IMG/VR virus record: IMGVR_UViG_3300017934_000023
Location: 1 to 64,000 of that record
Direction: 5' to 3' (one strand)
Length of the DNA: 64,000 nucleotides
Source: a virus
Part shown: positions 1 through 64,000 of the stretch, one piece after another
How positions within the stretch are numbered: the first letter of the stretch is position 1
Layout of the letters: each line of letters begins with the position of its first letter
The notes under the pieces: model-generated
The model's input: only the letters and a program-made list of their open reading frames with translations
Told to the model about the DNA's origin: nothing
Database searches by the model: none
Program-made: the position numbers and the translations under genes

Positions 1-96
1 AACGTAGGCAGTCTCTTCAACCGTTGCTGTATCTTGAACTAAACCGCCGCCGTTTGGGTGCTTGTGCCACCCTTGGGGAATTTCTTTTTTTGACAT
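1..96 (-). CDS. Partial protein, possible hexapeptide-repeat (beta-helix) N-terminus
   Basis: Only the first 32 codons lie in the window; the gene continues past the left edge. The start is ATG at 96 with AGGAA seven bases upstream. The visible end of the fragment (DTATVEETAYV) has the spacing of small and hydrophobic residues typical of left-handed beta-helix hexapeptide-repeat proteins, several of which occur as small phage genes. That assignment is inference from a few residues. It is the last gene of the minus-strand cluster seen here and has its own hairpin leader (111-152). Confidence 0.55.
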   Translation of the reverse strand, partial: MSKKEIPQGWHKHPNGGGLVQDTATVEETAYV

Positions 97-110
97 ATAG
101 TTCCTTTCTT

Positions 111-152
111 GGGAGTGTATCCCACATCGGGCCCTGGGTGGCCCAATATGTG
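111..152 (-). promoter_or_regulatory. Intercistronic double-hairpin leader (copy 1)
   Basis: Reading the minus strand, a stem CACAT/ATGTG extended by GGGCC/GGCCC spans 152-123. It begins seven bases after the stop codon of the upstream gene (159). It is followed directly by a small hairpin GGGA-N5-TCCC (123-111) and then the ribosome site of the next gene. The same two-part layout recurs at 527-563 and 1764-1803. There is no long T run, so this is not a textbook terminator; RNA processing or termination are both possible. Confidence 0.45.
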
Positions 153-158
153 AGACAC

Positions 159-329
159 TCAGTCTAGCGTTTTGCAGCGTTCAACGATTGGCTCGACGCG
201 GTTTGCTTGCCGCTGCCAATCCTCAAACTCGTTGATCTCTTGCTCCAATTCCTTCGCAGACTTGCCGGACGAAGGAGTAAAGAACAGATCAACGATATCT
301 TTGGCTGTGACTTGCCAAGGCATTCTCAT
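159..329 (-). CDS. Small protein of unknown function, 56 aa
   Basis: The protein starts MRMPWQVTAKDIVDLFF and is charged and helical towards the C-terminus. The start at 329 is chosen because GGAGG lies eight bases upstream; a longer frame reading upstream to 437 overlaps two other small genes and has no better signal. The ATG overlaps the stop of the 18-codon frame at 326-382 (ATGA), so translation may be coupled. No family recognised. Confidence 0.65.
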   Translation of the reverse strand: MRMPWQVTAKDIVDLFFTPSSGKSAKELEQEINEFEDWQRQANRVEPIVERCKTLD

Positions 330-382
330 GCTTGTGCCTCCTTCAATGGTTCCGGCCTTACCTTTTTGTCCTGTTGTTCCAT
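326..382 (-). CDS. Possible 18-aa minigene
   Basis: A short frame (MEQQDKKVRPEPLKEAQA) starts at 382, overlapping the previous stop as TAATG and ending in ATGA with the next gene. AAAGGAAA lies just upstream. The clean overlaps at both ends suggest a coupled micro-gene, but it could simply be spacer carrying the GGAGG site of the following gene. Confidence 0.35.
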   Translation of the reverse strand: MEQQDKKVRPEPLKEAQA

Positions 383-513
383 TAGTTTCCTTTCTTCGCG
401 GCTGCTTTAGCGGCTTTCCGCGCTTCGCGCCGCTCAACTTGCCGGATTTGATGATCTAACTTTGTCCGGGTGATAGTGAGAGGCTCACCATTTTGACGGA
501 ATGACTTAATCAT
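382..513 (-). CDS. Small basic protein, 43 aa
   Basis: Starts at 513 after AGGAGC in the leader. The protein (MIKSFRQNGEPLTITRTKLD...) ends in an Ala/Lys/Arg-rich helix (ARKAAKAAAKKGN), so it could bind nucleic acid; this is only a composition argument. It is first in a three-gene unit (513 down to 159) separated from the previous unit by the hairpin at 542-563. Confidence 0.6.
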   Translation of the reverse strand: MIKSFRQNGEPLTITRTKLDHQIRQVERREARKAAKAAAKKGN

Positions 514-526
514 GGTTGCTCCTATT

Positions 527-563
527 GGGAATGAATCCCGGCGAGCCTACCATAGCAGGCTCG
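527..563 (-). promoter_or_regulatory. Intercistronic double-hairpin leader (copy 2)
   Basis: A perfect seven-base stem CGAGCCT/AGGCTCG (542-548 with 557-563) starts seven bases after the stop of the 570-716 gene. Two bases later on the minus strand comes GGGA-N5-TCCC (539-527), then the AGGAGC ribosome site of the gene starting at 513. Confidence 0.5.
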
Positions 564-569
564 ACGTGT

Positions 570-716
570 TCACTCCTCGCCTTGATAATGCCCACGGCAT
601 CCGGCATCTTCATAAACTACACGATCTGCAATAACCCGGCGAAGATGCATGATGTAGGCCACATCCAGATATACCACAGCGAACAGCAGGATGTAAAGCA
701 AGGTTTTCCTTTTCAT
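570..716 (-). CDS. Small single-pass membrane protein, 48 aa
   Basis: Starts MKRKTLLYILLFAVVYLDVA: a positively charged N-terminus followed by one hydrophobic segment of about 18 residues, then a charged, Cys-containing tail. This predicts an N-in membrane anchor or signal anchor. Start at 716 has AAAGGAAAA upstream and overlaps the stop of the preceding small gene (ATGA). Function unknown. Confidence 0.6.
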   Translation of the reverse strand: MKRKTLLYILLFAVVYLDVAYIMHLRRVIADRVVYEDAGCRGHYQGEE

Positions 717-808
717 AGTTTTCCTTTGTGCTGCCTGTGCAGCTTGATGATTAACTCCGTGAGAGAAAGAGACATAAGGCAAAGCAGACCGAACAGAATC
801 CAATACAT
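713..808 (-). CDS. Small hydrophobic peptide, 31 aa
   Basis: A single hydrophobic segment (MYWILFGLLCLMSLSLTELI) followed by a basic tail. AGGAG lies nine bases before the ATG at 808; the start overlaps the stop of the zinc-ribbon gene (TAATG) and its own stop overlaps the next ATG. Looks like one of a series of coupled membrane micro-proteins. Confidence 0.5.
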   Translation of the reverse strand: MYWILFGLLCLMSLSLTELIIKLHRQHKGKL

Positions 809-918
809 TAAAGGGCTCTCCTTGTTTTACCGCACCGTAGACAGCGCCACCAGTTACTAAATGCATGTTCAAACTTGCGTTGCTTCTCACAATAGGGACA
901 GGTTAGCCAGCGGATCAT
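808..918 (-). CDS. Tiny zinc-ribbon protein, 36 aa
   Basis: Carries two CxxC knuckles (CPYC at residues 7-10 and CLRC about 16 residues later), enough for one structural zinc. Start at 918 has GGGAG seven bases upstream and an ATGA overlap with the previous gene. Tiny zinc ribbons of this kind are common phage accessory proteins that bind nucleic acid or protein; the target is not visible. Confidence 0.55.
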   Translation of the reverse strand: MIRWLTCPYCEKQRKFEHAFSNWWRCLRCGKTRRAL

Positions 919-1061
919 GACTTCTCTCCCTTCACGATTCGATCAAATCTAGCGCGACTCGGAGGCCACGCAAGAATCCTGACGCAGGCCCAGAATACAC
1001 CCTTGATTTTGGTTTGGCTCATTAGCTGCCAAACCATTTTAAGCATGATCCAGGTTGGCAT
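915..1061 (-). CDS. Small protein of unknown function, 48 aa
   Basis: Begins MPTWIMLKMVWQLM and is rich in aromatic and basic residues. The start at 1061 has only a weak TAGG upstream; in-frame ATGs at 1046 and 1022 are possible alternatives but have no better site. The stop overlaps the start of the zinc-ribbon gene (ATGA). No recognised family. Confidence 0.45.
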   Translation of the reverse strand: MPTWIMLKMVWQLMSQTKIKGVFWACVRILAWPPSRARFDRIVKGEKS

Positions 1062-1066
1062 AGAGC

Positions 1067-1201
1067 CTACTTTCTAAAGATGTGTGGCGCTACTGGTGCG
1101 CTTGTGCCTTCAGTGTGTGGACGATTCTCCAGCCAAGTGCAAAAAGAATCTGCAACGGCCCAAAGGCAGAGTGAGAGAATGATACCGATGATAATTAGCA
1201 T
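1067..1201 (-). CDS. Small membrane or exported protein, 44 aa
   Basis: A hydrophobic N-terminus (MLIIIGIILSLCLWAVADS) could be a signal anchor or signal peptide, followed by a polar tail. GGGAG lies six bases before the ATG at 1201. A nine-base-pair hairpin (1216-1246) sits between this gene and the upstream stop at 1253, matching the leader layout of its neighbours. Confidence 0.55.
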   Translation of the reverse strand: MLIIIGIILSLCLWAVADSFCTWLENRPHTEGTSAPVAPHIFRK

Positions 1202-1215
1202 GAGAGTCTCCCGTG

Positions 1216-1246
1216 AAAGGCCACCGCGGGGACGCTAGTGGCCCTT
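1216..1246 (-). promoter_or_regulatory. Intercistronic hairpin (copy 4 of the series)
   Basis: Stem AAGGGCCAC/GTGGCCTTT (one G-T pair) begins six bases after the stop of the 1253-1414 gene and precedes the GGGAG ribosome site of the next gene. It resembles the other minus-strand leaders in position, but the small GGGA-N5-TCCC hairpin is not clear here. Confidence 0.35.
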
Positions 1247-1252
1247 CCCGCG

Positions 1253-1414
1253 CTACTCTTGCTCCGCGAATGTACGATCTATTCCATCCCGATACTTGCG
1301 CCTAATATTGCCGGCCCACCCTTGTTCGTCGAATGGTTCTGGGTCATTCACATACACCCGCCCTAGCTTATTCGCCTCAGGCGGGAACAGAATTGCAAGC
1401 AGCTTTTCAAGCAT
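1253..1414 (-). CDS. Small protein of unknown function, 53 aa
   Basis: Starts MLEKLLAILFPPEANKLGRV: a short amphipathic or hydrophobic N-terminus, then a charged globular-looking remainder (DEQGWAGNIRRKYRDGIDRT). GAGGTG is placed well before ATG 1414. Unknown function; part of the minus-strand small-gene cluster. Confidence 0.55.
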   Translation of the reverse strand: MLEKLLAILFPPEANKLGRVYVNDPEPFDEQGWAGNIRRKYRDGIDRTFAEQE

Positions 1415-1422
1415 GATTCACC

Positions 1423-1584
1423 TCACGTAAAGATGATTGGGTCCTTGGATGGTGAAGGCTTAACATTGGGCAACGCCATAATCATGTCTTGCTTTGTGTT
1501 AGGACAAGGCATGTAATTATAGCCAGGGAAGAACTCAAAATGTGGGTCAGATGCAAGAACTATGAAAATTACGAGCCTGAGCAT
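1423..1584 (-). CDS. Small possibly exported protein, 53 aa
   Basis: N-terminus MLRLVIFIVLASDP is signal-peptide-like but short. The remainder is Pro-rich with two Cys-Pro or Pro-Cys contexts. It starts inside the end of the preceding gene (16-base overlap); the ribosome site is weak. Real but poorly supported; function unknown. Confidence 0.4.
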   Translation of the reverse strand: MLRLVIFIVLASDPHFEFFPGYNYMPCPNTKQDMIMALPNVKPSPSKDPIIFT

Positions 1585-1751
1585 GTTGGTTCCACTTCTA
1601 CCGGGGTGGAAATGTCATTGACAAACTCAGGCAGGTCCCGCGTATTTTCGGGGTGATAGCTGTCAACGCGGAATGAGCCGTGCTCATCAACGATATACGT
1701 CCGGTCGCTAGTCTTGACTGTCTCGCCGGGTTTCGCAAGCATATCTTTCAT
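1569..1751 (-). CDS. Small protein of unknown function, 60 aa
   Basis: Starts MKDMLAKPGETVKTSDRTYI; the GETV...TYIVDEHGSFRV pattern suggests a small beta-rich fold. Start at 1751 follows GGAGTG; an upstream in-frame ATG at 1787 would run through the hairpin leader and is rejected. First gene after the double-hairpin leader at 1764-1803. Confidence 0.6.
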   Translation of the reverse strand: MKDMLAKPGETVKTSDRTYIVDEHGSFRVDSYHPENTRDLPEFVNDISTPVEVEPTCSGS

Positions 1752-1763
1752 GTTCACTCCATT

Positions 1764-1803
1764 GGGAAAGTATCCCGCAGCGCCCACCGCAAAGATGGGC
1801 GCT
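1764..1803 (-). promoter_or_regulatory. Intercistronic double-hairpin leader (copy 3)
   Basis: A perfect eight-base stem AGCGCCCA/TGGGCGCT (1779-1786 with 1796-1803) starts 11 bases after the stop of the 1815-2096 gene. It is followed two bases later by GGGA-N5-TCCC (1776-1764) and the ribosome site. Same organisation as at 111-152 and 527-563, with different stem sequence, so the structure rather than the sequence is conserved. Confidence 0.5.
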
Positions 1804-1814
1804 ATGTGATACTT

Positions 1815-2096
1815 CTAATACTCGTCGTCACTCCACAATCCCCAGTCGCCATTTTCATTTCGGCCCCAAAGGTATCCCATGACCGGGTGAACTTCATTCA
1901 TGTAATCCGTTGCATCATCTTCAATTTCGCTTGCCCATTCGTAGTCTGCAAGAGACTCAGGCTGAGGGCAAGATGGGTCATCGTCATTTACGTCAAAGCC
2001 ATAATCTTCGCAAAATTCAACTATGGCATCAATCGCATAGATGCCGCGTGCAGAATCCACGTAGCATCCAGGCTCAAAATAACCGCGTTTAGTCAT
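1815..2096 (-). CDS. Acidic protein of unknown function, 93 aa
   Basis: Starts MTKRGYFEPGCYVDSARGIY and is strongly acidic (runs of Asp and Glu), with several Trp and Tyr. Acidic small early phage proteins often act as DNA mimics or bind host proteins, but nothing here proves that. Start at 2096 follows AGGAGG; the longer frame to 2192 reads through a large stem-loop and is rejected. Confidence 0.65.
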   Translation of the reverse strand: MTKRGYFEPGCYVDSARGIYAIDAIVEFCEDYGFDVNDDDPSCPQPESLADYEWASEIEDDATDYMNEVHPVMGYLWGRNENGDWGLWSDDEY

Positions 2097-2116
2097 GGGT
2101 ATCCTCCTGAGCGTTA

Positions 2117-2183
2117 GAGTCAGGGGGCACCGAGAGCCAAACAAACATATTTGAGGCGCAGGGTGCCCCGGTAGGCCTGACTC
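2117..2183 (-). promoter_or_regulatory. Large stem-loop in leader of the 1815-2096 gene
   Basis: GAGTCAGG+GGGCACC (2117-2131) pairs with GGTGCCC (2162-2168) and CCTGACTC (2176-2183) with a seven-base bulge, giving a 15-pair stem. It ends about 20 bases before the ATG at 2096, and the AGGAGG site stays outside. It lies next to the conserved-loop hairpin at 2186-2212, so the whole leader is structured. Confidence 0.5.
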
Positions 2184-2185
2184 GG

Positions 2186-2212
2186 CAAGCACTCCGGTTA
2201 GTGAAGCGCTTG
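2186..2212 (-). promoter_or_regulatory. Conserved-loop hairpin element, copy 1
   Basis: On the minus strand the stem CAAGC/GCTTG encloses TTCACTAACCGGAG (2205-2192). The same 14-base loop is repeated exactly at 2832-2819 inside another stem. Outer flanks GCCTG/CAGGC could extend the stem. Two copies with the same loop but different outer stems suggest a functional RNA or protein-binding element. Confidence 0.5.
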
Positions 2213-2300
2213 ATGTGGCAGGCTATGTTGGTGGGGTGCTGGCAGACAAACTTATCCTCACGCGCGCGTTACCTTAATTTCTTCCGCGGGCGCGTAACTA

Positions 2301-2420
2301 TCACCGCGCCATTAATGCGGCGTGCAGGATAATCTTGGCAATAATGTTCTTGACCACTTCGCTGTCAGTCTGTCTCAACGCCTTGAGGTAGACGTCGTGC
2401 AGAGCTAGATGTACAGACAT
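2301..2420 (-). CDS. Small protein of unknown function, 39 aa
   Basis: MSVHLALHDVYLKALRQTDS... is a short, helical-looking, mildly hydrophobic protein. GGGGAG lies six bases before the ATG at 2420. It follows the hairpin at 2463-2480 and is part of the minus-strand cluster. No family recognised. Confidence 0.5.
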   Translation of the reverse strand: MSVHLALHDVYLKALRQTDSEVVKNIIAKIILHAALMAR

Positions 2421-2462
2421 GGTTCTCCCCTGTCTCAAGCTTAACGAGCAAGCTTGCCCAGT

Positions 2463-2480
2463 AGGGCTCTTGCGAGCCCT
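2463..2480 (-). terminator. Hairpin with GCAA tetraloop after the 2492 stop
   Basis: AGGGCTC/GAGCCCT with loop GCAA on the minus strand, a GNRA-type tetraloop, starting 11 bases after the stop codon of the 2492-2767 gene. It could be a weak or factor-dependent terminator or an RNA processing/stability element; no T tract follows. Confidence 0.45.
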
Positions 2481-2491
2481 CTAGGGAAAGA

Positions 2492-2767
2492 TTACTCTTC
2501 TTTCTTGGCAAGCTTCGAATCGTTCGCCTTGAGGAACGCTTCAAGCTTTCCGCTCTTGACCAACGAGATAACCTTGGCCCAACCGCTGGCGTACAGCGTA
2601 ACTGGATACCGACCCGTTCCGTAAAACGAGACAGCACCCTTCACCGAAACCCTCAGACCATCGGTCGTTGGGTTGTTCGCTTTGTGCTCAAGCTGTGCGA
2701 TGCGCGCTAACAAAGCTTCCTTGGAAGCGTTCACGTCCAGCTTAGGAGCAGTGATCGTGGTAGACAT
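2492..2767 (-). CDS. Conserved phage small protein (KGAVSFYG type), 91 aa
   Basis: The centre of the protein (VKGAVSFYGTGRYPVTLYAS followed by a Trp-containing helix) matches from memory a small protein family found in many unrelated phages, usually of about 60-70 residues and without a known function. An N-terminal helix and a Lys-rich C-terminus flank it. Start at 2767 follows AGGAGG eight bases upstream. It is the first gene of the minus-strand unit and is preceded by a leader with two competing hairpins (2790-2850), so its expression may be controlled by RNA structure. Confidence 0.75.
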   Translation of the reverse strand: MSTTITAPKLDVNASKEALLARIAQLEHKANNPTTDGLRVSVKGAVSFYGTGRYPVTLYASGWAKVISLVKSGKLEAFLKANDSKLAKKEE

Positions 2768-2789
2768 ATCGTAATCCTCCTATGGATTA

Positions 2790-2850
2790 GATGTGTTTTG
2801 ACAACACATCCCCAAGCGCTCCGGTTAGTGAACGCTTGAGGGGTGTTGTC
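2790..2850 (-). promoter_or_regulatory. Attenuator-like leader with conserved-loop hairpin, copy 2
   Basis: On the minus strand GACAACAC (2850-2843) can pair with GTGTTGTC (2807-2800), enclosing the stem AAGCG/CGCTT and loop TTCACTAACCGGAG (2832-2819). The 3' arm overlaps a second hairpin, GATGTGTT (2810-2803) with AACACATC (2797-2790). The two cannot form fully together. The second ends about ten bases before the AGGAGG of the 2767 gene. This is the layout of a switch or attenuator; ligand or protein partner unknown. Confidence 0.5.
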
Positions 2851-2854
2851 ACCC

Positions 2855-3180
2855 ACTGGCCACAGAGTAGCGACCTACTCACCCGCCGGGTTAAACCCGG
2901 CCAATAACTGTCCCTAGGATTGCCGCGGCTATACAACGCAGGCGGACGCACCGTCTCAGTCTAGTGTGCTCTTTAACACACGGAGAGTTACTGCCGTTCA
3001 GCGGCCTAATAAATAGCGACCGTCGAACGGTTCAGGTTTAGACTCACGGCGGGTTTAATCCTTGCTTCGCTACTGCCATTAGACGCGGCCAGTGAATCCG
3101 TTCGCCTGCTCTTCCGGTTTACCGCATCCGGTATTTCGTTGTGGCGAACGCAGATTCATAGTGCAAGGCAGAGACCAAAC
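2855..3180. other. Highly structured non-coding segment
   Basis: No convincing gene. Inverted repeats are dense: CCGGG-TTAAA-CCCGG (2886-2900), GTGTG/CACAC (2964-2981), GCAGGCGGACG (2938-2948) with CGTTCGCCTGC (3099-3109), and nested GAATC and GTTCGCC arms (3094-3106) with GGCGAAC and GATTC (3143-3157). Some arms compete. It could be a non-coding RNA, a replication origin, or DNA sites; the sequence alone does not decide, nor which strand is used. Confidence 0.35.
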
Positions 3181-3977
3181 CGTAAGTCCTTTAGAATCAG
3201 TAAATGAAAAATGCAGATCGAGCATAATTTACGTGGTGGGTGTGTAAAATTTTCCTTGAAATTGATTATGTGTATGAAAACAAAGGACTTCATTTGAACG
3301 TAAATTGTGCTCGATTTTGAATATTTTACTTAGCTGTGATAGCGAACAGGCAGAACATTGTCGAAATGTGGGAGATTGCGGACATATTCGCGCAGATATG
3401 CTGCAGATCATCACAAACATATGCAGGGCGAAGCAAAGTGACTGACGGTCAGGAATGACTGAACGTGGCCGTTGTCTGACACATATCGAGTGTGCGCGAT
3501 TATTTCCATGAAAATCGAAATATCCGCAAACTGTTGAAACAAAAAGACTTAGTGCAAGAAAATGCACCATAATATGCTTCTAAAAACCGGCATTTTGTGT
3601 ACTTTTTGACACACTCGAATAGTATGTAACTATATCAACGATTCGAGACACGTATTGATTAGCGTATGTTGTTGATTTTATTGTAGTTATATTGAAAGGG
3701 GACCCTAGGGGTCTAGGGGGACAGGGTCTCCCACTTCGGCGCGAGATCCACCCGGTCACCCCACTTTTTGATACAAAAAATATTTATCAGGATTTTATGC
3801 GTACTTTAATGCAAAAGGGGACCCTAGACCCCCCGGGGGGTACTTTGTGGGCCAGGGACTCCTGCCAGGATCCTATCCGGCCGGCCCTTACAAGTCTCGA
3901 GAGACACTACTACGAAAATATGCCAATATATAGGCACTAGACGCTGGGTGCCCCGAATTCTACCCTGAAAAGTTATC
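3181..3977. other. AT-rich intergenic control region
   Basis: No supported gene. It holds a 17-base inverted repeat with one mismatch (3217-3233 and 3299-3315, arms about 65 bases apart), then an AT-rich stretch. From 3695 two direct copies of AAAGGGGACCCTAG (3695-3708 and 3814-3827) occur 119 bases apart, the first forming a G-quadruplex motif and the second followed by a C6G6 palindrome (3829-3840). The region lies between oppositely oriented gene blocks and is a candidate for early promoters or a replication origin. Confidence 0.4.
3698..3726 (+). other. G-quadruplex motif
   Basis: Four G tracts (3698-3701, 3708-3711, 3716-3720, 3724-3726) separated by loops of 6, 4 and 3 bases meet the usual G3+N1-7 rule on the plus strand. 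It contains one copy of the AAAGGGGACCCTAG repeat. The alternative is an ordinary stem of GGGACCC/GGGTC type, so the folded form is uncertain. Confidence 0.4.
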
Positions 3978-4322
3978 CTAAAATTCCCACAGGTAATAAT
4001 ACACACACGGCCGGCCGATGTCACCGGTCACGAGTTTTTCTTCCCTGATCTTGTGATCTTCTATGAGGCGCCGGATCGCAATCTTGTACTCGTCCGGAAA
4101 GTTATCAGAACGCACCATGCGCGACAGAACATTTGACTTGACCTTCCCCATCGGAGCCTCGGTGATTGCCTTCACAATCCCTTCCATTAACCGGCCGATT
4201 TTCTTCTGACTCGGTAGCCGCGGAAAAACCTTCTTGCCTTCCTGGGTGTACTTCATGAGCCCCTCTCGAGCAAGATCAACTGCAACTTCTGCTATCGACT
4301 TGTACTCTGAAACTTCTTTCAT
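3978..4322 (-). CDS. Putative winged-helix DNA-binding regulator, 114 aa
   Basis: Starts MKEVSEYKSIAEVAVDLARE at 4322 with GGAGGATC upstream; a longer frame to 4352 lacks a ribosome site. The C-terminal half (VLSRMVRSDNFPDEYKIAIR, then a helix, then TGDIGRPCVYYYLWEF) reads like a winged-helix unit in which a beta wing follows a recognition helix. It is transcribed away from a stretch with three palindromes and repeated boxes (4361-4506), a typical setting for an autoregulated phage repressor or early switch. DNA binding is inferred, not shown. Confidence 0.6.
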   Translation of the reverse strand: MKEVSEYKSIAEVAVDLAREGLMKYTQEGKKVFPRLPSQKKIGRLMEGIVKAITEAPMGKVKSNVLSRMVRSDNFPDEYKIAIRRLIEDHKIREEKLVTGDIGRPCVYYYLWEF

Positions 4323-4360
4323 TTTACTGATCCTCCTCGGATCTAAAAACACAATATCAT

Positions 4361-4506
4361 CCTTTTAAAAGGAAGTCAAGAACTATTTTTCGGAACCGAA
4401 ATCAATTCACCCTTTTTCTCCAAATCAATTCAACCTGAACCCAAAATAAAGTTAGGATATATCCTAAAAAACTTTAATTCAACCTGAACAGAAATTAGGG
4501 TGAATT
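4361..4506. promoter_or_regulatory. Operator-like array upstream of the winged-helix gene
   Basis: Within 146 bases: palindrome CCTTTTAAAAGG (4361-4372), TTCGG-AA-CCGAA (4389-4400), 16-base perfect palindrome TTAGGATATATCCTAA (4452-4467), two direct copies of ATTCAACCTGAAC (4428-4440, 4477-4489), and the outer inverted pair AATTCACCC (4404-4412) and GGGTGAATT (4498-4506). The density is far above the flanks and suggests binding sites for a dimeric regulator, most simply the adjacent gene product. Confidence 0.55.
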
Positions 4507-4579
4507 AATTTCTGGAAGTCGTTTATTCATAAGAAGTTGGGAGGCATTTTGGTTGAATAGCCTTTTTAACCCCCTGTAC

Positions 4580-4602
4580 CTCTCTCTCTCTCTCTCTCTC
4601 TC
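4580..4602. repeat. CT dinucleotide microsatellite
   Basis: Eleven and a half uninterrupted CT units in the control region. Such tracts are rare in phages and prone to slippage; here it lies in a non-coding segment, so length variation could alter promoter spacing. Its function is unknown. Confidence 0.8.
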
Positions 4603-4892
4603 ACGTCACGGGTTTTGTATCTCTCACACGGTTAGAATTCATTTTTGGATCCGAAAACACCAGGAAATGAATTCTTACCAAAAAGTCGCCCTGACCAATT
4701 TTAGTACATAACCCGGGGCCCCCCGCGCCGCCGCCTGCCGCCCGCGCGCATCCCGCGCACCGGTTGCGCCACCCTTCCGCCTCGAGTACACTTCTATAAG
4801 TCTCCCGCTCACACCGGTCATACTGCCAGATCCTGTACACATGTGTCTACCAGAAGCTCCGCGCCCGCTGCGCCCCGATCGCCCTCCAAATT
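4603..4892. other. GC-rich intergenic stretch, no supported gene
   Basis: Open frames exist on both strands and start back to back at 4840/4841, but neither has a ribosome site and both have skewed, low-complexity composition (Gly/Ala or Pro/Arg). Apart from C and G runs near 4711-4750 nothing specific is seen. Confidence 0.4.
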
Positions 4893-4919
4893 ATGCCACT
4901 ACTCAAACATATAATGGAG
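4893..4919 (+). promoter_or_regulatory. 27-nt promoter-like repeat, copy 1
   Basis: First of three near-identical elements (others at 14008-14034 and 34064-34090) that begin ATGCCACYACTY and end AAACATATAATGGAG. It contains a TATAAT box fused to a GGAG ribosome-site-like end. The other copies sit six to eight bases before a start codon; here no gene starts close by and a folded GC-rich segment follows instead. Confidence 0.55.
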
Positions 4920-5285
4920 ACGCCGAAAGGCGGCTTGAGGGCCGCCCAAGACCTCCGGAAGGCCAGGAGCCAAAGACGGCCCTTTTCAGGGAACTCCCGA
5001 TCCGCGGTAATCCTGCAGGGCTCAATAAACTCAAGTGAGAGCTCTAAGGCGGCCCCAAGTTCTTTCCGGCCTAGTCGGTACCTGAGTCAGCCGTGTATGC
5101 GGCAGGAGTCGGCGCCCAACCGATGAATCAGATCTTTAGGATCTGCCAAGCCGGAGGCCGGTCCAGTTTGTTCGCCCCTGGTTTGGACGAACAGCCGCGA
5201 ATGAGTAGCGAAGCGAAAGTCCGGAAAGAGTCTAGCGATCAATTAAGGGGCCGGGTATTCGGGTGTCGGGGGCTCCACCAAATAG
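4920..5285 (+). ncRNA. Candidate structured RNA or long leader
   Basis: About 370 bases between the promoter-like repeat and the gene at 5294, with no convincing protein. Visible hairpins: CGCC-GAAA-GGCG (4921-4932), which competes with GGCGGC/GCCGCC (4929-4946); CAGATC/GATCTG (5129-5145); TGTTCG..CGAACA (5169-5193). The end contains GGGGGCTCCACCA (5266-5278), resembling a tRNA-like 3' end, but no T-arm or acceptor partner was found. Could be a phage non-coding RNA, a leader of the 5294 gene, or a decayed gene. Class not recognised. Confidence 0.35.
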
Positions 5286-5293
5286 GAGAAGTC

Positions 5294-5572
5294 ATGAGTG
5301 AGACAGCCAACAACTGTAAAGTTCCAAATATTATTCTGGGCGGATCTGGTAGCATAACTTCGTCTGGTATCAACGTAGACGGTAAGAATAATCACTGCTT
5401 CACCCTGGACGAACTTCTAAGCCCTGCGGCACTCGAGCTTCTGAACGGTCAAGGCTACGTCTGTTTTAAAATTATGGATGCTTGGGGAGATAGAGCAGGA
5501 TGGTTTTCGCGTAAAAAGAAAACGATAATCGAATCAGAAGCTGTAGTGATAGGAGCAAATTCAGGATTCTAA
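5294..5572 (+). CDS. Hypothetical protein, 92 aa
   Basis: Starts MSETANNCKVPNIILGGSGS with AGGAG seven bases upstream; a longer frame reading from 5093 crosses the structured segment and is rejected. Gly/Ser/Asn-rich N-terminus, then a compact region with DELLSPAALELLNGQGYVCF. It is the first clear plus-strand gene after the control region. Function unknown. Confidence 0.65.
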   Translation: MSETANNCKVPNIILGGSGSITSSGINVDGKNNHCFTLDELLSPAALELLNGQGYVCFKIMDAWGDRAGWFSRKKKTIIESEAVVIGANSGF

Positions 5573-5573
5573 C

Positions 5574-5846
5574 ATGAACAAAAAGAAAATCATCAAATAC
5601 GTGATCATCAGCAATTTATATAACAGAGGTTGCCGGATTGCGACCGGCACCAGTGATAGAGAAAATGATGACTCTTTCAAGCCTGGAGTTCTCTATGATG
5701 AGTGCGAAAAAGGTGCCCAACTTTTTGCTAACCTGCGGATAGCCCGACGAGCAATCGAACGCAGTATTGCATTCGCTGCCAAATATCATTCAAATCATGC
5801 CTACTGGCAAAAAGGGTGGTCGATCATTCCTGTGAGGGTAAAGTGA
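5574..5846 (+). CDS. Hypothetical protein, 90 aa
   Basis: Basic N-terminus (MNKKKIIKYVIISNLYNRGC) and a predicted helical centre (RIARRAIERSIAFAAKYHSN). Starts one base after the previous stop; AGGA lies eight bases before the ATG. The stop overlaps the next GTG start (GTGA). No family recognised. Confidence 0.6.
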   Translation: MNKKKIIKYVIISNLYNRGCRIATGTSDRENDDSFKPGVLYDECEKGAQLFANLRIARRAIERSIAFAAKYHSNHAYWQKGWSIIPVRVK

Positions 5847-5986
5847 CAGAGCAGAAGCAACAAGAAGAGTCCGTGTACCGCAACGCCTTCTCTCTGGCCC
5901 TGTGGGACGGCGCCTCAGACGAGCAGGCCCACATCAAGGCTGAAGCCGCGGTCGAGAAGCTGCGGAAGCAACAGGAGGCAGAATGA
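5843..5986 (+). CDS. Small charged helical protein, 47 aa
   Basis: GTG start at 5843 overlapping the preceding stop (GTGA) with GAGGG upstream. The product (TEQKQQEESVYRNAFSLALW...VEKLRKQQEAE) is highly charged and probably all helix. Its stop overlaps the next ATG (ATGA), so it belongs to a tightly coupled string of small genes. Confidence 0.55.
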   Translation: MTEQKQQEESVYRNAFSLALWDGASDEQAHIKAEAAVEKLRKQQEAE

Positions 5987-6396
5987 ACAAATGGTTTATA
6001 GATAGTAAAGGAAATATGTTTGAAGTGATTGAAGACGGGGGCTTCACGATTTATAAACCTTTGTTTAGTCAGCCGGGTGGATGTGTATCTTATTCTCAGG
6101 AGAACAAAATGGATTTCAGTATCAATCCCGAAGGTCCTTTCAAAGTTCATATGTTGAATGAAGCCGGCAAGATCAAGGCCCAGGTTCTTGCAGGAGCGTT
6201 TGATCAACTTCTTTCACTTGTTCTTCATAACTGCCGGCCCGATCCTTATCGCGTTCAATCAACCATACAGGATCCGGCGGCTACCGGCAATCCGGCCGTG
6301 AACACAGAAGAGTTGAAACAGTTCATCTTTAAGTTGCAGGAAGCATCCTTCTACGCCAAGCGTGCGATGGCAATGCTGCCGGAGAATCAGCAATGA
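5983..6396 (+). CDS. Hypothetical protein, 137 aa
   Basis: Starts MNKWFIDSKGNMFEVIEDGG, a beta-rich opening, then a helical C-terminus (TEELKQFIFKLQEASFYAKR). ATGA overlap with the previous gene and GGAGG just upstream. No family recognised; it lies in the accessory stretch before the modification cassette. Confidence 0.65.
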   Translation: MNKWFIDSKGNMFEVIEDGGFTIYKPLFSQPGGCVSYSQENKMDFSINPEGPFKVHMLNEAGKIKAQVLAGAFDQLLSLVLHNCRPDPYRVQSTIQDPAATGNPAVNTEELKQFIFKLQEASFYAKRAMAMLPENQQ

Positions 6397-6749
6397 ACAG
6401 GGCATATATAAGTTGTGAACTTACTGGAATGAATGCATGGCACATTTCTGATCCGACAATTCCTAAGATTCGGATGGCTGTGCAGTCACTGGCAGGAAGG
6501 AACCATAGGCCTTTCCCTGGGGGAGCAACATTCACTGAGAAACCTCGCCGCGATCACATGTTCCGCGGATACATCGATCCTGAGTCTGTGCAGCAACTGG
6601 TTGATGCCGGCGCGGCTATGTTTGAAGTGGATGAAGATGTTTTTGAGATAGGAAGTACCGGAGTAATTTTTCGAGTGACAAAGTTTGTGAAAGGTGCATT
6701 TATTTTTACCGAACGTGACCCTACCGTTCTGAAGGATCTACAACAATGA
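6393..6749 (+). CDS. Hypothetical protein, 118 aa
   Basis: Starts MNRAYISCELTGMNAWHISD; the middle (YIDPESVQQLVDAGAAMFEV) and following beta-strand pattern suggest a small alpha/beta protein. Overlaps both neighbours by four bases. The start matches the opening of some phage nucleoside-deoxyribosyltransferase-like proteins only loosely, so no function is assigned. Confidence 0.6.
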   Translation: MNRAYISCELTGMNAWHISDPTIPKIRMAVQSLAGRNHRPFPGGATFTEKPRRDHMFRGYIDPESVQQLVDAGAAMFEVDEDVFEIGSTGVIFRVTKFVKGAFIFTERDPTVLKDLQQ

Positions 6750-6943
6750 TTGTGATGTTTCAATACCGCGGTAAAGCTTATACCTTCGACTGCGTCGATG
6801 AAACACTGCTCGACATAGAACAAATCCTGGCCGATATCAACAAAGGAAAAGTCCAGGATATGGGAATGAAGCCTTCCGAAGTAACAGAGTTCCTACGTCT
6901 CCGAAAAGAAATTCCGGGCATGGGAGAAGGCACACCATCATGA
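6746..6943 (+). CDS. Hypothetical protein, 65 aa
   Basis: MIVMFQYRGKAYTFDCVDET then helices to the end. ATGA overlap with the gene before and after. Likely part of one translationally coupled unit; function unknown. Confidence 0.6.
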   Translation: MIVMFQYRGKAYTFDCVDETLLDIEQILADINKGKVQDMGMKPSEVTEFLRLRKEIPGMGEGTPS

Positions 6944-7104
6944 AGCCCTGGCAGAAGATGTTGCTGTTCACTTTGACGATGGCGATCGTAACATATGCTG
7001 TCGGATCCCTGATCCCGAATGACAGATTTATATTGACAGTTGGGATGTCTTCCTGTATAGTCTTAGTCGGCATGCGAGTGATGCGGCCAGCACAAGGAGA
7101 ATGA
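6940..7104 (+). CDS. Small two-helix membrane protein, 54 aa
   Basis: Two hydrophobic segments (about residues 8-25 and 30-45) with a short polar link and a basic C-terminus (RVMRPAQGE). ATG at 6940 overlaps the previous stop as ATGA. Holin-like in size and topology, but it is far from the lysozyme, so a lysis role is only a possibility. Confidence 0.55.
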   Translation: MKPWQKMLLFTLTMAIVTYAVGSLIPNDRFILTVGMSSCIVLVGMRVMRPAQGE

Positions 7105-7105
7105 G

Positions 7106-7309
7106 ATGGCGAAAAAGAAAAATCAAAAAACCTTTCAGGTGTGGGCCCGGGTTAATGTTTTAGCAACAGTCAATGTTCCGGCTGATACTCTGGAGCAAGC
7201 TGTTGAAGTGTCTAAGACTTTGACATCTGATGATTTTTTGTATGAAGGCCGATATGACGGGACTGTCGAAGACACAGAACTAAACATCACAGGGGTTATG
7301 GAGAACTAG
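7106..7309 (+). CDS. Hypothetical protein, 67 aa
   Basis: Basic start (MAKKKNQKTFQVWARVNVLA) and a beta-alpha-beta pattern with an acidic C-terminus. Ribosome site AAGGAG just upstream. Resembles small single-domain phage proteins with an alternating strand pattern; no named family. Confidence 0.6.
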   Translation: MAKKKNQKTFQVWARVNVLATVNVPADTLEQAVEVSKTLTSDDFLYEGRYDGTVEDTELNITGVMEN

Positions 7310-7464
7310 TGCCATTCCATTGGTGTCAAGACGAAACTAATGCAACGATCGCCGCGTTCTCCCTCATCTTGGGGTTTTGGCGAATGGTGTTGAACTACGT
7401 CTACCAAATTTTTAAAGGAGCCAGCAATGCGTTACTACGTTTGCGAATGCGGAGCAGAATTTGA
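7309..7464 (+). CDS. Small membrane protein, GTG start, 51 aa
   Basis: GTG at 7309 shares a base with the preceding TAG and has GGAG six bases upstream. The protein begins VPFHWCQDETNATIAAFSLI, one hydrophobic helix then a basic tail. Phage micro-proteins with a His/Cys-Asp-Glu opening before one membrane helix are familiar from other genomes. It overlaps the start of the next gene by 38 bases, which lowers confidence. Confidence 0.45.
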   Translation: MPFHWCQDETNATIAAFSLILGFWRMVLNYVYQIFKGASNALLRLRMRSRI

Positions 7465-7651
7465 CGACGATCAGCAAGGCGCCCGGGAGCATATGCTAGA
7501 CGAGCACCTGGACTTGATTGAAACACGATTCGAAGACCTCATCAACGAAGGTGTTTTTGAGGAAGAGAATTTCACGGAAGAGGAATACTATGACGAAGCC
7601 ATCGAGGAAGTTACCGAAGAGCTTCTCGATCTGACTGGTGACGAGGACTAA
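7427..7651 (+). CDS. Acidic zinc-finger-like protein, 74 aa
   Basis: Starts MRYYVCECGAEFDDDQQGAR. CxC at residues 6-8 followed by H-x4-H (HMLDEH) gives a C2H2-like zinc site; the rest is a very acidic helix. Start at 7427 follows AAAGGAG. Such a small acidic zinc protein could mimic DNA or bind host factors, but that is conjecture. Confidence 0.6.
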   Translation: MRYYVCECGAEFDDDQQGAREHMLDEHLDLIETRFEDLINEGVFEEENFTEEEYYDEAIEEVTEELLDLTGDED

Positions 7652-7653
7652 TT

Positions 7654-8025
7654 GTGATAAACAAAATACTCGTTGGGACATATCAATTAGGTCTCAGAAA
7701 TATAAAGGTTTTTGCTGACCCCAATACTGCCAGCGGCTCTGTCATCATGATGCCAGAAAACAAAGGTGTTGCTGAGGTTAATGTTGGCATAGCTAAAAGT
7801 TGGGCAGAAACTGTATCAACATTTCTTCATGAGGCTTTTGAGTTGTCATTCATAGATTTAAATGGTCGGTACAGCCAGTCTCCAGGCTTTTGTCAAGAAG
7901 CTTCCGACTTCATTTTCTTAGTGACTCACAATCAGTTTTCAGATGCCGGCGAACGAGTATCGGAATTATTGGTAAAGGCTTTGCCGGCCTTAGAAAAGAT
8001 TTATAAAAAGAATCAGAAAAAGTGA
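7654..8025 (+). CDS. Hypothetical protein with HExxE-like motif, 123 aa
   Basis: GTG start at 7654, three bases after the previous stop, with GAGGA upstream. The centre contains FLHEAFELSFIDLNGRY, a helix with His-Glu and a second Glu, seen in several uncharacterised phage proteins that look like shortened metalloproteins. No third metal ligand can be assigned, so enzymatic activity is not claimed. Confidence 0.55.
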   Translation: MINKILVGTYQLGLRNIKVFADPNTASGSVIMMPENKGVAEVNVGIAKSWAETVSTFLHEAFELSFIDLNGRYSQSPGFCQEASDFIFLVTHNQFSDAGERVSELLVKALPALEKIYKKNQKK

Positions 8026-8038
8026 CAGGAGATGATGC

Positions 8039-8269
8039 GTGAGAATCAATCTCGATCAAGCGCTGATGTTGGTAGAAAACATTCTGCTGATTTGGGTTGT
8101 GATCCAGGGTGAGTACATTCGATATTACGAACGGGAAGTTCACCGCATTCAATCTGAAAGAGAAAAGGAACGGTCAGAATGGCGTCAACAGAAACGGAAA
8201 CAAGCAACCAAGAAAGCGGAGGCATTGATCACGACTCCGGTGTCGACTGCCGGGGAGCGCGGCCTATAA
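8039..8269 (+). CDS. Membrane-anchored coiled-coil protein, 76 aa
   Basis: GTG start at 8039 with AGGAG seven bases upstream. One N-terminal hydrophobic helix (ALMLVENILLIWVVIQ) followed by a charged helix (REVHRIQSEREKERSEWRQQ). This is the general shape of an inner-membrane spanin, and the next gene begins inside it in another frame. The partner lacks a lipobox, so a spanin pair is not established. Confidence 0.5.
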   Translation: MRINLDQALMLVENILLIWVVIQGEYIRYYEREVHRIQSEREKERSEWRQQKRKQATKKAEALITTPVSTAGERGL

Positions 8270-8391
8270 CTGCGCGTGAACAGAAGCTGTTCTTTATGTC
8301 AAAGCTTAGAACTGTCTGCGCTTTGTTCGGCGCAATCTCCCAGGCGATCACGGTACTGATTACAGTCTGGCTGTTGTTACATAGGCACTGA
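8179..8391 (+). CDS. Small C-terminal-anchored membrane protein, 70 aa
   Basis: Polar N-terminal half and one hydrophobic helix near the end (VCALFGAISQAITVLITVWL). It starts inside the previous gene in a different frame, with AAGGAACGG upstream. Possibly translated as a nested pair with 8039-8269. Confidence 0.45.
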   Translation: MASTETETSNQESGGIDHDSGVDCRGARPITAREQKLFFMSKLRTVCALFGAISQAITVLITVWLLLHRH

Positions 8392-8392
8392 C

Positions 8393-8755
8393 ATGAATAA
8401 TTTCGGATGGATAGGCGTTGATTTTGATGGCACCCTTGTGGAGTATGAACGTTGGCTCGGGCCCGACGTATTTGGTGCTCCAATTCCTAATATGGTTCAG
8501 CGGGTTATAGACTGGCTCGCAGAAGGCCGAGAGGTTCGTATTTTAACTGCGCGCGTATATGCTCCACAGAATGATGCAGGCAGGCAGAAGGACGCTGCGA
8601 TTGCTTTGTTGGCAATTCAAGACTGGTGTGAGAGTGCTTTTGGCCAACGTCTCGCTGTGACCTGCCAAAAAGATTTTACAATGATTGAGATGTGGGATGA
8701 TCGTGCAGTTCAGCTTATTCCAAATACCGGCGAACGGGCAGACGGTAAACCATGA
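8393..8755 (+). CDS. HAD-superfamily phosphatase, 120 aa
   Basis: Shows the HAD motifs in order: DFDGT (nucleophile Asp10, general acid Asp12), a Thr in ILTAR, a Lys after TCQ (KDF), and the acidic motif WDDRA. The compact size resembles small phage HAD proteins related to polynucleotide 3'-phosphatases and sugar- or nucleotide-phosphate phosphatases. It opens the sugar/methyl cassette and overlaps the glycosyltransferase that follows (ATGA), so a sugar phosphate is a plausible substrate; this is inference. Confidence 0.8.
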   Translation: MNNFGWIGVDFDGTLVEYERWLGPDVFGAPIPNMVQRVIDWLAEGREVRILTARVYAPQNDAGRQKDAAIALLAIQDWCESAFGQRLAVTCQKDFTMIEMWDDRAVQLIPNTGERADGKP

Positions 8756-9720
8756 GATTCAATCTTATCACCTACATGAATTATCCTTTCGGCCTCGGCT
8801 GGGACTACAATCTTTTGAAGAATCTTCTTGAAGGTTGGGGCCATGAAGTCCGCGGCGTGGATCTTCGCAGCATCGAAGGTAATTGGGAAGGTCCGGTTGA
8901 AGACGCTGATGTAAACATTTTCTTGGAGTTGCTGTCCGGCCCCCTCTTTAAATTTGCTAAACAGAACTGGTTCATTCCAAATCAGGAGTGGTATCACGCG
9001 CAGTGGGACCGCTGGCTTCCAGGACTGGATAAGCTTCTCTGTAAGACACATGAAGCCTATAATGCTTTTGCTAGTCGAGTGCCAGACGAGAAACGGATTC
9101 ACATCGGATTTGAATCTCGGGATCTTTATGACCCGACTATTCCTCGTAAGAAGAAGTTTTTACATGTGGCCGGAGGTAGCGCATCGAAGAATACTACGGC
9201 GGTGGCCTACGCCTTCGCGAAGTTCTTCAACGATCCATACGATAAGGATTGTAATCAGGAATTGGTTCTAGTATCTCGAGACTGCAACCACAACAATCTT
9301 CTTCGTGATCGCAAAAATTGTCAATATATTGAGAAGGCCGGTGATGAAGAACTTCGCATTCTGATGAACGAATGCACCTATCACATCATGCCATCCGGGG
9401 CCGAAGGGTGGGGCCACGTTATTCATGAAGGCCTCGGCTGTGGTGCAGTTATGATTACTACAGATTTCCCTCCCATGAATGAAAGCACAGGCATAGATAG
9501 AAGGTATCTGGTTGCAACACCGAAATGGGATCCAATGAATGCTATTGGCCGATTTGCTTGGGTTGGTGCTCTTCAAGTTAAAGCTGCCGTTGAGCAAGCA
9601 GCACAGATGTGGAACACGCGTGACCGTCTTCAGGCAATTCAAGATAAGGCTCGTGCGTCTTTCTTAATTGATCGGGAATTTTTTCGTCAGAAGTTTAAGG
9701 AGCTAGTGGACAATGTCTGA
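8752..9720 (+). CDS. GT-B fold glycosyltransferase, 322 aa
   Basis: The C-terminal half contains the donor-site pattern of GT4-like enzymes: MPSGAEGWGHVIHEGLGCG, then TDFPPMNE. The E-x7-E arrangement is represented by AEGWGHVIHEG. The N-terminal half has a Rossmann-type opening with Gly-rich loop (YPFGLGWDY). It would move a sugar from a nucleotide donor to an unknown acceptor in the infected cell. It is coupled to the HAD gene before and overlaps the methyltransferase after by eight bases. Confidence 0.8.
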   Translation: MRFNLITYMNYPFGLGWDYNLLKNLLEGWGHEVRGVDLRSIEGNWEGPVEDADVNIFLELLSGPLFKFAKQNWFIPNQEWYHAQWDRWLPGLDKLLCKTHEAYNAFASRVPDEKRIHIGFESRDLYDPTIPRKKKFLHVAGGSASKNTTAVAYAFAKFFNDPYDKDCNQELVLVSRDCNHNNLLRDRKNCQYIEKAGDEELRILMNECTYHIMPSGAEGWGHVIHEGLGCGAVMITTDFPPMNESTGIDRRYLVATPKWDPMNAIGRFAWVGALQVKAAVEQAAQMWNTRDRLQAIQDKARASFLIDREFFRQKFKELVDNV

Positions 9721-10279
9721 CATTACTCGAGCACTTCAGATCGGCGGCATGATGCGGCCCACAGAGTTGCAATGGCTTGCAGATCAAGCTGAGAAGCATT
9801 ATCGTATTGTGGAGATTGGTTCTTGGATAGGTCGTAGTACCCGCGCATTGGCAGACAATACGCGGGGCTCGGTGTATGCGGTTGATACTTGGGCGGGCTC
9901 TTGGCAGACAGATGATGATCCAGACTTTCAACGCGGTGGTCCCGATTGGTTATATAGTACTTTTCTAAAAAACACAAGCGATTGCGCTGCAGTAATTCCC
10001 TATCGCATGAGTTCTTTGGATGCTGCAAAACTTTTTGAGGCAGAAGATCTATTCGATATGATTTTCATTGACGGGTCTCATGACTACGACAACGTGCGTG
10101 CAGATATTCTCGCGTGGCGCCCGCTGTTGGCTTCGGGCGGCCTTCTCTGCGGTCACGATTATAAATATGATCCGTGCGATCCCATTAAGCGTGAAAGTTT
10201 TCTCGGTCTGGATCGTGCGGTCGAAGAACTTGTTCCCACAGTGAAGATTGCAGTGGATACGATTTGGTACGAGGCATAA
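9713..10279 (+). CDS. Class I SAM-dependent methyltransferase, 188 aa
   Basis: Motif I (IVEIGSWIGRST) binds SAM, and the acidic-strand region FIDGSHDYDNVRADILAW with a Gly-rich GGLLCGHDY matches the Methyltransf_24 type found next to glycosyltransferases. In such clusters they methylate sugars or other small groups. It overlaps the gene before. Target unknown. Confidence 0.8.
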   Translation: MSDITRALQIGGMMRPTELQWLADQAEKHYRIVEIGSWIGRSTRALADNTRGSVYAVDTWAGSWQTDDDPDFQRGGPDWLYSTFLKNTSDCAAVIPYRMSSLDAAKLFEAEDLFDMIFIDGSHDYDNVRADILAWRPLLASGGLLCGHDYKYDPCDPIKRESFLGLDRAVEELVPTVKIAVDTIWYEA

Positions 10280-10280
10280 T

Positions 10281-10934
10281 ATGGGTCTTGATAGAAATAA
10301 TCGTAGGTTTTTGGAGTTTGCCAAGAATCAGTGGGGTGTAGATTTTTCTGAGACTGCTACGCTCGGGCATCAGGAGTTTCATGAACCTGTGATAGACGTC
10401 GGCATGAAATATGCAGATGACTATTTGCACTTTGTCTTAGGAGCACAACGAGTAGCGTCGTTTGACGCATCTGATTATGAAGGTGCTACATACATCCATG
10501 ATTTCAATAAGCCGATTAATTTGGAACAGTACGGTCGATTCACGGCCGTGATTGATGCCGGCTCACTCGAACATATTTTTAATTTTCCCCAAGCGATTTC
10601 AAACTGTATGGATATGGTTGCTGAGGGCGGTCATTTGCTTATCATGACGCCGGCCAACAATCTTTGCGGACATGGATTTTATCAGTTCAGTCCAGAGCTT
10701 TTTTATCGTGTGTTATCTCAATGGAATGGTTTTAAAATTCAAGATATGTTTAGCGCCGAATTACCAGAAGCGAACTGGAACACAATTCCGGATCCCGAAG
10801 TAGTAGGATATCGTGTGGGAGTTCAAAGTAGCAAGCCCACAGTGTTGCTTGTACTTGCAAAGAAATTAGTATCAGTTCCTCTTTCATTGAATCATTTGCA
10901 GCAGAGTGACTATGCTGTAGCGTGGAGAACGTAA
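10281..10934 (+). CDS. Methyltransferase-like protein, 217 aa
   Basis: Start at 10281 (MGLDRNNRRF) has GAGG upstream; a longer frame from 10248 overlaps the previous gene and lacks a site. The region FTAVIDAGSLEHIFNFPQAI...GGHLLIMTPANN matches the post-motif pattern of Methyltransf_11 proteins, but the N-terminal SAM loop (motif I) is not evident, so it may be divergent or inactive. Confidence 0.6.
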   Translation: MGLDRNNRRFLEFAKNQWGVDFSETATLGHQEFHEPVIDVGMKYADDYLHFVLGAQRVASFDASDYEGATYIHDFNKPINLEQYGRFTAVIDAGSLEHIFNFPQAISNCMDMVAEGGHLLIMTPANNLCGHGFYQFSPELFYRVLSQWNGFKIQDMFSAELPEANWNTIPDPEVVGYRVGVQSSKPTVLLVLAKKLVSVPLSLNHLQQSDYAVAWRT

Positions 10935-11653
10935 TGGATACGATTCAGAGTCTTTGGGTTGACGGTTCGTTGTCGCCGGTGGAGCAACTCTCCATCAAAT
11001 CTTATCTTAAGGCCGGCCACCCATTCAATCTGTATACTTACGGTGATGTAAAAGGTGTTCCCACCGGGGCGCTCGTCAAGGACGCGGAAGAGATTGCGCC
11101 GAAATGGAAGATAGCTAAGTTTCAGAATCTAGCAAACTTTTCGGACTATTTCCGATTCATGATGCTCTACAAGCGTGGCGGCTACTGGTCCGACTTGGAT
11201 GTGTGTTGTTTGCATGCATATGATTTTGAAGGTCCTTACGTCTTTGCTTCGCAAAATAGTGGACCGCCCGAAGTAGAAGCCAGAGAAGTTCTGACAAGTT
11301 GCGTGATAAAATCACCCCCGGGCAGCAATATTATGCGTCGATGTCTAGAGCGCATTTCAATGACGGATACTATGCATAATGGATGGGCCGATATCGGTCC
11401 TATTCTTCTCATTGAAGAAGTTCCTAAGTGTGGACTTCAACAGTACGCAAAATCGAAGCTGACGTTCTGCCCCCTGGATCACTACGATGCCCCTGATTGT
11501 ATTTTCGGTAACGGAAGTGGTCTATTAGAGTTTTGTTCGACTGATACGCGGGCTGTGCATATGTGGAATGAGGAAGCGCGTCGTGCCGGCATCGACAAGT
11601 ATTCTTCATATCCAAACAGCATGTTTGAGACGTTGCAGAGGAGAATAGGATGA
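10934..11653 (+). CDS. GT32-like glycosyltransferase (DXD), 239 aa
   Basis: Start at 10934 shares a base with the previous stop (TAATG) and has GGAG six bases upstream. The core FSDYFRFMMLYKRGGYWSDL followed by DV gives the DxD motif (DLD) and Gly-Gly-x-Y-x-D context of the sugar-transferase DXD family (Och1/capsular type). It probably uses a nucleotide sugar and a metal ion. The length is slightly short but the domain looks whole. Confidence 0.8.
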   Translation: MDTIQSLWVDGSLSPVEQLSIKSYLKAGHPFNLYTYGDVKGVPTGALVKDAEEIAPKWKIAKFQNLANFSDYFRFMMLYKRGGYWSDLDVCCLHAYDFEGPYVFASQNSGPPEVEAREVLTSCVIKSPPGSNIMRRCLERISMTDTMHNGWADIGPILLIEEVPKCGLQQYAKSKLTFCPLDHYDAPDCIFGNGSGLLEFCSTDTRAVHMWNEEARRAGIDKYSSYPNSMFETLQRRIG

Positions 11654-11913
11654 GCTTTTTTAAAGATGCGGAATTAAAAATAGTTCTTCGTGGCGGAAAT
11701 TTAATTCATGAAATATCAATATCTGATCCGTGTGGAAAAGTATACGCTCAATGTGAAAAACACAAAAATTATTGGCAGAGAATTTATGCCAACGAGTTTG
11801 CATCAGTCGAACTGATACGAGAAACAGCGCAGAGAATTATTGATGCATGTCCAATGTGCGAAGCAGAAAAACCGCCGGCTAGACTCTGTTTTCCGGAAGG
11901 AGCCGAACTGTGA
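11650..11913 (+). CDS. Hypothetical protein with Cys pairs, 87 aa
   Basis: MSFFKDAELKIVLRGGNLIH is beta-rich, and Cys residues (including CPMC near residue 68) suggest a metal or disulfide site. Four-base overlaps at both ends tie it to the glycosyltransferase genes. It may be a partner, but no family is recognised. Confidence 0.55.
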   Translation: MSFFKDAELKIVLRGGNLIHEISISDPCGKVYAQCEKHKNYWQRIYANEFASVELIRETAQRIIDACPMCEAEKPPARLCFPEGAEL

Positions 11914-12800
11914 AAGACATCGTCCTCATTCCTACATGGTATCGTCCTGAGTATTTGCAGTTATGCTTGGAGCATCTGGCTCAAACTCGCGGCATTGAGA
12001 GTAAACAGATCTGGATTCTGCAGGATCAGCATCAGGATGATTTGATTCGGCATGCTGTTGAAGAGAACTGGACCCAAGATGTTCTCGCTTCATGGCAGCA
12101 ATACAAGGCCCTGGACATTCGATTCATCCGCGCTACGCCGCACTGCACCGTTGGCAATAGTCGCAACGTGTTGTTCGGCTATCATCGCGCATACAACACT
12201 GGAGCAAAGTACGTCTATCTGATTGAAGACGATGTCTTCGTGACGCCGGACTTTTTCGAATGGCACGAAGCCGTGCAGAACGATGGGGATTATTTCTGCT
12301 CCGTGGGCTACAACTGCAAGTACAAACGGCCAGACATTCTGACCAGTGAAGATCCCGGCGCCTACTACAGTGCGCGTTGGTACGGCTCATACGGAGTCGG
12401 CTGGAAGCGCGAAAAACTAGCTCCAATCTTTCAACACGACATTCTCAACTATGTATGCAACATGACTGCATACATAGAGCGCGTGCTTCCCAATACGCCG
12501 CTAGGAGTGCAATTCACAGAGCAGGACGGACTCATTGAGCGCATCATGTGGCTCAGCGGGAAGCCTGTGGCGTTTCCTTATCAGTCGCGGGCCTATCATA
12601 TGGGTTTCTATGGTTATCATCGGGAGGGCGCCCGTCCGAACGGATTTCTGGATGCGAAGATCGCTGGCCTCAGGAAGATGGTTTCAGATCCGGCTACATT
12701 TACAAGTTCTATCAATAATCCTTTCAACGATCTGACCCCATTTCCGACAGAGTTTCCAGGGCGTATTGAGAAACTTCAAAAGCTACAGGAGTTCGTATGA
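11910..12800 (+). CDS. GT-A type glycosyltransferase, 296 aa
   Basis: GTG start at 11910 with AGGAG upstream. Begins KDIVLIPTWYRPEYLQLCLE, the nucleotide-binding strand and helix of GT2-like enzymes, and carries the metal-binding acidic motif YLIEDDVFV (EDD). Homologous to the next gene (12797-13657) over its whole length: both share IPT-x2-RPEYL, YLIEDDV and a RAYHMG-x-Y-x-YHR box. Probably a duplicated pair acting on related substrates. Confidence 0.75.
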   Translation: MKDIVLIPTWYRPEYLQLCLEHLAQTRGIESKQIWILQDQHQDDLIRHAVEENWTQDVLASWQQYKALDIRFIRATPHCTVGNSRNVLFGYHRAYNTGAKYVYLIEDDVFVTPDFFEWHEAVQNDGDYFCSVGYNCKYKRPDILTSEDPGAYYSARWYGSYGVGWKREKLAPIFQHDILNYVCNMTAYIERVLPNTPLGVQFTEQDGLIERIMWLSGKPVAFPYQSRAYHMGFYGYHREGARPNGFLDAKIAGLRKMVSDPATFTSSINNPFNDLTPFPTEFPGRIEKLQKLQEFV

Positions 12801-13657
12801 GAGACATCATCATAATCCCGACGTTCGACCGACCAGAGTATCTTCTGAACTGTATAGAGAATTTGCGCGGTGTTATTAGTAAATCATTCGGTACAGAAAA
12901 ATGGATATGGATCACCGAGGATATTCACTCGGATAAACCAAAGAGTTTTACTACTCAGTGGGAGATGATGTCTGTTATTCGTGAAGCCAACAAATTATTT
13001 GGACTCACTTTTCGGTATATGGCTACGCAGCCCCATTCAACTTTCGGAAATAGTTACAATGTTTTGAATGCAATTCAAGAGGCTGCAGTGTACGATGATG
13101 TTGATAAGGTTTATTTGATTGAAGACGATGTGATGATTACAGACGATTTTTTCCGGTGGAATGAGGAAGTTCACGCTAAGTTCCAGCCGTGGGCATCATG
13201 CGCCGGCAGATTGAACCGTAGCCTTAATTTCGCAATGAACGGGCCCGAGGCCTTGGATGAAACATTTAAGGATACGCGCGCATGTCGCGAATCGGTGACC
13301 GCGTATAATTCTTGGGCTACTTGTTTTTCAAGGCAAGCTCTGCAAGATATTTCACAGATGGCATACGGCCATGAACATTTTCGTCCGGGGTATGAGCAGG
13401 ACATCATGATTCAGAATCACATTCGTCGTAATAAGTTGCCGACGATTTGGCCCTATGTTCCGCGCGCCTATCATATGGGTTGGTATAGCTATCACCGCGA
13501 CGGAATGAGATTCAACGGAACCCTGGAAGAGAAAATTAAATCGCTTCGGTCTACGGTTAAGAATCAATCTAGGATTAAATCGATGGCATGCATTCAGGAT
13601 ATCGATGCATTCCCCACAACGCAGCACGAGCCGGTGACCGGTCTCTACCTGAGGTAA
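12797..13657 (+). CDS. GT-A type glycosyltransferase, paralogue, 286 aa
   Basis: MRDIIIIPTFDRPEYLLNCI at the N-terminus, YLIEDDVMI at the putative DXD position, and RAYHMGWYSYHRDGMR near the C-terminus repeat the pattern of 11910-12800. Overlaps that gene by four bases. Ends the cassette; an endonuclease gene follows directly. Confidence 0.75.
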   Translation: MRDIIIIPTFDRPEYLLNCIENLRGVISKSFGTEKWIWITEDIHSDKPKSFTTQWEMMSVIREANKLFGLTFRYMATQPHSTFGNSYNVLNAIQEAAVYDDVDKVYLIEDDVMITDDFFRWNEEVHAKFQPWASCAGRLNRSLNFAMNGPEALDETFKDTRACRESVTAYNSWATCFSRQALQDISQMAYGHEHFRPGYEQDIMIQNHIRRNKLPTIWPYVPRAYHMGWYSYHRDGMRFNGTLEEKIKSLRSTVKNQSRIKSMACIQDIDAFPTTQHEPVTGLYLR

Positions 13658-13658
13658 G

Positions 13659-14021
13659 ATGAACATCAAAGCCCGCGCAAAATACTTAATGGATAGTTTT
13701 AAGTTAACAGTTGAGAAATGGTTAACAGTGTTTACTTTTCAAGGCGGCTGTTGCGCAATTTGCGGCAACAAACTGATTAAGGCGAACACAGATCATGACC
13801 ATAAGACCGGTGAAGTCAGAGGCCTCCTGTGCGCGCGATGTAACCGGGCCCTGGGCCGGTTCGCTGATCGGCTAGACCTTCTGGAGGCGGCTGTACGCTA
13901 TCTAAAAGACCCCCCGGCTCGTAAAGCATTGGGATATATACACATAGGCTATTCGGGAAGGATCGGGACGAAGAAGCACCGGAAGATGATGGCAAAATTA
14001 AAGCGGAATGCCACCACTTAA
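13659..14021 (+). CDS. Recombination endonuclease VII-like HNH nuclease, 120 aa
   Basis: CCAICG and LLCARCNRALG form the four-Cys zinc site, with the His-Asp-His active centre TDHDHKTGEVRGLL between them: the endonuclease VII (T4 gp49) pattern. T4 gp49 resolves branched DNA before packaging; small phage versions may instead be homing enzymes. An N-terminal helix of about 25 residues precedes the domain. Its stop codon lies inside copy 2 of the 27-nt repeat. Confidence 0.85.
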   Translation: MNIKARAKYLMDSFKLTVEKWLTVFTFQGGCCAICGNKLIKANTDHDHKTGEVRGLLCARCNRALGRFADRLDLLEAAVRYLKDPPARKALGYIHIGYSGRIGTKKHRKMMAKLKRNATT

Positions 14022-14034
14022 ACATATAATGGAG
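14008..14034 (+). promoter_or_regulatory. 27-nt promoter-like repeat, copy 2
   Basis: Matches copy 1 except for C for T in CCACCACTT and T for C after ACT; ends AAACATATAATGGAG. The GGAG end lies six bases before the ATG at 14040 and serves as ribosome site. The first part encodes the last residues of the endonuclease, so the repeat is conserved although it overlaps coding sequence. Confidence 0.6.
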
Positions 14035-14039
14035 GTCCT

Positions 14040-14744
14040 ATGACCTTACAACAGCTTGAAAGTGGTGTCAATATTTGGGCATCTTTTGTGAAAGCCCACG
14101 AGAAACTAGTCCTTATTTTGGCCCTTGTCGGCTTAGGTTTTTATGGCTACAACCGGGGGGTGAACGCTTGGGAAGCTTATGATAAGCGTCACGTCGCCCT
14201 GGACCAGCAGAAGATCGATCAGGCACACCAGGAGAACGCTGCTCTAGCACAGCAGCTTGCGGCCCTTAAGTTTACCGTGGACACGAATGCCCGGATAGCC
14301 GATGCAAAGATTTCGGCCGCCCATGAGGCTGCCAAGAAACAACAGGCTACAGACCAGCAGCTTCCGCTACCGGATCTTGCGCAGCGGTGGGCTTCGCTTC
14401 TTCCTATTACAACCCATCCAGATGATATTGTTCCTGCACCCGACAATAAATTGGTATTGACAGAATTTGTGTCTCGTGCTACAGTAGTAGAGTTAGAAAG
14501 AATTCCTGATCTCACTGAATCGGTTGTGCAGACGACAGCGGAACTCGCGGGATGCAATCAGGTTCGCGCAAAGCAAGATGAAGTACTTGCAGGCAAAGAT
14601 AAAGAATTAATTGCAGAGAAACAAGCTAGAGTAGACGACGCCAAGCTGGCGAAAGTAGCACAGCGGAAATCCTGGCTTCGTGGATTCAAAGTCGGGGCAA
14701 TCGTCGGTTTTGTAGCCGGCGCATTCCTCGGACATAGTGTTTAA
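14040..14744 (+). CDS. Membrane protein with coiled-coil core, 234 aa
   Basis: N-terminal hydrophobic helix (LVLILALVGLGFYGY), long Ala/Gln/Lys-rich coiled-coil regions (about residues 55-105 and 185-210), and a Gly-rich hydrophobic C-terminus (FKVGAIVGFVAGAFLG). Two membrane segments flanking a coiled coil could span a periplasmic space, as fusion proteins for lysis do, but no lipobox or lysis neighbour is seen. It follows the promoter-like repeat. Confidence 0.55.
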   Translation: MTLQQLESGVNIWASFVKAHEKLVLILALVGLGFYGYNRGVNAWEAYDKRHVALDQQKIDQAHQENAALAQQLAALKFTVDTNARIADAKISAAHEAAKKQQATDQQLPLPDLAQRWASLLPITTHPDDIVPAPDNKLVLTEFVSRATVVELERIPDLTESVVQTTAELAGCNQVRAKQDEVLAGKDKELIAEKQARVDDAKLAKVAQRKSWLRGFKVGAIVGFVAGAFLGHSV

Positions 14745-14760
14745 AATCTTAGGAGATTCA

Positions 14761-16380
14761 ATGTCTCATAACGTCGAAGAAGAGAAAGTTTTAATCGATC
14801 AGACAGTAGCAGTTTACGAAAAGAATGCCGGAAACATTCGCGCTACTGCGCTCGAATTAGGTATTGCAAGAAGCACTGTTAGAGATCGCATCAAGAAAGT
14901 AGGCCTAGGAAAGAAGCCCCTAGCCGGCGGAACCAAAGAAGGTACTCCGACGCAACCTGAAAAGCTTCCGCAAGCTGGAGAAGTAAAACGATATATTTTG
15001 ACTTCTGCGCAAAATAATACTCATGTTCACGCAGAATTTTTGGAAAACTTGGAAACCTTGGCAAAATATTATAATGCCGAAATCATCGTAGGAACCTATA
15101 CCTACAATCAGAATCACTATGGCAAGTTGAGTGTGAAGCGCGGTAAAGATAAGCAGGAAGAGAAGCAGTTGTGGTACGATCCGGCTATCATAAAGTACAT
15201 CAAAGACTACCGCATTGAATTAGGTAAGGGGCTGGTATGGGCGGGTGAATATAACGCGCTGCCGACGAATGTTAACCCCCTGGCCGGGTTGGAATCATAC
15301 ACCGGACGCAAGAGCGCGATCTTCCCTCATGCGAAGCTGGCTATGCGCAGTATCGCAACTATGCAGGGCGAGGGAGTGAAGCTGAATTATACCACGGGCA
15401 CCGTGACACAGCGTAATTACATCCAGAAGCGCGAGGGCGTGATCGCAGAGTTCCACCACATCTACGGCGCGCTACTGGTTGAAGTTAACTCGGATGGTCA
15501 TTGGTGGGTCCGTCAACTGAATCAGGATGAGGGCACCGGGACGTTGCAAGATTTGAATGTGTTGGTGAAGGGTGGAAAAATCATCAGCAAAACGGAGCGC
15601 GTGGAAGCTATCACCTACGGTGATCTGCACGGCACCTTTGCGGACCCAGGTATCGTGGCAACATCACAAAACATGCTTGACATTCTGCGTCCCAAGTATC
15701 AGTTCCTGCACGATGTAATGGAAGGCGTGTCGATCAATCCGCATGACCGCAAATATAAGAATAACCATGCAAAGTTCCACACATGGTTGCGTGGCTACGG
15801 ACGCTTGGATGCCGAATTAAGAGATACGGCAGCGCTCTTGAAGACTTTCACCCGTGATTTCTCGAAGACTGTGATCGTCGATTCGAATCACGATGATGCG
15901 TGGTTGCATCGTTGGCTGCAAGAATACGACTATCGCGTGGATCCAGCGAATGCGGAATTATTCTTGAAGCTACAAACATATGTCTACGAGCAGATTCGCA
16001 GAGGTAAGATGCCGCGCGACATCAGTGTGATTGAGTATGCGTTGACCGGCGCGGGCTATACAGATCCGGCAAGATTTTTGCTGGCAGACGAATCGTATTT
16101 GATCTGCAATCGCAAGATCGAATGTGGTATGCACGGTCACTTAGGCCCAGGTGGGCGCCGCGGTTCACCGGACAATCTTTCGAAGATGGCGAGGAAGGCC
16201 AATACCGCACACACCCATGCCACCGGGATTTACAACGGACTCTACGTGGCAGGCACCAGCAGCAAGCTGCGTTGGGACTACAACCTCGGGCCCAGTAATT
16301 GGACGAACAGCCATATTGTGACCTATCCGAATGGCAAGCGTTCTATCATAACGATTTACGCTGATAAGTGGAGAGCATAA
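14761..16380 (+). CDS. HTH plus metallophosphoesterase protein, 539 aa
   Basis: Start at 14761 (MSHNVEEEKV) follows AGGAG. Residues about 20-50 (NIRATALELGIARSTVRDRI) form a helix-turn-helix. The C-terminal half carries calcineurin-like metallophosphoesterase motifs: GDLHG (Asp288, His290), SNHDD (Asn376, His377), GMHGHLG (His458, His460) and AHTHATG (His484, His486). A DNA-binding head on a phosphoesterase suggests cleavage or dephosphorylation at nucleic acid. From memory, phage T5 A1 and relatives, which act in host DNA degradation, have a comparable make-up; that link is inference. Confidence 0.7.
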   Translation: MSHNVEEEKVLIDQTVAVYEKNAGNIRATALELGIARSTVRDRIKKVGLGKKPLAGGTKEGTPTQPEKLPQAGEVKRYILTSAQNNTHVHAEFLENLETLAKYYNAEIIVGTYTYNQNHYGKLSVKRGKDKQEEKQLWYDPAIIKYIKDYRIELGKGLVWAGEYNALPTNVNPLAGLESYTGRKSAIFPHAKLAMRSIATMQGEGVKLNYTTGTVTQRNYIQKREGVIAEFHHIYGALLVEVNSDGHWWVRQLNQDEGTGTLQDLNVLVKGGKIISKTERVEAITYGDLHGTFADPGIVATSQNMLDILRPKYQFLHDVMEGVSINPHDRKYKNNHAKFHTWLRGYGRLDAELRDTAALLKTFTRDFSKTVIVDSNHDDAWLHRWLQEYDYRVDPANAELFLKLQTYVYEQIRRGKMPRDISVIEYALTGAGYTDPARFLLADESYLICNRKIECGMHGHLGPGGRRGSPDNLSKMARKANTAHTHATGIYNGLYVAGTSSKLRWDYNLGPSNWTNSHIVTYPNGKRSIITIYADKWRA

Positions 16381-17033
16381 TGGATAAGCAGATTATACTC
16401 GGCTTCGGCAACAAGGCTCGCCAGGGAAAGGATACAGCCGCATCCGGGATTGAAGAGTGGGTCAAAGCTGCACAGTTTGGAAACATTCTTCATGTGGGTT
16501 TTGCCGACGCTCTTCGGATTGAAGTGTCTGAGGCTATTAAGAATTGCGGCGGGGATGTAGAACTCCTTTTGGCTCAAGGACCGGAACCTGGAATCAGGTT
16601 TCCTTCGTGGGTTAAGGCTACGCCTAATCCGACGATCGAGCCACTGAGTCCTTACGGAAAGCACGCTACGATCATGCAGTGGTGGGGCACGAATTATCGT
16701 CGAGAACAGAATCCAAATTATTGGGTTGACAAATTCAAGGAACGTGTGGTAGGATTTGAAGGAGTAGTAGTTGCAGGCGATGTTCGGTTCGTGAATGAAG
16801 CTATCGCGATCACAGAGCTTGGTGGCTTTACAGCGAACGTGCGGCGCCTTAACGAAGATGGAACGCAGTATTTTGATTCATCTCGGCCAGCAGGGCATCA
16901 GTCTGAAATAGAACTGGATACCTGGAACTGGGATTATAGGATCATTGCGAAATCAGGACAAGTTGAATTAGTCAAAGCGCAAGCCGTACAGATTTTATTC
17001 GATGTGATGCGCTTGAAGAAATGGATATCATGA
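16380..17033 (+). CDS. Deoxynucleoside monophosphate kinase-like, 217 aa
   Basis: Start at 16380 shares a base with the previous stop (TAATG) and has GGAG six bases upstream. The N-terminus GFGNKARQGKDTAA is the P-loop variant seen in phage dNMP kinases (T4 gp1 type); GDVRFVNEAIAI is the second conserved block. It would phosphorylate dNMPs to dNDPs. In T4 this enzyme also handles the modified dCMP, of interest given the sugar-transfer cassette nearby. Confidence 0.75.
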   Translation: MDKQIILGFGNKARQGKDTAASGIEEWVKAAQFGNILHVGFADALRIEVSEAIKNCGGDVELLLAQGPEPGIRFPSWVKATPNPTIEPLSPYGKHATIMQWWGTNYRREQNPNYWVDKFKERVVGFEGVVVAGDVRFVNEAIAITELGGFTANVRRLNEDGTQYFDSSRPAGHQSEIELDTWNWDYRIIAKSGQVELVKAQAVQILFDVMRLKKWIS

Positions 17034-17488
17034 AAAACAAACCGACTGTTTATTTGGCCGGCCCTATCCGCGGAGAGCAAGATTACGTTTGGCGTAAAGC
17101 CTTCGTAAAGGAATATCAGAGTGAGATGCAGTTTCGCATCCCTTCGGATATCATTACGATGGACATGGCTAAGCTTCGGAATTTCGGTCCAGCGGCTTAC
17201 ATGACGTATCGTACCGACCTGGATCTGATTGATCGGTCGGAGATCGTAGTAGCGAATTTGCTTCCTATGTCTGACGGATATCCTGCGATAGGTACTCTGT
17301 TTGAGATCGGGTATGCACGCGCGAAGGGAAAGCTTTTGTTTATCGTCGCAGATCAGAAGCGAAAGGAGCATCCGTTCCTGGCTTTTGGCGCCGATGGATT
17401 ATATCCAAGTTTTGAGGAACTCGGTGTGTTCTTGCATCAGTATCTCGGGATCCTCAATGGTGGTTGTCCGGTGTTTGAAAAACTTTAA
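17030..17488 (+). CDS. Nucleoside 2-deoxyribosyltransferase-like, 152 aa
   Basis: VYLAGPIRG at the N-terminus, DLIDRSEIVVANL in the middle and GTLFEIGYARAKGKLLFIV near the end are the three conserved blocks of this fold, the Glu in FEIGYA being the usual nucleophile position. It would swap or hydrolyse the base of deoxynucleosides. The ATG at 17030 overlaps the kinase stop (ATGA); an ATG at 17021 is an alternative. Related phage proteins often have uncertain specificity. Confidence 0.75.
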   Translation: MKNKPTVYLAGPIRGEQDYVWRKAFVKEYQSEMQFRIPSDIITMDMAKLRNFGPAAYMTYRTDLDLIDRSEIVVANLLPMSDGYPAIGTLFEIGYARAKGKLLFIVADQKRKEHPFLAFGADGLYPSFEELGVFLHQYLGILNGGCPVFEKL

Positions 17489-17500
17489 GGAGAATAAGAA

Positions 17501-17836
17501 ATGCCAATTTCAGACGTAACAATGCGCACGATCAAGTGTGACAACGAGAAGTGCGACAAGGAAGTCACGTTCAATGTTCAGGATCAGGCCGCCATTGCTG
17601 CGCTGCCCGACTGGCTGCGAACCTACCGCAACGTCGTTCTCGGAAATAATGCCCGCTTTGGGTATTGCTCTGACGAATGTGAAGTCGAAGGTGTGACGTC
17701 CGGCGTTCATAACGTTCCGGAACCCAAGAAGGTCGAAGTGGCCACACCTGCCGATGCGCAGCAAGTAATTGCAAATGCCAAGGTGGCTGATGCGCTAAAG
17801 GCCAAGAAGGGCAAAGGCAAAGTTAGCCTCGAGTAA
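17501..17836 (+). CDS. Small zinc-binding protein, 111 aa
   Basis: Cys pairs at about residues 13/18 and 56/60 (CDNEKC and CSDEC) form a likely zinc site; the tail is Ala/Lys-rich and ends KKGKGKVSLE. AAGGAG upstream. May bind nucleic acid or act as adaptor; function unknown. Confidence 0.6.
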   Translation: MPISDVTMRTIKCDNEKCDKEVTFNVQDQAAIAALPDWLRTYRNVVLGNNARFGYCSDECEVEGVTSGVHNVPEPKKVEVATPADAQQVIANAKVADALKAKKGKGKVSLE

Positions 17837-17838
17837 CT

Positions 17839-18168
17839 ATGGACACATTCATTCGCATTAAGGGTATACTCAAGCAGCCCATCTACGAGACAGGGCCTTG
17901 GTATACCCTATGGCGTTTGAAACCTGTTGAGACTTACAAGTCTATGTCTTTCTCTGCTAGTCATAAAGACGATGCAGAACTTTTCAGCATCATTGATAAG
18001 GTGATGGGAACCATTATGCACAACCAAGGAATGTCTGTTGTGACAGATGAGTTGATGTCTACCAAGAAAGTAGATAATTTACAATTCTGGCCCATGCATA
18101 ATTTTTCTCATATCGAAGTAGAGACTCGGCTTTTGTCGGCTCCCCCAGTAGAAGGTATGGTTCAATGA
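17839..18168 (+). CDS. Hypothetical protein, 109 aa
   Basis: MDTFIRIKGILKQPIYETGP, aromatic-rich N-terminus, then a helical middle. Starts two bases after the previous stop and overlaps the ClpP-like gene by four bases. No recognised motif. Confidence 0.6.
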   Translation: MDTFIRIKGILKQPIYETGPWYTLWRLKPVETYKSMSFSASHKDDAELFSIIDKVMGTIMHNQGMSVVTDELMSTKKVDNLQFWPMHNFSHIEVETRLLSAPPVEGMVQ

Positions 18169-18713
18169 ATTCGACATTCGTAATCACAGGAGAAATCGTT
18201 CCGGCGACTGCCAACCAATTCTTTTGGGTAGCAGGCGAGGATTTTATAACAGATGTTGTTATATCATCTCCGGGCGGTGACATAGGGCTGACGTATGGAA
18301 TGTTCGATGTGATCAAGTTCCAGAAGATGCGAACGCACGTCGTTGGACTAGCTCAGTCGGCGGCCGCGGTGTTGCTGCAGTCCGGCAGTTGGCGAACCAT
18401 GACCAACAGCAGTCTTTTGCAGTTTCATGCACCAGAAGAAAATGTTTCTGATGCAGAGTTTCGGTTGTATACTCAGCTTGTTGAGATGGTGGCACAGCGT
18501 TCCGGTCTCAACATTGCCGAGGCACACGATCTTTTTGACAACCATTTTATTACAGCGAATCGGGCCCTGGAGTTAGGCCTGATCGATGAAATCGCGGAAG
18601 ACGCGAAAGTTATGAGGTGGACCAGAGATGGGAGAAGTCACAGAATTCCGGAAATTGGAAGCAGGAACGGGACCAATGAAACCGAAGCTGACGGATGTGG
18701 TGGCGGCATTTAA
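18165..18713 (+). CDS. ClpP-like serine protease, 182 aa
   Basis: ISSPGGDI is the ClpP oxyanion/handle motif; GLAQSAAAVLL carries the catalytic Ser (Ser65) and LLQFHAP the catalytic His (His88). The Asp is likely Asp125 in FDNHFITANRALELGLID, although alignment by the Phe would put Asn126 at that place, so the third residue should be checked. Length matches a short ClpP. In a tailed phage a ClpP relative can be a prohead protease, but the gene is far from the capsid gene. A ClpA-type unfoldase is encoded at 31936. Confidence 0.75.
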   Translation: MNSTFVITGEIVPATANQFFWVAGEDFITDVVISSPGGDIGLTYGMFDVIKFQKMRTHVVGLAQSAAAVLLQSGSWRTMTNSSLLQFHAPEENVSDAEFRLYTQLVEMVAQRSGLNIAEAHDLFDNHFITANRALELGLIDEIAEDAKVMRWTRDGRSHRIPEIGSRNGTNETEADGCGGGI

Positions 18714-18891
18714 ATTTTCGCGCCTGCCTCGAGAAGAACGTATGGCTCAGCTTATCGAGCAGATTATTGAAAATAATGTTTTCTCTGGATTAGGTCCAGA
18801 GTCAATTCGTATGATTACCAGCCAACTGGAACCATACGCTAAGAAAGACTTCGCGGTTCGTTACGGGCACCTGGACGATGGCAAGAATTAG
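18628..18891 (+). CDS. Hypothetical protein, 87 aa
   Basis: Begins MGEVTEFRKLEAGTGPMKPK and becomes a helical, charged domain. The start at 18628 overlaps the protease gene by 86 bases with GGTGG upstream; ATG 18676 with AGGA nine bases away is an equally good start. Overlaps the next gene by 14 bases. Function unknown. Confidence 0.5.
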   Translation: MGEVTEFRKLEAGTGPMKPKLTDVVAAFKFSRLPREERMAQLIEQIIENNVFSGLGPESIRMITSQLEPYAKKDFAVRYGHLDDGKN

Positions 18892-19213
18892 GATCACGCG
18901 CGATACAGTAGAAATAGAAGCGCGGTTACGATCATTCATAACCCGGGCGCCAAGACTTGACTCTAAGATCTCTAAGCAATTACTTGCAGCTATCTCGGGT
19001 CTAGCCTATTTATACAAAGTGGAGATGGGGCCTATATTCTACACTTTGATTCGTAACTATTTTGGTTATATGCCAAAGAGTGAGTTTGACACAAGCAAGC
19101 CACCTACTGAGTCTCAATTGAAGCCAGAGGAACCAGAAAATAAACCCTTGACTCCCGAACCAATCAGTGGTATATTGGATGGGCTGGAGGATGATGATGG
19201 CGACAAAGATTGA
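18878..19213 (+). CDS. Hypothetical protein with Pro/Glu-rich tail, 111 aa
   Basis: Starts MARIRITRDTVEIEARLRSF, a basic helical domain of about 65 residues, then a Pro/Glu-rich linker and acidic end (GLEDDDGDKD). The ribosome site of the next gene lies in its tail. Confidence 0.55.
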   Translation: MARIRITRDTVEIEARLRSFITRAPRLDSKISKQLLAAISGLAYLYKVEMGPIFYTLIRNYFGYMPKSEFDTSKPPTESQLKPEEPENKPLTPEPISGILDGLEDDDGDKD

Positions 19214-19607
19214 GTATATTCCGTTTGCAGATCAACAAGTTGAAGGCGATTGGCGCGTTGAGGCTATTAACGAAAAAGAAGGTGAAGTTTATATCGCCAT
19301 TTTTAGTGGTCCCGGCTGTGAAAAGCGAGCGCACGAATATGCAGCTTTCAAGAATGGCAAGCACCCTTTGTCTGCCCCTAAACCTGTTGTTGCCCCTCCC
19401 GTTCCTGTTCCGGCCCCTGCGGCGCCAGTGGCAGAGAAACTTAGCCGCGGAGAGTTTAGAATACGGACTACAGATAATGGAACTTTAGTTGTTCGTCCGC
19501 ATGAGATGAATTGGAAGTTTGACAAAATTAGGAAAACACTTTCAGGAAAGCCTAAGCCGGCAATCGAGCGGATCGACGGCATAACTGTCGAGAAAGAGGA
19601 AAAGTAA
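19197..19607 (+). CDS. Hypothetical protein with Ala/Pro linker, 136 aa
   Basis: Of three consecutive ATGs (19191, 19194, 19197) the last has GGAGG at the best distance. An N-terminal beta domain, an Ala/Pro/Val linker (residues about 62-80), and a C-terminal basic domain (RPHEMNWKFDKIRKTLSGK). Overlaps the previous gene by 17 bases and abuts the exonuclease. Confidence 0.55.
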   Translation: MATKIEYIPFADQQVEGDWRVEAINEKEGEVYIAIFSGPGCEKRAHEYAAFKNGKHPLSAPKPVVAPPVPVPAPAAPVAEKLSRGEFRIRTTDNGTLVVRPHEMNWKFDKIRKTLSGKPKPAIERIDGITVEKEEK

Positions 19608-20324
19608 ATGTTGATAGCGTCTTTTGATTTCGAAACAACCGGGCTCGACGTTAATCAGGACAGAGTTATAGAAGTGGGGGCAATTTTATACACTACCACA
19701 TTCAAGCGCGTGGTGATGGCTGAAAGCTTCCTGGTCGACAACGAGCAGCCTATTCCTAAGATCATTACGGATATCACCAAGGTGAATAAGCCAATGATCG
19801 ATAAGTTTGGTTTGACATCGGCAGACGGGCTGGCACGGCTACAGAATTATTTCGACATGTCGGAAGCTGTGCTTGGAAAGAACATCACGGACTTCGATCT
19901 TCCGCTGTATCGTAACTGGTGCTTGCGTGAGAAGGAAGAGCCGATTGAAAAGATCATTGTTGATCTTGAGACAGATCTGATTGATGTCGAACCAAAGCAC
20001 TTGGGATATATGGCGGCCGATGATGGATTTTTGAATCCATTTCCTCATGCAGCTTTGCCGGATGCCTGGACCGCGCTTCGTCTATTCGAGCGCAACGCAG
20101 AGAAGTACGGACTCGAGAAGGTGATTGAGCATGCTAAGTCTCCGCGCGTTTATCTTAGAGCCCATGTGACTTTCGAAACGAATTATCTGGCGCGGGAGAG
20201 AAAATTTCGCTGGAACAATGATCGAAAGATTTGGTGGAAGGTTTGTAAGGAACAGGATTTAGAAGCTGAAACTAAGGCGGCTCAGTTTGATGTGTCGCGC
20301 ACAGATCCAGTTCCTACCCATTAA
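19608..20324 (+). CDS. DnaQ-like 3'-5' exonuclease (DEDDh), 238 aa
   Basis: FDFETTGLD (ExoI; D and E), GKNITDFDLPLY (ExoII Asp) and HAALPDAWTALRL (ExoIII; His and Asp) give the complete DEDDh set. It would remove nucleotides from DNA 3' ends for proofreading or degradation. The C-terminal 60 residues form an extra domain rich in Trp and Lys. A GAAA-loop hairpin (20327-20342) follows its stop directly. Confidence 0.85.
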   Translation: MLIASFDFETTGLDVNQDRVIEVGAILYTTTFKRVVMAESFLVDNEQPIPKIITDITKVNKPMIDKFGLTSADGLARLQNYFDMSEAVLGKNITDFDLPLYRNWCLREKEEPIEKIIVDLETDLIDVEPKHLGYMAADDGFLNPFPHAALPDAWTALRLFERNAEKYGLEKVIEHAKSPRVYLRAHVTFETNYLARERKFRWNNDRKIWWKVCKEQDLEAETKAAQFDVSRTDPVPTH

Positions 20325-20326
20325 GT

Positions 20327-20342
20327 TTCGGCGAAAGCCGAA
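20327..20342 (+). terminator. Hairpin with GAAA tetraloop
   Basis: TTCGGC-GAAA-GCCGAA, a perfect six-pair stem with a GNRA tetraloop, starts right after the exonuclease stop. No T run follows, so it may be an RNA stability or processing element rather than a full terminator. Confidence 0.45.
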
Positions 20343-20382
20343 TGTAGTCAAACTCACAAAGTGAAAGGGAGACAATAAGCCT

Positions 20383-20949
20383 ATGGCAATGATAGTCTCA
20401 GTAAACACGAAAGAGTACGAAAAACCGGCCGAGGGCGTAGCTCTCGGTGTTCTAGCTGATGTCGCCGATTTGGGTCTCATCGACGGACCTTATGGCGCGA
20501 AGCCTAAATACCGGTTCTCCTGGGTGATCGACCAGAAGGATTCGGAAGGAAACTATTTTGTGGTTTCCAAGACGTACACTGCTTCTCTTCATGAGAAGTC
20601 AAACATGTATGCCGATGTGAAGGATATCCTTGGAGCGCCGCCTTCGGTGCCTTATGATGTCGAACTTCTGATTGGCAAAGTCAACATGCTGGTTCTTAAG
20701 AAGGAAACAGCTACTACTGGAAAATACGCGGGTAAGGATTTCGTCAACATCAAGGCGTTCCTTAGCGCGCGGCCGACGGATAGGTTTGCAGTTCCTGCCG
20801 GCTATGTTCGTGAAAAGGATGGAGGTCAGTTCGGCCGCCCACCCAAGCAGAACAACTCTCAACAGCAGCCTCGTACCGCCGCTCCTGCGCAGAGGCCGAC
20901 AACGGCCCCCGCTGCTCCGGAAGTGGCTGGCGAAGATATTCCGTTTTAA
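20383..20949 (+). CDS. Single-stranded DNA-binding protein, 188 aa
   Basis: An OB-like N-terminal domain of about 140 residues, then a Pro/Gln/Ala-rich flexible linker and the acidic hydrophobic tail EVAGEDIPF, the hallmark of bacterial SSB that recruits partner proteins. Sits directly before the primase-helicase. The ATG at 20383 has GGGAG rather far upstream (12 bases); Met3 is another possible start. Confidence 0.75.
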   Translation: MAMIVSVNTKEYEKPAEGVALGVLADVADLGLIDGPYGAKPKYRFSWVIDQKDSEGNYFVVSKTYTASLHEKSNMYADVKDILGAPPSVPYDVELLIGKVNMLVLKKETATTGKYAGKDFVNIKAFLSARPTDRFAVPAGYVREKDGGQFGRPPKQNNSQQQPRTAAPAQRPTTAPAAPEVAGEDIPF

Positions 20950-21045
20950 TTCCAATTATTAGCGGAACAACGGAAAGCTGGAAAGCCCCGGGAGACGCAA
21001 GGCTTGACGGATCGGAGAGACGATCACTCTTTTTAAGGACAACGA

Positions 21046-23193
21046 ATGTCATTTAAAAGCTTAGCGTTGCCGATGGCTTTAATGAAGGTTCCGGTTGTTC
21101 GCCTCCAACCGAAAAGTAAGATTCCACTCGATAAAGCTTGGCAAACACTTGCGACTACAGATGTTAATAAAATTCTCGCGTGGAACTCAGAGACCCCTAA
21201 TGCTAACTGCGCGTGCGTGGCAAAGCCAGATGGAGTTTTGTTCTTTGAGACAGATGAGCCGGGAGTGATTGAGCGTTATGAAAAAGAGACCGGAAAAAGC
21301 TTTCGTACATTCACTGTCCAATCGCGTAAAGATCGATTTCACTTCTACTTTCTTCAAACAGATGAGTCTAGAAGCTGCGGCAGCATTACTCAAAAAGAAA
21401 TCCCTTTCGGATCTCTGCGACAGAATAACGCGTATGTCGTCTCTCCAGGATCCATACATCCTACGACCGGCCTTCCTTATGTTGTGAAAGATGAGTCACC
21501 AATTATTCCGATACCTTCGGAGTTGATTGCGTGGCTTATTTCTCAGAAAATGAAAGAACAAAAAACTACACCTTCGTTGACAGGCAATGATCCTATTCCT
21601 CTTGGGATGCATGATGTCACTTTGACGGCCATTGCCGGTAAGTTGCGGCAGGATGGTTTAGAAAATGCAGAGATCGAATCAGTTCTTGTTAGAACGTGCG
21701 AACAGCGTTGTACTGGCTACGGCAGCGATTACCGAGAAATGTGTCAGAAAATTGCTCGTTCTGTCTGCCGATATCCTGCAGGGGATCCTGGTCCGACTGT
21801 TCTCTTAGGCGGCAAGCTTCCTGGGCAGAATGTTACCCAGGCCCGCGCGCAAGCAAGCAGCGTGGCAAGCGCGGCTGCGGGAGTTGAATTACTTCCTTCC
21901 AATCATGAGGTGGTTGAAAATGAAGTCAAAGAACAAGACAACGAATACCCCTACTGGTGCTGGAACGGAACTCTCTACGAAGATTTTGCTACACTCTGTG
22001 GAGAGAATAACGTCGTCCCCAAAGAATATTTCATCGAATCCATTAAGACTGTGGTGGGAGCGATTTGTGGGCACAGGATTTTTCCCCATCAGGCTCCAAA
22101 CCAAGAATCTAGATTCTATACAGTCCTTGTTGGCCCGGGTGGCTGCGGTAAGTCGAGCGCTACGCGGTGGGCGCGGGACATGTTCATTGGTACGGGTTTG
22201 GTCTACGAACTCACGCAAGCAGGTGGGTACACAAACATTGGCTGCGCACAAGGCAGCTTTGCTTCAAGCAGCGGCCTCATTAAAAATGGGTTTATGAAAC
22301 ATACGCGGCTTCTGCAAGTCTACGATGAAGCCACTACCATGATTGAGAAGTTTGGCATCCCGGGATCTGGAGATTCATTCCTAGACGCGATGAATCAACT
22401 TTTCGAATCAGGCAATATGCCTCAACTTGTGACACGGGAAACTAAAGAGATTATGTCCAAGGCAGTGCATAACAGCATTCTTGGATGTACCACGAAAGAG
22501 AAATGGTCGTCAGCTTTCGTCAGGACTAATTCAGAGAGTTCCGGATTCTTTCAGCGCCTCAACATCATCACCAGCGAAGAGGAGGGCCGTGTAGCCAACT
22601 GGGTTGAGCCCGATCTTTCAGTTCTTCGTGATCGATTCGTTCGTAAGATCCAACCTCTTGAATATCAGAATGTAGTTGTTCGGAGAACTCCGGAAGCCGC
22701 AGAGATGTTTGAGAAATGGTATTCAGACAAGAGGCCTGAATGGAAGGAATATCCTACGGATATCACCGGCCGCATTCAGGTTATGGTCCAGCGTAATGCT
22801 TCTCATCTGGCGTGGCTTTTGTCTGGTGATGATGTTCTGCCTGATGCAGAGAAGGCTCTCATTCCCATAGAAGTTTTGTGCGACGAAGAGATAATGGAAA
22901 AATCCATCGCGCTTGCAGAATATGAAATTGTCGCGCGTCTGGCTCACCAGCCAGCCCCGGGAAAGAACGACTGGGCTATCATGGAGAATCTTATCAAGAG
23001 CGTTGTGAAACGCAAAGGTCAGATTCTGCGGTCCAAACTCGGAAGAGAAATTCGAGCGGATAACTATGGTGTTCAAACTTTTGAAAAAGCCATTAACAAT
23101 TTAGTGCAGGAAGGTCTCATCAAGATCGGGCAGCGCGAAGGAGAAGTTAAACGCGGTCGTCGAGCCCAGGTCATAATGTGGTGCGAAGAATGA
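21046..23193 (+). CDS. Prim-pol primase plus helicase replication protein, 715 aa
   Basis: The N-terminal 200 residues look like a bifunctional primase-polymerase domain: acidic GVLFFETDEPG, a His region (DRFHFYF) and NAYVVSPGSIHPTTGLPYV. Residues from about 320 form a helicase-type ATPase with Walker A GPGGCGKSS (363-371), an acidic LLQVYDEATT Walker B and a later Arg-rich region. The C-terminal 80 residues (KSKLGREIRADNYGV region) look like a winged helix. Primes and unwinds DNA at the fork. The gene is followed by a homing endonuclease inserted before the polymerase. Confidence 0.8.
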   Translation: MSFKSLALPMALMKVPVVRLQPKSKIPLDKAWQTLATTDVNKILAWNSETPNANCACVAKPDGVLFFETDEPGVIERYEKETGKSFRTFTVQSRKDRFHFYFLQTDESRSCGSITQKEIPFGSLRQNNAYVVSPGSIHPTTGLPYVVKDESPIIPIPSELIAWLISQKMKEQKTTPSLTGNDPIPLGMHDVTLTAIAGKLRQDGLENAEIESVLVRTCEQRCTGYGSDYREMCQKIARSVCRYPAGDPGPTVLLGGKLPGQNVTQARAQASSVASAAAGVELLPSNHEVVENEVKEQDNEYPYWCWNGTLYEDFATLCGENNVVPKEYFIESIKTVVGAICGHRIFPHQAPNQESRFYTVLVGPGGCGKSSATRWARDMFIGTGLVYELTQAGGYTNIGCAQGSFASSSGLIKNGFMKHTRLLQVYDEATTMIEKFGIPGSGDSFLDAMNQLFESGNMPQLVTRETKEIMSKAVHNSILGCTTKEKWSSAFVRTNSESSGFFQRLNIITSEEEGRVANWVEPDLSVLRDRFVRKIQPLEYQNVVVRRTPEAAEMFEKWYSDKRPEWKEYPTDITGRIQVMVQRNASHLAWLLSGDDVLPDAEKALIPIEVLCDEEIMEKSIALAEYEIVARLAHQPAPGKNDWAIMENLIKSVVKRKGQILRSKLGREIRADNYGVQTFEKAINNLVQEGLIKIGQREGEVKRGRRAQVIMWCEE

Positions 23194-23702
23194 AGAAAAA
23201 TAAAAATGGTTATATTGATGATATTCTTGGTAAACAGTTTGGGTATTTGAAACCATATAAACGAGGGCCAAATTACATCTCAAATTGTAAAGGAAAAAAG
23301 AATACATCTACCCGCGTTTGGTGCTATGATTCATCTTTTCCTGGGGCTCCAGATAGATTGGTGCATGCAAGCTCTCTTAGACGGGGAGAAACTAGAGGAT
23401 TGAATAGACCGCACGGATCCGGAAGCATCAGAACGGACGGATACAAAAGTATTAAAAAGAACGGTAAATTTATTTCAGAGCACCGTCAAGTAATGGCAGA
23501 TTATTTGGGGCGAGAACTTTTGTCTTCTGAAAGTGTACATCATCGCGGCGATAGAGCAGACAATAAAATTGAATTATTGGTATTAAAGAATAGGGCCCAC
23601 GGTTCCGGACAATCAATTTATGACCAGATAGTTTGGCTTAAGTCTTTAGGTATTAAGATTAGTTTTATTCCTTCTAAGCTTAAGAAAATCTGGAAAGACT
23701 GA
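23190..23702 (+). CDS. HNH homing endonuclease, 170 aa
   Basis: The ATG at 23190 overlaps the helicase stop (ATGA). The C-terminal half contains SEHRQVMADYLGRELL, SVHHRGDRADNKIELL and an LKNRAHGSG turn, the HNH_3-type arrangement. The N-terminus IDDILGKQFGYL resembles the KRFGNL block of the other HNH genes here. More AT-rich than its neighbours; lies between the helicase and polymerase genes, a typical homing location. Confidence 0.8.
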   Translation: MKKNKNGYIDDILGKQFGYLKPYKRGPNYISNCKGKKNTSTRVWCYDSSFPGAPDRLVHASSLRRGETRGLNRPHGSGSIRTDGYKSIKKNGKFISEHRQVMADYLGRELLSSESVHHRGDRADNKIELLVLKNRAHGSGQSIYDQIVWLKSLGIKISFIPSKLKKIWKD

Positions 23703-25891
23703 TGATTAAACGATTGCATTTTGATCATGAAACGTGTAGTCCACTTGATTTGAAAAAAGTGGGTTCGGACGTGTATTTCAGTCATCCGCTTACTAAAATA
23801 TTAATGACTGCGTATGCGTTCGACGACGGTCCAGTTTCTGTGTGGGAAGCCCATACGGGTCCGATGCCGGAAGAGTTGGTAGCTGCATACAAGAATCTAA
23901 CCATAAAAAAGTGCGCTTGGAATGCTACATTCGAGCGCACAGCTAATGATAAACTTCTAGACATTTTCATTCCCTTCGATGAATGGGAAGATCCTTCCGT
24001 GGGCGCTAGGCATCTCTCGATGCCTGGGGGCCTGGATGAAGTTTGTGGAATCTTGGGCCTGCCTTCCGAACTGGTGAAGAACGAATCTCGGGGCCGGGAG
24101 TTGCGGCGTCTATTTACTGAACCTCAGCAAATTAAAAAGAAGAAAGCAGCTACGGATGAAAATACTCTGTTTGCAATTTCTCCGACCGGCGAAGAGAAGA
24201 TTGAATACGTCTTCGCAAATCATATTTCCCATCCCAAAGAATGGGCAGAATTCGTGGAGTATTGCCGCCAGGACGTAGTTGCGGAGCGCGCCGTTCAGAA
24301 GCGCACTGACGTTTTTCCCCTCACAGACATGGATACCAAAATGTGGTATCTCGATCAGAAGATCAATAATACTGGCATTGCTGCGGATAGGGATTTTGCA
24401 ACCAAGTGTTTGAAGCTTGCTCAACGAGACAAGGATGCTTTCGTAAATAAGCTTCGCGTTATTACCGGCCTCGAAAATCCTGTATCCAATCAACAGATGC
24501 TGCCGTGGGTTCAGCAGCACGGATATCCTTACAACTCATTGCGTAAGGAGCCTGTAGGAACTGCGTTGATTGATGATCAGGTAAAGCTTACGGATAAGGG
24601 TCGGGAAGTCTTGGGTATGCTCAAGTATGCCAAGAAGACTTCCTACACCAAGCTTGAAGCTATCACAACTGCCCTTAGTTCTGATGGTCGACTGAGAGAT
24701 CAGTTTTTGTTTATGGGGTCTGCGCGTGCAGGACGTTGGACCGGCCGCAATGTGCAGTTGCAGAATATGGCGCGTCCAATTAAGGCTCTTGGAAAGAAAG
24801 GTAAACTAGAGTTAGCTATTGAATTAATTAAGGCTATGGATTATGAAGGATTAAAGAGAGAATTCGATCCGGAGCCAAAAGATCCGAAAAATCCTGGGGA
24901 CCCAGTTATTGATATAGTCACATCCTGTATTCGGTCAGCTTTCATCGCGGAGCCCGGGAACAGGCTGGATGTCTGCGATCTGAACGCAATTGAAAACCGC
25001 GTGCTCGGGTGGGTGGCCGGCGAAGACAAGATCCTTCAAGTGTTTCGTGACGGCCGGGATCCTTATCTAGACTTTGCAGCACGTTGGTTCAATGTTCCTT
25101 ATGAAGTGATCAAGGCTGCCTACGATAATCACGATACCGACGCAGAGTTCAAGCGGCAGATTTCTAAGCCCGCGGTTCTTGGTTGCGGATATCGTCAGGC
25201 CGGCGGCGACTGGGGAATTAATCCTCAGACGGGTGACAAGGTTAAGAAAGGTCTGTGGGGCTACGCGGAAAATATGCACTGCCCCATGACTAAAGATCAG
25301 GCCCACGAAGCCGTGGCTGTGTTCCGTGGTGAGTACAAGAAAGTTGTCAACCTATGGTATGATTCGGAGCGGGCAGTCATTCGTTGCCTCAAGCAGGGTA
25401 CGACTGAATGGATTGGCCCCACCCAATTAGTCTGGTGCGATCGCCGCAAGCGCAAGGACGGATCTTATCTTCTGAGAATCCACCTTCCTTCCGGCCGGTG
25501 TCTGCATTATCTAAACGCCCACGTCGAAGAGCGGGAGAACACAGGGCGGGACGGTACTGTTTACAAGAAAGACACTATATTGTATGACGGTATTGACGCA
25601 ACAAGTGCGAACAAGATGTGGAAAGAGATAGTTACGCACGGCGGGAAGATCGTGGAGAATGTTGTGCAGGCCATCTCTCGAGACATTCTGGTGCATGCTA
25701 TGCTTCTCGCTGATGAGATTGGACTTAAGATAGTGGGTCATATCCACGACGAGATAATTTGTGAGGATCCGGATACAGAGGATGGGTTGGGACTTGAGGA
25801 TCTGACGTGGTGCATGTCTCAAGTTCCCACTTGGGCCCCGGGATTACCCTTGACAGCGCGCGGCTATAGTGGTAGAGTGTATAGGAAGTGA
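23702..25891 (+). CDS. DNA polymerase, family A, with 3'-5' exonuclease, 729 aa
   Basis: N-terminal exonuclease motifs: HFDHETCS (D-x-E), WNATFE (Exo II region) and YCRQDVVAE (Exo III Y-x3-D). The polymerase has motif A around residue 422 (DLNAIENRVLGW), motif B at about 485 (RQISKPAVLGCGYRQAG) and motif C at about 680 (HIHDEI). The motif B has CGYRQ where Pol I has YG. The protein is large enough for replication as in T7-like phages. Starts in ATGA overlap with the HNH gene. Confidence 0.9.
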   Translation: MIKRLHFDHETCSPLDLKKVGSDVYFSHPLTKILMTAYAFDDGPVSVWEAHTGPMPEELVAAYKNLTIKKCAWNATFERTANDKLLDIFIPFDEWEDPSVGARHLSMPGGLDEVCGILGLPSELVKNESRGRELRRLFTEPQQIKKKKAATDENTLFAISPTGEEKIEYVFANHISHPKEWAEFVEYCRQDVVAERAVQKRTDVFPLTDMDTKMWYLDQKINNTGIAADRDFATKCLKLAQRDKDAFVNKLRVITGLENPVSNQQMLPWVQQHGYPYNSLRKEPVGTALIDDQVKLTDKGREVLGMLKYAKKTSYTKLEAITTALSSDGRLRDQFLFMGSARAGRWTGRNVQLQNMARPIKALGKKGKLELAIELIKAMDYEGLKREFDPEPKDPKNPGDPVIDIVTSCIRSAFIAEPGNRLDVCDLNAIENRVLGWVAGEDKILQVFRDGRDPYLDFAARWFNVPYEVIKAAYDNHDTDAEFKRQISKPAVLGCGYRQAGGDWGINPQTGDKVKKGLWGYAENMHCPMTKDQAHEAVAVFRGEYKKVVNLWYDSERAVIRCLKQGTTEWIGPTQLVWCDRRKRKDGSYLLRIHLPSGRCLHYLNAHVEERENTGRDGTVYKKDTILYDGIDATSANKMWKEIVTHGGKIVENVVQAISRDILVHAMLLADEIGLKIVGHIHDEIICEDPDTEDGLGLEDLTWCMSQVPTWAPGLPLTARGYSGRVYRK

Positions 25892-25900
25892 GGAGAACCA

Positions 25901-26797
25901 ATGACAAAGCTTGATTCACTTGTGGTGACTGGAGACCTGATTTTACTGGACCCGGAGCAGCGTGTTCAGTTCTATGTTCAGGTCTGTAATGCGATGGGGC
26001 TGGATTTTCGTACGCGTCCTTTGCAGTATTTTGAGCAGATTGATCGCAACGGAAAGCGCAATCTGATTCTGTATGCATTGCGAAATGCGTCTGCGCAATT
26101 GCGTGCGAAGCATAATCTTAGTGTCACTTTGTCAGCCCCTGAGTTTAGTTTTGATACCGTCATTTTTACCGCGACAGTTAAAAATCTTAATGGCCAGCAA
26201 GACTCAGCCGTCGGCGCTGAATCCTTGAAAGACCTTGTCGGCAAAGAGTATGCTGATCGCATCATGGCAGCGCAGACGAAAGCCAAGCGCCGCGCCATTC
26301 TGGACTTCGTCGGGTCTGGTATGCTGGATGAATCTGAAATCGAAGGTATGAATGGATCTGTGGTTGAAGTTACTGATTCGCAGTTGAAGGGATATGTTCC
26401 TATTCCTGCGGCTCCCGCGCCGGCTACAGCAAGCGCGCCTGCTACGGAAGTTCTTGAACTGAAAGGCGAAGACGCAAAAGTTTTTGTTGAAGCTATTGTG
26501 AATCCCCCTGCGCCCGTTCCGGCTCTGGTAGCTGCGGCTGAAAAGACGAAGGATGATGCATCAGAGCGAGAGATCACATCGCGTTTGAATACGTATCGTC
26601 GCGACATTTTGCAACAAGGCGGTATGCGTCCGTCGAAGGGATTTGGAATCGCAGCCAAGTGGTCTAAATTTGTAGCGAAAAGCGCACCCAATAAATCAAT
26701 AGAAGAGTACACAACACTTCTGAATGCTTTGGATATTCTGTTAACACAAACTGGAGCGGCTGGAGTTGTTACTGAAATTGAGCGGGTGATTGCGTGA
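25901..26797 (+). CDS. Candidate single-strand annealing protein, 298 aa
   Basis: Residues 1-150 contain LLDPEQRVQFYVQVCNAMGL, LRNASAQLRAKHNLSV and KAKRRAILDFVGSGMLDE, a pattern I know from a widespread phage and prophage protein next to nucleases and helicases, often left unnamed. The arrangement suggests RecT/Rad52-like strand annealing, which is inference. An Ala/Pro-rich linker and a C-terminal helical domain follow. AGGAG precedes the ATG; the stop overlaps the UvrD helicase start. Confidence 0.45.
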   Translation: MTKLDSLVVTGDLILLDPEQRVQFYVQVCNAMGLDFRTRPLQYFEQIDRNGKRNLILYALRNASAQLRAKHNLSVTLSAPEFSFDTVIFTATVKNLNGQQDSAVGAESLKDLVGKEYADRIMAAQTKAKRRAILDFVGSGMLDESEIEGMNGSVVEVTDSQLKGYVPIPAAPAPATASAPATEVLELKGEDAKVFVEAIVNPPAPVPALVAAAEKTKDDASEREITSRLNTYRRDILQQGGMRPSKGFGIAAKWSKFVAKSAPNKSIEEYTTLLNALDILLTQTGAAGVVTEIERVIA

Positions 26798-28668
26798 GTG
26801 ATTTTCCTCTTAATCCGGAACAGCATGAAGCCGTCCGATTCCGTGAAGGTGTCGCTGTTGTTATGAGCGGGCCGGGTTCTGGAAAAACTAGAACAACGGT
26901 GGAGCGCGTGCGTTCCATTCTGGATGAAGGGTGCCCGGGCGATCAGGTCCTGGCTTTGACATTCACGCGCGAGGCCGCAGAAGAAATGTCCCGTCGCGCC
27001 AAGTTGTTAGGCGATCAGAAGATCTTTCGGACGTTTCACAGCTTCTGTTTGGAAGTGATTCACAGGGAAGCATCAAAACTTCCATTTACGCTACTTCATG
27101 CGCCACCGGAACCCGGACAGCAGCGTAAACTTTTAGGCACGCTGTGTCGTAGTAATAAGCTGGACTTTAAGAAGTTGACCAGTTATATTTCTGCGATGAA
27201 GCGCAAGGGTGCTACATTTGATGAAGCGATGGAGGCCGCCCGCGGCGCCGAAGGTTTGCACTTGGCAATGGCTTACAAGCAGTATGAAACCCGGTGCCGG
27301 CAAGAGGGCTGGCTTGATTTTGATTCGATGTTGATCGAGAGCGTGCGTCTGCTGTCCACGAATGAGGAAGTTCGTGCGCGGTGGCAATTCAAGTATGTTC
27401 TCGTGGATGAAGCGCAGGATACAGATGATATACAATGGAAACTCGTGCAGCTTATTTCCGAACGGCACGGTAACGTTTTTGCAGTGGGAGACGAAGAGCA
27501 ACTTATCTACGAATGGCGTGGCGCCGAAGCTAACGGACTATCCAAATTTCAGGGACGATTCCCTGGATGCCGTGTCATTTATCTCTTTCGAAACTACCGG
27601 TCTACTGAGGAGATTGTGGCTTTTTGTAAAAAGCTTGCTCCCAAGGAAAGTGAACTCATCAGCCGTATGGTATCGGAAAGAGGCCCTGGACCTGCTCCGC
27701 GAGTCGTTAGGTATGCCTCCGACTCCGACGAAGCTTCAAAGACTTTGTCGTCTATTAGCGAGCCCGAACATTCAGCCGTTCTCGTTCGCACGAACCGTCA
27801 GCTTGCCCGGTTCGAGAATGCGTGCATTGATCGGGGAATTAAGTATAACCTCCTCGGGAAATCTGGTTTTTGGACACAGCCCGAAGTCCGATACCTTCTC
27901 GCCTATTTGCAGGCCAGTGAATTCCCTTCCGATGCTGCCGTCAAAACCATCATCCAGTCCCCCTTTCGGGAGACCAAGTACCTCAAGAAGAAAGACCTTA
28001 TTGCGGCGCTTGAGGCTAAGGCGAAATCGGAGAAGGAAAGCTTAGGCAAGGCAGAAACCTTTCTTCATTCCATGACGACCCCTGAGATCTTGAATCAGTT
28101 CGAGGATCATCAGCGGGACAATATCAAGCGCACCGCTCAGTTCATCCGGTCATTCCGGCACAGTGGTCCCGCACCGGCCAACATTATTTTGCAAGATATA
28201 CTTGACAGAGCCGATGTTCGGGTGTACTATGAAACTGAGGAAGAGGGCGACGGAGACAATGATGCAATCGAGAACATCAACGAATTATACAAGGTGTCCG
28301 CAAGATTTGGGAACGCAAGAGCCTTCTTGGATCACGCCCGAAAAGCAATCGCTGCCTCCCGTAAATCTAAGCAGCCACGACTCGCATTGTCCACTGTGCA
28401 TCAAGCCAAGGGCAAAGAATGGGATCATGTTTTCGTTGCTGGCGTCAATCAGGACGTTCTTCCACACAAGCGTGGTGAGATTATGGAAGAGCGGCGCATT
28501 TTCTACGTCGCTTGCACGAGGGCTGCTCGGACGCTCACCGTGTCATTCTTTGGAGTGCCATCAGTTTTTCTTAAGGACCTCTGGACTCCCGAAGCACAGC
28601 AGCAACTGGACAGTACCCAATTGCCAGGATTTAATGGACAACCCGGACTGTTCGAAGGATTAGACTGA
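26794..28668 (+). CDS. UvrD/Rep-family DNA helicase, 624 aa
   Basis: GTG start at 26794 overlapping the previous stop. Superfamily 1 motifs in order: Q motif (NPEQHEAV), Walker A GPGSGKT (26-32), LALTFTREAAEEM (Ia), VLVDEAQDTD (II), AVGDEEQLIYEWRGA (III), YLFRNYRST (IV), TVHQAKGKEWDHVFV (V) and YVACTRAAR (VI). A 3'-5' helicase for recombination or repair, paired with the RecB-type nuclease two genes on. Confidence 0.9.
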   Translation: MSDFPLNPEQHEAVRFREGVAVVMSGPGSGKTRTTVERVRSILDEGCPGDQVLALTFTREAAEEMSRRAKLLGDQKIFRTFHSFCLEVIHREASKLPFTLLHAPPEPGQQRKLLGTLCRSNKLDFKKLTSYISAMKRKGATFDEAMEAARGAEGLHLAMAYKQYETRCRQEGWLDFDSMLIESVRLLSTNEEVRARWQFKYVLVDEAQDTDDIQWKLVQLISERHGNVFAVGDEEQLIYEWRGAEANGLSKFQGRFPGCRVIYLFRNYRSTEEIVAFCKKLAPKESELISRMVSERGPGPAPRVVRYASDSDEASKTLSSISEPEHSAVLVRTNRQLARFENACIDRGIKYNLLGKSGFWTQPEVRYLLAYLQASEFPSDAAVKTIIQSPFRETKYLKKKDLIAALEAKAKSEKESLGKAETFLHSMTTPEILNQFEDHQRDNIKRTAQFIRSFRHSGPAPANIILQDILDRADVRVYYETEEEGDGDNDAIENINELYKVSARFGNARAFLDHARKAIAASRKSKQPRLALSTVHQAKGKEWDHVFVAGVNQDVLPHKRGEIMEERRIFYVACTRAARTLTVSFFGVPSVFLKDLWTPEAQQQLDSTQLPGFNGQPGLFEGLD

Positions 28669-29204
28669 TGGGACGACCACTTATTGATCTAACAGGAAAA
28701 CGTTTCGGTAATCTTAGTGTGCTTCATAGAGTAAAAGATCGCCGTGTAGGCGATCATTTTGAAGTGTGGTATCGGATTCAATGTGATTGCGGGAAAAAGA
28801 AAAGTATGCGCGGTTACCTTATTAGAGACGGCCGCGCCAGAACGTGTGGATGCGGACAACGGACTAGCAGATATGATAAATTTGGTTATCCAACAAAGGA
28901 GTATAGAATGTGGTGTGCAGCGGCGCGTAGAGCCCGGGAACTTAAAATTCCTTTCAACATTCATCCGAGTGATGTTAAGATTCCTAGCATTTGTCCTTTA
29001 CTGGGTATAAGGATAAACAGAAACAATAAAACTACAGGAAAAAACAGTCCATCAATAGACCGTGTTATTCCCTCTCGAGGGTATGTTAAAGGAAATATTT
29101 TGATTATAAGTCATCACGCAAATCAAATCAAAAATGATGCGACACTTTTGGAGTTACAAAGGATCACCAAAAATCTGGAGAAAATATGGGCTTCCTTTAT
29201 ATAG
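28668..29204 (+). CDS. HNH homing endonuclease with zinc N-domain, 178 aa
   Basis: N-terminal block DLTGKRFGNLSVL followed by CDCG and CGCG, a small zinc-binding DNA-recognition domain shared with the HNH genes at 43982 and 51366. The C-terminus has CPLLGIRI, then SIDRVIPSRGYVKGNILIIS and HHANQIKNDATL, a nuclease type common in phage free-standing homing genes. AT-rich; its end overlaps the RecB-type gene by 19 bases. Confidence 0.8.
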   Translation: MGRPLIDLTGKRFGNLSVLHRVKDRRVGDHFEVWYRIQCDCGKKKSMRGYLIRDGRARTCGCGQRTSRYDKFGYPTKEYRMWCAAARRARELKIPFNIHPSDVKIPSICPLLGIRINRNNKTTGKNSPSIDRVIPSRGYVKGNILIISHHANQIKNDATLLELQRITKNLEKIWASFI

Positions 29205-30385
29205 ATTCAAATGGTGATGTTCGCAACCGCCACAGCTACAGCGCCGGCCTCGAGTTCGATCACTGTCCGTATAAGTATTACTTGCACCGTGTGATTGGGT
29301 GGCGTGAGAAGGATTCTAAGGCCGCACTGCTATTCGGCCGCGCCCTAGAAGATGCGATCGAGTTTTATCACAAGACCGGCGGGAAGTTAGGTGAAGAGGA
29401 GTTTATGCGCCTGTGGACAATGGCTAAGGGTAAGCAACTGACTTATACCAAACGTGAGATCAACTGGGAAAGTCTAATGCGCGCCGGCAGGGAAATGATG
29501 AGGCTGTATATTATTCGTCAGCCTAAACTTCCGATTCCATTGGACACAGTATTTCAAAGGCAATTTACTAAGGAAGTTTTTCCTGGGGATCCAAAGCTAG
29601 GTGGTATTGAATTTTTTGCTAAGTTGGATATGATTGCCTACACGCAGCCAGATCATCCAATGCTTCCGACGGTCCCGTGGAATCCGGAGAAGGGTGCTTT
29701 CCGGCCGGTGATCATCGACATCAAAACTAGTGGCATCGACTTAGACGATACTAAGGGAATAGTTGCGCACGATCTTCAACTCCGGCAATATGCCTGGGTT
29801 CGCGGCATATATGATGTGGCTTTTCTGTGGTTTAAGAAGTCTCCGCATGGCATCAAGAAAGGATCTAGCGTCACTCTTTTAGCTGATGCTGGCCGCTTTG
29901 CCGCGGGCGATGAAGCCGTGATCGCATCCGTGGAAGGTGAATCAGCCTATGTTGTAGGCAACGATGTCATGCTTGAGGAAATGAATAAGGCCCAGGGACG
30001 TAAGGAAGACGGCGGCCTGGATACTAAGAAAGAAGCCAAAGAGCGTGCCCGCTTGTGGCGTGAACAGAATGCGGTCCTGGTCCCGCTTGTGGATATCACC
30101 AGGCAGCGTATGCAATTCAGCGCAGGCATTGTGGACCCGAAGAGCGCTGAGGACGCGGGACAAATCGCGGCAGATCAGATAGTTAAGATCGTCAACGCAT
30201 GGGAATCCAATAAGTGGACGAATACCTTCGGGGTACGTTTTCCACATGATGATCGAAGAGACGGATATTTTAAAGCTTTTTGCTTGCAAGATACCGTTTT
30301 TCGTGATAGCATATTTGAACAGAAAGCAGAAGAGGATTTGAATGATTACTTCGATGAGCCAGAGGAGGAAGGAAATGAAGGTTAA
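29186..30385 (+). CDS. RecB-type PD-(D/E)XK nuclease, 399 aa
   Basis: FFAKLDMIAY (first acidic residue), VIIDIKTSG (D-x-K, about residues 176-184) and LQLRQYAW (Q-x3-Y) are the nuclease core of the RecB/Cas4 group. An N-terminal CPYKYYLHRV box also fits this group, but later Cys residues of an iron-sulfur cluster are not seen. Start at 29186 with GGAGAA upstream. Likely acts with the UvrD-type helicase to resect ends. Confidence 0.8.
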   Translation: MGFLYIDSNGDVRNRHSYSAGLEFDHCPYKYYLHRVIGWREKDSKAALLFGRALEDAIEFYHKTGGKLGEEEFMRLWTMAKGKQLTYTKREINWESLMRAGREMMRLYIIRQPKLPIPLDTVFQRQFTKEVFPGDPKLGGIEFFAKLDMIAYTQPDHPMLPTVPWNPEKGAFRPVIIDIKTSGIDLDDTKGIVAHDLQLRQYAWVRGIYDVAFLWFKKSPHGIKKGSSVTLLADAGRFAAGDEAVIASVEGESAYVVGNDVMLEEMNKAQGRKEDGGLDTKKEAKERARLWREQNAVLVPLVDITRQRMQFSAGIVDPKSAEDAGQIAADQIVKIVNAWESNKWTNTFGVRFPHDDRRDGYFKAFCLQDTVFRDSIFEQKAEEDLNDYFDEPEEEGNEG

Positions 30386-30911
30386 TTGTTCGGGCGGATG
30401 TGGTCGAGTTGCAGAGTTGCCGGGGGCCACAGAACTTTCACAATTTATTTGTTCCCGGTGTGTCGCTCCCGCGGAAGAGGGATCGTCGTTTCAGAAGTTT
30501 GCTTTCGATCCTTTTTTAGATAAGAGGCGATCTGGTAGAGATTTAATTGCTATGAATGCTGCTGCTGGAAATATTCGTTTTGAGAGGCTGAGTAAGACTG
30601 TAGGTAGTGGTTTTCAAATCATAACGCCGCGGAGAGAAGAAAGAGAAATCCCCGAATGGGCTCGTATGAAAGCCGGAATTCAAAAAATTCTTCTTACTGC
30701 TTTTCCCCGTCTACATACAAGCCTTAGTCAGCGTACCCGCGCTGGTCGTTGGGCACAGGTGATAAATTTGTATTTTGTTAAAGGTTGGCCAGTTTCGGAA
30801 GTCGCGGATGAACTCAACGAAAGTATTACTGTTATAAAAACTTTAACCCGCAGTATCACTCGAACTTCGCAGGGATTAAGGACAGATGGAAGTGGTCCGC
30901 GGTCTAAGTAA
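30375..30911 (+). CDS. Zinc-ribbon protein with sigma-like HTH, 178 aa
   Basis: Start at 30375 (MKVNCSGGCGRVAELPGATE) with GGAGG upstream. Cys pairs near the N-terminus (CSGGC, then CSRC) make a zinc ribbon, and the C-terminal part (VINLYFVKGWPVSEVADELN then a second helix) reads like a sigma region 4 or HTH. It may bind a promoter or RNA polymerase; this is inference from two motifs. Confidence 0.5.
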   Translation: MKVNCSGGCGRVAELPGATELSQFICSRCVAPAEEGSSFQKFAFDPFLDKRRSGRDLIAMNAAAGNIRFERLSKTVGSGFQIITPRREEREIPEWARMKAGIQKILLTAFPRLHTSLSQRTRAGRWAQVINLYFVKGWPVSEVADELNESITVIKTLTRSITRTSQGLRTDGSGPRSK

Positions 30912-31545
30912 AAATATGAAAGAAAAACAGAGCAAAGAAAATAACCTTGTTACGGTTCATACTTGCTTCTCGATTGAAATGGGTGATCCTTTTCCTGATG
31001 TATGTGCGTGCCGCCGTAAGATTAAATTGCAACATGCGAAGCGTTGGGTTGCTGGTGGAATTGCCGAATGGGTATCTGTAGGTCGTAAAACTACGCATGA
31101 TAAAATTTGTGTGATAGGCGGATCAGCTTTGCGCACTCCGCGTGTCGCAACAATCGAGAAAGCACATATCGAACGCGCTTATGGGGTTGGATGTGGAGGA
31201 GACATAGAAGAGGCTGCTCGCATTGAAGCGTATGGAGAAATAAATCGTGAAGCACTTCGCAGCTTGACAGTTTATAAAGATCCAGTAGAATTTGATGAGG
31301 CTAAGAAAAAAGATTGGGGCACTCCTGTTCTGTACAGCGTGACAAATGATAGGACAGATTATGCAGCGGGTTATGCAATAAACAATAGTTCAGATAATTA
31401 TTGTTCAGGGGAATTGGATGATTTAGATGAAATATTTCCGAAAGGTACACGAACCATATCCGAAGATTTTTTTGAAGTTGGATGGTGGAATAAACCTAGC
31501 CCTTTTAATCGAATAAGTCCTTTTGATGCAGGATGGAATAATTAA
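30886..31545 (+). CDS. Hypothetical Cys-containing protein, 219 aa
   Basis: Start at 30886 has AAGGA close by; ATG at 30916 after the upstream stop is an alternative. Segment VHTCFSIEMGDPFPDVCACR, then a basic region and an acidic C-terminal half rich in Asp, Asn and Trp. No family recognised. It is more AT-rich than the replication genes before it. Confidence 0.6.
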   Translation: MEVVRGLSKNMKEKQSKENNLVTVHTCFSIEMGDPFPDVCACRRKIKLQHAKRWVAGGIAEWVSVGRKTTHDKICVIGGSALRTPRVATIEKAHIERAYGVGCGGDIEEAARIEAYGEINREALRSLTVYKDPVEFDEAKKKDWGTPVLYSVTNDRTDYAAGYAINNSSDNYCSGELDDLDEIFPKGTRTISEDFFEVGWWNKPSPFNRISPFDAGWNN

Positions 31546-31554
31546 GGAGAAACA

Positions 31555-31923
31555 ATGAGTGAAGAAATTCTGAATGATGAACAGATTCAAAATTGTGCAG
31601 ATAAGGCCACTACTAAGATTGGGGTTTTACTAGCTGCGCTGCGATTTAAAGAGGAGTTCAGGAAGCGGTCGTTCTCCGGCCGTAATCCTCAATTAGGTCC
31701 AATGATCAAGTGCGCTCAATGTGGGTTGCGGCATCGCGACAATGTGAGGCACGATCCAATCAAGTATGCAGATAAGTCGGGTACGCCCGAAGGTGAAAGC
31801 AATCCTATGATTGCACAACCGCGCCGATTTCGTGGTGTAGCCAATGCTTTTGGTTGGCGCGCGAAGCCTGGAAAAATGATTTGGATTAAAGAACTTAAGA
31901 AGTTCATGACGTTAACTCGGTAA
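31555..31923 (+). CDS. Hypothetical protein with zinc-knuckle, 122 aa
   Basis: MSEEILNDEQIQNCADKATT helix, then CAQCGLRH, followed by a basic C-terminus (FRGVANAFGWRAKPGKMIWI). AAGGAG upstream. A single CxxC plus nearby His may bind zinc. Function unknown. Confidence 0.6.
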   Translation: MSEEILNDEQIQNCADKATTKIGVLLAALRFKEEFRKRSFSGRNPQLGPMIKCAQCGLRHRDNVRHDPIKYADKSGTPEGESNPMIAQPRRFRGVANAFGWRAKPGKMIWIKELKKFMTLTR

Positions 31924-31935
31924 GAAAGGAAGATC

Positions 31936-33231
31936 ATGGGCCTGTTCGAAAAGAAGAAACCAGTAACGAAGAAGTTAGACGAATCGATTGTTCCTGCAGA
32001 GATACAAGAACTCGAAAAGTCTATGAAGGCCAAAGTTGCGGGTCAGGATCGTGCTATTGCGCAGTTCGTGCGCGTGCATGAGTCTGTTCTTGCGGGGCTC
32101 ACTCCGGCAGACCGGCCCCTTGGAGTTTTTCTTTTCGTTGGCCCAACAGGGAGCGGAAAGACTCACGTTGCAGAAGTTTTTTCTGAGTTGATGGATATCA
32201 CTCTCATTAAGATCGACTGCGCTGAATTTCAGCACTCTCATGAAATCGCAAAGCTACTTGGCGCACCTCCAGGATATGTGGGAGGGGAGATTCAGCCAAA
32301 GATTTGCAAAGAGACGGTTGAAGCCAAATGGAAAGACAGCAAGAATAAATACACCGTGATTCTTTTCGATGAGATTGAAAAGGCTCACAATGCGCTTCAT
32401 CAAGTTCTACTTGGCATTATGGATCGCGCCACTTTGACCTCTGGAAAGAATCAGACGATCGATCTCAAGCAATGTATCGTTGTTATGACTTCGAATTTAG
32501 GATCCGGAGAAGTGAAGAAGTTGCTGCGCACTAGCGGCGGTTATGGGTTCATAAAGAAGAGTGATGATGTTACGCCGGCCGGAAATGCTTCGCTTGACGA
32601 AGATATTTATCGTGCATCGAAGGACGCGGTTCTAAAATTTTTCTCTCCAGAATTTTTCAATCGTGTCGACCGCATGGTTGTATTCCGCGCCTTGACTGAT
32701 GAAACTTTGCGTCGAATTCTTGACATAGAGTTAGCTCGCGTTCAGGATAGAATTCTTAAAGCGAAGAAGTTCGTAGCAGTGGAAGTGTCGGAACGTGGTA
32801 AAGATTTCCTGATCAAGGAAGGAACTAGTAAAGAATTTGGTGCCCGGGAACTACGTAGGACCATCGAACGTTTTCTAGTTTCTAAACTTACGCGTGCATT
32901 CGCTACCAATCAGGCTAAAGACGGCGATATGATCCTTGCTGATAAAGAATCAACCAGCGAAGGTCTGACATTGGATATCACAAAAGATGTGATGGATCTT
33001 CCAATCCTTGAAAAGAACGAAAACACTTCGATATGCAAGCAACCGAAGAGGGCTTGTATTCTTCCGGAATCTCCTACACTTCGCGATCCGATGCGGGGAA
33101 TTGTAGATCCAAATTATTGCGCGCGCTGCGGGTATCGGTGGTATGATGCACATAAGTGTTTCGATTTGGTGAACAGAATTCTAGATGATAGTAAACCGGG
33201 AAGCTATTGGCGCAGGCCACCTAAGGAGTAG
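31936..33231 (+). CDS. ClpA/ClpC-type AAA+ unfoldase (single ring domain), 431 aa
   Basis: Contains the second AAA+ domain of Clp/Hsp100 proteins: Walker A GPTGSGKT (69-76), pore loop GYVG (113-116), Walker B VILFDE (141-146), sensor 1 TSN (185-187), Arg finger FFNRVD (Arg243) and sensor 2 GARELRR. Between sensor 1 and the Arg finger lies GYGFIKK (202-208), exactly where ClpA has IGL and ClpC VGF, the loop that docks into ClpP; ClpB lacks it. A Cys/His-rich tail (CARCGYRWYDAHKC) follows. With the ClpP-like protein it may form a phage protease. Confidence 0.8.
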   Translation: MGLFEKKKPVTKKLDESIVPAEIQELEKSMKAKVAGQDRAIAQFVRVHESVLAGLTPADRPLGVFLFVGPTGSGKTHVAEVFSELMDITLIKIDCAEFQHSHEIAKLLGAPPGYVGGEIQPKICKETVEAKWKDSKNKYTVILFDEIEKAHNALHQVLLGIMDRATLTSGKNQTIDLKQCIVVMTSNLGSGEVKKLLRTSGGYGFIKKSDDVTPAGNASLDEDIYRASKDAVLKFFSPEFFNRVDRMVVFRALTDETLRRILDIELARVQDRILKAKKFVAVEVSERGKDFLIKEGTSKEFGARELRRTIERFLVSKLTRAFATNQAKDGDMILADKESTSEGLTLDITKDVMDLPILEKNENTSICKQPKRACILPESPTLRDPMRGIVDPNYCARCGYRWYDAHKCFDLVNRILDDSKPGSYWRRPPKE

Positions 33232-33234
33232 GGC

Positions 33235-33771
33235 ATGGCAAATTATGGCAGTTGTATAAATTGGGTATTACGACTTGAGGATAGCATCCTCTCTGGTAAG
33301 ATTGAAAATTTGGGAGACGGCGCCGGCCTGACCCGGTTTGGGATCACATCTGTCAACGATAACTGGATAGATCCGGAGTTTTGGGGGTCTATGCCGCGGG
33401 ATGCCGCTCTGGAAATTGCAACTCAAGTCTACCATGATAAGTACTGGAACCTCATCAACGGACTTCAGATTGTCGACGATGAAGTTGCAGCCACCCTCCT
33501 ATCCTTCGCTGTCAATGATGGGGTACGACAAGCTATTAGGGAGATTCAGCGCATCGTTGGGGTGCCGGACGATGGCGTCAGCGGCTCTATAACGATCGCA
33601 GCTATCAATCAGGCGTGTGCGGTCAAGGGGGCCCCGAACGTGGCCCAGGGGCTGCGGGAAGCCCAGGAAGCCTATTACGAGGCGGTCCTGGCCAGGAAAC
33701 CCCAAGATGAAAAGTTCAGGAACGGGTGGATGAACCGGGCCCGGGCCCGTTATCCGGATCTATCTTATTGA
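33235..33771 (+). CDS. GH108-type peptidoglycan lysozyme, 178 aa
   Basis: N-terminal glycosidase opening (VLRLEDSILS with Glu15, then GDGAGLTRFGIT) matches the GH108 lysozyme signature, and a C-terminal PGDDGVSG-like repeat segment (IVGVPDDGVSGSITIAAI) matches its peptidoglycan-binding part. Cleaves cell-wall glycan for lysis or entry. A holin candidate lies at 34556. GGAG sits before the ATG. Confidence 0.85.
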   Translation: MANYGSCINWVLRLEDSILSGKIENLGDGAGLTRFGITSVNDNWIDPEFWGSMPRDAALEIATQVYHDKYWNLINGLQIVDDEVAATLLSFAVNDGVRQAIREIQRIVGVPDDGVSGSITIAAINQACAVKGAPNVAQGLREAQEAYYEAVLARKPQDEKFRNGWMNRARARYPDLSY

Positions 33772-33798
33772 AAATAAAGTATTTAAAGGAGATAAAAT

Positions 33799-34023
33799 AT
33801 GCAACAAACTGATACAGGAATTCCGTCTCAGCAATATTTTGATCGAAAAGAAAAAGAGCAGGGTAAGTCGATGCCTGATTTTGGTATTGTCGTCGAAAAG
33901 TCGAGAGTATATCTAAATCGGATATTGGAAAATAGTGGTTGCATGGATGATTGGAGGGAGGGTTTGAATAGCATACCGGCTCCGTATGGGTACGATGATA
34001 GGTATGCGGGCTCACTGAACTAA
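33799..34023 (+). CDS. Hypothetical protein, 74 aa
   Basis: MQQTDTGIPSQQYFDRKEKE, charged, with no hydrophobic segment. AAGGAG upstream. A separate small gene between lysozyme and the promoter-like repeat. Function unknown. Confidence 0.6.
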   Translation: MQQTDTGIPSQQYFDRKEKEQGKSMPDFGIVVEKSRVYLNRILENSGCMDDWREGLNSIPAPYGYDDRYAGSLN

Positions 34024-34055
34024 CTAATTGAAAACAAAAGGTTTAAAAGTTATTT

Positions 34056-34072
34056 TAGTGGTCATGCCACTA
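34056..34072 (+). repeat. Inverted repeat overlapping the 27-nt repeat
   Basis: TAGTGG-TCATG-CCACTA forms a perfect six-pair stem, its 3' arm lying in the start of the promoter-like repeat. The other two repeat copies lack the left arm, so the hairpin is not essential to the element. Confidence 0.5.
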
Positions 34073-34090
34073 CTTAAACATATAATGGAG
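34064..34090 (+). promoter_or_regulatory. 27-nt promoter-like repeat, copy 3
   Basis: Same element as at 4893 and 14008, ending AAACATATAATGGAG, eight bases before the GTG start at 34098, where its GGAG acts as ribosome site. Here most of the repeat lies outside coding sequence. Confidence 0.6.
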
Positions 34091-34097
34091 GGAGTAC

Positions 34098-34262
34098 GTG
34101 CGATATAGCTATAGTTGTTTCCTATGTGGAAGCTCGGTCAGTAAGCCTCCGGTGAGCGCCGGCAAGGACGGAAAGAACGCCCACGGTCTTCACGGGTGGG
34201 GATGTCCCAAGTGTGGCAAGGGCATCAAAGTCAAACGAGTTTTGAAGTCAAATTCTGAGTAG
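34098..34262 (+). CDS. Tiny zinc-ribbon protein, 54 aa
   Basis: GTG start at 34098. Two CxxC knuckles (CFLC at residues 7-10 and CPKC at 36-39) with a basic tail (KGIKVKRVLKSNS). Likely a nucleic-acid or protein adaptor, function unknown. It is directly downstream of the promoter-like repeat. Confidence 0.6.
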   Translation: MRYSYSCFLCGSSVSKPPVSAGKDGKNAHGLHGWGCPKCGKGIKVKRVLKSNSE

Positions 34263-34281
34263 TTCACCTGGAGAAATCCCG

Positions 34282-34482
34282 ATGCCAATCTACGTGTACG
34301 AGTGTCCCGCCGGCCATACTACCGAACGGGTGAAGTCCATCAAGGTTTCTGATCGGGCGTTGAACAACGACATCTGTGAAACTTGTGGTAAGAAAGCCAA
34401 GATTATTCCGACTCGCACGGCGCACCCGATCCTTGTAGGTCGTGGCTTCCACGCAAACGACTACGGCGCGCCAACTAAGTAG
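34282..34482 (+). CDS. FmdB-like zinc-ribbon protein, 66 aa
   Basis: MPIYVYECPAGHTTERVKSI and CETCGKKAKIIPT match the FmdB-type ribbon (Cys-Pro-x2-His, then CxxC). Such proteins are often called regulators; their real role is unclear. GGAG upstream. A strong terminator-like hairpin follows. Confidence 0.75.
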   Translation: MPIYVYECPAGHTTERVKSIKVSDRALNNDICETCGKKAKIIPTRTAHPILVGRGFHANDYGAPTK

Positions 34483-34504
34483 CCTTCCAAGGCATGTACG
34501 TCTA

Positions 34505-34541
34505 AAGGGCCAGTTATCCTCCTGACTGGCCCTTCTTAATT
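34505..34541 (+). terminator. Rho-independent terminator
   Basis: Perfect ten-pair stem AAGGGCCAGT/ACTGGCCCTT (34505-34514, 34525-34534) followed by CTTAATTTT. It closes the operon that contains lysozyme and zinc-ribbon genes. Confidence 0.75.
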
Positions 34542-34555
34542 TTCAGGAGACTCCC

Positions 34556-34813
34556 ATGAAATTTATCAAAGCTTTTTTGGACGATAAAGATTCGTCTGTC
34601 AACCCTATTCATGTGATCATGGTTTTCCTGGTCGTGAATGCAGTGGGTTGGGTATGGTATTTAGTTTTGCATAACAAAGTTATGCCGGAACTTGGCGGTG
34701 TAGCAATGTTGCTTGGTGGTGGCGGCGCCGCCAATTTGGCATACAAGGCAGAAGCGATCGTAGATAAATTTCGCGATAAAGGCGATATTTCTATCAAAAC
34801 AGATTTGAAGTAA
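34556..34813 (+). CDS. Holin candidate, 85 aa
   Basis: Two hydrophobic helices (HVIMVFLVVNAVGWVWYLV and VAMLLGGGGAANLAY) with a charged C-terminus (DKFRDKGDISIKTDLK). Size, topology and closeness to the lysozyme suit a holin, but no family match is certain. GGAG precedes the ATG; it follows the terminator, so it has its own promoter or read-through. Confidence 0.55.
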   Translation: MKFIKAFLDDKDSSVNPIHVIMVFLVVNAVGWVWYLVLHNKVMPELGGVAMLLGGGGAANLAYKAEAIVDKFRDKGDISIKTDLK

Positions 34814-34845
34814 ACGCGGAGCAGGGGACTCACGAGAGGCCGCGA

Positions 34846-34893
34846 ATGAACGGTGATGCTCTGCAAAGGGCCGTTCTCAGGAAAGTACGATAA
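34846..34893 (+). CDS. Possible 15-aa minigene
   Basis: MNGDALQRAVLRKVR, with GAGG six bases before the ATG and a TAATG overlap with the following gene. May couple translation or be chance; included because the overlap is clean. Confidence 0.25.
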   Translation: MNGDALQRAVLRKVR

Positions 34894-35396
34894 TGAAAAT
34901 CCTAAGAAACTTTATTTTAACTGTGGCTTTAATTTTCGGGTTTGCTGTGACATCCCGCGCACAGGAATATAACATAGCATCTTGCGGGAAATCATTTACA
35001 GTTGAACATGTTGTGATTAAAGATAACAAATTGACATTTGATCATTACATGACCGACCCGAAAACGGTTGTAAAAGATGTTGATCCTTTGGTATTTGATT
35101 ATAAGGCAGAAGCGAAAGATAAAGACGGAAATATTCGATTCAAAGCCATTAAAGCAATAGAAGGCCACACAGTTGAAATCGGTGGGATTATTCGTAATGA
35201 TCGTTTTGTCGGACTTCTTCAGATTGATGGAAATTTGGTTTGGGTGTTCTATGGATATGCCGGCAGCGTAGAAGATATGCCAAAGAATGTTGAAGAAGGT
35301 ATGGCACTTTGTGGCATGATACACGAAATGGATGTAGACAGTATTCCTGATGTTTTGGTTCGATTTCTTACGCAGAACAGTGCTACCGAAAATTAA
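34893..35396 (+). CDS. Exported protein, 167 aa
   Basis: Clear signal peptide (MKILRNFILTVALIFGFAVT, then SRA before QE), predicted cleavage after Ala23. The mature part is beta-rich with two Cys residues (positions about 31 and 139), which could form a disulfide. It may act in the periplasm during infection, for example superinfection exclusion; that is conjecture. Confidence 0.65.
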   Translation: MKILRNFILTVALIFGFAVTSRAQEYNIASCGKSFTVEHVVIKDNKLTFDHYMTDPKTVVKDVDPLVFDYKAEAKDKDGNIRFKAIKAIEGHTVEIGGIIRNDRFVGLLQIDGNLVWVFYGYAGSVEDMPKNVEEGMALCGMIHEMDVDSIPDVLVRFLTQNSATEN

Positions 35397-35405
35397 GAGG
35401 TTTTT

Positions 35406-35588
35406 ATGCCTTTCGAAAGTCTAGCACAAGAAGGATTTGCTCATGAGCATCCCGAGAAATTCGGGGGTGCGGAAGTTGTGAAAGAATTCGATGAAGCAAC
35501 TAAAGGTAAGAAGCTTCCGAAGCGAAAGCATCCGAAGCAAACGAAGAAACCAGTAGTTAGAATGAGGCACACGGCTCGGCCGCGGTGA
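35406..35588 (+). CDS. Small basic protein, 60 aa
   Basis: MPFESLAQEGFAHEHPEKFG, then a Lys/Arg/Pro-rich tail (KLPKRKHPKQTKKPVVRMRH). Nucleic-acid binding or virion-internal role is possible from charge alone. AGAGG upstream. Confidence 0.6.
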   Translation: MPFESLAQEGFAHEHPEKFGGAEVVKEFDEATKGKKLPKRKHPKQTKKPVVRMRHTARPR

Positions 35589-35595
35589 AAATATT

Positions 35596-36312
35596 ATGGC
35601 GGAAGAAAAACATGTAGACGCGGCCAAAGAAGTCGCGAAGAGTAAAAGACTTTTAGAAAAAGCTAATAAATTTACAACGCAGGTAGAAGGGAAGCCGAGG
35701 GGCATGTTTGCTCCCGCTCCGAAACCAGCTATTGAAGCGCCTAAACCGAAAAGTGCGGGATTGCTTGCAGAAGCTGAGAGCGCTGGAGCCGGTCTAAAAG
35801 CTAGGGAAGCCAACGTGAATGAATATGTAGCAACGGCTCCGAAAATGCATAATGGTGGGAAAGTGCAGGAAGATGGCGTAAAAGATTTGCAGAAGGGCGA
35901 AACAGTCCTTCCGAAAGATAAAAAGAAAGCGGAGAAACTAGCTATGGCACATCTAGGAAAGAAAGCCGGCGCGATGAGTGCGGCTGTTGAAGAAGAGAAA
36001 GCAGAGAAGGAAACCCCTAAGCAGGAGAAAGCCGAAGGAAAGAAAGGCGAGAAAGCTGAGAAGCATACTGCTCCTAAGAAAGAAAAGAAACTCGGTAAGC
36101 ATGATTTTGCTCGTACTGAGATCATTCATCACCCGAACGGATCCCATACGAGCACGCATCACTACCGTCCAGCTAAGATGGGCGCCGACGGAAAGATGCC
36201 TGAACAGCGGGAGCCAATGACTTATGCGTCTCCTGATTTTGCGTCGATGCACCAAGGAATGGAAGATAACCTTGGCGGTGGACCAGCCGCGGCTGAACAA
36301 GCCCCTGAATAA
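35596..36312 (+). CDS. Charged structural-region protein, 238 aa
   Basis: Ala/Lys/Glu-rich with a long charged helical centre; a MHNGGKVQEDGVKDLQKGET block is a version of a repeat also found twice in 49359-49832. Ends with Gly/Pro/Ala/Glu-rich sequence. Directly before the terminase, so a role in packaging or the virion is plausible. Ribosome site is weak (AAAATATT). Confidence 0.55.
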   Translation: MAEEKHVDAAKEVAKSKRLLEKANKFTTQVEGKPRGMFAPAPKPAIEAPKPKSAGLLAEAESAGAGLKAREANVNEYVATAPKMHNGGKVQEDGVKDLQKGETVLPKDKKKAEKLAMAHLGKKAGAMSAAVEEEKAEKETPKQEKAEGKKGEKAEKHTAPKKEKKLGKHDFARTEIIHHPNGSHTSTHHYRPAKMGADGKMPEQREPMTYASPDFASMHQGMEDNLGGGPAAAEQAPE

Positions 36313-36359
36313 ACGAAGTACCAAGAACGGGCCGGATTGGTCCTCTCGAGGTCACGGAA

Positions 36360-38324
36360 ATGGAAGTGAAATTCACTACGGAGTATTTGTATAACGAGGC
36401 TTCCGCATTAGCGGCTGCTGCCGGAGATCAACTCACAGTAAGACATTTTTGGAAAGTAGCCGATCGAGATCTTGCTGGCTCGGCTCCCAAGGGTTTAGAA
36501 GAACTCATTCTTCGCGCGAAAAATTATATTCAGTTCGATCGCGCGCTTGTAAAATTTGCTACGGACCCTAACGATCAGGAAGTTGCGGCATCTGCTCGGC
36601 GTATGGAAATATTCGACGCCCACCTGGAAGAACTCAAGGCCGTGGATCCGCAATCACAGACGTCAGCATTTTTGCAATTCATGTGCCGGACGAACCTGTT
36701 GTTCTTGGGCCGTGAAATATTTGATAAAGCTTTTACATTTTTTACTCACGCAGCCATATGCAATTTGTTTGTACAGAAGGATCCGGGTAAAGAAATCCAT
36801 GAACAGGACGACATAAAGGAACGTCTACTCCTGTATCCTCGTGGTAGTTTTAAATCCACGATCGATGTCATTGATTGTGTTCAATGGCTCATTAATTTTC
36901 CTAACGTTCGTATTCTGATTCTTGCTGCAGAAACCGGTCTGGCTACATCGTTCATTGGAGAAATGAAGAATTATTTCTTCGTACCTAAGGAAGCCACATC
37001 GACGAATTTTCAGAAACTCTTTCCAGCCTGGACCATTTCATCCAAGACGGAAGGCGCCGAAGATGAATTTTTCTGCCCGTGTAGGACAGTCGGCGACGAA
37101 AAGAAGAAAGATCCCTCAGCTTGGTCAGCATCTATTCTGTCCAACCTTCCTGGTTGGCACTGCGACCTGATGAAGGGTGACGACGTTGTCAACGATAAGA
37201 ACGCTGATACACCCCAATTAATCTTGAAGGTGATACGAAAAATCAACTACGCCGAGTCCCTAGTAGACCCGGGCGGCTTTAAAGATCTGCTTGGCACACC
37301 ATATGCCGGCGCGGACTTGTATACGCACACAGTTGAAGCAACGGCACCTGAAGACTTGAAGAAGCTCGTTATACCGGCTCGGTGGCTGATCCCTGCCTCA
37401 CAACATAAAGATGAGAGAGATTGCACTGAATCAGACTATGAGCTTCTTTTCGAGTTTGATAAAACAGGACGAAAGCGTCTTACGCATGATTTCCTGAATA
37501 AAAGAAAACGTAAGGACCTGGGGATTTATCTTTCCCAGTACATGCTGAATGCTTCGGGCACGCGCAAAGTAAAGTTCACGATGGACCTTTTGGTCCAGCG
37601 GACTATTTCGCTTGAGCAGCTTCCACATCAGCTTCGTTATTATATTTTTTGGGACTTTGCTTATGCGGCCAATCAATCGAGTGACTATTCTGTTGGTGCT
37701 GTTATCGGTTTGGATGCTGAGAATCGCGCGTATGTGGTGGAAGTCTTTAGGGACCACTACATAGATAGCGAGTTAGCTCGAGAGATTGTTTCATCTTATC
37801 AGAAATATCAGCCTCGCTTGGTATGTATTGAAAACTCTAACGGTGCTCAGTTCCTGGAACAGACTATCCGGCGGTACGCCGAAGAAGTGGGAATTAGTTA
37901 CATCCCTCTGGACTTCTTTAAGGTGGACAAGTCGGCCAACGCAAAAGCTAGTCGTATTGGATCTGTGCAACCTTATCTCCTCGGCGGTCAGTTGTTCTTC
38001 ATGAACACGATCTTTTGTCTCGAGGATTTATATAAAGAATTCAGGGACTTTGGTGCTACAGTTCATGACGATATCCCTGACGCTATCAGTAATTTTACCA
38101 GAGTGCTTCCCGCGGGCGTTCCGGAACCCGGCGGTCCCGGCGGAAAAGAAAGAGTCCGTCAATTTGAGGAATCCCTTCGTGAGAAGGAATTTTATGATTT
38201 CATTTTCGGACAAGGTGATTATGCACCGGCCGTAGTAGAAACACCTATCAGCACAGAACCAGGAACTGGCGAATCGCCCGACTCTGAACTTTACAATCCT
38301 TACGGTATACCGGGCTTAAAGTAA
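36360..38324 (+). CDS. Terminase large subunit, 654 aa
   Basis: ATPase with a Walker A variant PRGSFKST (160-167) and a Walker B region around ILILAAE, then an RNase H-like nuclease: WDFAYAANQSSDYS (Asp432) and ATVHDDIPDAIS. An N-terminal extension of about 110 residues is present. It cuts and pumps DNA into the prohead. The small subunit is not obvious; one of the two genes before it could serve. The start lies right after GAGGTCACGGAA. Confidence 0.9.
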   Translation: MEVKFTTEYLYNEASALAAAAGDQLTVRHFWKVADRDLAGSAPKGLEELILRAKNYIQFDRALVKFATDPNDQEVAASARRMEIFDAHLEELKAVDPQSQTSAFLQFMCRTNLLFLGREIFDKAFTFFTHAAICNLFVQKDPGKEIHEQDDIKERLLLYPRGSFKSTIDVIDCVQWLINFPNVRILILAAETGLATSFIGEMKNYFFVPKEATSTNFQKLFPAWTISSKTEGAEDEFFCPCRTVGDEKKKDPSAWSASILSNLPGWHCDLMKGDDVVNDKNADTPQLILKVIRKINYAESLVDPGGFKDLLGTPYAGADLYTHTVEATAPEDLKKLVIPARWLIPASQHKDERDCTESDYELLFEFDKTGRKRLTHDFLNKRKRKDLGIYLSQYMLNASGTRKVKFTMDLLVQRTISLEQLPHQLRYYIFWDFAYAANQSSDYSVGAVIGLDAENRAYVVEVFRDHYIDSELAREIVSSYQKYQPRLVCIENSNGAQFLEQTIRRYAEEVGISYIPLDFFKVDKSANAKASRIGSVQPYLLGGQLFFMNTIFCLEDLYKEFRDFGATVHDDIPDAISNFTRVLPAGVPEPGGPGGKERVRQFEESLREKEFYDFIFGQGDYAPAVVETPISTEPGTGESPDSELYNPYGIPGLK

Positions 38325-38339
38325 GCCAAAGAGAATCTT

Positions 38340-38600
38340 ATGTCCTCAGTCGAACCAATTAAAGGCACTTCGACTGCCGGCCAAATAAAATTTGCCGACA
38401 TCAAGAGCCCAATGGAAGTATCGGATGATGCTGCACTCAAAATAGTTACGAGGGATGCAAAATTTACTCGTTCCTGGCTCGAGAGCAGATACTTTAATCT
38501 CCGTTGGATTGAAATTGATTTGCTGTATCAGTCTCCCCCGACACTGCGCGTGTGGGAAGGGACATCGATGCCGAAGGCGAACATCGCCAGTTTACGGTAG
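38340..38600 (+). CDS. Portal protein, N-terminal part (frame-shifted)
   Basis: MSSVEPIKGTSTAGQIKFAD to IDLLYQSPPTLRVWEG is the start of a portal protein, but the frame then reads TSMPKANIASLR and stops. The true continuation is in the next frame from 38552. A shift of one base around 38556-38561 (GAAGGGACATCG) would join them as VWEG-DIDAEGEHRQF. Likely one gene 38340-40468 with either an assembly error in the G run or a real frameshift. Confidence 0.7.
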   Translation: MSSVEPIKGTSTAGQIKFADIKSPMEVSDDAALKIVTRDAKFTRSWLESRYFNLRWIEIDLLYQSPPTLRVWEGTSMPKANIASLR

Positions 38601-40468
38601 CGACTCACGTTAATGCGATCAACTCCAAACTCATTGGGGGTTTATTCTACGAAGAGCCTCCGTTCAAGCTGATTTCTAAATCGAGCATGTCTACGGATTT
38701 GGCTCGCGCAATTGAAGAGGTTACTTCTTTTCAGCTTGACGAGATGAATTTCAAACAAGAAGTGAAGTATGGATTCTTTTCTTGTTTGTTGAACGGAACA
38801 GGCATTTGGAAGTGGGGTTGGAAAGATTATTATAAGACTGAATGGGAATTTGAACCTGTAGGTGAACCCGAAGATTATCAAAATGAAGATGGTTCTACCG
38901 ATACAGTTCCTACTCAGGATTCTGATTCTTTCAAGATGCTTCAGGTTGAGAAACTTTGTTCTCATCCTTTCTTTGAGAATTGCGACATCCGTACAGTTTT
39001 GGTATCTCCAGGATGCCGTACACCAGATATTCGCGATGCTAATTTCGTCATTCATGAGTTTCCGGTCACATATCGGGATCTCATGAGAATGAAGGATGAA
39101 GTTTATTACGACGAGAAGAATGAACCTATTTATCGGTACAATCTTCCTTCCGAAGCTGAAATTAAAGAGTGGTTTGAAGGCACGCAAGCGACTGATGATA
39201 GTCGCGCGATCGCTAGCCAGGATATGACATCCGGCCAGAATAACACTCAGTTCGTTCAGCATGCGGCTCCAATATTTACTAAGACAACGGAAGATCCTCT
39301 CGATGAACCCCTGCTCATTCAAGAGCGGTGGGACAAAGAGAAGGTGCTTACCGTTCTTGCCGGTAATAGGGTTATCCGCAACGAGCCTAATCCGTTCGGA
39401 TGTATTCCATTTTACTCAGTCAATTGGTGGATGATTCAGGACTGCTTTTGGGGTCTCGGTCTGGGAACCGCGCTCGGCGGCGAGCAACGTTTACAGCAAG
39501 GCTTCATCAATGCGGTCGCGGATATCGGTACACTGGCAGCCAATCAACCGATCGTTCGGTCGCGCGGCGCCAACATCAATACTCAGCAAGTCCGGGCCCG
39601 TCTGGGTGGATTCATCGATGTTGATGGAGACGCAACGAAAGCGTTGCATCCGATGGACATTCCTAAGATTCAATCCGAATTGTTCCAGGTTGTGGCGGCA
39701 TCTGAAGGCAGAACAGAATCTACATCCGGCGCGAGCGAAATGCTCACGATGGGATCGTCAAAGCCTAGCGGTCGCGGCTCCTCAATGGGGCGCACAGCGA
39801 CAGGCGCTGGCGGTATGATGCAAGCGGCCGTCGATCGTATCGGCGGTTTGGTGGAAGACTTTAATCGTCAGGTATTTCAGCCGTGGTTGTGGAAGATGTA
39901 CGATTTGAATCGTATGTTCCTGCCCGCGTCTGTGTATCGGTCGATTTTGTCTGATGCCTACGCTAAAGAAATCAAGTCTACGTTTGCCGACTATATGAAG
40001 GGCAAGAAAGGTATCAAGACTTTCAGTGTCCTGGCCGGCAGCCATATGGCAGCTCGTCAGCAAATGGCGCAGTCGATGCCTCTCATCATGCAGTACTTCA
40101 CGAACCCGGCTCTCGCAGGTCAGGTTGCGGATATCAATAGTGAGTACATTGCGTATTCAGAATTGCTCCATATGCTTACTGACGTCAGCGGATTTGGTGG
40201 ATCTACTTATTATTCCATCTTCCGTCCTTTGACGCCGGAAATGAAGGCACAGCGTGCCGCTCAGAACCCGGCCGCAGCTAAGATGAAGGCACAAGCTGCC
40301 AACAACGATCAACGTTTCCAACAGAAGTCCCAACTGCAATCGCAGGCATGGACGGAGAGAGCGGCGGGCGATATCATCCGACACTCTCTTGAACAAGCCG
40401 GATCCTCAGAGGCTATTACGGGCGAGCCCGGTGGGCCAGGATTTGGCGGCGGTGAGTTACCAGCTTAA
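38552..40468 (+). CDS. Portal protein, main part, 638 aa
   Basis: Reads on from the 38340 segment, with FTVATHVNAINSKLIGGLFY and EEPPFKLI as conserved early portal features, and a C-terminal part rich in Gln/Ala. It sits between the terminase and scaffold/capsid genes. The GTG at 38552 is not a likely natural start; the region is the continuation of the upstream frame. The joined product would be about 705 residues. It forms the dodecameric DNA entry ring. Confidence 0.8.
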   Translation: MGRDIDAEGEHRQFTVATHVNAINSKLIGGLFYEEPPFKLISKSSMSTDLARAIEEVTSFQLDEMNFKQEVKYGFFSCLLNGTGIWKWGWKDYYKTEWEFEPVGEPEDYQNEDGSTDTVPTQDSDSFKMLQVEKLCSHPFFENCDIRTVLVSPGCRTPDIRDANFVIHEFPVTYRDLMRMKDEVYYDEKNEPIYRYNLPSEAEIKEWFEGTQATDDSRAIASQDMTSGQNNTQFVQHAAPIFTKTTEDPLDEPLLIQERWDKEKVLTVLAGNRVIRNEPNPFGCIPFYSVNWWMIQDCFWGLGLGTALGGEQRLQQGFINAVADIGTLAANQPIVRSRGANINTQQVRARLGGFIDVDGDATKALHPMDIPKIQSELFQVVAASEGRTESTSGASEMLTMGSSKPSGRGSSMGRTATGAGGMMQAAVDRIGGLVEDFNRQVFQPWLWKMYDLNRMFLPASVYRSILSDAYAKEIKSTFADYMKGKKGIKTFSVLAGSHMAARQQMAQSMPLIMQYFTNPALAGQVADINSEYIAYSELLHMLTDVSGFGGSTYYSIFRPLTPEMKAQRAAQNPAAAKMKAQAANNDQRFQQKSQLQSQAWTERAAGDIIRHSLEQAGSSEAITGEPGGPGFGGGELPA

Positions 40469-40489
40469 CGTGCTTCCGGGAGGAATCAC

Positions 40490-40876
40490 ATGGGAATTAT
40501 GGACGAATTTGAAACCGGACCGGTAGAAGGATTACAGCCTATAGCTATGCGTGATCCATATGCTTTGAAGCTTACGCCTCAGGATTTGGTGATCCTAGTT
40601 AATTGGATTAGTTCTCCGGCCTATAAAGTCTGGCAGAAATTGTCAGAAGGCATCATTGAGAAATCAGAGACGGGTCATTTCCAGAACTGGAAAGATAAGG
40701 AAGCTTTTGAGCGTACCGGACTTGTTGCTGTAGCTCAACGTTTGTTTTATGAAGAGCAGCAAAAAGAGATAAAAACTCAAGTCGATGAATTCCGCAGTGA
40801 AATTGATTTTGCCCGAAAGAAGAAAGAATCTTTGTTAGAGTCTCCCGAAGATCAAATCACTAGGGAACTCACTTAA
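40490..40876 (+). CDS. Hypothetical head-region protein, 128 aa
   Basis: MGIMDEFETGPVEGLQPIAM, then a mostly helical charged domain ending in a coiled coil. GGGAGG precedes the ATG. Between portal and capsid genes, so it may be a head assembly factor; unproven. Confidence 0.6.
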   Translation: MGIMDEFETGPVEGLQPIAMRDPYALKLTPQDLVILVNWISSPAYKVWQKLSEGIIEKSETGHFQNWKDKEAFERTGLVAVAQRLFYEEQQKEIKTQVDEFRSEIDFARKKKESLLESPEDQITRELT

Positions 40877-40886
40877 GGAGAATAAA

Positions 40887-41057
40887 ATGGTTTACGAAAT
40901 CGTTGCAGTTGTGGTTGCTCTTGGTGTTGGGTTTGGCATTGGTCGTGTGAAGAATTCAGCTAAGCTGGCGGCTGTTAGGGCCGAACTAGATAAGGCTGAG
41001 GCTTCGGTTGTTGCGGAAGTGAAGTCTCTCGTCGCGGCTGTTAAGGCGAAACTCTAA
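40887..41057 (+). CDS. Small membrane-anchored helical protein, 56 aa
   Basis: N-terminal hydrophobic Gly/Val segment (IVAVVVALGVGFGIG), then an Ala/Glu/Lys-rich coiled coil. AAGGAG upstream; its TAA shares a base with the next ATG. Confidence 0.6.
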   Translation: MVYEIVAVVVALGVGFGIGRVKNSAKLAAVRAELDKAEASVVAEVKSLVAAVKAKL

Positions 41058-41392
41058 TGGTTGATCCTAGACTAGCATATAACGATATGAGTTTTTGGGC
41101 AGCCTTTACTCTTTTCGTTCTAGTCGGTTTCGGTATCGTGGCGTCTCTTGCAGATTGTTACTACACCGGGATCGGACTGTCAAAAGGTTTTAAAGAAGGC
41201 AATCCTGTTTTTAAGCTGTTGATGAAAAAGATGGGACTTGCTGAGGCGTGTTTTGTTACCACAGCCGCGTATATTTTTACGGCTGGATTGATGTCCATGG
41301 TATCTCACACCGCGGCTTATGTATATGCCGCAGGTATCGCGGGCCTTGAAGTTTTTAATGCACTTCGAAATCGTAAGTTGGTTTCTAAGTAA
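41057..41392 (+). CDS. Membrane protein, 111 aa
   Basis: Three hydrophobic helices (about residues 12-33, 60-80 and 82-100) with a basic C-terminus (NALRNRKLVSK). Starts in a TAATG overlap. Resembles small integral membrane proteins of unknown role encoded by phages next to capsid genes; no specific function assigned. Confidence 0.6.
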   Translation: MVDPRLAYNDMSFWAAFTLFVLVGFGIVASLADCYYTGIGLSKGFKEGNPVFKLLMKKMGLAEACFVTTAAYIFTAGLMSMVSHTAAYVYAAGIAGLEVFNALRNRKLVSK

Positions 41393-41454
41393 CAGTTGAA
41401 TCGTAGTAGAAAACTCTGTTTCGTCCGGCGGATTGCCGGCCAAGGAGAAGTAAA

Positions 41455-42804
41455 ATGAAGTCAGTTCAAGAACTAATTGCGCTCGGAAAGGTTCCTAGCG
41501 ATACCACGCAAGCAAAAGATTTGACTGGTTACCCAAACGGGTGGCCAATCTTCACTAACATTGCTGATCAGGTGAAATTCGATTGGGACAATCTACCGTC
41601 CGATCGCGTTCGCGTTTTGAAAGGGCAACCGGAATATTTGAAGGCTCTCAATGAATTTTTGCTTGAGCCCTCGGCGCCAGTTACAGATCTTTCTGTTCCT
41701 CCCTCCCCGGTGTCAGTGGAAGAGGAAGTGATTAATCCCCCGGCTCCAGTGCCTCCAGTAGCCGCAGAAGTTCCTCCGGCTTCTGTCGAGGAAGTTGTTC
41801 CTCCGGCGCCAGTAGTCCCGGCGGCTACAGAAGAAACCGAAGGCACCCGAATCGACTATCCTTTCGGATCGATCGTTAAGGTGAAAGGTGGATGGGAAGC
41901 GCGCATAGACAATCAGGACGGATCTGGCGTTCAAGTCTATAAGAGCAAGACGAAAGATGAGTTGATCGGAAAATTGATGCAAGCCCAGGCGCATGCATCA
42001 CAGAAGATTCGTGAACAGAAGCTTGAGAGAGATAGGTTGCTCGCAGAAGAGCCAGCAGATCTTGCTCCTGTTCGTAGAAAGTTGGCACCTAGGGCATTGA
42101 CAGCGGATGAACAATTTGAATTTGCCGAAGCGCTGTCGTCCGGTGATCCGACCCGAATTAACAAAGCGATGGCCAAGCGTGATGAAATCGTTCTTGGTGG
42201 ATCGCCAGCCGAAGTTATCGGTGAAGTTGTTAAGCATCAGGAACAGCTTGAGTTTGAGTCGTACAAGGCTGTTGCCAAAGCATTCATGAAGCAGAATGAT
42301 GATGTTATATTCTCCAAAGAACTTGGAGATAAAATTGATGTCATTCTTGCTGAAAATAAATGGGCATACACTGTTCGAAATTTGAATAAGTGTTTAGCTC
42401 AGCTTAGAAACAACAATGAAGTCACAATGAAAGTTTCGACACCCGTGTCTGAAGAAGTGGAGCTACCTATTCCAACTTCGTCACGAGAAGCAGCGCCTGC
42501 AGCGGCGGCACCCGTATCAACGGTTGCTGTTCCCGCAGTGCCTGCTGCAACACCAGCATCACAGCCGAAATCCACTCCTGCCCCCGCATCCGCGGCCGGC
42601 GAGAGGATTAGGCCAGGGTCCGCATCCACAGGGTTAAGTCCGCGTCAAGCCAGTGTCCGGCAAGGCGCGACCCCCTCAGCACCAGTGGCGCTGACCGCCG
42701 AGGAATACAATAGAATGTCCGTAAGCGAAACGAGACGTAAATACAAAACCGACCCGGGATTCAGGTCGTCCGTCGATAAGTTGATCGCCGAAGGCAAGAT
42801 CTAG
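41455..42804 (+). CDS. Scaffold-like protein, 449 aa
   Basis: Lies directly upstream of the capsid gene, where scaffolds lie. It has a Pro/Ala/Val-rich linker (residues about 75-125), a central charged helical domain and a long Ala/Pro/Thr/Ser low-complexity segment, then a basic C-terminus (SETRRKYKTDPGFRSSVDKL). Low-complexity plus helices suits an internal scaffold, but this is position-based inference. Confidence 0.6.
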   Translation: MKSVQELIALGKVPSDTTQAKDLTGYPNGWPIFTNIADQVKFDWDNLPSDRVRVLKGQPEYLKALNEFLLEPSAPVTDLSVPPSPVSVEEEVINPPAPVPPVAAEVPPASVEEVVPPAPVVPAATEETEGTRIDYPFGSIVKVKGGWEARIDNQDGSGVQVYKSKTKDELIGKLMQAQAHASQKIREQKLERDRLLAEEPADLAPVRRKLAPRALTADEQFEFAEALSSGDPTRINKAMAKRDEIVLGGSPAEVIGEVVKHQEQLEFESYKAVAKAFMKQNDDVIFSKELGDKIDVILAENKWAYTVRNLNKCLAQLRNNNEVTMKVSTPVSEEVELPIPTSSREAAPAAAAPVSTVAVPAVPAATPASQPKSTPAPASAAGERIRPGSASTGLSPRQASVRQGATPSAPVALTAEEYNRMSVSETRRKYKTDPGFRSSVDKLIAEGKI

Positions 42805-42841
42805 CGTAAACCGCGCAGTAGTTTTAGGAAGTTAATTCACA

Positions 42842-43873
42842 ATGTCTCTCGGATATCCTGCATCAAACGTCACTGGAAATTTGCCCCAGTCGACGGTCAA
42901 GTTCTACGACAAGCAATTCATCGAGAACTTGAAGGCTGAGACACCGTTCGTGCGTTGCGCGGAGCGGCGTGATCTGCCTCTAAACGCTGGTAACCAACTC
43001 GTGCTGTTTGAATACAACACGTTTGGCGCCAACACTTCGCAAGCGGCGGAAGGCACCCCGGGCGCTGGTATTTCGACCTCACTGGTCACGAATACCTCGA
43101 CCATCGGTGAGTATGCCGACTACGCTTCGTTCTCGAGCCTCGCTCTCGCCACCGCGATTGACGACACTCTCGGAAACGTCGCGAAGGAAATGTCTTACCG
43201 CCTCGGCCAATCTTTGTCGGCCCTGGTCCGTTTCACTGTCGACGGCGCTCCTGCCATCGATAGCTCTGTGCTTGTGCAGTTGGCGGCCGCGTCTAGCTCC
43301 AGCTTCACGTCTCTCTCCATCGGCACGATCCGCGCCGCGATCCAGTCTCTGGCTGGCCGGTCGGTGAAGCCTTTCATGGAAGCGAAAAAGCGCTTTGCTG
43401 GTATCGTTCACCCATTCGCATGGGGCGATGCCATAAACGACACCTCGAACAACTCGCCTATCGACGTATTGAAGCACACGTCTGAAGGCCTGATGCGAAT
43501 GGAGGAACTGCCCTCTGCCGACCTCACGGAAGTTTTCGAACTCCCGGGAACCGGTGTGGACTTCTTCCAGACCAACTTGGTCACCTTGACGACCAACTAT
43601 AAGACCACGGGTGCAACGGCTCTCAGCACGTACATTTTCGGTCGCGATGGCGTCATTGCGATCAATCTTGCTGGCCGCGGCGACACCGGTTACGGCGACG
43701 GCAACTATCGCGGAATCAAGTGCAACGTTGTGCAGAATGCACCGATTTCCGTGAGCGATCCTGAGGGTTTGATCCCTGGGTGGACTTCTTACAAAGTTCA
43801 CTTTACGGTAACTCTTCCCCCCGATCCCACGCAGCGCTGCAGAATTATACAGGCGCTTTCTGGAATTTCCTAA
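42842..43873 (+). CDS. Major capsid protein, N4 gp56-type, 343 aa
   Basis: FYDKQFIENLKAETPFVRCA, then LPLNAGNQLVLFEYNTFGAN, AAEGTPGAG and IGEYADYASFSSLALATAID follow the pattern of the N4 gp56 family (HK97 fold). Richly expressed: the codons are GC-heavy compared with nearby HNH genes and a strong hairpin follows (43931-43955). Forms the capsid shell. Confidence 0.85.
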   Translation: MSLGYPASNVTGNLPQSTVKFYDKQFIENLKAETPFVRCAERRDLPLNAGNQLVLFEYNTFGANTSQAAEGTPGAGISTSLVTNTSTIGEYADYASFSSLALATAIDDTLGNVAKEMSYRLGQSLSALVRFTVDGAPAIDSSVLVQLAAASSSSFTSLSIGTIRAAIQSLAGRSVKPFMEAKKRFAGIVHPFAWGDAINDTSNNSPIDVLKHTSEGLMRMEELPSADLTEVFELPGTGVDFFQTNLVTLTTNYKTTGATALSTYIFGRDGVIAINLAGRGDTGYGDGNYRGIKCNVVQNAPISVSDPEGLIPGWTSYKVHFTVTLPPDPTQRCRIIQALSGIS

Positions 43874-43930
43874 ACGGAAATTTCTTCTTGACTTCCGTAA
43901 GCCGACGGAGTATAATTTCGGTAAGGATGA

Positions 43931-43955
43931 TGGGGCGCGCCTAGAACGCGCCCCA
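43931..43955 (+). terminator. Strong hairpin after the capsid gene
   Basis: TGGGGCGCG-CCTAGAA-CGCGCCCCA, nine perfect pairs, 57 bases after the capsid stop; followed by ATATCCGACTCTTTC, only a partial T tract. Likely a terminator or attenuator that limits transcription into the HNH gene and fibre genes. Confidence 0.65.
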
Positions 43956-43981
43956 ATATCCGACTCTTTCTAGGAGAGATT

Positions 43982-44542
43982 ATGAGCGGTACAAAAATGT
44001 TGAAGGATATAAAAGGGCAACGTTTCGGACGATTAGTTGTTCTTTGTTTGGCGCCGGAATATGATAAGTCAGAAGGCGCATATTGGACTTGTAAATGTGA
44101 TTGTGGAGAAGAAAGAAAAGTAAAAGGATATTTTCTGCGTTCGGGAAAAACGAAAAGTTGTGGATGTTTTCAGCGGGATAATGCTAGTGAAATTCATGGC
44201 GGCTATTCCGGTCAAGCTGCTGAGACACAGTGTTTCAACACCTATCGTCATAATGCAAGAACGCGTAAGATTCCATTCGAATTATTGAAAGAAGAATTTT
44301 TGAAGTTGACCAAACAGAATTGTTTTTATTGTGGATGTGAGCCAGCACAAGTGGTTGTGGTTCCTAGTGAAAATGGAACCTATGTTTATAATGGCGTGGA
44401 TCGTATTGACAGCTTGAAAGGATATACGATTGACAATTGTGTAGCCTGTTGTGGAACCCATAATCTTATGAAGTTAGATATGACCACCGAAGAATTCGTG
44501 GCTGCCTGCCGTTCCGTAGTAGATCATTTCTCGAAGAAGTAA
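43982..44542 (+). CDS. HNH homing endonuclease, 186 aa
   Basis: Zinc N-domain as in 28668 and 51366: IKGQRFGRLVVL, CKCDCG and SCGCFQR. C-terminal nuclease with NCFYCGCEPAQ, NGVDRIDSLKGYTIDNCVAC (His replaced by Cys-rich finger) and CGTHNLMKLDM. AT-rich codons unlike the capsid gene. Inserted between two strong hairpins after the capsid gene. Confidence 0.8.
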   Translation: MSGTKMLKDIKGQRFGRLVVLCLAPEYDKSEGAYWTCKCDCGEERKVKGYFLRSGKTKSCGCFQRDNASEIHGGYSGQAAETQCFNTYRHNARTRKIPFELLKEEFLKLTKQNCFYCGCEPAQVVVVPSENGTYVYNGVDRIDSLKGYTIDNCVACCGTHNLMKLDMTTEEFVAACRSVVDHFSKK

Positions 44543-44562
44543 ATTTTCAATACAATCAGGTA

Positions 44563-44591
44563 AGACAGAGGGATCCGCTATCCCTCTGTCT
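44563..44591 (+). terminator. Strong hairpin after the HNH gene
   Basis: AGACAGAGGGAT-CCGCT-ATCCCTCTGTCT, twelve perfect pairs, 20 bases after the stop codon. The paired form is very stable; a second hairpin with a T tract follows at 44605. Confidence 0.7.
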
Positions 44592-44604
44592 ACATAATCC
44601 TCCA

Positions 44605-44630
44605 ACCCCAACAAGTTTGGGGTATTTTGT
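44605..44630 (+). terminator. Terminator-like hairpin upstream of the fibre gene
   Basis: ACCCCAA/TTGGGGT (with a short loop) followed by ATTTTGT. Together with the hairpin at 44563 it forms a double terminator before the 44654 gene. Confidence 0.5.
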
Positions 44631-44653
44631 AAATACTTTCGACGTAGGGAAAA

Positions 44654-47488
44654 ATGTCTAATCAAACACCAAATCCTCCGACTGTTCAAGAAAGTCAAGT
44701 TGCAAAGACTTGGCTTTTTTCACAGAATCCGGACGGTTCTCTTTCCCCCGCTGCACTCGGTGGCGGCGGGAATGTCAATCTGACAGGCATAAATGGTATA
44801 GCTCCTGCGCTTACATATCCTCTGCCGGTAGAACTTTCTGACGGTACGAATCCTTTTGGTACTCCTGGAAATCCTCTTAGCGTAAATGTAATTTCTGGTG
44901 GAGGTGCTAACGCCTCAGTAGGTGTAACAGGTGTTTTAGCTCCAACGTCTGCCACAGAAGTTGGCTGGATTGACGGCACAGGAAAATTGCAAGGGGTATC
45001 AGTCGCAAATCCTCTTCCAGTTAGTGTCACAGCAATCGTTGCAGATAACGTTAATCAGGGAAATAAAGGATCGATTGCACAATCCTGGTATACGCAATTA
45101 ACTGATGGCACCGCTACAGTACTTGGCGTATCTGCAAATCCTCTTTATGTTCAGTTCGCTTCTGCCCAGGCGGTAAATGCTACACTTTCTGCTGAGACTA
45201 CAAAAGTAATTGGCGTGGTTCGTACGGCTGACGGATCAGGAAATTTGCTTACGAGCACGGGCAATGCGCTCGATGTTAATATTAAATCAGGTCTCTCTAA
45301 TCCCCTGCCTGTTTCTGCCACTCAAACAACGTCTCCTTGGGTTGTAGCAGGCGGCAAGACAAATAACAACGCAGCACCCGGGGCAACGAATGCGGGCGTT
45401 CTTCCAGCCGTAGCGAATGCCGCCTCTCCTGTTTATGCAGAAGGGAATCAGGTTGCAGGGTCTACTGATTTAAGCGGCAACGTGCGTGTAGTTCCGTTTC
45501 CGGGCTTTCCGTCGATTATTCAGAAGAATTCCGGAGCATCAACAGGCTCCGTAGCTTCTTTAGGTATTGCGTATTCATCGAACGTTTCTTTTGGAACTAC
45601 GCTTATTGTTGTATGTGGTGTAGGCAACGGGACAACTCCAACTATTTCTGATACGATTGGCAACGCATGGACAACCGATGTTGTCAAAGCTAATGGCACA
45701 GCGTTTAACGTCGCTATCTTTCGCGCCATCAATAAAGCTGCCGGTGCGAACACGATTACCATCAATAATGGTGGAACAGGGGCATCCATTGCGGGGGAAA
45801 TATATGAAGTAGCTGGACTTTTAACTCTGTCGACTTACATTTTTGATCAGTCGGCAGTGGGTTCGGGTAACAATGCTGCGCCTTCCGCAGCAAACTATCT
45901 TATTCCTCTTTATACAAATGAATACGCTTTTGCTGCTTTTGGCGTGGGCACGGGCGCACAGACCATTACTGTAACACCCGGAGTCGTCAGTTTCGTAAAT
46001 GATAGCGGTCAATTAAATCCGACAACTCCTGCTGGTTTATTTTCGTTTGCTAGTGCTTCTGCTTTATGTATAAATGTCTATAATACGTCTGTGCTTGCGG
46101 CGGCATCGCTTGGAGGCTCTGAACCTTGGGCTGTTGCTGTTGCTTTGTATAAGCCTCAAGTCCAAGTACCGGCGACTACCATTGTTCGTATGGGTGTAGC
46201 AAACCCCACCAATAATGGCGGTATTATCGACCTTCCCAATGTTACTACTGCTATAAGAACATCTCTGGTTGGTGCTGCATGGAATGAACCAAATTTAAGT
46301 AATCCTACTTATAATGTGTCTAATGGTGGTGGCAACTGTGTTCCAGTCTTTGCCCCTGTGCTCGCCACTTCAACACCGGGTTCCGGTGGTCAGGGATTTA
46401 TGCAGCGCACCCCTGCTATTTATCGTGGCGCTCAGTTCTCGGGGGCGGGGCAGAATACTGTTTGGCAACCACAAGCAGGTAAGAAAGTTCGTTTGATGAA
46501 GTACAAGATTGAGGCTGGCGAAGACTGCACGATTTCTGGTGGTCCTCTGCCAGTTAACTTAGGATTTTGGTATAATATTGGTTTAGCTAACGGGCAGTTA
46601 GTTAGTATATTAAATGATGGTGCGCTTGGATTTGCACATCGTTTCGTTGTCTCTTCTTCGGTTTTGTCAACATCGGGAAATCTATATGATTCTGGTTGGA
46701 TAGATTTAGGTAATGGTATTCTTGCTCCTGTAGCCAGTCAGCCTTTGCAGATGGGTATAGTGGTTCCTCAAACAACGGCTGCGATTAATCCTACATGGAC
46801 TATCGCATCTAATCAATGGGAAGCTGTTACAGTAGGCTTCAAGACTACGGGCGGGAGAGGAAATTTCAGTTTAGTTCAAACCACCGTTTTAAATACTCCC
46901 GCAGGCGCAGCTACTTCTGTTTTGCCTACTCTGGCGACAACGACAGGGAATACCATTATTCTTGTTATCAGAACGTCGAATGCGGCGGCGGGTGTACCGA
47001 CTATTTCCGTGGCCGATACTGCTTTGAATTCTTACACGGTTACGGCTCTGACCACCAACGCGTCGGACGATACCAACGGCAGTTCGTTGTGTATAGCATA
47101 TGCAACAAACATTGTGGCGAACGCTTCAAACGTGGTGACGGTCACCTTCGCATCCCACACACCAATCGGACAGTCTGTTTCTTATTTTGAATATTCAGGA
47201 ATGGGAACTGGCGGCATTGATGCGGCACTCGTTGGAGCAACAGGAAATAGTACAGCACCCGCTTCAGGAAATTATACGCCAGCAACCGCAGGCGATTTGA
47301 TTATTTCGGCGTATGCTACGGCGGTTAACGTAACACCGACTAGCGCAACTATACCTGTGAATTTTAGAAACGTTTTCAATACTTTTGCGGCGGCGCACCA
47401 AGGTTCAGTAAGCGTAGTTGATAACTTCGGAAATGGCGCGCTGTTAGCCGGCGCAATTAACGTGATAGCAATTGGGACGGAGGAGTAA
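44654..47488 (+). CDS. Large tail-fibre or decoration protein, 944 aa
   Basis: Gly/Ala/Thr/Ser-rich with repeating beta patterns. The domain around residues 285-385 (FGTTLIVVCGVGNGTTPTIS) recurs at about 765-870 (NTIILVIRTSNAAAGVPTIS), an immunoglobulin-like or adhesin-type module that is also seen in the 58829 protein. Likely binds the host surface or decorates the capsid, given its place after the capsid gene. Function is inferred. Confidence 0.65.
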   Translation: MSNQTPNPPTVQESQVAKTWLFSQNPDGSLSPAALGGGGNVNLTGINGIAPALTYPLPVELSDGTNPFGTPGNPLSVNVISGGGANASVGVTGVLAPTSATEVGWIDGTGKLQGVSVANPLPVSVTAIVADNVNQGNKGSIAQSWYTQLTDGTATVLGVSANPLYVQFASAQAVNATLSAETTKVIGVVRTADGSGNLLTSTGNALDVNIKSGLSNPLPVSATQTTSPWVVAGGKTNNNAAPGATNAGVLPAVANAASPVYAEGNQVAGSTDLSGNVRVVPFPGFPSIIQKNSGASTGSVASLGIAYSSNVSFGTTLIVVCGVGNGTTPTISDTIGNAWTTDVVKANGTAFNVAIFRAINKAAGANTITINNGGTGASIAGEIYEVAGLLTLSTYIFDQSAVGSGNNAAPSAANYLIPLYTNEYAFAAFGVGTGAQTITVTPGVVSFVNDSGQLNPTTPAGLFSFASASALCINVYNTSVLAAASLGGSEPWAVAVALYKPQVQVPATTIVRMGVANPTNNGGIIDLPNVTTAIRTSLVGAAWNEPNLSNPTYNVSNGGGNCVPVFAPVLATSTPGSGGQGFMQRTPAIYRGAQFSGAGQNTVWQPQAGKKVRLMKYKIEAGEDCTISGGPLPVNLGFWYNIGLANGQLVSILNDGALGFAHRFVVSSSVLSTSGNLYDSGWIDLGNGILAPVASQPLQMGIVVPQTTAAINPTWTIASNQWEAVTVGFKTTGGRGNFSLVQTTVLNTPAGAATSVLPTLATTTGNTIILVIRTSNAAAGVPTISVADTALNSYTVTALTTNASDDTNGSSLCIAYATNIVANASNVVTVTFASHTPIGQSVSYFEYSGMGTGGIDAALVGATGNSTAPASGNYTPATAGDLIISAYATAVNVTPTSATIPVNFRNVFNTFAAAHQGSVSVVDNFGNGALLAGAINVIAIGTEE

Positions 47489-47718
47489 TGAGCCACACAT
47501 ACGTTATCTCTTCTGTTTCAACTTTGGGTGATCAAACTACGGTGACCGGAACAGTCGACGGAACTCCAGTCACTGTTCAGTTCTGGACCACGTCCCAATC
47601 GCAGGCGGCGATGGCATCTGCGATTGCCTTTCACAACTTTATCGCTCCGTTGATGCTCGCGGCGGTCCCTCCAACTCCGGTATCAAGTCCGGCTCATATC
47701 GGTAGCTTTACTCTCTAA
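47488..47718 (+). CDS. Small beta-rich protein, 76 aa
   Basis: MSHTYVISSVSTLGDQTTVT and onward show short strands and a Pro-rich end (VPPTPVSSPAHIGSFTL). One-base overlap with the fibre gene; it may form part of the same structure. Confidence 0.55.
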   Translation: MSHTYVISSVSTLGDQTTVTGTVDGTPVTVQFWTTSQSQAAMASAIAFHNFIAPLMLAAVPPTPVSSPAHIGSFTL

Positions 47719-47728
47719 GGAAAAGAAA

Positions 47729-48478
47729 ATGTCAGATCAACTTCTCAACGAGATTGAGCATTTGAAAGTTCGGCTCGACAAGCTTGAAAGAAATCAGCAT
47801 GTTGGCAAACCCGGCCCCATGGGCCCATTCGGTGCGCCTGGAAAAGACGGAACACCAGGTAGAGACGGCGCTCCGGGAAAAGACGGGAAAGACGGTATCA
47901 GTAATATTCCTGGCCCTGCAGGCTTGCCGGGTTTAAATGGTAAGAATGGGAAAGATGGCAGCGTTGAAGATGCTGTAGCGGCTGCAAATTCTTTTGTAAA
48001 AGAAGCTGTATCGAATTTGCTTTATGATCTGCCAGGTATTGTTTTACAGGCTCTAAAAGATAGCGGTGTTGTAGACAAAAACGGAAAGGCAATATTGATT
48101 CCAGGGCCGGAAGGAAAGACAGGCATGCCTGGAAGTAATGGTATAGATGGACGAAATGGTCAAGACGGTAAACCTGGAAAAGATGGTATTAATGGCAAAG
48201 ATGGAAATCCAGGAAGAAATGGCATTGATGGAAGACCGGGCAGAGATGGTATCAACGGAATAAATGGAGAAGCAGGGAAGCCTGGTCATAACGGTATCGA
48301 CGGGAAACCAGGGAAAGATGGTATTGACGGCAGACCGGGAAGAGATGGAGAGCCAGGAAAAGACGGAGAACTTAATCAGTATGATATAGCCAATTTGGCT
48401 GCTCAATTCCGAAATACTTGGAAGGGGGACATTCAAGCAGCGCTTCGGCCCATTCTAGCCGAAATGAAAACTAAGTAA
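47729..48478 (+). CDS. Collagen-like fibre protein, 249 aa
   Basis: An N-terminal coiled coil (about residues 1-22, EIEHLKVRLDKLERNQ), then two blocks of Gly-x-y repeats (about 25-80 and 120-210), separated by a helical segment (AVAAANSFVKEAVSNLLYDL), and a C-terminal helix. Triple-helical phage fibres of this type are known; the coiled coil would start trimerisation. The repeat number could vary between strains. Confidence 0.85.
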   Translation: MSDQLLNEIEHLKVRLDKLERNQHVGKPGPMGPFGAPGKDGTPGRDGAPGKDGKDGISNIPGPAGLPGLNGKNGKDGSVEDAVAAANSFVKEAVSNLLYDLPGIVLQALKDSGVVDKNGKAILIPGPEGKTGMPGSNGIDGRNGQDGKPGKDGINGKDGNPGRNGIDGRPGRDGINGINGEAGKPGHNGIDGKPGKDGIDGRPGRDGEPGKDGELNQYDIANLAAQFRNTWKGDIQAALRPILAEMKTK

Positions 48479-48634
48479 ATTATTTTACTTTCGTATCAAA
48501 GCTATCATTTCTTTTTCTTTCTCTGTAAGTGTTCCTGTTTTTACTGATATAAGAGCAACTGAAAGTTCGGGAGTGTATCGGATTTTTCCTGTTGAAAGAT
48601 CTAATTGTGCGAGCACATCAAAGGAGAAACTCTC
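48479..48634. other. Spacer with an opposite-strand protein-like frame
   Basis: No plus-strand gene is seen in these 156 bases. On the minus strand a frame ending at 48485 reads LAQLDLSTGKIRYTPELSVA and on to EKEKEMIALIRK without stops, but no ribosome site or start is convincing. It could be a relic. AAAGGAG at the right end belongs to the next gene. Confidence 0.3.
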
Positions 48635-49357
48635 ATGGCACAAGCAAAAATCATTCGTAAGCCGCTTCCAAGCGGGGCCCCAGAGCACGTCAAGCGTCGT
48701 CTAATGGGAACATCGGCTGACACCCGCGCGCCCTGGGAGACTTATAGGACAGCGGATCCCCTCGAGGGATGCTCACCCGAACTCAGGGCTGAGATCGCGG
48801 AGTATTCCAAGAAGCATCACGGGGAAACTTCCAGTGCCAACGTTGAAGAACTCTGCCGGCAGAAAGATATGTCGAAAGAGGCCGTGAAGGAATATCAGTT
48901 TTACAAACAAGATGAGCTTCGGGACGGCCCGGAGCGCGTTGGCAAGATCATGCATTGTCTTGACTTCCTTAAGAAGCTTGAGACGATCCGGCCGGCATAT
49001 CTGTCTGCCAATATCCGAAAGGGCCTGACCGGACTTGCTGTCTATCACCCTAAGGATGTCAAGCAGGAAGACGGAACTTTTAAAAGAGTCGACTGGCACT
49101 ACGTATGTGGTGTTCAAGTCGGATTCATGCATGAATATTCGAGCATGCATTTCGATGAGCACGACGTGCCACTGAATGAGAAGTGGCGCGGCTGGCGAAC
49201 AGTTCTCCTCCGGCTGATTCAATTAGGACACGTTACAGAGGAACAAGCCCTGGCAGTCTTCGGTGAACCTACCGAAGCCGGCTCGCGCAGATATCGAGAG
49301 CAGTTGTATTACTGGCGCAATCGCAAGCGCGATGAAGGCGACCATAAGGACGAGTAA
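48635..49357 (+). CDS. Hypothetical protein, 240 aa
   Basis: Start at 48635 (MAQAKIIRKPLPSGAPEHVK) with GGAG eight bases upstream; a longer frame from 48605 has no site. A charged helical protein with His-rich middle (YHPKDVKQEDG, FMHEYSSMHFDEHD). No family recognised; in virion region, so probably structural or morphogenetic. Confidence 0.6.
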   Translation: MAQAKIIRKPLPSGAPEHVKRRLMGTSADTRAPWETYRTADPLEGCSPELRAEIAEYSKKHHGETSSANVEELCRQKDMSKEAVKEYQFYKQDELRDGPERVGKIMHCLDFLKKLETIRPAYLSANIRKGLTGLAVYHPKDVKQEDGTFKRVDWHYVCGVQVGFMHEYSSMHFDEHDVPLNEKWRGWRTVLLRLIQLGHVTEEQALAVFGEPTEAGSRRYREQLYYWRNRKRDEGDHKDE

Positions 49358-49358
49358 C

Positions 49359-49832
49359 ATGGCTAAGAAAAAGTGGATTCAGGGAGCAGTAAAACATCCC
49401 GGCCGCCTCACTAAAGCTGCGGCAGCCGCGGGCGTATCGAAACTTCAACTTGCAGAAAAGTGGTCTCACTCAAAGGATCCCAGTAAGCGCGGCGCCGGGA
49501 TTCTCGGCAAGCGTTTTATCAAAGGCAAGCTGCATGACGGCGGTATGGTTCCTGAAACTGGGAATTATGAACTGGAGAAGGGCGAGAACATTATGGCAGC
49601 AGGAAAGAAAAAGCCGCCCATGAACGCGCCTAAGGCTATTGGCCGGTATCATTCCGGCGGCACCATCCCCAAGGATGGCGTCTACGAATTGGAACAAGGT
49701 GAGAAAGTTATTCCCAACGCTCGTAAAGCATACGAGCATGAAGAAGTTTGTGCCCCTGAGAACACCCCCGCGGCCGATGGATGTGGACATTGGGAAATCG
49801 ATGGTCACACCCAAAAGTTCGTGAAGGATTAA
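49359..49832 (+). CDS. Hypothetical virion-region protein with repeats, 157 aa
   Basis: Start at 49359 (MAKKKWIQGAVKHPGRLTKA) with AAGGA upstream. Contains two copies of a motif of type GG-x-P-x-G-x-YEL-x-GE (DGGMVPETGNYELEKGE and SGGTIPKDGVYELEQGEK), also present once in 35596. The motif is familiar from phage structural proteins but has no assigned role. A basic N-terminal region precedes it. Confidence 0.6.
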   Translation: MAKKKWIQGAVKHPGRLTKAAAAAGVSKLQLAEKWSHSKDPSKRGAGILGKRFIKGKLHDGGMVPETGNYELEKGENIMAAGKKKPPMNAPKAIGRYHSGGTIPKDGVYELEQGEKVIPNARKAYEHEEVCAPENTPAADGCGHWEIDGHTQKFVKD

Positions 49833-49847
49833 GTAAGGAGACACAAA

Positions 49848-50087
49848 ATGGCTTGGACACCAATTACAGGAAAGGCAGATTACGCATCAGGATTTTCAAA
49901 CGCAACAGCGATCAGTTTCGCGGATGAAACTTCTGTGGGGACGAGAGCAATTGATCCGGTTCTGAATCTGAGCGGCACCCAGGATTACGGTACGCTTTAT
50001 CAGGGAAACAATAGTCTGAGTATTACCCCTGATCCCGGTAACAGCGGCCTCAGCGCACCTTACGCAGTTGTGCCTGGATCCGAGTAA
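49848..50087 (+). CDS. Small beta-rich protein, 79 aa
   Basis: MAWTPITGKADYASGFSNAT, Ser/Thr/Gly/Asn-rich and without charge clusters. AAGGAG upstream. Composition suits a virion decoration or fibre-associated protein. Confidence 0.55.
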   Translation: MAWTPITGKADYASGFSNATAISFADETSVGTRAIDPVLNLSGTQDYGTLYQGNNSLSITPDPGNSGLSAPYAVVPGSE

Positions 50088-50106
50088 AAGAATTAAGGAG
50101 AAAAAT

Positions 50107-50145
50107 ATGAGCACATCGGGAGGCAACATGACAGCACTTAAGTAG
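50107..50145 (+). CDS. Possible 12-aa leader peptide
   Basis: MSTSGGNMTALK is preceded by AAGGAGAAAAAT, a strong ribosome site. A second ribosome site (TTAGGAGG) and gene follow 20 bases later. Could be a translated leader for the 50166 gene or a decayed gene. Confidence 0.3.
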   Translation: MSTSGGNMTALK

Positions 50146-50165
50146 ATGCTTAGGAGGCATCCTTT

Positions 50166-50375
50166 ATGTCTGTCATTCAACAAGTTGTCAAACCCCACAG
50201 AGCCAAGAAAGGTAAGAAGTGCCGTAAGCACGGTCGCGGTGTCCGCAAGGTCATCAAGTCCCGCTTCGGCTCTTACGCTGCATTGTTCGCTGCCAGCGAG
50301 AATCGGAAACATCAACGCATGGTAACACGAGCAGCAAGGCTCGCCCGCCGCGCCGCCAAGCGCGCCGGGAAATAA
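50166..50375 (+). CDS. Very basic small protein, 69 aa
   Basis: Starts MSVIQQVVKPHRAKKGKKCR and is rich in Lys, Arg and His to its end (ARLARRAAKRAGK). Probably binds DNA or RNA, or neutralises DNA in the capsid. TTAGGAGG upstream. No specific family. Confidence 0.65.
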   Translation: MSVIQQVVKPHRAKKGKKCRKHGRGVRKVIKSRFGSYAALFAASENRKHQRMVTRAARLARRAAKRAGK

Positions 50376-50648
50376 ACGAAATATCGGTTCCTGCCGGAGA
50401 GATGCCGACGAGTGGCCACTCCAATCTGGTGGGAATTTATGACTTGAGTTCGAGGGTTTGTCCCTCGGACATCACAATAGCCTGGTCAGCCGCCAACGAG
50501 AAGGCATCCGGTTCGAAACGTTCTCGTTGGTGTATACATTTTGTCAAGTTTTTCATCACGAAAACTTGACATTTAGACGCCTATCATTCGCGATTCGCGA
50601 ATCGAAGCAACGTCACCAACACGGCTCTCCGTGTTAAGGAGCAATACC
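50376..50648 (+). other. Hairpin-rich intergenic region
   Basis: No gene. Five perfect hairpins: CGAGGG/CCCTCG (50451-50467), CCAACGAGAA/TTCTCGTTGG (50493-50530), TGTCAAGTTTT/AAAACTTGACA (50542-50571), CGATTCGCGAATCG (50591-50604), and AACACGG/CCGTGTT (50618-50635), the last ending one base before the AAGGAG of the 50649 gene. This looks like a structured leader or small RNA. No tRNA fold was found. Confidence 0.45.
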
Positions 50649-51011
50649 ATGAGTAAGGATGAATTGATTGGAAACGACGGCGGCCTCGGAGAAATTCCCG
50701 AGACGAAGTCGGTAGAGGAATTGGTTCCTCTGAAAGTACGTGTGAAGTCTCAAGGCGAAATCGACGCAGAAATGACGCTGATCAAACTCGAGACCGAAAA
50801 ACTTCGCCTGGAAAAAGAGAAGCTCGAACTTGAAAAGTTGCGGAACGATGTCCTCGAAATCCGCAGGCAGCAAGAGACAGAGCGGGTTTCCAGAGAGACG
50901 GTCCAGGAGTCTTTGGCGTTCACGATCGAGAAGAGAATCAACGATGAGACTCTTTGCACGCACATGAAGGGCGGCGACTCCGGTTCAATGATGAACGGTG
51001 GTCCGGCCTAG
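50649..51011 (+). CDS. Coiled-coil protein, 120 aa
   Basis: MSKDELIGNDGGLGEIPETK, then a long heptad-like segment (about residues 40-80, LIKLETEKLRLEKEKLELEK) and a C-terminal Gly/Ser/Met tail. Start at 50649 with AAGGAG. A dimer or trimer in the virion or an assembly factor is likely; function not known. Confidence 0.65.
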   Translation: MSKDELIGNDGGLGEIPETKSVEELVPLKVRVKSQGEIDAEMTLIKLETEKLRLEKEKLELEKLRNDVLEIRRQQETERVSRETVQESLAFTIEKRINDETLCTHMKGGDSGSMMNGGPA

Positions 51012-51035
51012 GGCAACGATGCTTCGAACTATGCC

Positions 51036-51275
51036 ATGTTCCAACATACCCTAACGTCCGGCGTGACGTTCCGACTCTGTTCTAGGTGTGGCAAGACGTG
51101 GTTCCCGAAGGATCCCGATTATCGGTGGGCAATGACCCGTCCGACTCGTAACAGCCCAAGCACCGGATGCCCGTCACCGGGTCTGGTTAGAAATCCGAAA
51201 GCCGTTAGGGTTATTTCGGAAGTTGAGCACCGTAAGCGTCCCGAGACTGAGTTCGGCGACGGCTACAATCAGTAA
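51036..51275 (+). CDS. Zinc-knuckle protein, 79 aa
   Basis: FQHTLTSGVTFRLCSRCGKT has CxxC, with a later Cys in a Pro-rich stretch. The ATG at 51036 has no clear ribosome site and starts after the previous stop. The assignment of the start is uncertain. Possibly a small structural or adaptor protein. Confidence 0.45.
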   Translation: MFQHTLTSGVTFRLCSRCGKTWFPKDPDYRWAMTRPTRNSPSTGCPSPGLVRNPKAVRVISEVEHRKRPETEFGDGYNQ

Positions 51276-51315
51276 GTTGATTTAAACTTTCGGCTTGATC
51301 ACCGGAAGTTACGAT

Positions 51316-51342
51316 CTAGGGAGGACCTGTAATCCTCCCTAG
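51316..51342 (+). terminator. Hairpin before HNH gene
   Basis: CTAGGGAGGA-CCTGTAA-TCCTCCCTAG, ten perfect pairs, 24 bases before the ATG of the HNH gene at 51366. TCACTCTTTACAGG follows; weak T tract. Functions either as terminator or to limit expression of the endonuclease. Confidence 0.55.
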
Positions 51343-51365
51343 GTCACTCTTTACAGGAGAGGAAA

Positions 51366-51974
51366 ATGGAAATTATTACAACTATAGACAGGTTGGGTAG
51401 AAAATTTTCTGCCGAAGATTTAACCGGACGAGTATTTGGACGACTCACTGTAATAGGATTATCTGAAAAGAAAACTCCGTCTCGAGGCGGATCTTTTAGA
51501 TTAAGATGGGACTGTCGTTGTGAATGTGGAAATATATCTTCACCATGTCGTAGGGATCTTATTCAGGGTTTTACAAAAAGTTGTGGATGTTTACGAAACA
51601 CCTTTCGACAATTACCTGGCGATGAAGCAAGTTTTCGCCAACGACTCGTTCAATATAAAACAAATGCACGAAACAGAAAATTAGAATTTTCTCTGACGAA
51701 AGAAGAATTTCGAGAAATTACTGAGAAGCAGTGTAAATATTGTGGATCGGCGCCTAAAACTCATTATGAGTTTAAACGAAAAGTAATAAAAATTGTACCT
51801 TATCTTTGTAATGGAATAGATCGAATTGACAACACAAAAGGATACATATCCGGAAACTGTGTTGCTTGTTGTGATCTATGTAACTACATGAAACGCAGCA
51901 TGACTGTAAATGATTTTCTCAATCATGTAAGAACCATTGCACTCAACAACAAGGAGAACTCCAATCGGAAATAG
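51366..51974 (+). CDS. HNH homing endonuclease, 202 aa
   Basis: Zinc N-domain LTGRVFGRLTVIG, CRCECG and SCGCL; C-terminal CKYCGS, NGIDRIDNTKGYISGNCVAC and CDLCNYMKRSM. It is similar to the 43982 product along its length. AT-rich, hairpin upstream, and its last 11 bases overlap the next gene from the ATC codon at 51964. The insertion may have changed the neighbour's start signal. Confidence 0.8.
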   Translation: MEIITTIDRLGRKFSAEDLTGRVFGRLTVIGLSEKKTPSRGGSFRLRWDCRCECGNISSPCRRDLIQGFTKSCGCLRNTFRQLPGDEASFRQRLVQYKTNARNRKLEFSLTKEEFREITEKQCKYCGSAPKTHYEFKRKVIKIVPYLCNGIDRIDNTKGYISGNCVACCDLCNYMKRSMTVNDFLNHVRTIALNNKENSNRK

Positions 51975-53022
51975 CACAACGCGCCTCCAAGATATTTGCG
52001 ATTATGCTCGCAGCTATCCTGATTTAAATCCTGTATTAGCTACTGGTGGCTTCAGCCAGCAACCAGCCCTCACGATTGCAAACGACGTCATGATTGCCAT
52101 GCTCTCGCGGCCGTTTGCTCCCAAGTGGAATCGCATCCGGCTGCCTTTTTTCTACACCAACTCCTGGCAGCAAGACTATGCCCTGCTTGGTGTAAACAAT
52201 TTGTCCTGGCTCGAGTACGGCGTCCTTATCGACATCAATTCGACCAGTGAACCGAAAGATAAGTACACGCTGGAAACCAACCGCGACCTTCCCGAAACGT
52301 CGGTGCAGTACGGCCGGCCGGGACAAGTCTGCTGGCTCCCGAACGATCAGTTGGTCTACGGGACCTGGGGCGGGGCGAATACTGGTGAAGGCTCTCAGTC
52401 AAATCCAGGGCCTGGGTCTGTGATCGGGGCTCTCCTAGGAGCTACTGCGCAGCCTGCCAATCCTATCCTGCAAATTCAAGATCCTAATGGGAATCTTTGG
52501 GTGATCTCTAACGCCCTGACTACCACTCGCGTGCTCGGCAACACTCAGCCCGTGTGGCCAACGGATCCTGTTTATCCTACCCCGACAAATCCAAAACAAG
52601 TTGCTACCACGGTCAATGACGGAACTGCAGTTTGGACCGCGGTCAACCCCAAAGGCCAAGGTCTGCGGTTGAATCCTATCCCATCTCAGCAAGGAAAAGT
52701 TTGGCAAGGCCGCGTCTTCGGTCAAGCTCGCGCCAATCAGTTCACCAGTCTCTCCCAATACATCGATCCGATTCCGGACGATTACGCGTCATACTTCCGG
52801 CGCGGTTTCATCGCTTATGCGTACATGCATGCCAAGGATCCTAAGGTGCGCGCGAAGTTTATTGATCAGCAAAAGTTATGGATGGAGTCTTTACAGGTAT
52901 TCGCTCAAGCGCACGATCGTGAACGTGACAACACAGGTTTGTATCCTACGGATGCTATCATGCCGTCTCCTGGCAGTACCTATTTAGGGCCAGCCAATCC
53001 GTACTTCCCAGGGGGGTACTAA
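51964..53022 (+). CDS. Tail-tube or neck protein A-like, 352 aa, ATC start
   Basis: The N-terminus TTRLQDICDYARSYPDLNPV lines up with the start of the 54492 product. The only suitably placed first codon is ATC at 51964, seven bases after AAGGAG; no ATG, GTG or TTG has a ribosome site, and the first in-frame ATG lies about 50 residues in. A TTG at 51937 lies in the HNH gene without a site. So initiation at ATC or an ATG lost by mutation or error is implied. Ring-forming connector role is inferred from position. Confidence 0.65.
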   Translation: MGNSTTRLQDICDYARSYPDLNPVLATGGFSQQPALTIANDVMIAMLSRPFAPKWNRIRLPFFYTNSWQQDYALLGVNNLSWLEYGVLIDINSTSEPKDKYTLETNRDLPETSVQYGRPGQVCWLPNDQLVYGTWGGANTGEGSQSNPGPGSVIGALLGATAQPANPILQIQDPNGNLWVISNALTTTRVLGNTQPVWPTDPVYPTPTNPKQVATTVNDGTAVWTAVNPKGQGLRLNPIPSQQGKVWQGRVFGQARANQFTSLSQYIDPIPDDYASYFRRGFIAYAYMHAKDPKVRAKFIDQQKLWMESLQVFAQAHDRERDNTGLYPTDAIMPSPGSTYLGPANPYFPGGY

Positions 53023-53030
53023 AGTACTAT

Positions 53031-53080
53031 CAAATAAATGGTACTTCACAAAGAATAAAAATTGTGCTATCATTTATTTG
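53031..53080 (+). repeat. Inverted repeat before HNH gene
   Basis: CAAATAAATG (53031-53040) and CATTTATTTG (53071-53080), ten perfect pairs around a 30-base loop. The GGAG of the HNH gene follows at once, so the structure could cover it. Confidence 0.55.
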
Positions 53081-53089
53081 GAGATCACT

Positions 53090-53644
53090 ATGAAATCTCA
53101 TTGTCGAAACGGCCACGAGAGAACAAAAGAAAATACTATGCAGCGTCCCGACGGACGAATTGAATGTAACGAATGTGCCAGCATAAGGGACAAAGCACGA
53201 TACCCTGCTCGCAAAGACTCTGTGGTAGCACGCGCCAAAACATGGATGGAAAATAATCCTGAAAAATTCAAAGCATCTCAAGCAAAACAAGAATTACGCC
53301 CGGAAGTTAAAGAGCGCAGAAAGAAATTTTATGAAAAAACAAAAAGTGCAATCTGGCGCAGATACTCACATCTTAAGGCTAATGCGAAACGATATAACCG
53401 AGAGTTTACATTAACTTTTGAAGATTATGAAAACATGGTGACTCCTAATTCTTGCCACTATTGTTCTGGATCTCTTCCAGAAGCAGGAACTGGTACAGAC
53501 CGTCAAGATAACAAATTAGGGTACACTAAAGAAAATTCAGTGGCGTGCTGTGAACGTTGCAACGAAAAGAAAGGTAGTCTGGAAGGGCTTGGATTCACCT
53601 ACCCCCGCACAGTCGAACTCCTCAAGGAACTGCTAGGAAAATAA
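53090..53644 (+). CDS. HNH homing endonuclease, 184 aa
   Basis: Start at 53090 (MKSHCRNGHERTKENT) with GGAG upstream. N-terminal Cys pair (CRNGH ... CNECA) is a zinc finger; the C-terminal HNH has CHYCSGSLPEAGTG, DRQDNKLGYTKENSVACC and RCNEKKG. It lies between tail-tube gene and phosphatase gene; AT-rich. The sixth HNH-type enzyme in the window. Confidence 0.8.
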   Translation: MKSHCRNGHERTKENTMQRPDGRIECNECASIRDKARYPARKDSVVARAKTWMENNPEKFKASQAKQELRPEVKERRKKFYEKTKSAIWRRYSHLKANAKRYNREFTLTFEDYENMVTPNSCHYCSGSLPEAGTGTDRQDNKLGYTKENSVACCERCNEKKGSLEGLGFTYPRTVELLKELLGK

Positions 53645-53650
53645 AACATC

Positions 53651-54268
53651 ATGAAGAAACCCTTGCTCTGGCTAGTCCGGCATGGGTCGACGACAGACAG
53701 CGGAAAAAATATCTTTCGTGGCCAGCGGGATTCAGCCCTGGACAAGAAAGGTTTTCTGGACGCGCACTCCTTGAAAGACTTTTTCTCGGATAAGGAGTGG
53801 CACAGAATTTTCTGCTCTCCTATGACCCGGTCGATCCAGACGGCCACAATTATTTGCGACGATCAGGAAGACTATCAGCCTGAAACTACGGACGGACTCG
53901 AGCCGTGGAATATTGGATTTCTAACAGGCTTGCCAAAAAATCCTGATAATAAAAAGAAGATGGCTTTCTATCAGGACAACCCCAGTGAGATTCCCGAAGA
54001 TGGGGAATCTAGGAATCAATTCGAAGGGCGTATTTGGCCCCTGTTGGCTGATGCAATTCAGTTAGGATGGGAACAAGGTGTTCCTTGCATAGTGGTAGCG
54101 CACTCGAGTGTCATTCATTCCCTCAATCATCTTTTGATTGGGGAGAACGAAGATCTTCATCAAGCAGTAGAACCCGGCGGCGTCATTGAAGTCTATTTCG
54201 AAGACGGAGAAATAAAGCACCGTCCAATATTAAAAGCGTCTCAAAAAGACGATTCATCCTTCTCATAA
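53651..54268 (+). CDS. Histidine phosphatase superfamily protein, 205 aa
   Basis: LVRHGST at residues 8-14 carries the phospho-accepting His; FCSPMTRSIQTA has the second Arg and VVAHSSVIHSL the second His. Resembles broad-specificity phosphatases and cofactor-independent phosphoglycerate mutases. Substrate unknown; its place among tail genes is unusual for such an enzyme. Confidence 0.8.
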   Translation: MKKPLLWLVRHGSTTDSGKNIFRGQRDSALDKKGFLDAHSLKDFFSDKEWHRIFCSPMTRSIQTATIICDDQEDYQPETTDGLEPWNIGFLTGLPKNPDNKKKMAFYQDNPSEIPEDGESRNQFEGRIWPLLADAIQLGWEQGVPCIVVAHSSVIHSLNHLLIGENEDLHQAVEPGGVIEVYFEDGEIKHRPILKASQKDDSSFS

Positions 54269-54278
54269 GGAACCTCCC

Positions 54279-54482
54279 ATGAGGAATTGGAATACTTGGG
54301 TTGTTATAGGCTGGATGATTTGGATCTTCGCGTTTCTTGGGATTGATTTTACTGTGTGGATGCTACACAACCCCCATATTCCAACTTTCTCCCGCGTGTT
54401 TACGCGGCTACTGCCGTGGTGGTTGGTTGTACCCGCGGCTTTCATTCTGTTCGTTCATCTAACTTTGATGTATCGTCGTTAA
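54279..54482 (+). CDS. Two-helix membrane protein, 67 aa
   Basis: Hydrophobic segments WVVIGWMIWIFAFLGIDFTV and LLPWWLVVPAAFILFVHLTL with a short loop and basic tail (MYRR). Holin-like topology and size, next to tail genes; a lysis or injection role is possible, not shown. GGAA upstream. Confidence 0.6.
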   Translation: MRNWNTWVVIGWMIWIFAFLGIDFTVWMLHNPHIPTFSRVFTRLLPWWLVVPAAFILFVHLTLMYRR

Positions 54483-54491
54483 GGAAAAATC

Positions 54492-55436
54492 ATGGCTGCT
54501 ACTAAATCACTTCAAGATTCAATCAACTGGGTCAAGCCCTTCCTGAACTGGGCCAACTTAACGATTGGTGTGAACGGCGAACCCGCGGTCACGAGCGCCA
54601 ACCAGGCTCTCCAGACTATCGTCGGGCCCCCGTTCGTGTGGCCCTGGAACCGTGCAAGTGCTTTCTTTCTAACAACGATTGGTCAGCAAGACTATTCTGC
54701 AGCTTTAGCAAACTTCGGTTTCCTAGAGAGCGCATCGATCGAACTTTGCGGTGTAATTACACAAGTCGACGTTGTTGGCGGTGTTGCAACATATCAAGCT
54801 GTCAATGATTTCGCTTCTCTGCCGAACGGTGGTATAGGCCAAATTGTAACGACTACCGGGTGCGATGCTTCTTATCTGAACGGAAACTTTGCAATTGTAT
54901 CCTGCACTCCTACGCAATTCGTAGTGAATTTGGTTGGCTCCAATATTTCTGAAGTTGAAGTAGGTGCCCTTGCGGTTGCCGGTCCTAGCGTCCAATTGGA
55001 ATTGAAATGGGGCGCCTTGTCGGAAGATCGGGCCCTAGATCGCCCGACCTTTATCTCCACTCAGGATTCTGATGAGAGTGGGACTACCTTCGTATTCCGG
55101 CTTATGCCTGTTCCGGAACGAAATTACCGCGTCAATCTTATCTACCAAGAATCCCCTGGTGCTTTCTCTGCGTCGAATTTAAATGCGACCTGGGGAATTC
55201 CTGATCAGCTTCAATATATCTACAATTACTTTTTCGCCTTCTTCATGTTCGATTACTTCGACGATCCTCGCGCGGCTCGTTATCGTCAATTGGCTGTCGC
55301 CGCGTTGCTCGCCCGTCAATCGGGTTTGAGCACGACTGATCGCAACCTATTCCTAGGAAATTGGTTGCCTATCATGAAGGAAGAAAGCGCGGGACAATCT
55401 GAAGTTAATCAGGGATCGCAAGGCCGAGGAATCTAA
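54492..55436 (+). CDS. Tail-tube or neck protein A-like, 314 aa
   Basis: MAATKSLQDSINWVKPFLNW; shares the opening pattern and a mid-protein FFLTTIGQQDYSAAL with the 51964 product, so the two are probably related duplicates. Likely connects the portal to the tail, as tail tubular A proteins do in short-tailed phages; function inferred. One base overlap with the next gene (TAATG). Confidence 0.65.
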   Translation: MAATKSLQDSINWVKPFLNWANLTIGVNGEPAVTSANQALQTIVGPPFVWPWNRASAFFLTTIGQQDYSAALANFGFLESASIELCGVITQVDVVGGVATYQAVNDFASLPNGGIGQIVTTTGCDASYLNGNFAIVSCTPTQFVVNLVGSNISEVEVGALAVAGPSVQLELKWGALSEDRALDRPTFISTQDSDESGTTFVFRLMPVPERNYRVNLIYQESPGAFSASNLNATWGIPDQLQYIYNYFFAFFMFDYFDDPRAARYRQLAVAALLARQSGLSTTDRNLFLGNWLPIMKEESAGQSEVNQGSQGRGI

Positions 55437-58400
55437 TGGCTCAAAACCTACTTCAAGCAAGTGGGGCGCAACCGCAGAAGCCAACGAAATTCGTTAGCCT
55501 CTTTACGTCGCGCTTCATGTCCGGGCTGTATACGAATCGCAGTCTACTGCGCAGCCCCTTGAATTTTATTTATTCAGATTTCTATCATGCCGGCGCCACA
55601 GATGCTTTGTGTGATGGTTTGAACTCTGAGCTGTCGATTCGACAGACCATGATTCGCCGTCCAGGCAATCCTGAATGGTCTACGGCTTCAACGCCGTCTG
55701 CGATTGATCAGTTTTATTCTTTCCACATGTCGGATGGTACAATCCAGGTTATAGCAGATAGCGCTACAGACGTAGCCGTAGTTACCCCCACGTCTTACAC
55801 TTCCATATTCACAAAAACATCCGGCGCGGGTGCATCTACTTTTGTTGGAATAAATAAGAGTTTATACATAGCTGACGGCATAGATTTGGTGAAGTACATT
55901 CCTGGCACTACTAATCCTCAGACTGGAAAACCGGTTTGGAATTGGGGAGGTGTGGCTCCCACTACTGCGCCCACCATAGTTATTACAGAAACAGGATCGG
56001 CCGGAGTTGCCTGGGTAGCAGCCACAATGTGGACTACGATGGGTATGATCGTAGACAGCAATGGAAATGTTCAGCAAGTAGTTTCTGTAAATGCATCTGG
56101 AACAAATACAACTCAACTTGGCACAACAGGAAACGGCGCCCCTGCATTCAGCCTTACTCCTGGCGGAACAGTAACAGAATCTTCTGGCACTCCAATCACC
56201 TGGACTAACTGGGGGATTATTGATACTTGGGGCGCAGGAAAACATTATAGAAGCCAAGGTTTTGCTCCAACTGGTGCAACATTGAATCTTCCGTGTATCA
56301 TTTATGACCCTGGAACCAACGCTTGTTATGAACAGATGTATGGTGGTTCTGGAGTCGTCCGCACTGCGGCGGGCCCCCGTCCACCTTTTACCGCGGTACA
56401 AGACTGGACTTGGAGTGACGGTCCTTATGGCGGTTCGTGTAAATGGATGTATTTGGGTTCTGGCAATCTTGGTCTGCCTCGTCTTTGGAAACCTGCAACA
56501 TCTTATCCTTCATTTGCTGGCTCGGGGCTCGATCAGAGCTTGGTTGGCATTTCAACTCCTGTGTCGGTGCCTCAAGCAGGACTTGGCGGCGCAAATGCTA
56601 CAACGATTTATTGGCAAATATCTTCTGGTGGCACATCTGGAACTTCTGCGTATGTTCCTTCGTGGTCTACCGCTATAGGCGGCTTAACGACAGATGGAGA
56701 TTTGATTTGGAATTGTCTGGGCTCGGCTACTTGGCAAGCAAGTTTTCCTTATGTTCCGTGGTCTGCTGGCTCAAATAATTTTAGCGTTATCGAAGATTCA
56801 AACGGAAATTTACAAGTTTGCATTTCGGCAAATGGAACTTCCGGAACTATTATTCCCGCAACTTGGGGAACAGCATACGGAGATACAACGTTAGACAATA
56901 CTGGTTCTGTTTCCGGATCTGGCGTCACCTGGGCCTGCGTTGGCACTTCACTTTCGTGGGCTGCCTCAACCCAATGGTATTTGCCTCTTAGCGGTTTTGT
57001 TCCCCCGCAGCCTTCTCAGGCTTACGGTGGCGCAACATTGAAAGATACCAACGGAAACAATCAGTATGTAATCAATTCTGGAAAGAGCCAAACTCCAGGT
57101 CCTCCTACTTGGGGTGCATTACATGCAAATACCACAGACGGCGCGGTCACTTGGTATGCTGCGTCCAAATTCACGGCTGCAGGATTTTCGTGGACAAAAG
57201 GTATGGGGTATTGTTATTCCTTCTTCGCGCGCACTGCTTTGGATGTCGACGTAACGACTTCGCCCCCGCTTCAAATGCCTGGGACAAATTCCCCCAATAT
57301 TACGGGTCCTCTCGGTCCTCCAACGGGCTGCGGAGACGGATCAGTGACTACTGCTTCTCCTGTCGTTCAAATCACAGGCTCGAATGCTGGCGCACAAATT
57401 CTTTTAACTATGACCGGCTCTACTGATCCCCAGTTCGATACAATTCGAATTTTTCGTTCAACTGATGGCTTCGGTACAAGTGGTCCTTATCTATTCTTGA
57501 CTGATATTCCTATGCCTGCAATGATTGGAGGTAATCCTGGAATAGCGCAGATAATCGATTTCATGCCGGATGAAGCTACTTCACTTCTTCCCGGTCTAGA
57601 TCCTCTTATCACTGCGCCAATCGATCATGCAAATGATCCGCCTCCGGGCCAATTTGGGTCTACACAATTTACTCAGTCCGGCTCTGCTACTCCCCTTATA
57701 GCAAAATTGGGCACAGTTATTTCTGACCCAGTTTACCATCAAGGCCGCATTTGGGCAGCTTTGGGAAATAGTGTATTTGCTTCTGATGGTCCTGATGTTG
57801 GAAATGGAAACGGAAATGGATTCACAGCCTGGAATCCCGCATATGAATTCCCTTTCGATTCTCCAGTAATTAGACTTGACGCTACTGCGACAGCTTTAAT
57901 CATCTATACAACGACAGGCATCTACCTAATCGGTGGAGGCCCCAACATCGCGGATTACTACTCACAATTGCTTGCTCCGGGCGTTGGACTTCTTTCCGCC
58001 AATGCAGCAACTATGGTACTTGGACTTCCGTATATGTTTTCTTCGGATCGTCAATTTATTACCGTGGATCCTAGCGGCGGCTACACACGCATTGGACATC
58101 CAATCGGAGATAAGTTATCTGCGTATGATCCATCACAGGTTTATGTAACTTATCACAGCTACGGAGATCAGGAGCATGCGCTTTTCATTTCAAATGGTTC
58201 TACGGAATGGTATCGGTGTGATCCTAATCCAACACCCGACAGCCAAATAACCGGTCCTATTTGGAGTCCTAGAGCAACTCTTTCTGGAGGCTTCAAAGCT
58301 TTCCAGTCTATTGAAGTTAGCCCGGGAACAAAGAAACTGTTGATAGGGCCTCCGGCCGCTGGAAATATTCTGGCTCGTGATTCGACATTCACCGTGTTTG

Positions 58401-58816
58401 AAGATAATGGCAGCCCTTATGAATCATATTTCACAATCGGAAATATAGTTCTAGCGAATGCCGGTCAAATGGCGGCAACCGATTTTATTGAAGGAACTTT
58501 TGTTCAGGTTGGATCTCAACCTACAGTATCTGTTTTATTCGATGAACTTAGTGCAACGAATGGGGCATCGTTTGAGAAGATTTCAAACAGCTTCGTTTCT
58601 GATCCGCCCAAAAAATATGGACAAACTGGTACACCGGATACCATGTATATGAACCGGTACTATTTTGGACAAACAACTCCAGGCAATGTAAACACTGAAC
58701 CTGTTCCTGCTTGGTGCAAATCCTTGCAGATAAAGGTTGATTTCGGTAATACGGATACAGTGCAGAATGAGATGTTGGCGTTCACTGTGTTCGGTGCTCT
58801 TTACCAAGAAAAGTAA
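55436..58816 (+). CDS. Large tail hub or nozzle protein (tail tubular B-like), 1126 aa
   Basis: Begins MAQNLLQASGAQPQKPTKFV, then FVSLFTSRFMSGLYTNRSLL, FIYSDFYHAGATDALCDGLN; repeated Ser/Gly/Thr-rich beta segments resemble a propeller-type tail nozzle. Placed after the connector-like gene as tail tubular B is in short-tailed phages. No enzymatic motif seen. Confidence 0.65.
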   Translation: MAQNLLQASGAQPQKPTKFVSLFTSRFMSGLYTNRSLLRSPLNFIYSDFYHAGATDALCDGLNSELSIRQTMIRRPGNPEWSTASTPSAIDQFYSFHMSDGTIQVIADSATDVAVVTPTSYTSIFTKTSGAGASTFVGINKSLYIADGIDLVKYIPGTTNPQTGKPVWNWGGVAPTTAPTIVITETGSAGVAWVAATMWTTMGMIVDSNGNVQQVVSVNASGTNTTQLGTTGNGAPAFSLTPGGTVTESSGTPITWTNWGIIDTWGAGKHYRSQGFAPTGATLNLPCIIYDPGTNACYEQMYGGSGVVRTAAGPRPPFTAVQDWTWSDGPYGGSCKWMYLGSGNLGLPRLWKPATSYPSFAGSGLDQSLVGISTPVSVPQAGLGGANATTIYWQISSGGTSGTSAYVPSWSTAIGGLTTDGDLIWNCLGSATWQASFPYVPWSAGSNNFSVIEDSNGNLQVCISANGTSGTIIPATWGTAYGDTTLDNTGSVSGSGVTWACVGTSLSWAASTQWYLPLSGFVPPQPSQAYGGATLKDTNGNNQYVINSGKSQTPGPPTWGALHANTTDGAVTWYAASKFTAAGFSWTKGMGYCYSFFARTALDVDVTTSPPLQMPGTNSPNITGPLGPPTGCGDGSVTTASPVVQITGSNAGAQILLTMTGSTDPQFDTIRIFRSTDGFGTSGPYLFLTDIPMPAMIGGNPGIAQIIDFMPDEATSLLPGLDPLITAPIDHANDPPPGQFGSTQFTQSGSATPLIAKLGTVISDPVYHQGRIWAALGNSVFASDGPDVGNGNGNGFTAWNPAYEFPFDSPVIRLDATATALIIYTTTGIYLIGGGPNIADYYSQLLAPGVGLLSANAATMVLGLPYMFSSDRQFITVDPSGGYTRIGHPIGDKLSAYDPSQVYVTYHSYGDQEHALFISNGSTEWYRCDPNPTPDSQITGPIWSPRATLSGGFKAFQSIEVSPGTKKLLIGPPAAGNILARDSTFTVFEDNGSPYESYFTIGNIVLANAGQMAATDFIEGTFVQVGSQPTVSVLFDELSATNGASFEKISNSFVSDPPKKYGQTGTPDTMYMNRYYFGQTTPGNVNTEPVPAWCKSLQIKVDFGNTDTVQNEMLAFTVFGALYQEK

Positions 58817-58828
58817 CGAGGAAAACAA

Positions 58829-61800
58829 ATGCCGGGACTAAAAGACGCACTCAAGAAGCCAGACAATATTGGCGATATGATTCCGCCCGTTTCTCCCTCT
58901 GCGCAAAATGTCCCGGCAGTCACTCAGCGTGAACAACCCGGCTTAGCTCCCGGATCTCTCGGGCCGGCGCCTTCGATCTGGACCACGTCTTTCGATAGCG
59001 TTCGCCAGTGGATCCGCCCAGGAACTTCGCAACAGCGGTTTCCTCCTCTGCCGGTGAAAGCGAATCCTCAGGTCAATGCGGCCGCGCGCTCCGCGGCTCA
59101 ATCAGTCGTAGCTGCTACAACGGCGGCTACACCTACAGATGATGATTCAATCGGTTTGAATTTGCAAACAGGAAGAGTTTATGCTATTCAAAGTGGAGAT
59201 GAAAATAAACTGATTTCTATTGGTAATGCCGCTGGTGGATTTGTTTATCTTCCGCCTGTGGGGATAAGTTCTCCAAATCCGTCTTTTGGTTTAAATACAC
59301 AAGCAACGGCTGCATCCGATAATACTCTTGTTGGAACTAGTCAATCATATGGTCCTTTCACACCTTCGGATGCTACTCAATGCGTATTCACAGCTATCGT
59401 CACCGAGGGTATAACTACAATTGCGCCGAGCGGTTCTTCTGTTGTTCTCGGTGGAAATCACTTATTTTTGTCTACATTAACAGTTAATCCAACTACTTAT
59501 ACAGCATCGTATCCTGCCGGTGCAGGCGCATCGATCGCGGCGGCTTCCTTTGATACTATAACAGGAACTGCGACGATATCTCAATCTTCTGTCGGAAGTT
59601 ATACGAATGCTATTGGTGGTACAGCCGGAGCAGTAAGCACTTCTGCTCTTTCAACTGGTGTTCCATCAGCGCATTCTATTGTACTCGCGGTAGATATGAT
59701 TTGGATAGTTGCCGAATCCGGCCACCCGGCTGTGGGCGGTCCTGCAGGAATTACTTCAATTGCAGATGATCAGGGAAACGTCTATCAGTTGTTGGATTCA
59801 GCCACAGCAGCACTTCCTATAAATATCGGCGGCTTTACAAACAGTACTCTTGCCGCCTTATATTTTTGTGCTAGTCCGAAGAACGGACCTAAAACTTTTA
59901 CTGTCAATACTTTTGGATCTTTCATCACTCAGGTTGATATAACAGTAGCTGATGTCAATGGATTATCTCTCCCTAATTTTTCTTCCTTAGTTTCGCCATT
60001 TTGGTGCTATGTAGAGAATACTGGAGTCGGTACTTTTAGTCTTATCTCTGGCGCTGCAATTGATGGAACATCTAATCCGCTTAGCTTGCCAGCTAATCAG
60101 GGCGTGTTGTTGGTTTGGAACGGCACCGGATGGTATACAGAGCGCGGCATTAGCAACGCTCCGGTTACATCAGTTTTCGGGCGTACAGGAGCGGTTGTAG
60201 CTCAGACGGGCGATTATACTGTCGCACAGGTGACAGGTGCTGCGCCTCTCGCTTCCCCAACATTCACTGGTGTTCCGGCGGCTCCGACAGCATCTCCGGG
60301 CGACAACACAACGCAGATCGCCACAGACGCATTTGTGGAAGCAGCCATAAACGGTATTATTTCTGGTTCTACGCCTGCGGACGGTTTACGCCACGGCGAT
60401 GCCGTATGGATGAATGATAGTGCTTGGGTCGGTATGCGCGATGATTTTTTCGCATATGGTGGCAGCGGTAGTAGCGTCATGGTCGGAAGTAGTTATGTTG
60501 GAATCGGAGAATTAGGCTGGTGCTTAGGTGGTCACCCTAAAACAACAGACGCAAAATTTTTTGCAGGAACAGGACCAAATTTAGGGCAATTTAGCTGGAC
60601 ACCGTCTACAACGACAGATCAAGCGGGTGTTTTGATATTGAATGAGGCCAACCAAGACTTAGTTTTTCAACCGAACTCGATGGCCTTATTAGAGAATCCC
60701 GGATGGAAGGCAAGTTGGGTTTTCAAAATCGGAAGTAACCAAATAAACACAACTACTCAGGTCGCGACAGCATTTACTTCAAAGTCTTTGTATGTTGGTT
60801 TGACAGGTCCAGTTATAAATTGCGTGATGGCGTCTTCTGGTGGAAGTAGACCAGATTGCTTTCTCGGTGTGCGATACGACACATCTACTGTACCACCAGC
60901 ATATGGAATAGTTTCTATTGCTGCGGCATCCGGTGGAAATACCGTTTATACTATCGCATCTAGTGGATTTAGCAGCGCAACTCTTCCTGTCGGAATGAGT
61001 GTCACGGTCAGAGGCTGCTTGAATGCCGCGAATAACGGTACTTTTACCATTGTATCAAATACCGCAAGCACAATCACACTGAATAATGCGGTAGGTGTTT
61101 TAGAAGCACTTCCGTCACCGGGCGTTTTGGCGCTTGCGGCGCAGCCATTGACTGCTGCGGCGGCTGTGGACGCTCATGGAAACACTGCTTATACAGCAAC
61201 ACAGATTAATCCGACTGGTTTAGTCGCATCTCAGTATGTTGGAATGTCTTTTGTTGTTTCGGGTTTCTTAACTACATTCGTAACTGGAACCACCAGCGGA
61301 ACAATAACGGCAGGGCACACAGTTACTCAAGATGTGACAGGGGCAACCGCCGTTGTGGCATCACCGGCACCTACGGGAACAAACCATCTAGTTTTCACCG
61401 GCACTCCCACAGGTGCGCCGGATAATAGTCATGCTTGGAGAGATAGTTCGGTTCCTTTGTCTAATTTCTATACTCCAACATCACTTCCTGCGTCAACAAA
61501 CAACGGGACTTTTACTTGTATAGCGAATTTGACAACAAGCATCACACTTAACAATCCGAACGGTTTTGCTGAGACGCAAGCGGCCACAGCATCCAGCACA
61601 AGTTTGAACGACACAACTTTTAAGTTTGAATTGGTTGAAAATTATTCATACGGCGGCTCTTTTCGTCGTCAATTGCAGGGAACAGTAGTAGATACGACGG
61701 TCACTCCGACTTTGGGAACGTGGTATCGCCTTGACATGGTTTGTACCGTAGCAGGGCAAGTCACTCTATCGTTGAATGGCGCTCACAATCACACATTTAC

Positions 61801-62296
61801 GGCTTCTGCGATAACATTCGGAAGCAATGGTTCAGCCAATTATATTGCCAATGGTACGAACGGCAATTATTCACCGGCTCTTCTTGCTACTTATCCGAGT
61901 AGCGCGGCTACACCGAACGGAACTTTTGGTATACCTTTCTTTGGTGCGGGTTCATCAGTCACGATAGCCGGATTGACAGGCGGTTCTGCTGGTTTAAATA
62001 ACAGTGGTACTCCATGGATATTGGAAGCAGAGACCGAAAGTGGTGGTGGTTCTTCTACTATATGGTTCTTAACGCCGGGACTCACAGTAGCTAACGGCGC
62101 GCAAACTACAGGCACGTTGACCGGCTATCCGGCTCTTACCCCGGTTTTTCTATATGGCAACGATAACTCAGTTGCTACTTCTGGTAGAACAGGTTTAGAT
62201 TCGCGTTTTTATGTAGATTACTTTTCGTTAGTTTGGAATAAGGGTATCATTGACCCAACCAACAGCCCAACGGCAACTGACGATAGATATTGGTAA
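58829..62296 (+). CDS. Long tail fibre, 1155 aa
   Basis: The middle (VFGRTGAVVAQTGDYTVAQV, SPTFTGVPAAPTAS, TQIATDAFVEAAI) is the typical phage fibre segment. Before it lies an Ig-like domain like that in 44654, and after it a lectin-like beta sandwich region (about residues 500-1155, DAHGNTAYTATQINPTGLVA). The C-terminus probably carries host binding. Nothing visible proves the receptor. Confidence 0.75.
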   Translation: MPGLKDALKKPDNIGDMIPPVSPSAQNVPAVTQREQPGLAPGSLGPAPSIWTTSFDSVRQWIRPGTSQQRFPPLPVKANPQVNAAARSAAQSVVAATTAATPTDDDSIGLNLQTGRVYAIQSGDENKLISIGNAAGGFVYLPPVGISSPNPSFGLNTQATAASDNTLVGTSQSYGPFTPSDATQCVFTAIVTEGITTIAPSGSSVVLGGNHLFLSTLTVNPTTYTASYPAGAGASIAAASFDTITGTATISQSSVGSYTNAIGGTAGAVSTSALSTGVPSAHSIVLAVDMIWIVAESGHPAVGGPAGITSIADDQGNVYQLLDSATAALPINIGGFTNSTLAALYFCASPKNGPKTFTVNTFGSFITQVDITVADVNGLSLPNFSSLVSPFWCYVENTGVGTFSLISGAAIDGTSNPLSLPANQGVLLVWNGTGWYTERGISNAPVTSVFGRTGAVVAQTGDYTVAQVTGAAPLASPTFTGVPAAPTASPGDNTTQIATDAFVEAAINGIISGSTPADGLRHGDAVWMNDSAWVGMRDDFFAYGGSGSSVMVGSSYVGIGELGWCLGGHPKTTDAKFFAGTGPNLGQFSWTPSTTTDQAGVLILNEANQDLVFQPNSMALLENPGWKASWVFKIGSNQINTTTQVATAFTSKSLYVGLTGPVINCVMASSGGSRPDCFLGVRYDTSTVPPAYGIVSIAAASGGNTVYTIASSGFSSATLPVGMSVTVRGCLNAANNGTFTIVSNTASTITLNNAVGVLEALPSPGVLALAAQPLTAAAAVDAHGNTAYTATQINPTGLVASQYVGMSFVVSGFLTTFVTGTTSGTITAGHTVTQDVTGATAVVASPAPTGTNHLVFTGTPTGAPDNSHAWRDSSVPLSNFYTPTSLPASTNNGTFTCIANLTTSITLNNPNGFAETQAATASSTSLNDTTFKFELVENYSYGGSFRRQLQGTVVDTTVTPTLGTWYRLDMVCTVAGQVTLSLNGAHNHTFTASAITFGSNGSANYIANGTNGNYSPALLATYPSSAATPNGTFGIPFFGAGSSVTIAGLTGGSAGLNNSGTPWILEAETESGGGSSTIWFLTPGLTVANGAQTTGTLTGYPALTPVFLYGNDNSVATSGRTGLDSRFYVDYFSLVWNKGIIDPTNSPTATDDRYW

Positions 62297-62326
62297 AAAT
62301 TTATGATTAAAAGGACAGGAAAGACA

Positions 62327-62692
62327 ATGGCTTCATCTAAGCAGAACGAATTACTTACGCAGCTTATAACAGGACAAGCAGTCTTGGTCGAGAAAGTAGA
62401 TAGCATGAACAGCCGGCTGTTCGGGGAACCAGGGCAGCCGGGAGCGCTGCGCGTTCTGTTTGAGAAACATGAAGGCTTAGCCAAAGATGTCATTGATACC
62501 CGCGAAAAGATAACTATGGAGATCAAGGACTTCAATGAAAAGGAAGTCAAACCTTTGGGTGAAAAAGTCATTGAACTCCAGAATGCCACATCTGTAAGTC
62601 TGTGGCGTACCGGAACTATTTCAGGAGTCGGTAGTGCAGGAATGGCTATCGGGATTCAAATGCTGTTCAAGAAAATTTTAGGAATACACTAA
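62327..62692 (+). CDS. Coiled-coil protein with C-terminal membrane segment, 121 aa
   Basis: Start at 62327 (MASSKQNELLTQLITGQAVL) with AGGAAAG upstream rather than 62303, which has no site. Helical heptads and a C-terminal hydrophobic segment (GTISGVGSAGMAIGIQMLF) with basic end. Similar in shape to XhlA-type lysis or fibre-associated proteins; that is only a resemblance. Confidence 0.55.
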   Translation: MASSKQNELLTQLITGQAVLVEKVDSMNSRLFGEPGQPGALRVLFEKHEGLAKDVIDTREKITMEIKDFNEKEVKPLGEKVIELQNATSVSLWRTGTISGVGSAGMAIGIQMLFKKILGIH

Positions 62693-63114
62693 TGAATATC
62701 GATTTCAGAGAACCTAACGAATTTGATTTACCTCAAATCGCTCGGTGGATTGCTAAGGACTCTTGCCCTCAGCACAACGATGTCGACCCAAGATTCTGGA
62801 TCCCAGAAGTAGACGACGCCGGGGAGCGGAAGGTAGGAACTAAAACCATCGCAGTTACGTGTGATGGCGAGCCTGTCTTCTTCATCAAACTGGAAAACAT
62901 AATGAGATGTTACATCCAGTTCGCACCGGAAGATGAAAGAGATAAATCGGCGACGTCTATAGGACTAAAGAAAGCTTTCTTAACGATTGCAGCCGGCGCC
63001 AAAAGCCTCGGGTATCGGGAAATGATTTATGAATCGAAGTCCGAAAGCCTGATTGATTTTTTCAGTAAGTTCAAGTTCGAAGAAGTGAAGAACAATTTTT
63101 CGGTGAGGATCTGA
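62692..63114 (+). CDS. GNAT-like acetyltransferase, 140 aa
   Basis: The layout MNIDFREPNEFDLPQIARWI, central strand (TIAVTCDGEPVFFIKL) and a C-terminal SLGYREMIYESKSESLIDFF followed by F-x-F-x-E fits a GNAT fold, though the usual R/QxxGxG/A loop is not clear. One-base overlap with the gene before. Target unknown. Confidence 0.55.
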   Translation: MNIDFREPNEFDLPQIARWIAKDSCPQHNDVDPRFWIPEVDDAGERKVGTKTIAVTCDGEPVFFIKLENIMRCYIQFAPEDERDKSATSIGLKKAFLTIAAGAKSLGYREMIYESKSESLIDFFSKFKFEEVKNNFSVRI

Positions 63115-63115
63115 G

Positions 63116-63775
63116 ATGAAAATAAAAACTTTTAACTACACAGGCCGGATCTATAAGAACTGCGATCCCTCCAAAGCGCAGCAACAGGCCTTGACTTCCG
63201 ATCAGAACTGGCAGGCCACACTGAAAAATTCTTATCAAACATTGTTCGGTGCAGGAACCGCAATGTATAACAGCATCTCGTCCGGCCTCGATACTATCAT
63301 TCAAAAAGGCCGGGAGGCAATGGGCTTCTCTCCAGAAGAACTTGCTGCTAAACGGTCGGAATCTCTTAATGCGGCCGCGGCTGCATCCAAAGATGTTCAG
63401 CGCCAGATTGGCGCCCGGGCTGCCACCAGTGGCGCTGTTCCGGGTGTAGAGTCGGGCGTCATTCAAGCTGAACGGGCTGCGGCCGATACAGATATCTTAG
63501 GCCAGGAAGCTAACCGGGAAGCTAACATCACTGAGCAAGGTTATGCCACACAGCGTCAAGCCTTCGATACTGCGGTAAAAGAAAAGGCTGGAACTTTTGA
63601 ATCTGCTTATACCCCCTCGACGCAAACCGCAGGCCAAGAAACACAGGCGGCAGAAGCTACTCAACAGCAAGCTAATACCAATGAAGCGGCTAGCAGTTCG
63701 TGGATGGGAATGGTCGGTGGTTTAGCTAATCAAGCTGTTGGTATTGGTGCCAAAGCTATCGGCGTAGGTGTATAA
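63116..63775 (+). CDS. Internal virion-like protein, 219 aa
   Basis: MKIKTFNYTGRIYKNCDPSK, then Ala/Gln/Glu-rich helices and a Gly-rich hydrophobic C-terminus (MGMVGGLANQAVGIGAKAIG). Late position and composition resemble ejected internal virion proteins of short-tailed phages. Inferred only. Confidence 0.5.
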   Translation: MKIKTFNYTGRIYKNCDPSKAQQQALTSDQNWQATLKNSYQTLFGAGTAMYNSISSGLDTIIQKGREAMGFSPEELAAKRSESLNAAAAASKDVQRQIGARAATSGAVPGVESGVIQAERAAADTDILGQEANREANITEQGYATQRQAFDTAVKEKAGTFESAYTPSTQTAGQETQAAEATQQQANTNEAASSSWMGMVGGLANQAVGIGAKAIGVGV

Positions 63776-63793
63776 AAATAAAGGAGAAAAGTC

Positions 63794-64000
63794 ATGGCTG
63801 TCAAGAAAATTGAGGCCCTTGCCGATGGAATCGCATTCCTGAATAAGATGCATGATCCATCCTCAGATGCCTATCAGTTACGTAATCCAGCTTTAGCGCG
63901 CGCCTATAGTTTCCGACATTTGGGCGAAGTGGATAACAGCGGTCGAAGAATTTTTACATCCCTGATCGGGGGATATAGGTTTTTAATACAAGACCTGGAG
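63794..64000 (+). CDS. Partial protein at right edge, at least 69 aa
   Basis: AAGGAG precedes ATG 63794. The visible part MAVKKIEALADGIAFLNKMH has no family I recognise; it leaves the window without a stop codon. Probably a virion protein, by position. Confidence 0.55.
   Translation, partial: MAVKKIEALADGIAFLNKMHDPSSDAYQLRNPALARAYSFRHLGEVDNSGRRIFTSLIGGYRFLIQDLE

Follow-up and report, generated by a model that had tools for sequence, protein, structure and literature searches.

We describe a family of hairpins that fill the spacers between small leftward genes in a phage genome, and we are highly confident that the family is a real element acting at the level of RNA. The window analysed here runs from base 1 to base 64,000 of an IMG/VR virus record of 69,279 bases. 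Together with a second type of leader, found before endonuclease-like genes on the other strand, the family leads us to propose, as a tentative view with somewhat less than even chances, that this lineage uses two or more undescribed leader RNAs: a hairpin with two states, reused as a module before unrelated genes and set by the ribosome that finishes the preceding gene, and a two-hairpin leader on endonuclease genes of many phages, with 7-nt loops that would kiss over the Shine-Dalgarno sequence. Operons of tiny unknown genes abound in phages, and little is known of how the output of each gene is controlled. A module with compensated pairs that turns up between unrelated genes offers a handle on this question: alter the stem and read the next gene.

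Relatives of the phage, 27 IMG/VR loci, were found through its conserved DNA transfer protein (14737-16380; PHROG match, E 2e-163), to which theirs are 41-74% identical. One related record, G005, likewise has small leftward genes in an array, and several stretches there match the window. Among named phages, the best-covering terminase match is that of Tunturiibacter phage Tunturi_3, where 72% of the query aligns at 31.7% identity; this phage is a podovirus of a soil acidobacterium (PMC11924767), and because of this match, we guess at an acidobacterial host for the window phage. A blastn search with window positions 1-8000 returned nothing in named phages.

Hairpins in the spacers of the leftward array

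Each family hairpin occupies the gap from the upstream stop codon to the next ribosome site. The layout is a stem P1, a variable stem P2, the string CGGGA..(P1')..CCCAA and then, within a few nucleotides of the hairpin, the Shine-Dalgarno sequence and ATG of the next gene. P1 and P2 together form one long imperfect hairpin, in which the sequence of P2 is free and its pairs are kept. A covariance model built from seven sequences (R1) and searched against the window and the G005 stretch found 11 clear members, including four that had not been used in building it (28.9-33 bits). All lie on the minus strand, three in the window (101-162, 517-578 and 1754-1818) and eight in G005. The member at 517-578 (Wa), before the gene at 382-513, scores 72.5-75.3 bits and shows P1, P2 and an alternative stem P3, GGGA/UCCC; that at 1754-1818 (Wb) precedes the gene at 1569-1751 with 63-64 bits. 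The third (Wc, 101-162), before the gene starting at 96, scores 29.9 bits with R1 and 60 bits with a second model, R2, which it helped to build, as it did not R1. Two weak members were excluded from every pair count: one at 1192-1262 on the minus strand (Wd, before the gene at 1067-1201), with P1 and P2 only and no CCC (19.6 bits, E 0.0036; 22.5 bits, E 0.0074), and a thirteenth, G285, at L124 247-332 (E 0.33 with R2). An extra R1 match in G022 was rejected, as it lies inside a coding frame. Among 28 records, convincing members occur only in G000 and G005, and since the family was found in two phages only, the 11 members are not independent lineages.

The position of the hairpins relative to genes is regular. 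A stop codon of the upstream frame lies between -8 and +7 of the P1 start in all 13 members, the two weak ones included, counting upstream frames open for at least 54 codons; for five of the 13 a second candidate stop is in range. Directly behind each of the 13 follows an ATG gene on the same strand, although this placement helped to find most of them. The nearly identical leaders Wa and G4002 precede unrelated genes, and blastp among the 13 downstream genes revealed one related pair only. The hairpins lack the U-run of an intrinsic terminator, being followed by CCCAA (CCCCC in one member) and a ribosome site. Integron-like attachment sites were also considered and dropped, as the conserved ends of the family do not show their pattern.

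Searches beyond these two phages gave little. The pattern CGGGAYNCWYTCCCAA-N-AGGAG matched one IMG/VR locus, which is G005, and GGGAYNCWYTCCCAA-N-AGGAG matched 79 genome loci, with 20 R1 matches at E ≤1 and a best value of 0.0074. Because the search pattern itself supplies the R1 score, we took these 79 loci, including two acidobacterial contigs inspected by eye, as chance matches. The family was not found in Tunturi_3, the nearest named phage by terminase.

The pairing of P1 and P2 is supported by compensatory changes. Across the 11 members (three from the window, eight from G005), in an alignment that had been fitted to the P1+P2 structure, 89.3% of 206 cells are paired and 15 of 19 pairs show changes on both sides; none of 500 shuffles reached the covariation score, and sliding the structure lowered pairing to 35-48%. 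A seven-row MAFFT alignment gave comparable values (89.5% paired, 12 of 19 pairs changed on both sides, 0 of 500 shuffles). G-U pairs are frequent (23 of 184 paired cells) and antisense matches are much weaker (20.5 versus 64.6 bits at one site), which together argue for RNA of the minus strand and not a DNA cruciform. In a systematic scan with a simple gene caller, minus-strand spacers were not more structured overall than plus-strand spacers; as the caller missed several small genes, we do not count spacer statistics as support.

A second pairing, P3, is formed by GGGX and X'CCC. GGG and CCC are invariant in all 11 members, and X pairs with X' in every one of them (eight A-U, three C-G; 4 of 500 shuffles were as good), the change being carried by three sequences of one phage, G005, and perhaps dating back to a single event or two. 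Both letters are part of P1 as well. In constrained folding, blocking the first 8 or 12 nucleotides produced P2+P3 in Wa and Wb, and Wc required 12. The Shine-Dalgarno sequence is unpaired in both the P1+P2 and the P2+P3 state and is not freed by P3.

Upstream of the array, the block at 3663-3744 is 82% identical to G005 inside an otherwise diverged intergenic region; it may hold an operator or promoter that serves the leftward array. Here, AAAGGGGACCCTAG is repeated at 3695 and 3814 and is partly palindromic (GGGGACCCTAG).

Possible roles and known parallels

The reading that we favour, tentatively and with its probability still short of even, is that the family couples the start of translation on a gene to termination on the gene preceding it. 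The spacers of the array would act as RNA leaders with two states, one in which P1 and P2 form a single long imperfect hairpin and another in which the 5' strand of P1 is masked and P2 stands beside the small hairpin P3. The mask would be a ribosome terminating on the upstream gene. We propose this because the stop codon sits at the base of P1, blocking the 5' strand of P1 folds P3, and X pairs with X' in all members. Transcription as drawn, the occurrence of the switch and the direction of the change in translation are what we infer. As in coupling elements, the upstream stop lies close to the downstream start and the RNA between them is structured. In a review of translational coupling (PMC12548453), unfolding of RNA by the upstream ribosome is a described model, structure right behind the stop codon can reduce coupling, and the atpHA switch appears among the references. 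There, too, structure between the stop and the next ribosome site is disturbed by the terminating ribosome; the cases considered from that review are individual gene pairs, whereas the window element recurs among unrelated genes and, unlike them, offers a second conserved pairing.

Processing hairpins cut by a double-strand ribonuclease occur between T7 early genes, and the spacer hairpins could likewise be RNase III-type sites that yield single-gene messages with structured ends. We consider this rather unlikely, although P1+P2 has a suitable form: 19 modelled pairs over a nearly constant length of about 22 positions, with regular one-by-one mismatches in the clear members, close to the 20 bp or so of double-stranded RNA expected and about two helical turns, free in sequence and found only between genes. 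Processing leaves the invariant GGG/CCC and the X-X' pairing unexplained, as well as the closeness to the Shine-Dalgarno sequence. Alternatively, a phage or host protein that recognises GGGX...CCCAA might repress or activate translation of the entire array from these sites. CGGGA and the CCCAA on the 3' side of P2 are indeed strongly conserved while P2 is free, and start-associated repeats of cluster K phages are discussed as regulator sites (PMC3203893); however, a candidate protein is lacking and P3 also accounts for the conserved letters, and we regard such a site as unlikely.

Those cluster K repeats, the SAS and ESAS of mycobacteriophages, are the closest layout among known systems (PMC3203893). 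They resemble the window family in having many copies per phage, mostly in one orientation and before start codons of non-structural genes, in an outer GGG...CCC with an inverted repeat just upstream in the extended form, and in leaders common to unrelated genes. In the window family, the one-orientation placement before starts holds for 13 of 13 members. The SAS, in contrast, is a fixed 13-mer that contains the Shine-Dalgarno sequence, which in the window family lies outside an element of other sequence, and the same paper reports little support for RNA hairpins, its inverted repeats being generally unsupportive of RNA pairing, whereas the stems of the window family covary. The SAS 13-mer GGGATAGGAGCCC has no match in the window with up to two mismatches. 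Rfam 15 gave no match at gathering score over the whole window, only E 2.2 and E 4.6 in 2000-4400 and none to E 1 in 1-2300; in L124 6500-10300 the best match was a microRNA family far below its cut-off (E 0.02). We found no phage-wide covarying intercistronic element in the literature, where subscription journals were thinly covered, so that this counts as weak evidence.

Two array leaders that share a 14-mer

An earlier reading of the sequence alone had drawn attention to a 14-base loop common to two leaders of the array. Exact matching and folding place TTCACTAACCGGAG on the minus strand at 2192-2205 and 2819-2832, 627 nt apart and each in a hairpin, as that reading said; with up to two mismatches allowed there is no third site in the window. 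Same-strand exact repeats of at least 14 nt number 22 in the 64-kb window, against a mean of 7.3 in 30 shuffles, and those spaced less than 700 nt are rare (0.1 per shuffle). What is unusual about the pair is thus its spacing below 700 nt on one strand, a 14-nt repeat somewhere in 64 kb being expected. The similarity continues into the inner stem (CAAGCG-TTCACTAACCGGAG-CGCTTG versus CAAGCGCTTCACTAACCGGAGTGCTTG), and since UUC pairs with GAG or GGA, the folded loop is only 7-8 nt (ACUAACC or ACUAACCG), shorter than the 14-mer. The description of one loop in different stems therefore stands for the outer stems alone, as the two copies have a nearly identical inner stem in common with the loop. 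Neither R1 nor R2 matches these hairpins (2175-2223 and 2800-2850), and they do not fit the stop-codon geometry of the spacer family, copy 1 lying in a gap some 200 nt long while copy 2 leads the first gene of the array. They are longer individual leaders of array genes and probably also act in cis on initiation.

Copy 1 (2175-2223, minus strand) has an outer stem GCCUG/CAGGC, a 6x6 internal loop CCACAU/CCGAGU and the inner hairpin with the 14-mer. Behind it lies P0002 (1815-2096, minus strand), which has one weak relative and no PHROG match; its leader as a whole is not unusual (z -1.3, 23 of 200 shuffles equally good). The counterpart in G005 is L124 6773-6824, reached by blastn with window positions 2175-2231 at 82%. 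The flanks GCCTGCCACATCA and TGCCGAGTCAGGC are identical in the two, and the inner stem retains its pairing although CAAGCGCUUC/GGAGUGCUUG is replaced by CAGGUGCAUUCC/GGAGUGUGCCUG, while the loop changes from ACUAACC to UUCGCC. This pattern reverses the notion of a conserved loop as the signature of the element, because it is the stem pairing that is kept and the loop that changes. In the window, a fold of 2094-2226 makes the outer stem and a pairing of GAGUCAGG (2183-2176) with CCUGACUC (2124-2117), which encloses GGGGCACC...GGUGCCCC, mutually exclusive; in G005, GAGUC...GACUC is present in the sequence and absent from the MFE fold. As far as these two sequences tell, the copy-1 element is both structured and conserved. 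In IMG/VR, GCCTGCCACATCA-N-GAGTCAGGC matched two loci, G005 and IMGVR_UViG_3300009509_000046, the latter having been seen before the pattern was picked; though exact on 22 bases, it lies inside an opposite-strand coding frame and was set aside as coincidence.

Copy 2 belongs to the leader of P0001, a 91-aa gene (2492-2767, minus strand). Its hairpin 1 (2800-2850, minus strand) is closed by GACAACAC (2850-2843) and GUGUUGUC (2807-2800) and holds the 14-mer in its inner stem; with flanks it folds at -44.2 kcal/mol (z -6.8), which none of 200 shuffles equalled. A competing hairpin, GAUGUGUU-GUCAA-AACACAUC (2790-2810, minus strand), has one arm in common with it. In constrained folding, GAUGUGUU (2803-2810) pairs with AACACAUC (2790-2797) once hairpin 1 is blocked over its first 9 nt (-32.6 versus -40.3 kcal/mol unblocked), in agreement with the two competing hairpins that had been proposed for this leader. 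A small hairpin, UAAUCC-AUAGGA-GGAUUA (2772-2789, minus strand), overlaps part of the Shine-Dalgarno sequence AGGAGGA (2775-2781). P0001 has no PHROG match; a homologue was found in one of 22 related records searched, G005 (44% identity), and a pattern search of IMG/VR gave none. The leader of its G005 counterpart, also a first gene, is of unrelated sequence, with its last two hairpins non-competing in the MFE fold, and no such hairpin pair was seen in two distant carriers of the C-terminal part of P0001. Ahead of this first gene, about 480 nt (2768-3250, minus strand) hold no clear gene and have short stretches such as CGGCGGGTGA in common with G005; this may be a longer structured leader. 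The view that both elements are minus-strand leaders is supported by their places ahead of genes in an array that the window has in common with G005, and exclusive pairings recur in this array.

That hairpin 1 contains a transcription terminator or attenuator at 2810-2841 is highly improbable: a consensus scan flagged the site, but it flagged nine such sites in 2 kb, the tail ATGTGTTGTC has no T-run, and the hairpin stands directly ahead of a gene with its own ribosome site. We also think it very unlikely that the 14-base loop serves both leaders as a functional element for binding or kissing, as first read. Its exact recurrence after 627 nt, in a second hairpin of the one array, would suit that role; against it, the corresponding G005 site carries another loop, and the sole minus-strand 7-mer complement of the loop in the first 4.4 kb is CCGGTTA at 4188-4194. 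The bare 14-mer occurs at no fewer than 80 IMG/VR loci, and CAAGCGNTTCACTAACCGGAG has no match there. In 84 occurrences inspected (80 IMG/VR loci and the window's own two sites, counted twice via overlapping loci), it lies in a long hairpin, with at least six flanking pairs, only at the window's sites among the matches listed. The 22 relatives hold 12 near-matches, against three for a reversed control pattern, and none lies in such a hairpin. Covariation is seen in the copy-1 stem of G005, and no further copy of the hairpin was found in these searches; the stem-loop that the two leaders share looks like a recent local copy event inside this genome.

Complementary-loop leaders of endonuclease-like genes

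Folding of spacers revealed a different leader at 43927-43985 on the plus strand, behind the major head gene, with two hairpins whose loops are complementary: loop 1, CCUAGAA, exactly complements loop 2, UUCUAGG, which bears the start of the Shine-Dalgarno sequence AGGAG. A model match at 51313-51368 (plus strand) has complementary 7-nt loops as well, and further examples (L268-L293, L248, L252, L255, L256, L258, L264 and L267) came from model matches and IMG/VR loci. A scan of 965,837 bases for a hairpin with loop L followed by one with loop rc(L) gave seven matches, against one and five in controls; all seven, whose positions were read, lie directly before an ATG gene. Covariance model R3, built from 14 sequences with nested stems only and thus not requiring loop-loop pairing, gave 26 matches at E 0.01, spread over 11 of 29 records.

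We examined 34 rows, including seven further IMG/VR loci; as two rows each duplicate another, 32 are distinct. The loops are perfect complements in 31 of the 34, for three of them over six aligned loop letters. The three imperfect rows comprise one that is truncated, one with a 24-aa frame only and one with six of seven pairs. Among rows outside R3 training, 15 of 18 loop pairs are perfect, which none of 2000 permutations equalled. With the pseudoknot included, 98.6% of 578 cells are paired, compared with 46-65% in slid versions, and five of the seven loop-loop pairs show changes on both sides. From 20 IMG/VR loci found by pattern, 11 were discarded for absence of stems, mostly also without an open gene behind, and nine were kept. 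Another nine of these 20 matches (L250, L251, L254, L257 and L259-L263) have a similar leader with CCTAGAA and TTCTAGG, no stable stems and a frame of only 5-11 codons behind; they show a different, unexplained conserved stretch.

The genes behind the two-hairpin leaders are, by their sequences, nearly all HNH or GIY-YIG endonuclease-like. PHROG assigned HNH endonuclease or endonuclease VII to three of three products (43982, 51366 and the one in G005), in a scan that also took in two window products without the leader. Pfam gave Endonuclease_7, HNH or GIY-YIG for three of four scanned products and no endonuclease family for five window products; the remaining downstream genes were assigned by motif in their translations. 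For 19 of the 34 rows, a promoter-like site (at least 9 of 12 positions) lies upstream, where a control stretch gave 3 of 34, and ten of these sites read TTGACA-17-TARGAT, 4-7 nt ahead of the modelled start. Separately, AAACATATAATGGAG occurs three times on the plus strand of the window (4905, 14016 and 34072), with 20 nt exact between 14016 and 34072; it contains TATAAT and resembles a phage promoter present in several copies.

T4-type homing endonuclease genes (I-TevI, segB and mobE) are known to have their ribosome site hidden in hairpins (PMC2988022). The leaders at 43927 and 51313 are similar to these in having structure over the Shine-Dalgarno sequence and a promoter nearby, and differ in that the T4-type genes have one covering structure, whereas here two hairpins bear complementary 7-nt loops. 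The term "kissing" does not occur in the text of that paper. Rfam gave no match to the two-hairpin leader in five loci to E 0.1, and R3 found nothing in eight named-phage endonuclease regions or, with strict filters, in 297 genomes from the phylum to which an acidobacterial contig belongs. Two of the leaders, compared as DNA, gave only short matches to named phages (E ≥0.8), so no isolated phage is shown to carry one. We consider an undescribed kissing-loop leader likely, and the loop-loop form of ribosome-site hiding, a function predicted from sequence, appears to be new. As a putative RNA switch it is a stronger case than the spacer hairpin family and may matter more widely. If true, a loop-loop lock on the ribosome sites of mobile endonuclease genes, with its many distinct matched loop pairs, would provide orthogonal RNA switches ready for use, and it could account for the silence of such genes after insertion. 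The endonuclease-like gene at 53090 has another leader (53023-53089, plus strand), with one long hairpin near or over the Shine-Dalgarno sequence.

Follow-up and report, generated by a model that had tools for sequence, protein, structure and literature searches.

The described partners of ClpP are ClpX, a single-ring unfoldase, and the double-ring unfoldases ClpA, ClpC and ClpE. Clp genes have already been reported from phages (PMC6102473, PMC7824862, PMC5964084, PMC12619734), and the unfoldases of large phages (phrog_4871; PA5oct ClpA, Atu_ph07) have two AAA+ domains and IGF/VGF-type loops, with a genuine ClpP often encoded in the same records of at least 100 kb (PMC6102473). In the literature searched, with subscription papers only partly covered, no single-ring Clp D2 partner of ClpP was found. 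A Clp ring made of D2 alone and bearing a docking loop would represent the ClpA-type unfoldase in minimal form, and such a single-ring type, common to Acidobacteriota and phages, appears to be undescribed.

The window, which is the whole stretch of 64,000 nucleotides analysed here, encodes a protein of this kind. It shares the D2 fold and the ClpP-docking tripeptide with ClpA, ClpC and ClpE, but it forms one ring, whereas those proteins have two AAA+ rings and an N-domain. Like ClpX it combines a single ring and a GF-type loop with a zinc-finger-like element; however, ClpX belongs to another AAA+ subfamily, has its zinc-binding domain at the N-terminus, and matches the phage protein only at E 2.6e-11.

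The lone D2 unfoldase and its docking tripeptide

The gene and its motifs are as follows.

31936..33231, + strand: single-ring (D2-only) Clp-type AAA+ unfoldase, 431 aa, identified by Pfam, Foldseek, tree and predicted structure
32140..32163, + strand: Walker A GPTGSGKT (aa 69-76), read from the sequence and kept in the clade alignment
32272..32283, + strand: pore loop GYVG (aa 113-116), read from the sequence
32542..32550, + strand: putative ClpP-docking tripeptide Y203-G204-F205, where E. coli ClpA has IGL
33118..33159, + strand: C-terminal zinc-finger-like motif C395-x2-C398-x7-H406-x-C408, recognized by sequence conservation

The protein has a single ATPase domain, matched by AAA_2 (2.1e-34) and ClpB_D2-small (9e-16), and the top Foldseek matches of its predicted structure (pLDDT 87) are the NBD2 domains of ClpC and ClpB. 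With one domain in 431 aa it does not belong to the two-domain ClpA/ClpC type, and its TIGR02639 score is 230 bits against a cut-off of 993. Nor is it a ClpB/Hsp104 protein, which would have D1 and a middle domain and no IGF loop, as it consists of D2 only and carries YGF. Walker A, DE, sensor 1, the Arg finger, GAR and the aromatic pore loop (GY[VIL]G across the clade) are all retained in 11 of 11 clade members.

A Y/M/I-G-F tripeptide was found by sequence in every member of the clade (11/11). A pattern-based loop count expected a Pro, and five members without this Pro carry MGF by alignment. Between residues 198 and 224, G204 and F205 are the sole invariant residues (10/10 aligned members), while the remaining region varies in sequence and length. 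The Tyr at the first position is restricted to the phage clade, which weighs against the host-ClpP reading given below. The earlier note's description of the ATPase as a lone Clp D2 with a docking loop is borne out, and its statement that ClpB lacks this loop holds for E. coli ClpB, which has no tripeptide at the corresponding position. The same motif type occurs at this place in 72 of the 76 viral two-ring relatives that were parsed and in all 22 bacterial single-ring ones, which argues that it is not there by chance. However, of the six acidobacterial two-ring proteins classed as ClpB-like, one has IGF here as well.

It is conceivable that the unfoldase needs no protease and serves replication or virion assembly as a chaperone, a disaggregase or a remodeller, the GF loop being either a vestige or the contact site for some other partner. 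The best single-sequence PDB match is ClpB NBD2, the gene lies between the replication genes and the lysis/packaging genes, and an aid to virion assembly has been suggested for jumbo-phage ClpA/ClpX (PMC7824862). On the other hand, GF is invariant in an otherwise variable region and all bacterial single-ring relatives keep the same motif, and we consider a protease-free role unlikely.

The C/C/H/C residues of the C-terminal finger are invariant in 10 of 10 relatives, and the CxxC...HxC motif is absent from 17 acidobacterial single-ring homologues. Among these proteins only the phage versions have the finger, and it is likely to be a substrate- or adaptor-binding part.

Acidobacterial relatives and the probable use of host ClpP

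The closest relatives of the unfoldase are chromosomal single-ring Clp ATPases with IGF-type loops (L210-L226), which 17 of the 149 Acidobacteriota genomes sampled encode. In the tree the phage clade is sister to these 17 proteins, with 100/97 support for the joint group. They resemble the phage protein in the D2-only architecture, the AAA+ motifs and the loop, which reads I/L/M/F-G-F, but they differ in being chromosomal, in varied neighbourhoods and without the phage finger. No NCBIfam model reaches its cut-off on them, and no conserved partner gene was found in their neighbourhoods. When plasmids and phages were probed for the family outside Acidobacteriota, no match above 40% identity was present among the rows listed. 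A full-length ClpP is encoded in all 10 of the searched genomes that carry the single-ring unfoldase, and a largely hydrophobic socket is kept in the ClpP of one metagenome-assembled genome (G071).

The host of this soil phage is probably a member of the Acidobacteriota, a phylum in which neither proteolysis nor phages have received much study, since the structural genes match those of Tunturi_3 (PP885686), a podovirus of an Acidobacteriota host (MCP 65% and portal 35% identical). Tunturi_3 is a phage of Tunturiibacter (PMC11924767); it shares the podoviral structural module but lacks both the ClpP-like gene and this unfoldase. A portal homologue was also located in a Ca. Sulfotelmatobacter MAG.

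These relationships point to a reading to which we give a probability of about 60%: the single-ring unfoldase redirects the ClpP of the host, and the phage ClpP-like protein is separate from this machine. That the unfoldase could hijack host ClpP had been one of two options raised before, and it is now the favoured one, as the sister group consists of acidobacterial IGF unfoldases accompanied by ordinary ClpP. During infection, an unfoldase of the type found in Acidobacteriota chromosomes would assemble as a hexamer, its Y/M/I-G-F loops would dock into the hydrophobic pockets of the host ClpP barrel, and chosen proteins would be fed into it, with the C-terminal finger picking substrates or adaptors. 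The ClpP-like protein, a trimmed S14-fold protein encoded with replication genes, would act apart from the unfoldase. If the phage unfoldase does use host ClpP, one could test in this system how a virus provides a host protease with a substrate selector of viral origin. Huge phages, by comparison, encode a genuine ClpP together with two-ring unfoldases, and this difference amounts to a natural experiment on the circumstances in which a phage brings a protease of its own. A broader proposal is more tentative, and we place it somewhat short of even odds: that Acidobacteriota hold an undescribed ClpP-partnering family of single-ring D2 unfoldases, that the added zinc finger of a relative carried by a podovirus lineage retargets host ClpP to substrates chosen by the phage, and that a non-docking ClpP-fold protein has a new early role.

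The ClpP-like protein and its fitness as a partner

The second gene lies upstream, and its features are listed below.

18165..18713, + strand: ClpP-like (S14 fold) protein, 182 aa, trimmed and without docking socket, from Pfam, fold and a test of socket, handle and N-terminus
18357..18359, + strand: nucleophile Ser65, present in all 37 S14 proteins aligned
18426..18428, + strand: His88, which is Ile in one relative (G013)
18537..18542, + strand: Asp125-Asn126, of which Asn126 aligns with ClpP Asp171
17501..21045, + strand: replication-operon context of the gene, from the gene order in relatives (L121-L124), with some gaps

The protein has a Pfam CLP_protease match with E 8.7e-13, which is limited to profile positions 51-180. 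The ClpP/crotonase fold is supported by the AlphaFold model (pLDDT 89), whose top Foldseek matches are all ClpP (TM 0.61-0.70). The presence of a ClpP-like protein with Ser and His at this locus, as first noted, was thus confirmed. Its relatives were found via the portal, the primase and family alignments, while a single-sequence search of viral contigs and named phages gave no match. Among five ClpP-like homologues the catalytic Ser is present in 5/5 and the His in 4/5. As to the third residue, for which Asp125 and Asn126 had been the two candidates, the Asp171 column is residue 126 and holds Asn in three, Asp in one and Glu in one of the five; Asp125 beside it is invariant.

Several parts of a canonical ClpP are missing. 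The hydrophobic pocket residues Y60/Y62/F82/I90/F112/L114/L189 are replaced by D/V/F/H/T/T/A. The N-terminal axial loops and helix are gone, with 31 residues before the Y62 position compared to 62-75 in ClpP, and the handle is shortened to 39 residues between the His and Asp positions compared to 50-52 (62 in one). In contrast, the six ClpPs inspected in phage records that also encode an IGF-type unfoldase keep the socket, the axial loops and the handle. Lacking the socket, the axial loops and a stretch of the handle, the ClpP-like protein would be a poor partner for the unfoldase.

The earlier note had also proposed that the two phage proteins form a degradation machine of their own, which would now call for non-canonical docking. 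The ClpP-like ORF and the Clp ATPase gene are real and conserved; they co-occur in 5 of 5 related phage contigs that span both regions, both are under purifying selection (pN/pS about 0.2-0.5), and genuine pairs of ClpP and IGF unfoldase do exist in large phages. Co-occurrence would be expected of a working pair, but the kinship of the whole genomes explains it, and we rejected it as an argument for pairing, the whole phage genome being conserved between the relatives. Moreover, the genes are 13 kb apart and not adjacent, and the losses described above, together with a third catalytic residue that is mostly Asn and a His lost in one relative (G013), whose unfoldase loop is exactly IGF, speak against a phage-made protease. 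The two-protein machine is therefore not supported, and we regard it as distinctly unlikely; the ClpP-like protein is probably not the protease of the unfoldase machine.

Genomic context and other roles of the ClpP-like gene

In every spanning relative whose gene order was checked, the ClpP-like gene is in the replication operon. The operon also encodes small proteins of 111, 109 and 87 aa, an RNase T-type exonuclease at 19608 (Pfam RNase_T) and a 188-aa protein at 20383, and it is followed by the primase-helicase gene at 21046. In the favoured reading, the ClpP-like protein has a separate early role.

A function as prohead (head maturation) protease was the other role considered at the outset. 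Its PHROG hits (best 6.8e-11) fall mostly among head maturation proteases, and the S14 proteases of this class (phrog_94, phrog_1684) share the fold and the Ser/His pair with the ClpP-like protein. However, the other phage S14 proteins compared have Asp or Glu as the third residue and a longer handle. True prohead proteases are encoded in head modules, while this gene lies outside the portal/capsid module, with the terminase lying about 18 kb and the capsid gene 24 kb downstream of it. No ClpP-like ORF was found in six frames of Tunturi_3 despite its closely similar MCP, and the catalytic His is lost in one relative. The operon location and the Tunturi_3 genome make such a role unlikely, and we rejected this candidate as highly improbable.

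Another candidate target of the ClpP-like protein is the Clp machinery of the host: the protein might, for instance, enter host ClpP rings or compete with them, while the unfoldase supplies substrates. Inactive ClpP paralogues of the ClpR type join mixed rings in cyanobacteria and plastids, and a protein that has retained the ClpP fold and lost the docking and ring-stacking parts would fit this precedent. The invariant Ser65 suggests instead that chemistry matters, and we find this role quite improbable.

Domain structure and docking loop of the unfoldase

Both ORFs named in the earlier note were found at the positions given there, in an IMG/VR virus record of 69,279 bases:

18165-18713, plus strand, ClpP-like protein of 182 residues
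31936-33231, plus strand, AAA+ unfoldase of 431 residues

The unfoldase consists of one AAA_2 domain and a ClpB_D2-small domain (Pfam), and in structure it best matches nucleotide-binding domain 2 of ClpC and of ClpB, so that its description as a lone second Clp domain was right. The docking loop claimed for it at the IGL/VGF place is also present: GGYGFIKK follows sensor 1 (TSN) and precedes the arginine-finger region; the corresponding stretch of E. coli ClpA is SIGLIHQ, and E. coli ClpB lacks the loop. In an alignment of ten members of the phage clade, including nine relatives 46-66% identical to the window protein, G204 and F205 are the sole invariant residues in 198-224, and the remainder differs in length and sequence. 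The first loop position is Tyr in four, Met in six and Ile in one of the 11 clade members, and the loop of the most distant relative (G013) is an exact IGF. Of 76 loops parsed in viral two-ring relatives, 72 read I/V/L/M-G-F or I-G-Y.

All ten aligned phage unfoldases end in a finger, C-x2-C-G...W...H-x-C (C395, C398, H406 and C408 in the window), which was not found in any of 17 acidobacterial single-ring relatives. As no N-terminal domain is left in the unfoldase, this finger is the obvious candidate for a part that would recognise substrates or adaptors.

The ClpP-like protein and its lost socket

The ClpP-like protein matches Pfam CLP_protease (8.7e-13), beginning only at profile position 51, and ClpP structures are the first matches of its AlphaFold model (pLDDT 89; TM-scores 0.61-0.70). 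We aligned it with E. coli ClpP and six genuine phage ClpPs. Ser65 and His88 are kept. The third catalytic residue, for which the earlier note had weighed Asp125 against Asn126, was checked: Asn126 takes the position of Asp171 of ClpP, which in five homologues is Asn (three), Asp (one) or Glu (one), and the adjoining Asp125 is invariant in these five. The G013 homologue (L120 / L106) has Ile for the catalytic His (LQYIPPPE), though the unfoldase of the same genome has its exact IGF.

The docking pocket is lost, Y60/Y62/F82/I90/F112/L114/L189 of ClpP being replaced by D/V/F/H/T/T/A; the N-terminal axial region is absent and the handle is shortened by about 11 residues. In contrast, the six genuine phage ClpPs, all from records with a related unfoldase, have hydrophobic residues at most pocket positions. 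This comparison suggests that phages bringing the whole machine keep the socket and that this clade does not. A ClpP-family match above cut-off was found in 19 of 50 viral records with a related unfoldase, and in 14 of the 21 of 100 kb or more. Large phage contigs with a full-length ClpP and a two-ring IGF-type unfoldase include G021, G024, G028, G029, G034, G059, G061 and others, and G053 has two ClpP-family genes.

The ClpP-like gene starts within the last codons of the preceding gene. The block to which it belongs also encodes an exonuclease of RNase T type, a primase-helicase and a DNA polymerase of family A, and the gene order recurs in relatives, with some gaps. The terminase gene is about 18 kb away and the capsid gene about 24 kb. 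A six-frame search of the complete 97.6-kb genome of Tunturi_3 (PP885686), a Tunturiibacter phage, found no ORF matching ClpP-like profiles. We reject a prohead protease, since the gene lies among replication genes, far from the capsid gene, and Tunturi_3 lacks it despite 65% identity of the major capsid proteins. Its product probably acts apart from the unfoldase, and, as the gene is among replication genes, probably in early infection; it might be a weak or specialised peptidase or interfere with host ClpP, among other options. A small conserved protein (18673-18891) overlaps the 3' end of the gene, adjoins it in all four relatives and is a possible partner.

Chromosomal relatives and host ClpP as probable partner

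Related proteins were found in Acidobacteriota:

L208: 9059-10435, minus strand, and L210-L226: single-ring Clp D2 ATPases, chromosomally encoded, whose loops are of IGF type and which no NCBIfam model names

One MAG, of Candidatus Sulfotelmatobacter, has a contig with a portal homologue and also encodes, on its chromosome and flanked by host genes, a D2-only Clp ATPase (47% identity). Of 149 Acidobacteriota genomes sampled, 17 have this acidobacterial protein (63-100% identity), all 17 with I/L/M/F-G-F loops; no conserved neighbourhood of the genes was found. Neither this protein nor the phage unfoldase reaches the cut-off of any NCBIfam model. In the maximum-likelihood tree, seven phage unfoldases form one clade (99/96), joined to the acidobacterial group at 100/97; the larger set enclosing both holds single-ring proteins only (100/96), with ClpA, ClpB, ClpC and viral two-ring proteins outside. 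Full-length ClpP is encoded in all ten searched genomes with the acidobacterial unfoldase, and that of one MAG (G071) has a largely hydrophobic socket, Q60/Y62/Y82/L90/L112/L114/I189.

The earlier note had offered either a two-protein phage machine or the use of host ClpP. The loss of socket and axial region and the short handle speak against the former, and host ClpP is the best-supported partner of the phage unfoldase, with a probability of about 0.6. The unfoldase would assemble as a hexamer, dock on host ClpP via its GF loops and feed it with proteins selected by the C-terminal finger.

Phage Clp genes are already known. In Atu_ph07, seven proteins belong to the Clp family, among them ClpX, ClpA, ClpB, ClpS and a ClpP subunit (PMC6102473); ClpP, ClpS, ClpA and ClpX were found in jumbo phages (PMC7824862), clpP in P26059A (PMC5964084), and ClpA commonly in one lineage of aquatic jumbo phages (PMC12619734). 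A search of the open-access literature found no description of a single-ring Clp D2 partner of ClpP.

Other Acidobacteriota have very short single-ring Clp ATPases (L228, L229, L232, L233; 334-362 residues; AIGFQP/VVGFHP loops), sister to the first acidobacterial group. L227 is a D2-only Clp ATPase of 524 residues with a VGF loop and a putative response-regulator receiver domain at its C-terminus.

Related phages, host and other genes

The soil phage contigs of the clade were recovered via portal and primase alignments. In four relatives the contig covers both regions, and all four have both genes (ClpP-like protein 46-75% identical, unfoldase 46-65%), which are under purifying selection (pN well under pS, with pS saturated). 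Whole genomes are conserved among these relatives, so co-occurrence alone does not prove a functional pair. Among named phages, only Tunturi_3 has a related portal; this podovirus, whose isolation host was a strain of Acidobacteriota (PMC11924767), shares further structural proteins with the window. Its portal and capsid kinship, together with the portal homologue in the MAG, points to Acidobacteriota as the likely host. The presence of a contig in a MAG is weak host evidence; PMC11924767 itself discarded one host prediction of this kind, which had relied on a MAG contig that was viral throughout.

The portal gene of the window has a frameshift near 38590 (within 38300-38620), with its first ~95 codons in one frame and the remainder in another, whereas the portal of relatives is a single ORF of 711 residues; an assembly error or recent mutation is the probable cause. 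The ORFs clustered at 8752-13657 resemble genes for glycosyltransferases and a methyltransferase. Cys/His motifs like those of HNH/endonuclease VII proteins occur in several small ORFs dispersed over the window (13659, 23178, 28668, 43982, 51366, 53078), which are perhaps homing endonucleases; the one at 13659 matches the endonuclease VII of Tunturi_3. A protein with a collagen-like Gly-x-y repeat is encoded at 47729-48478, within the structural module.
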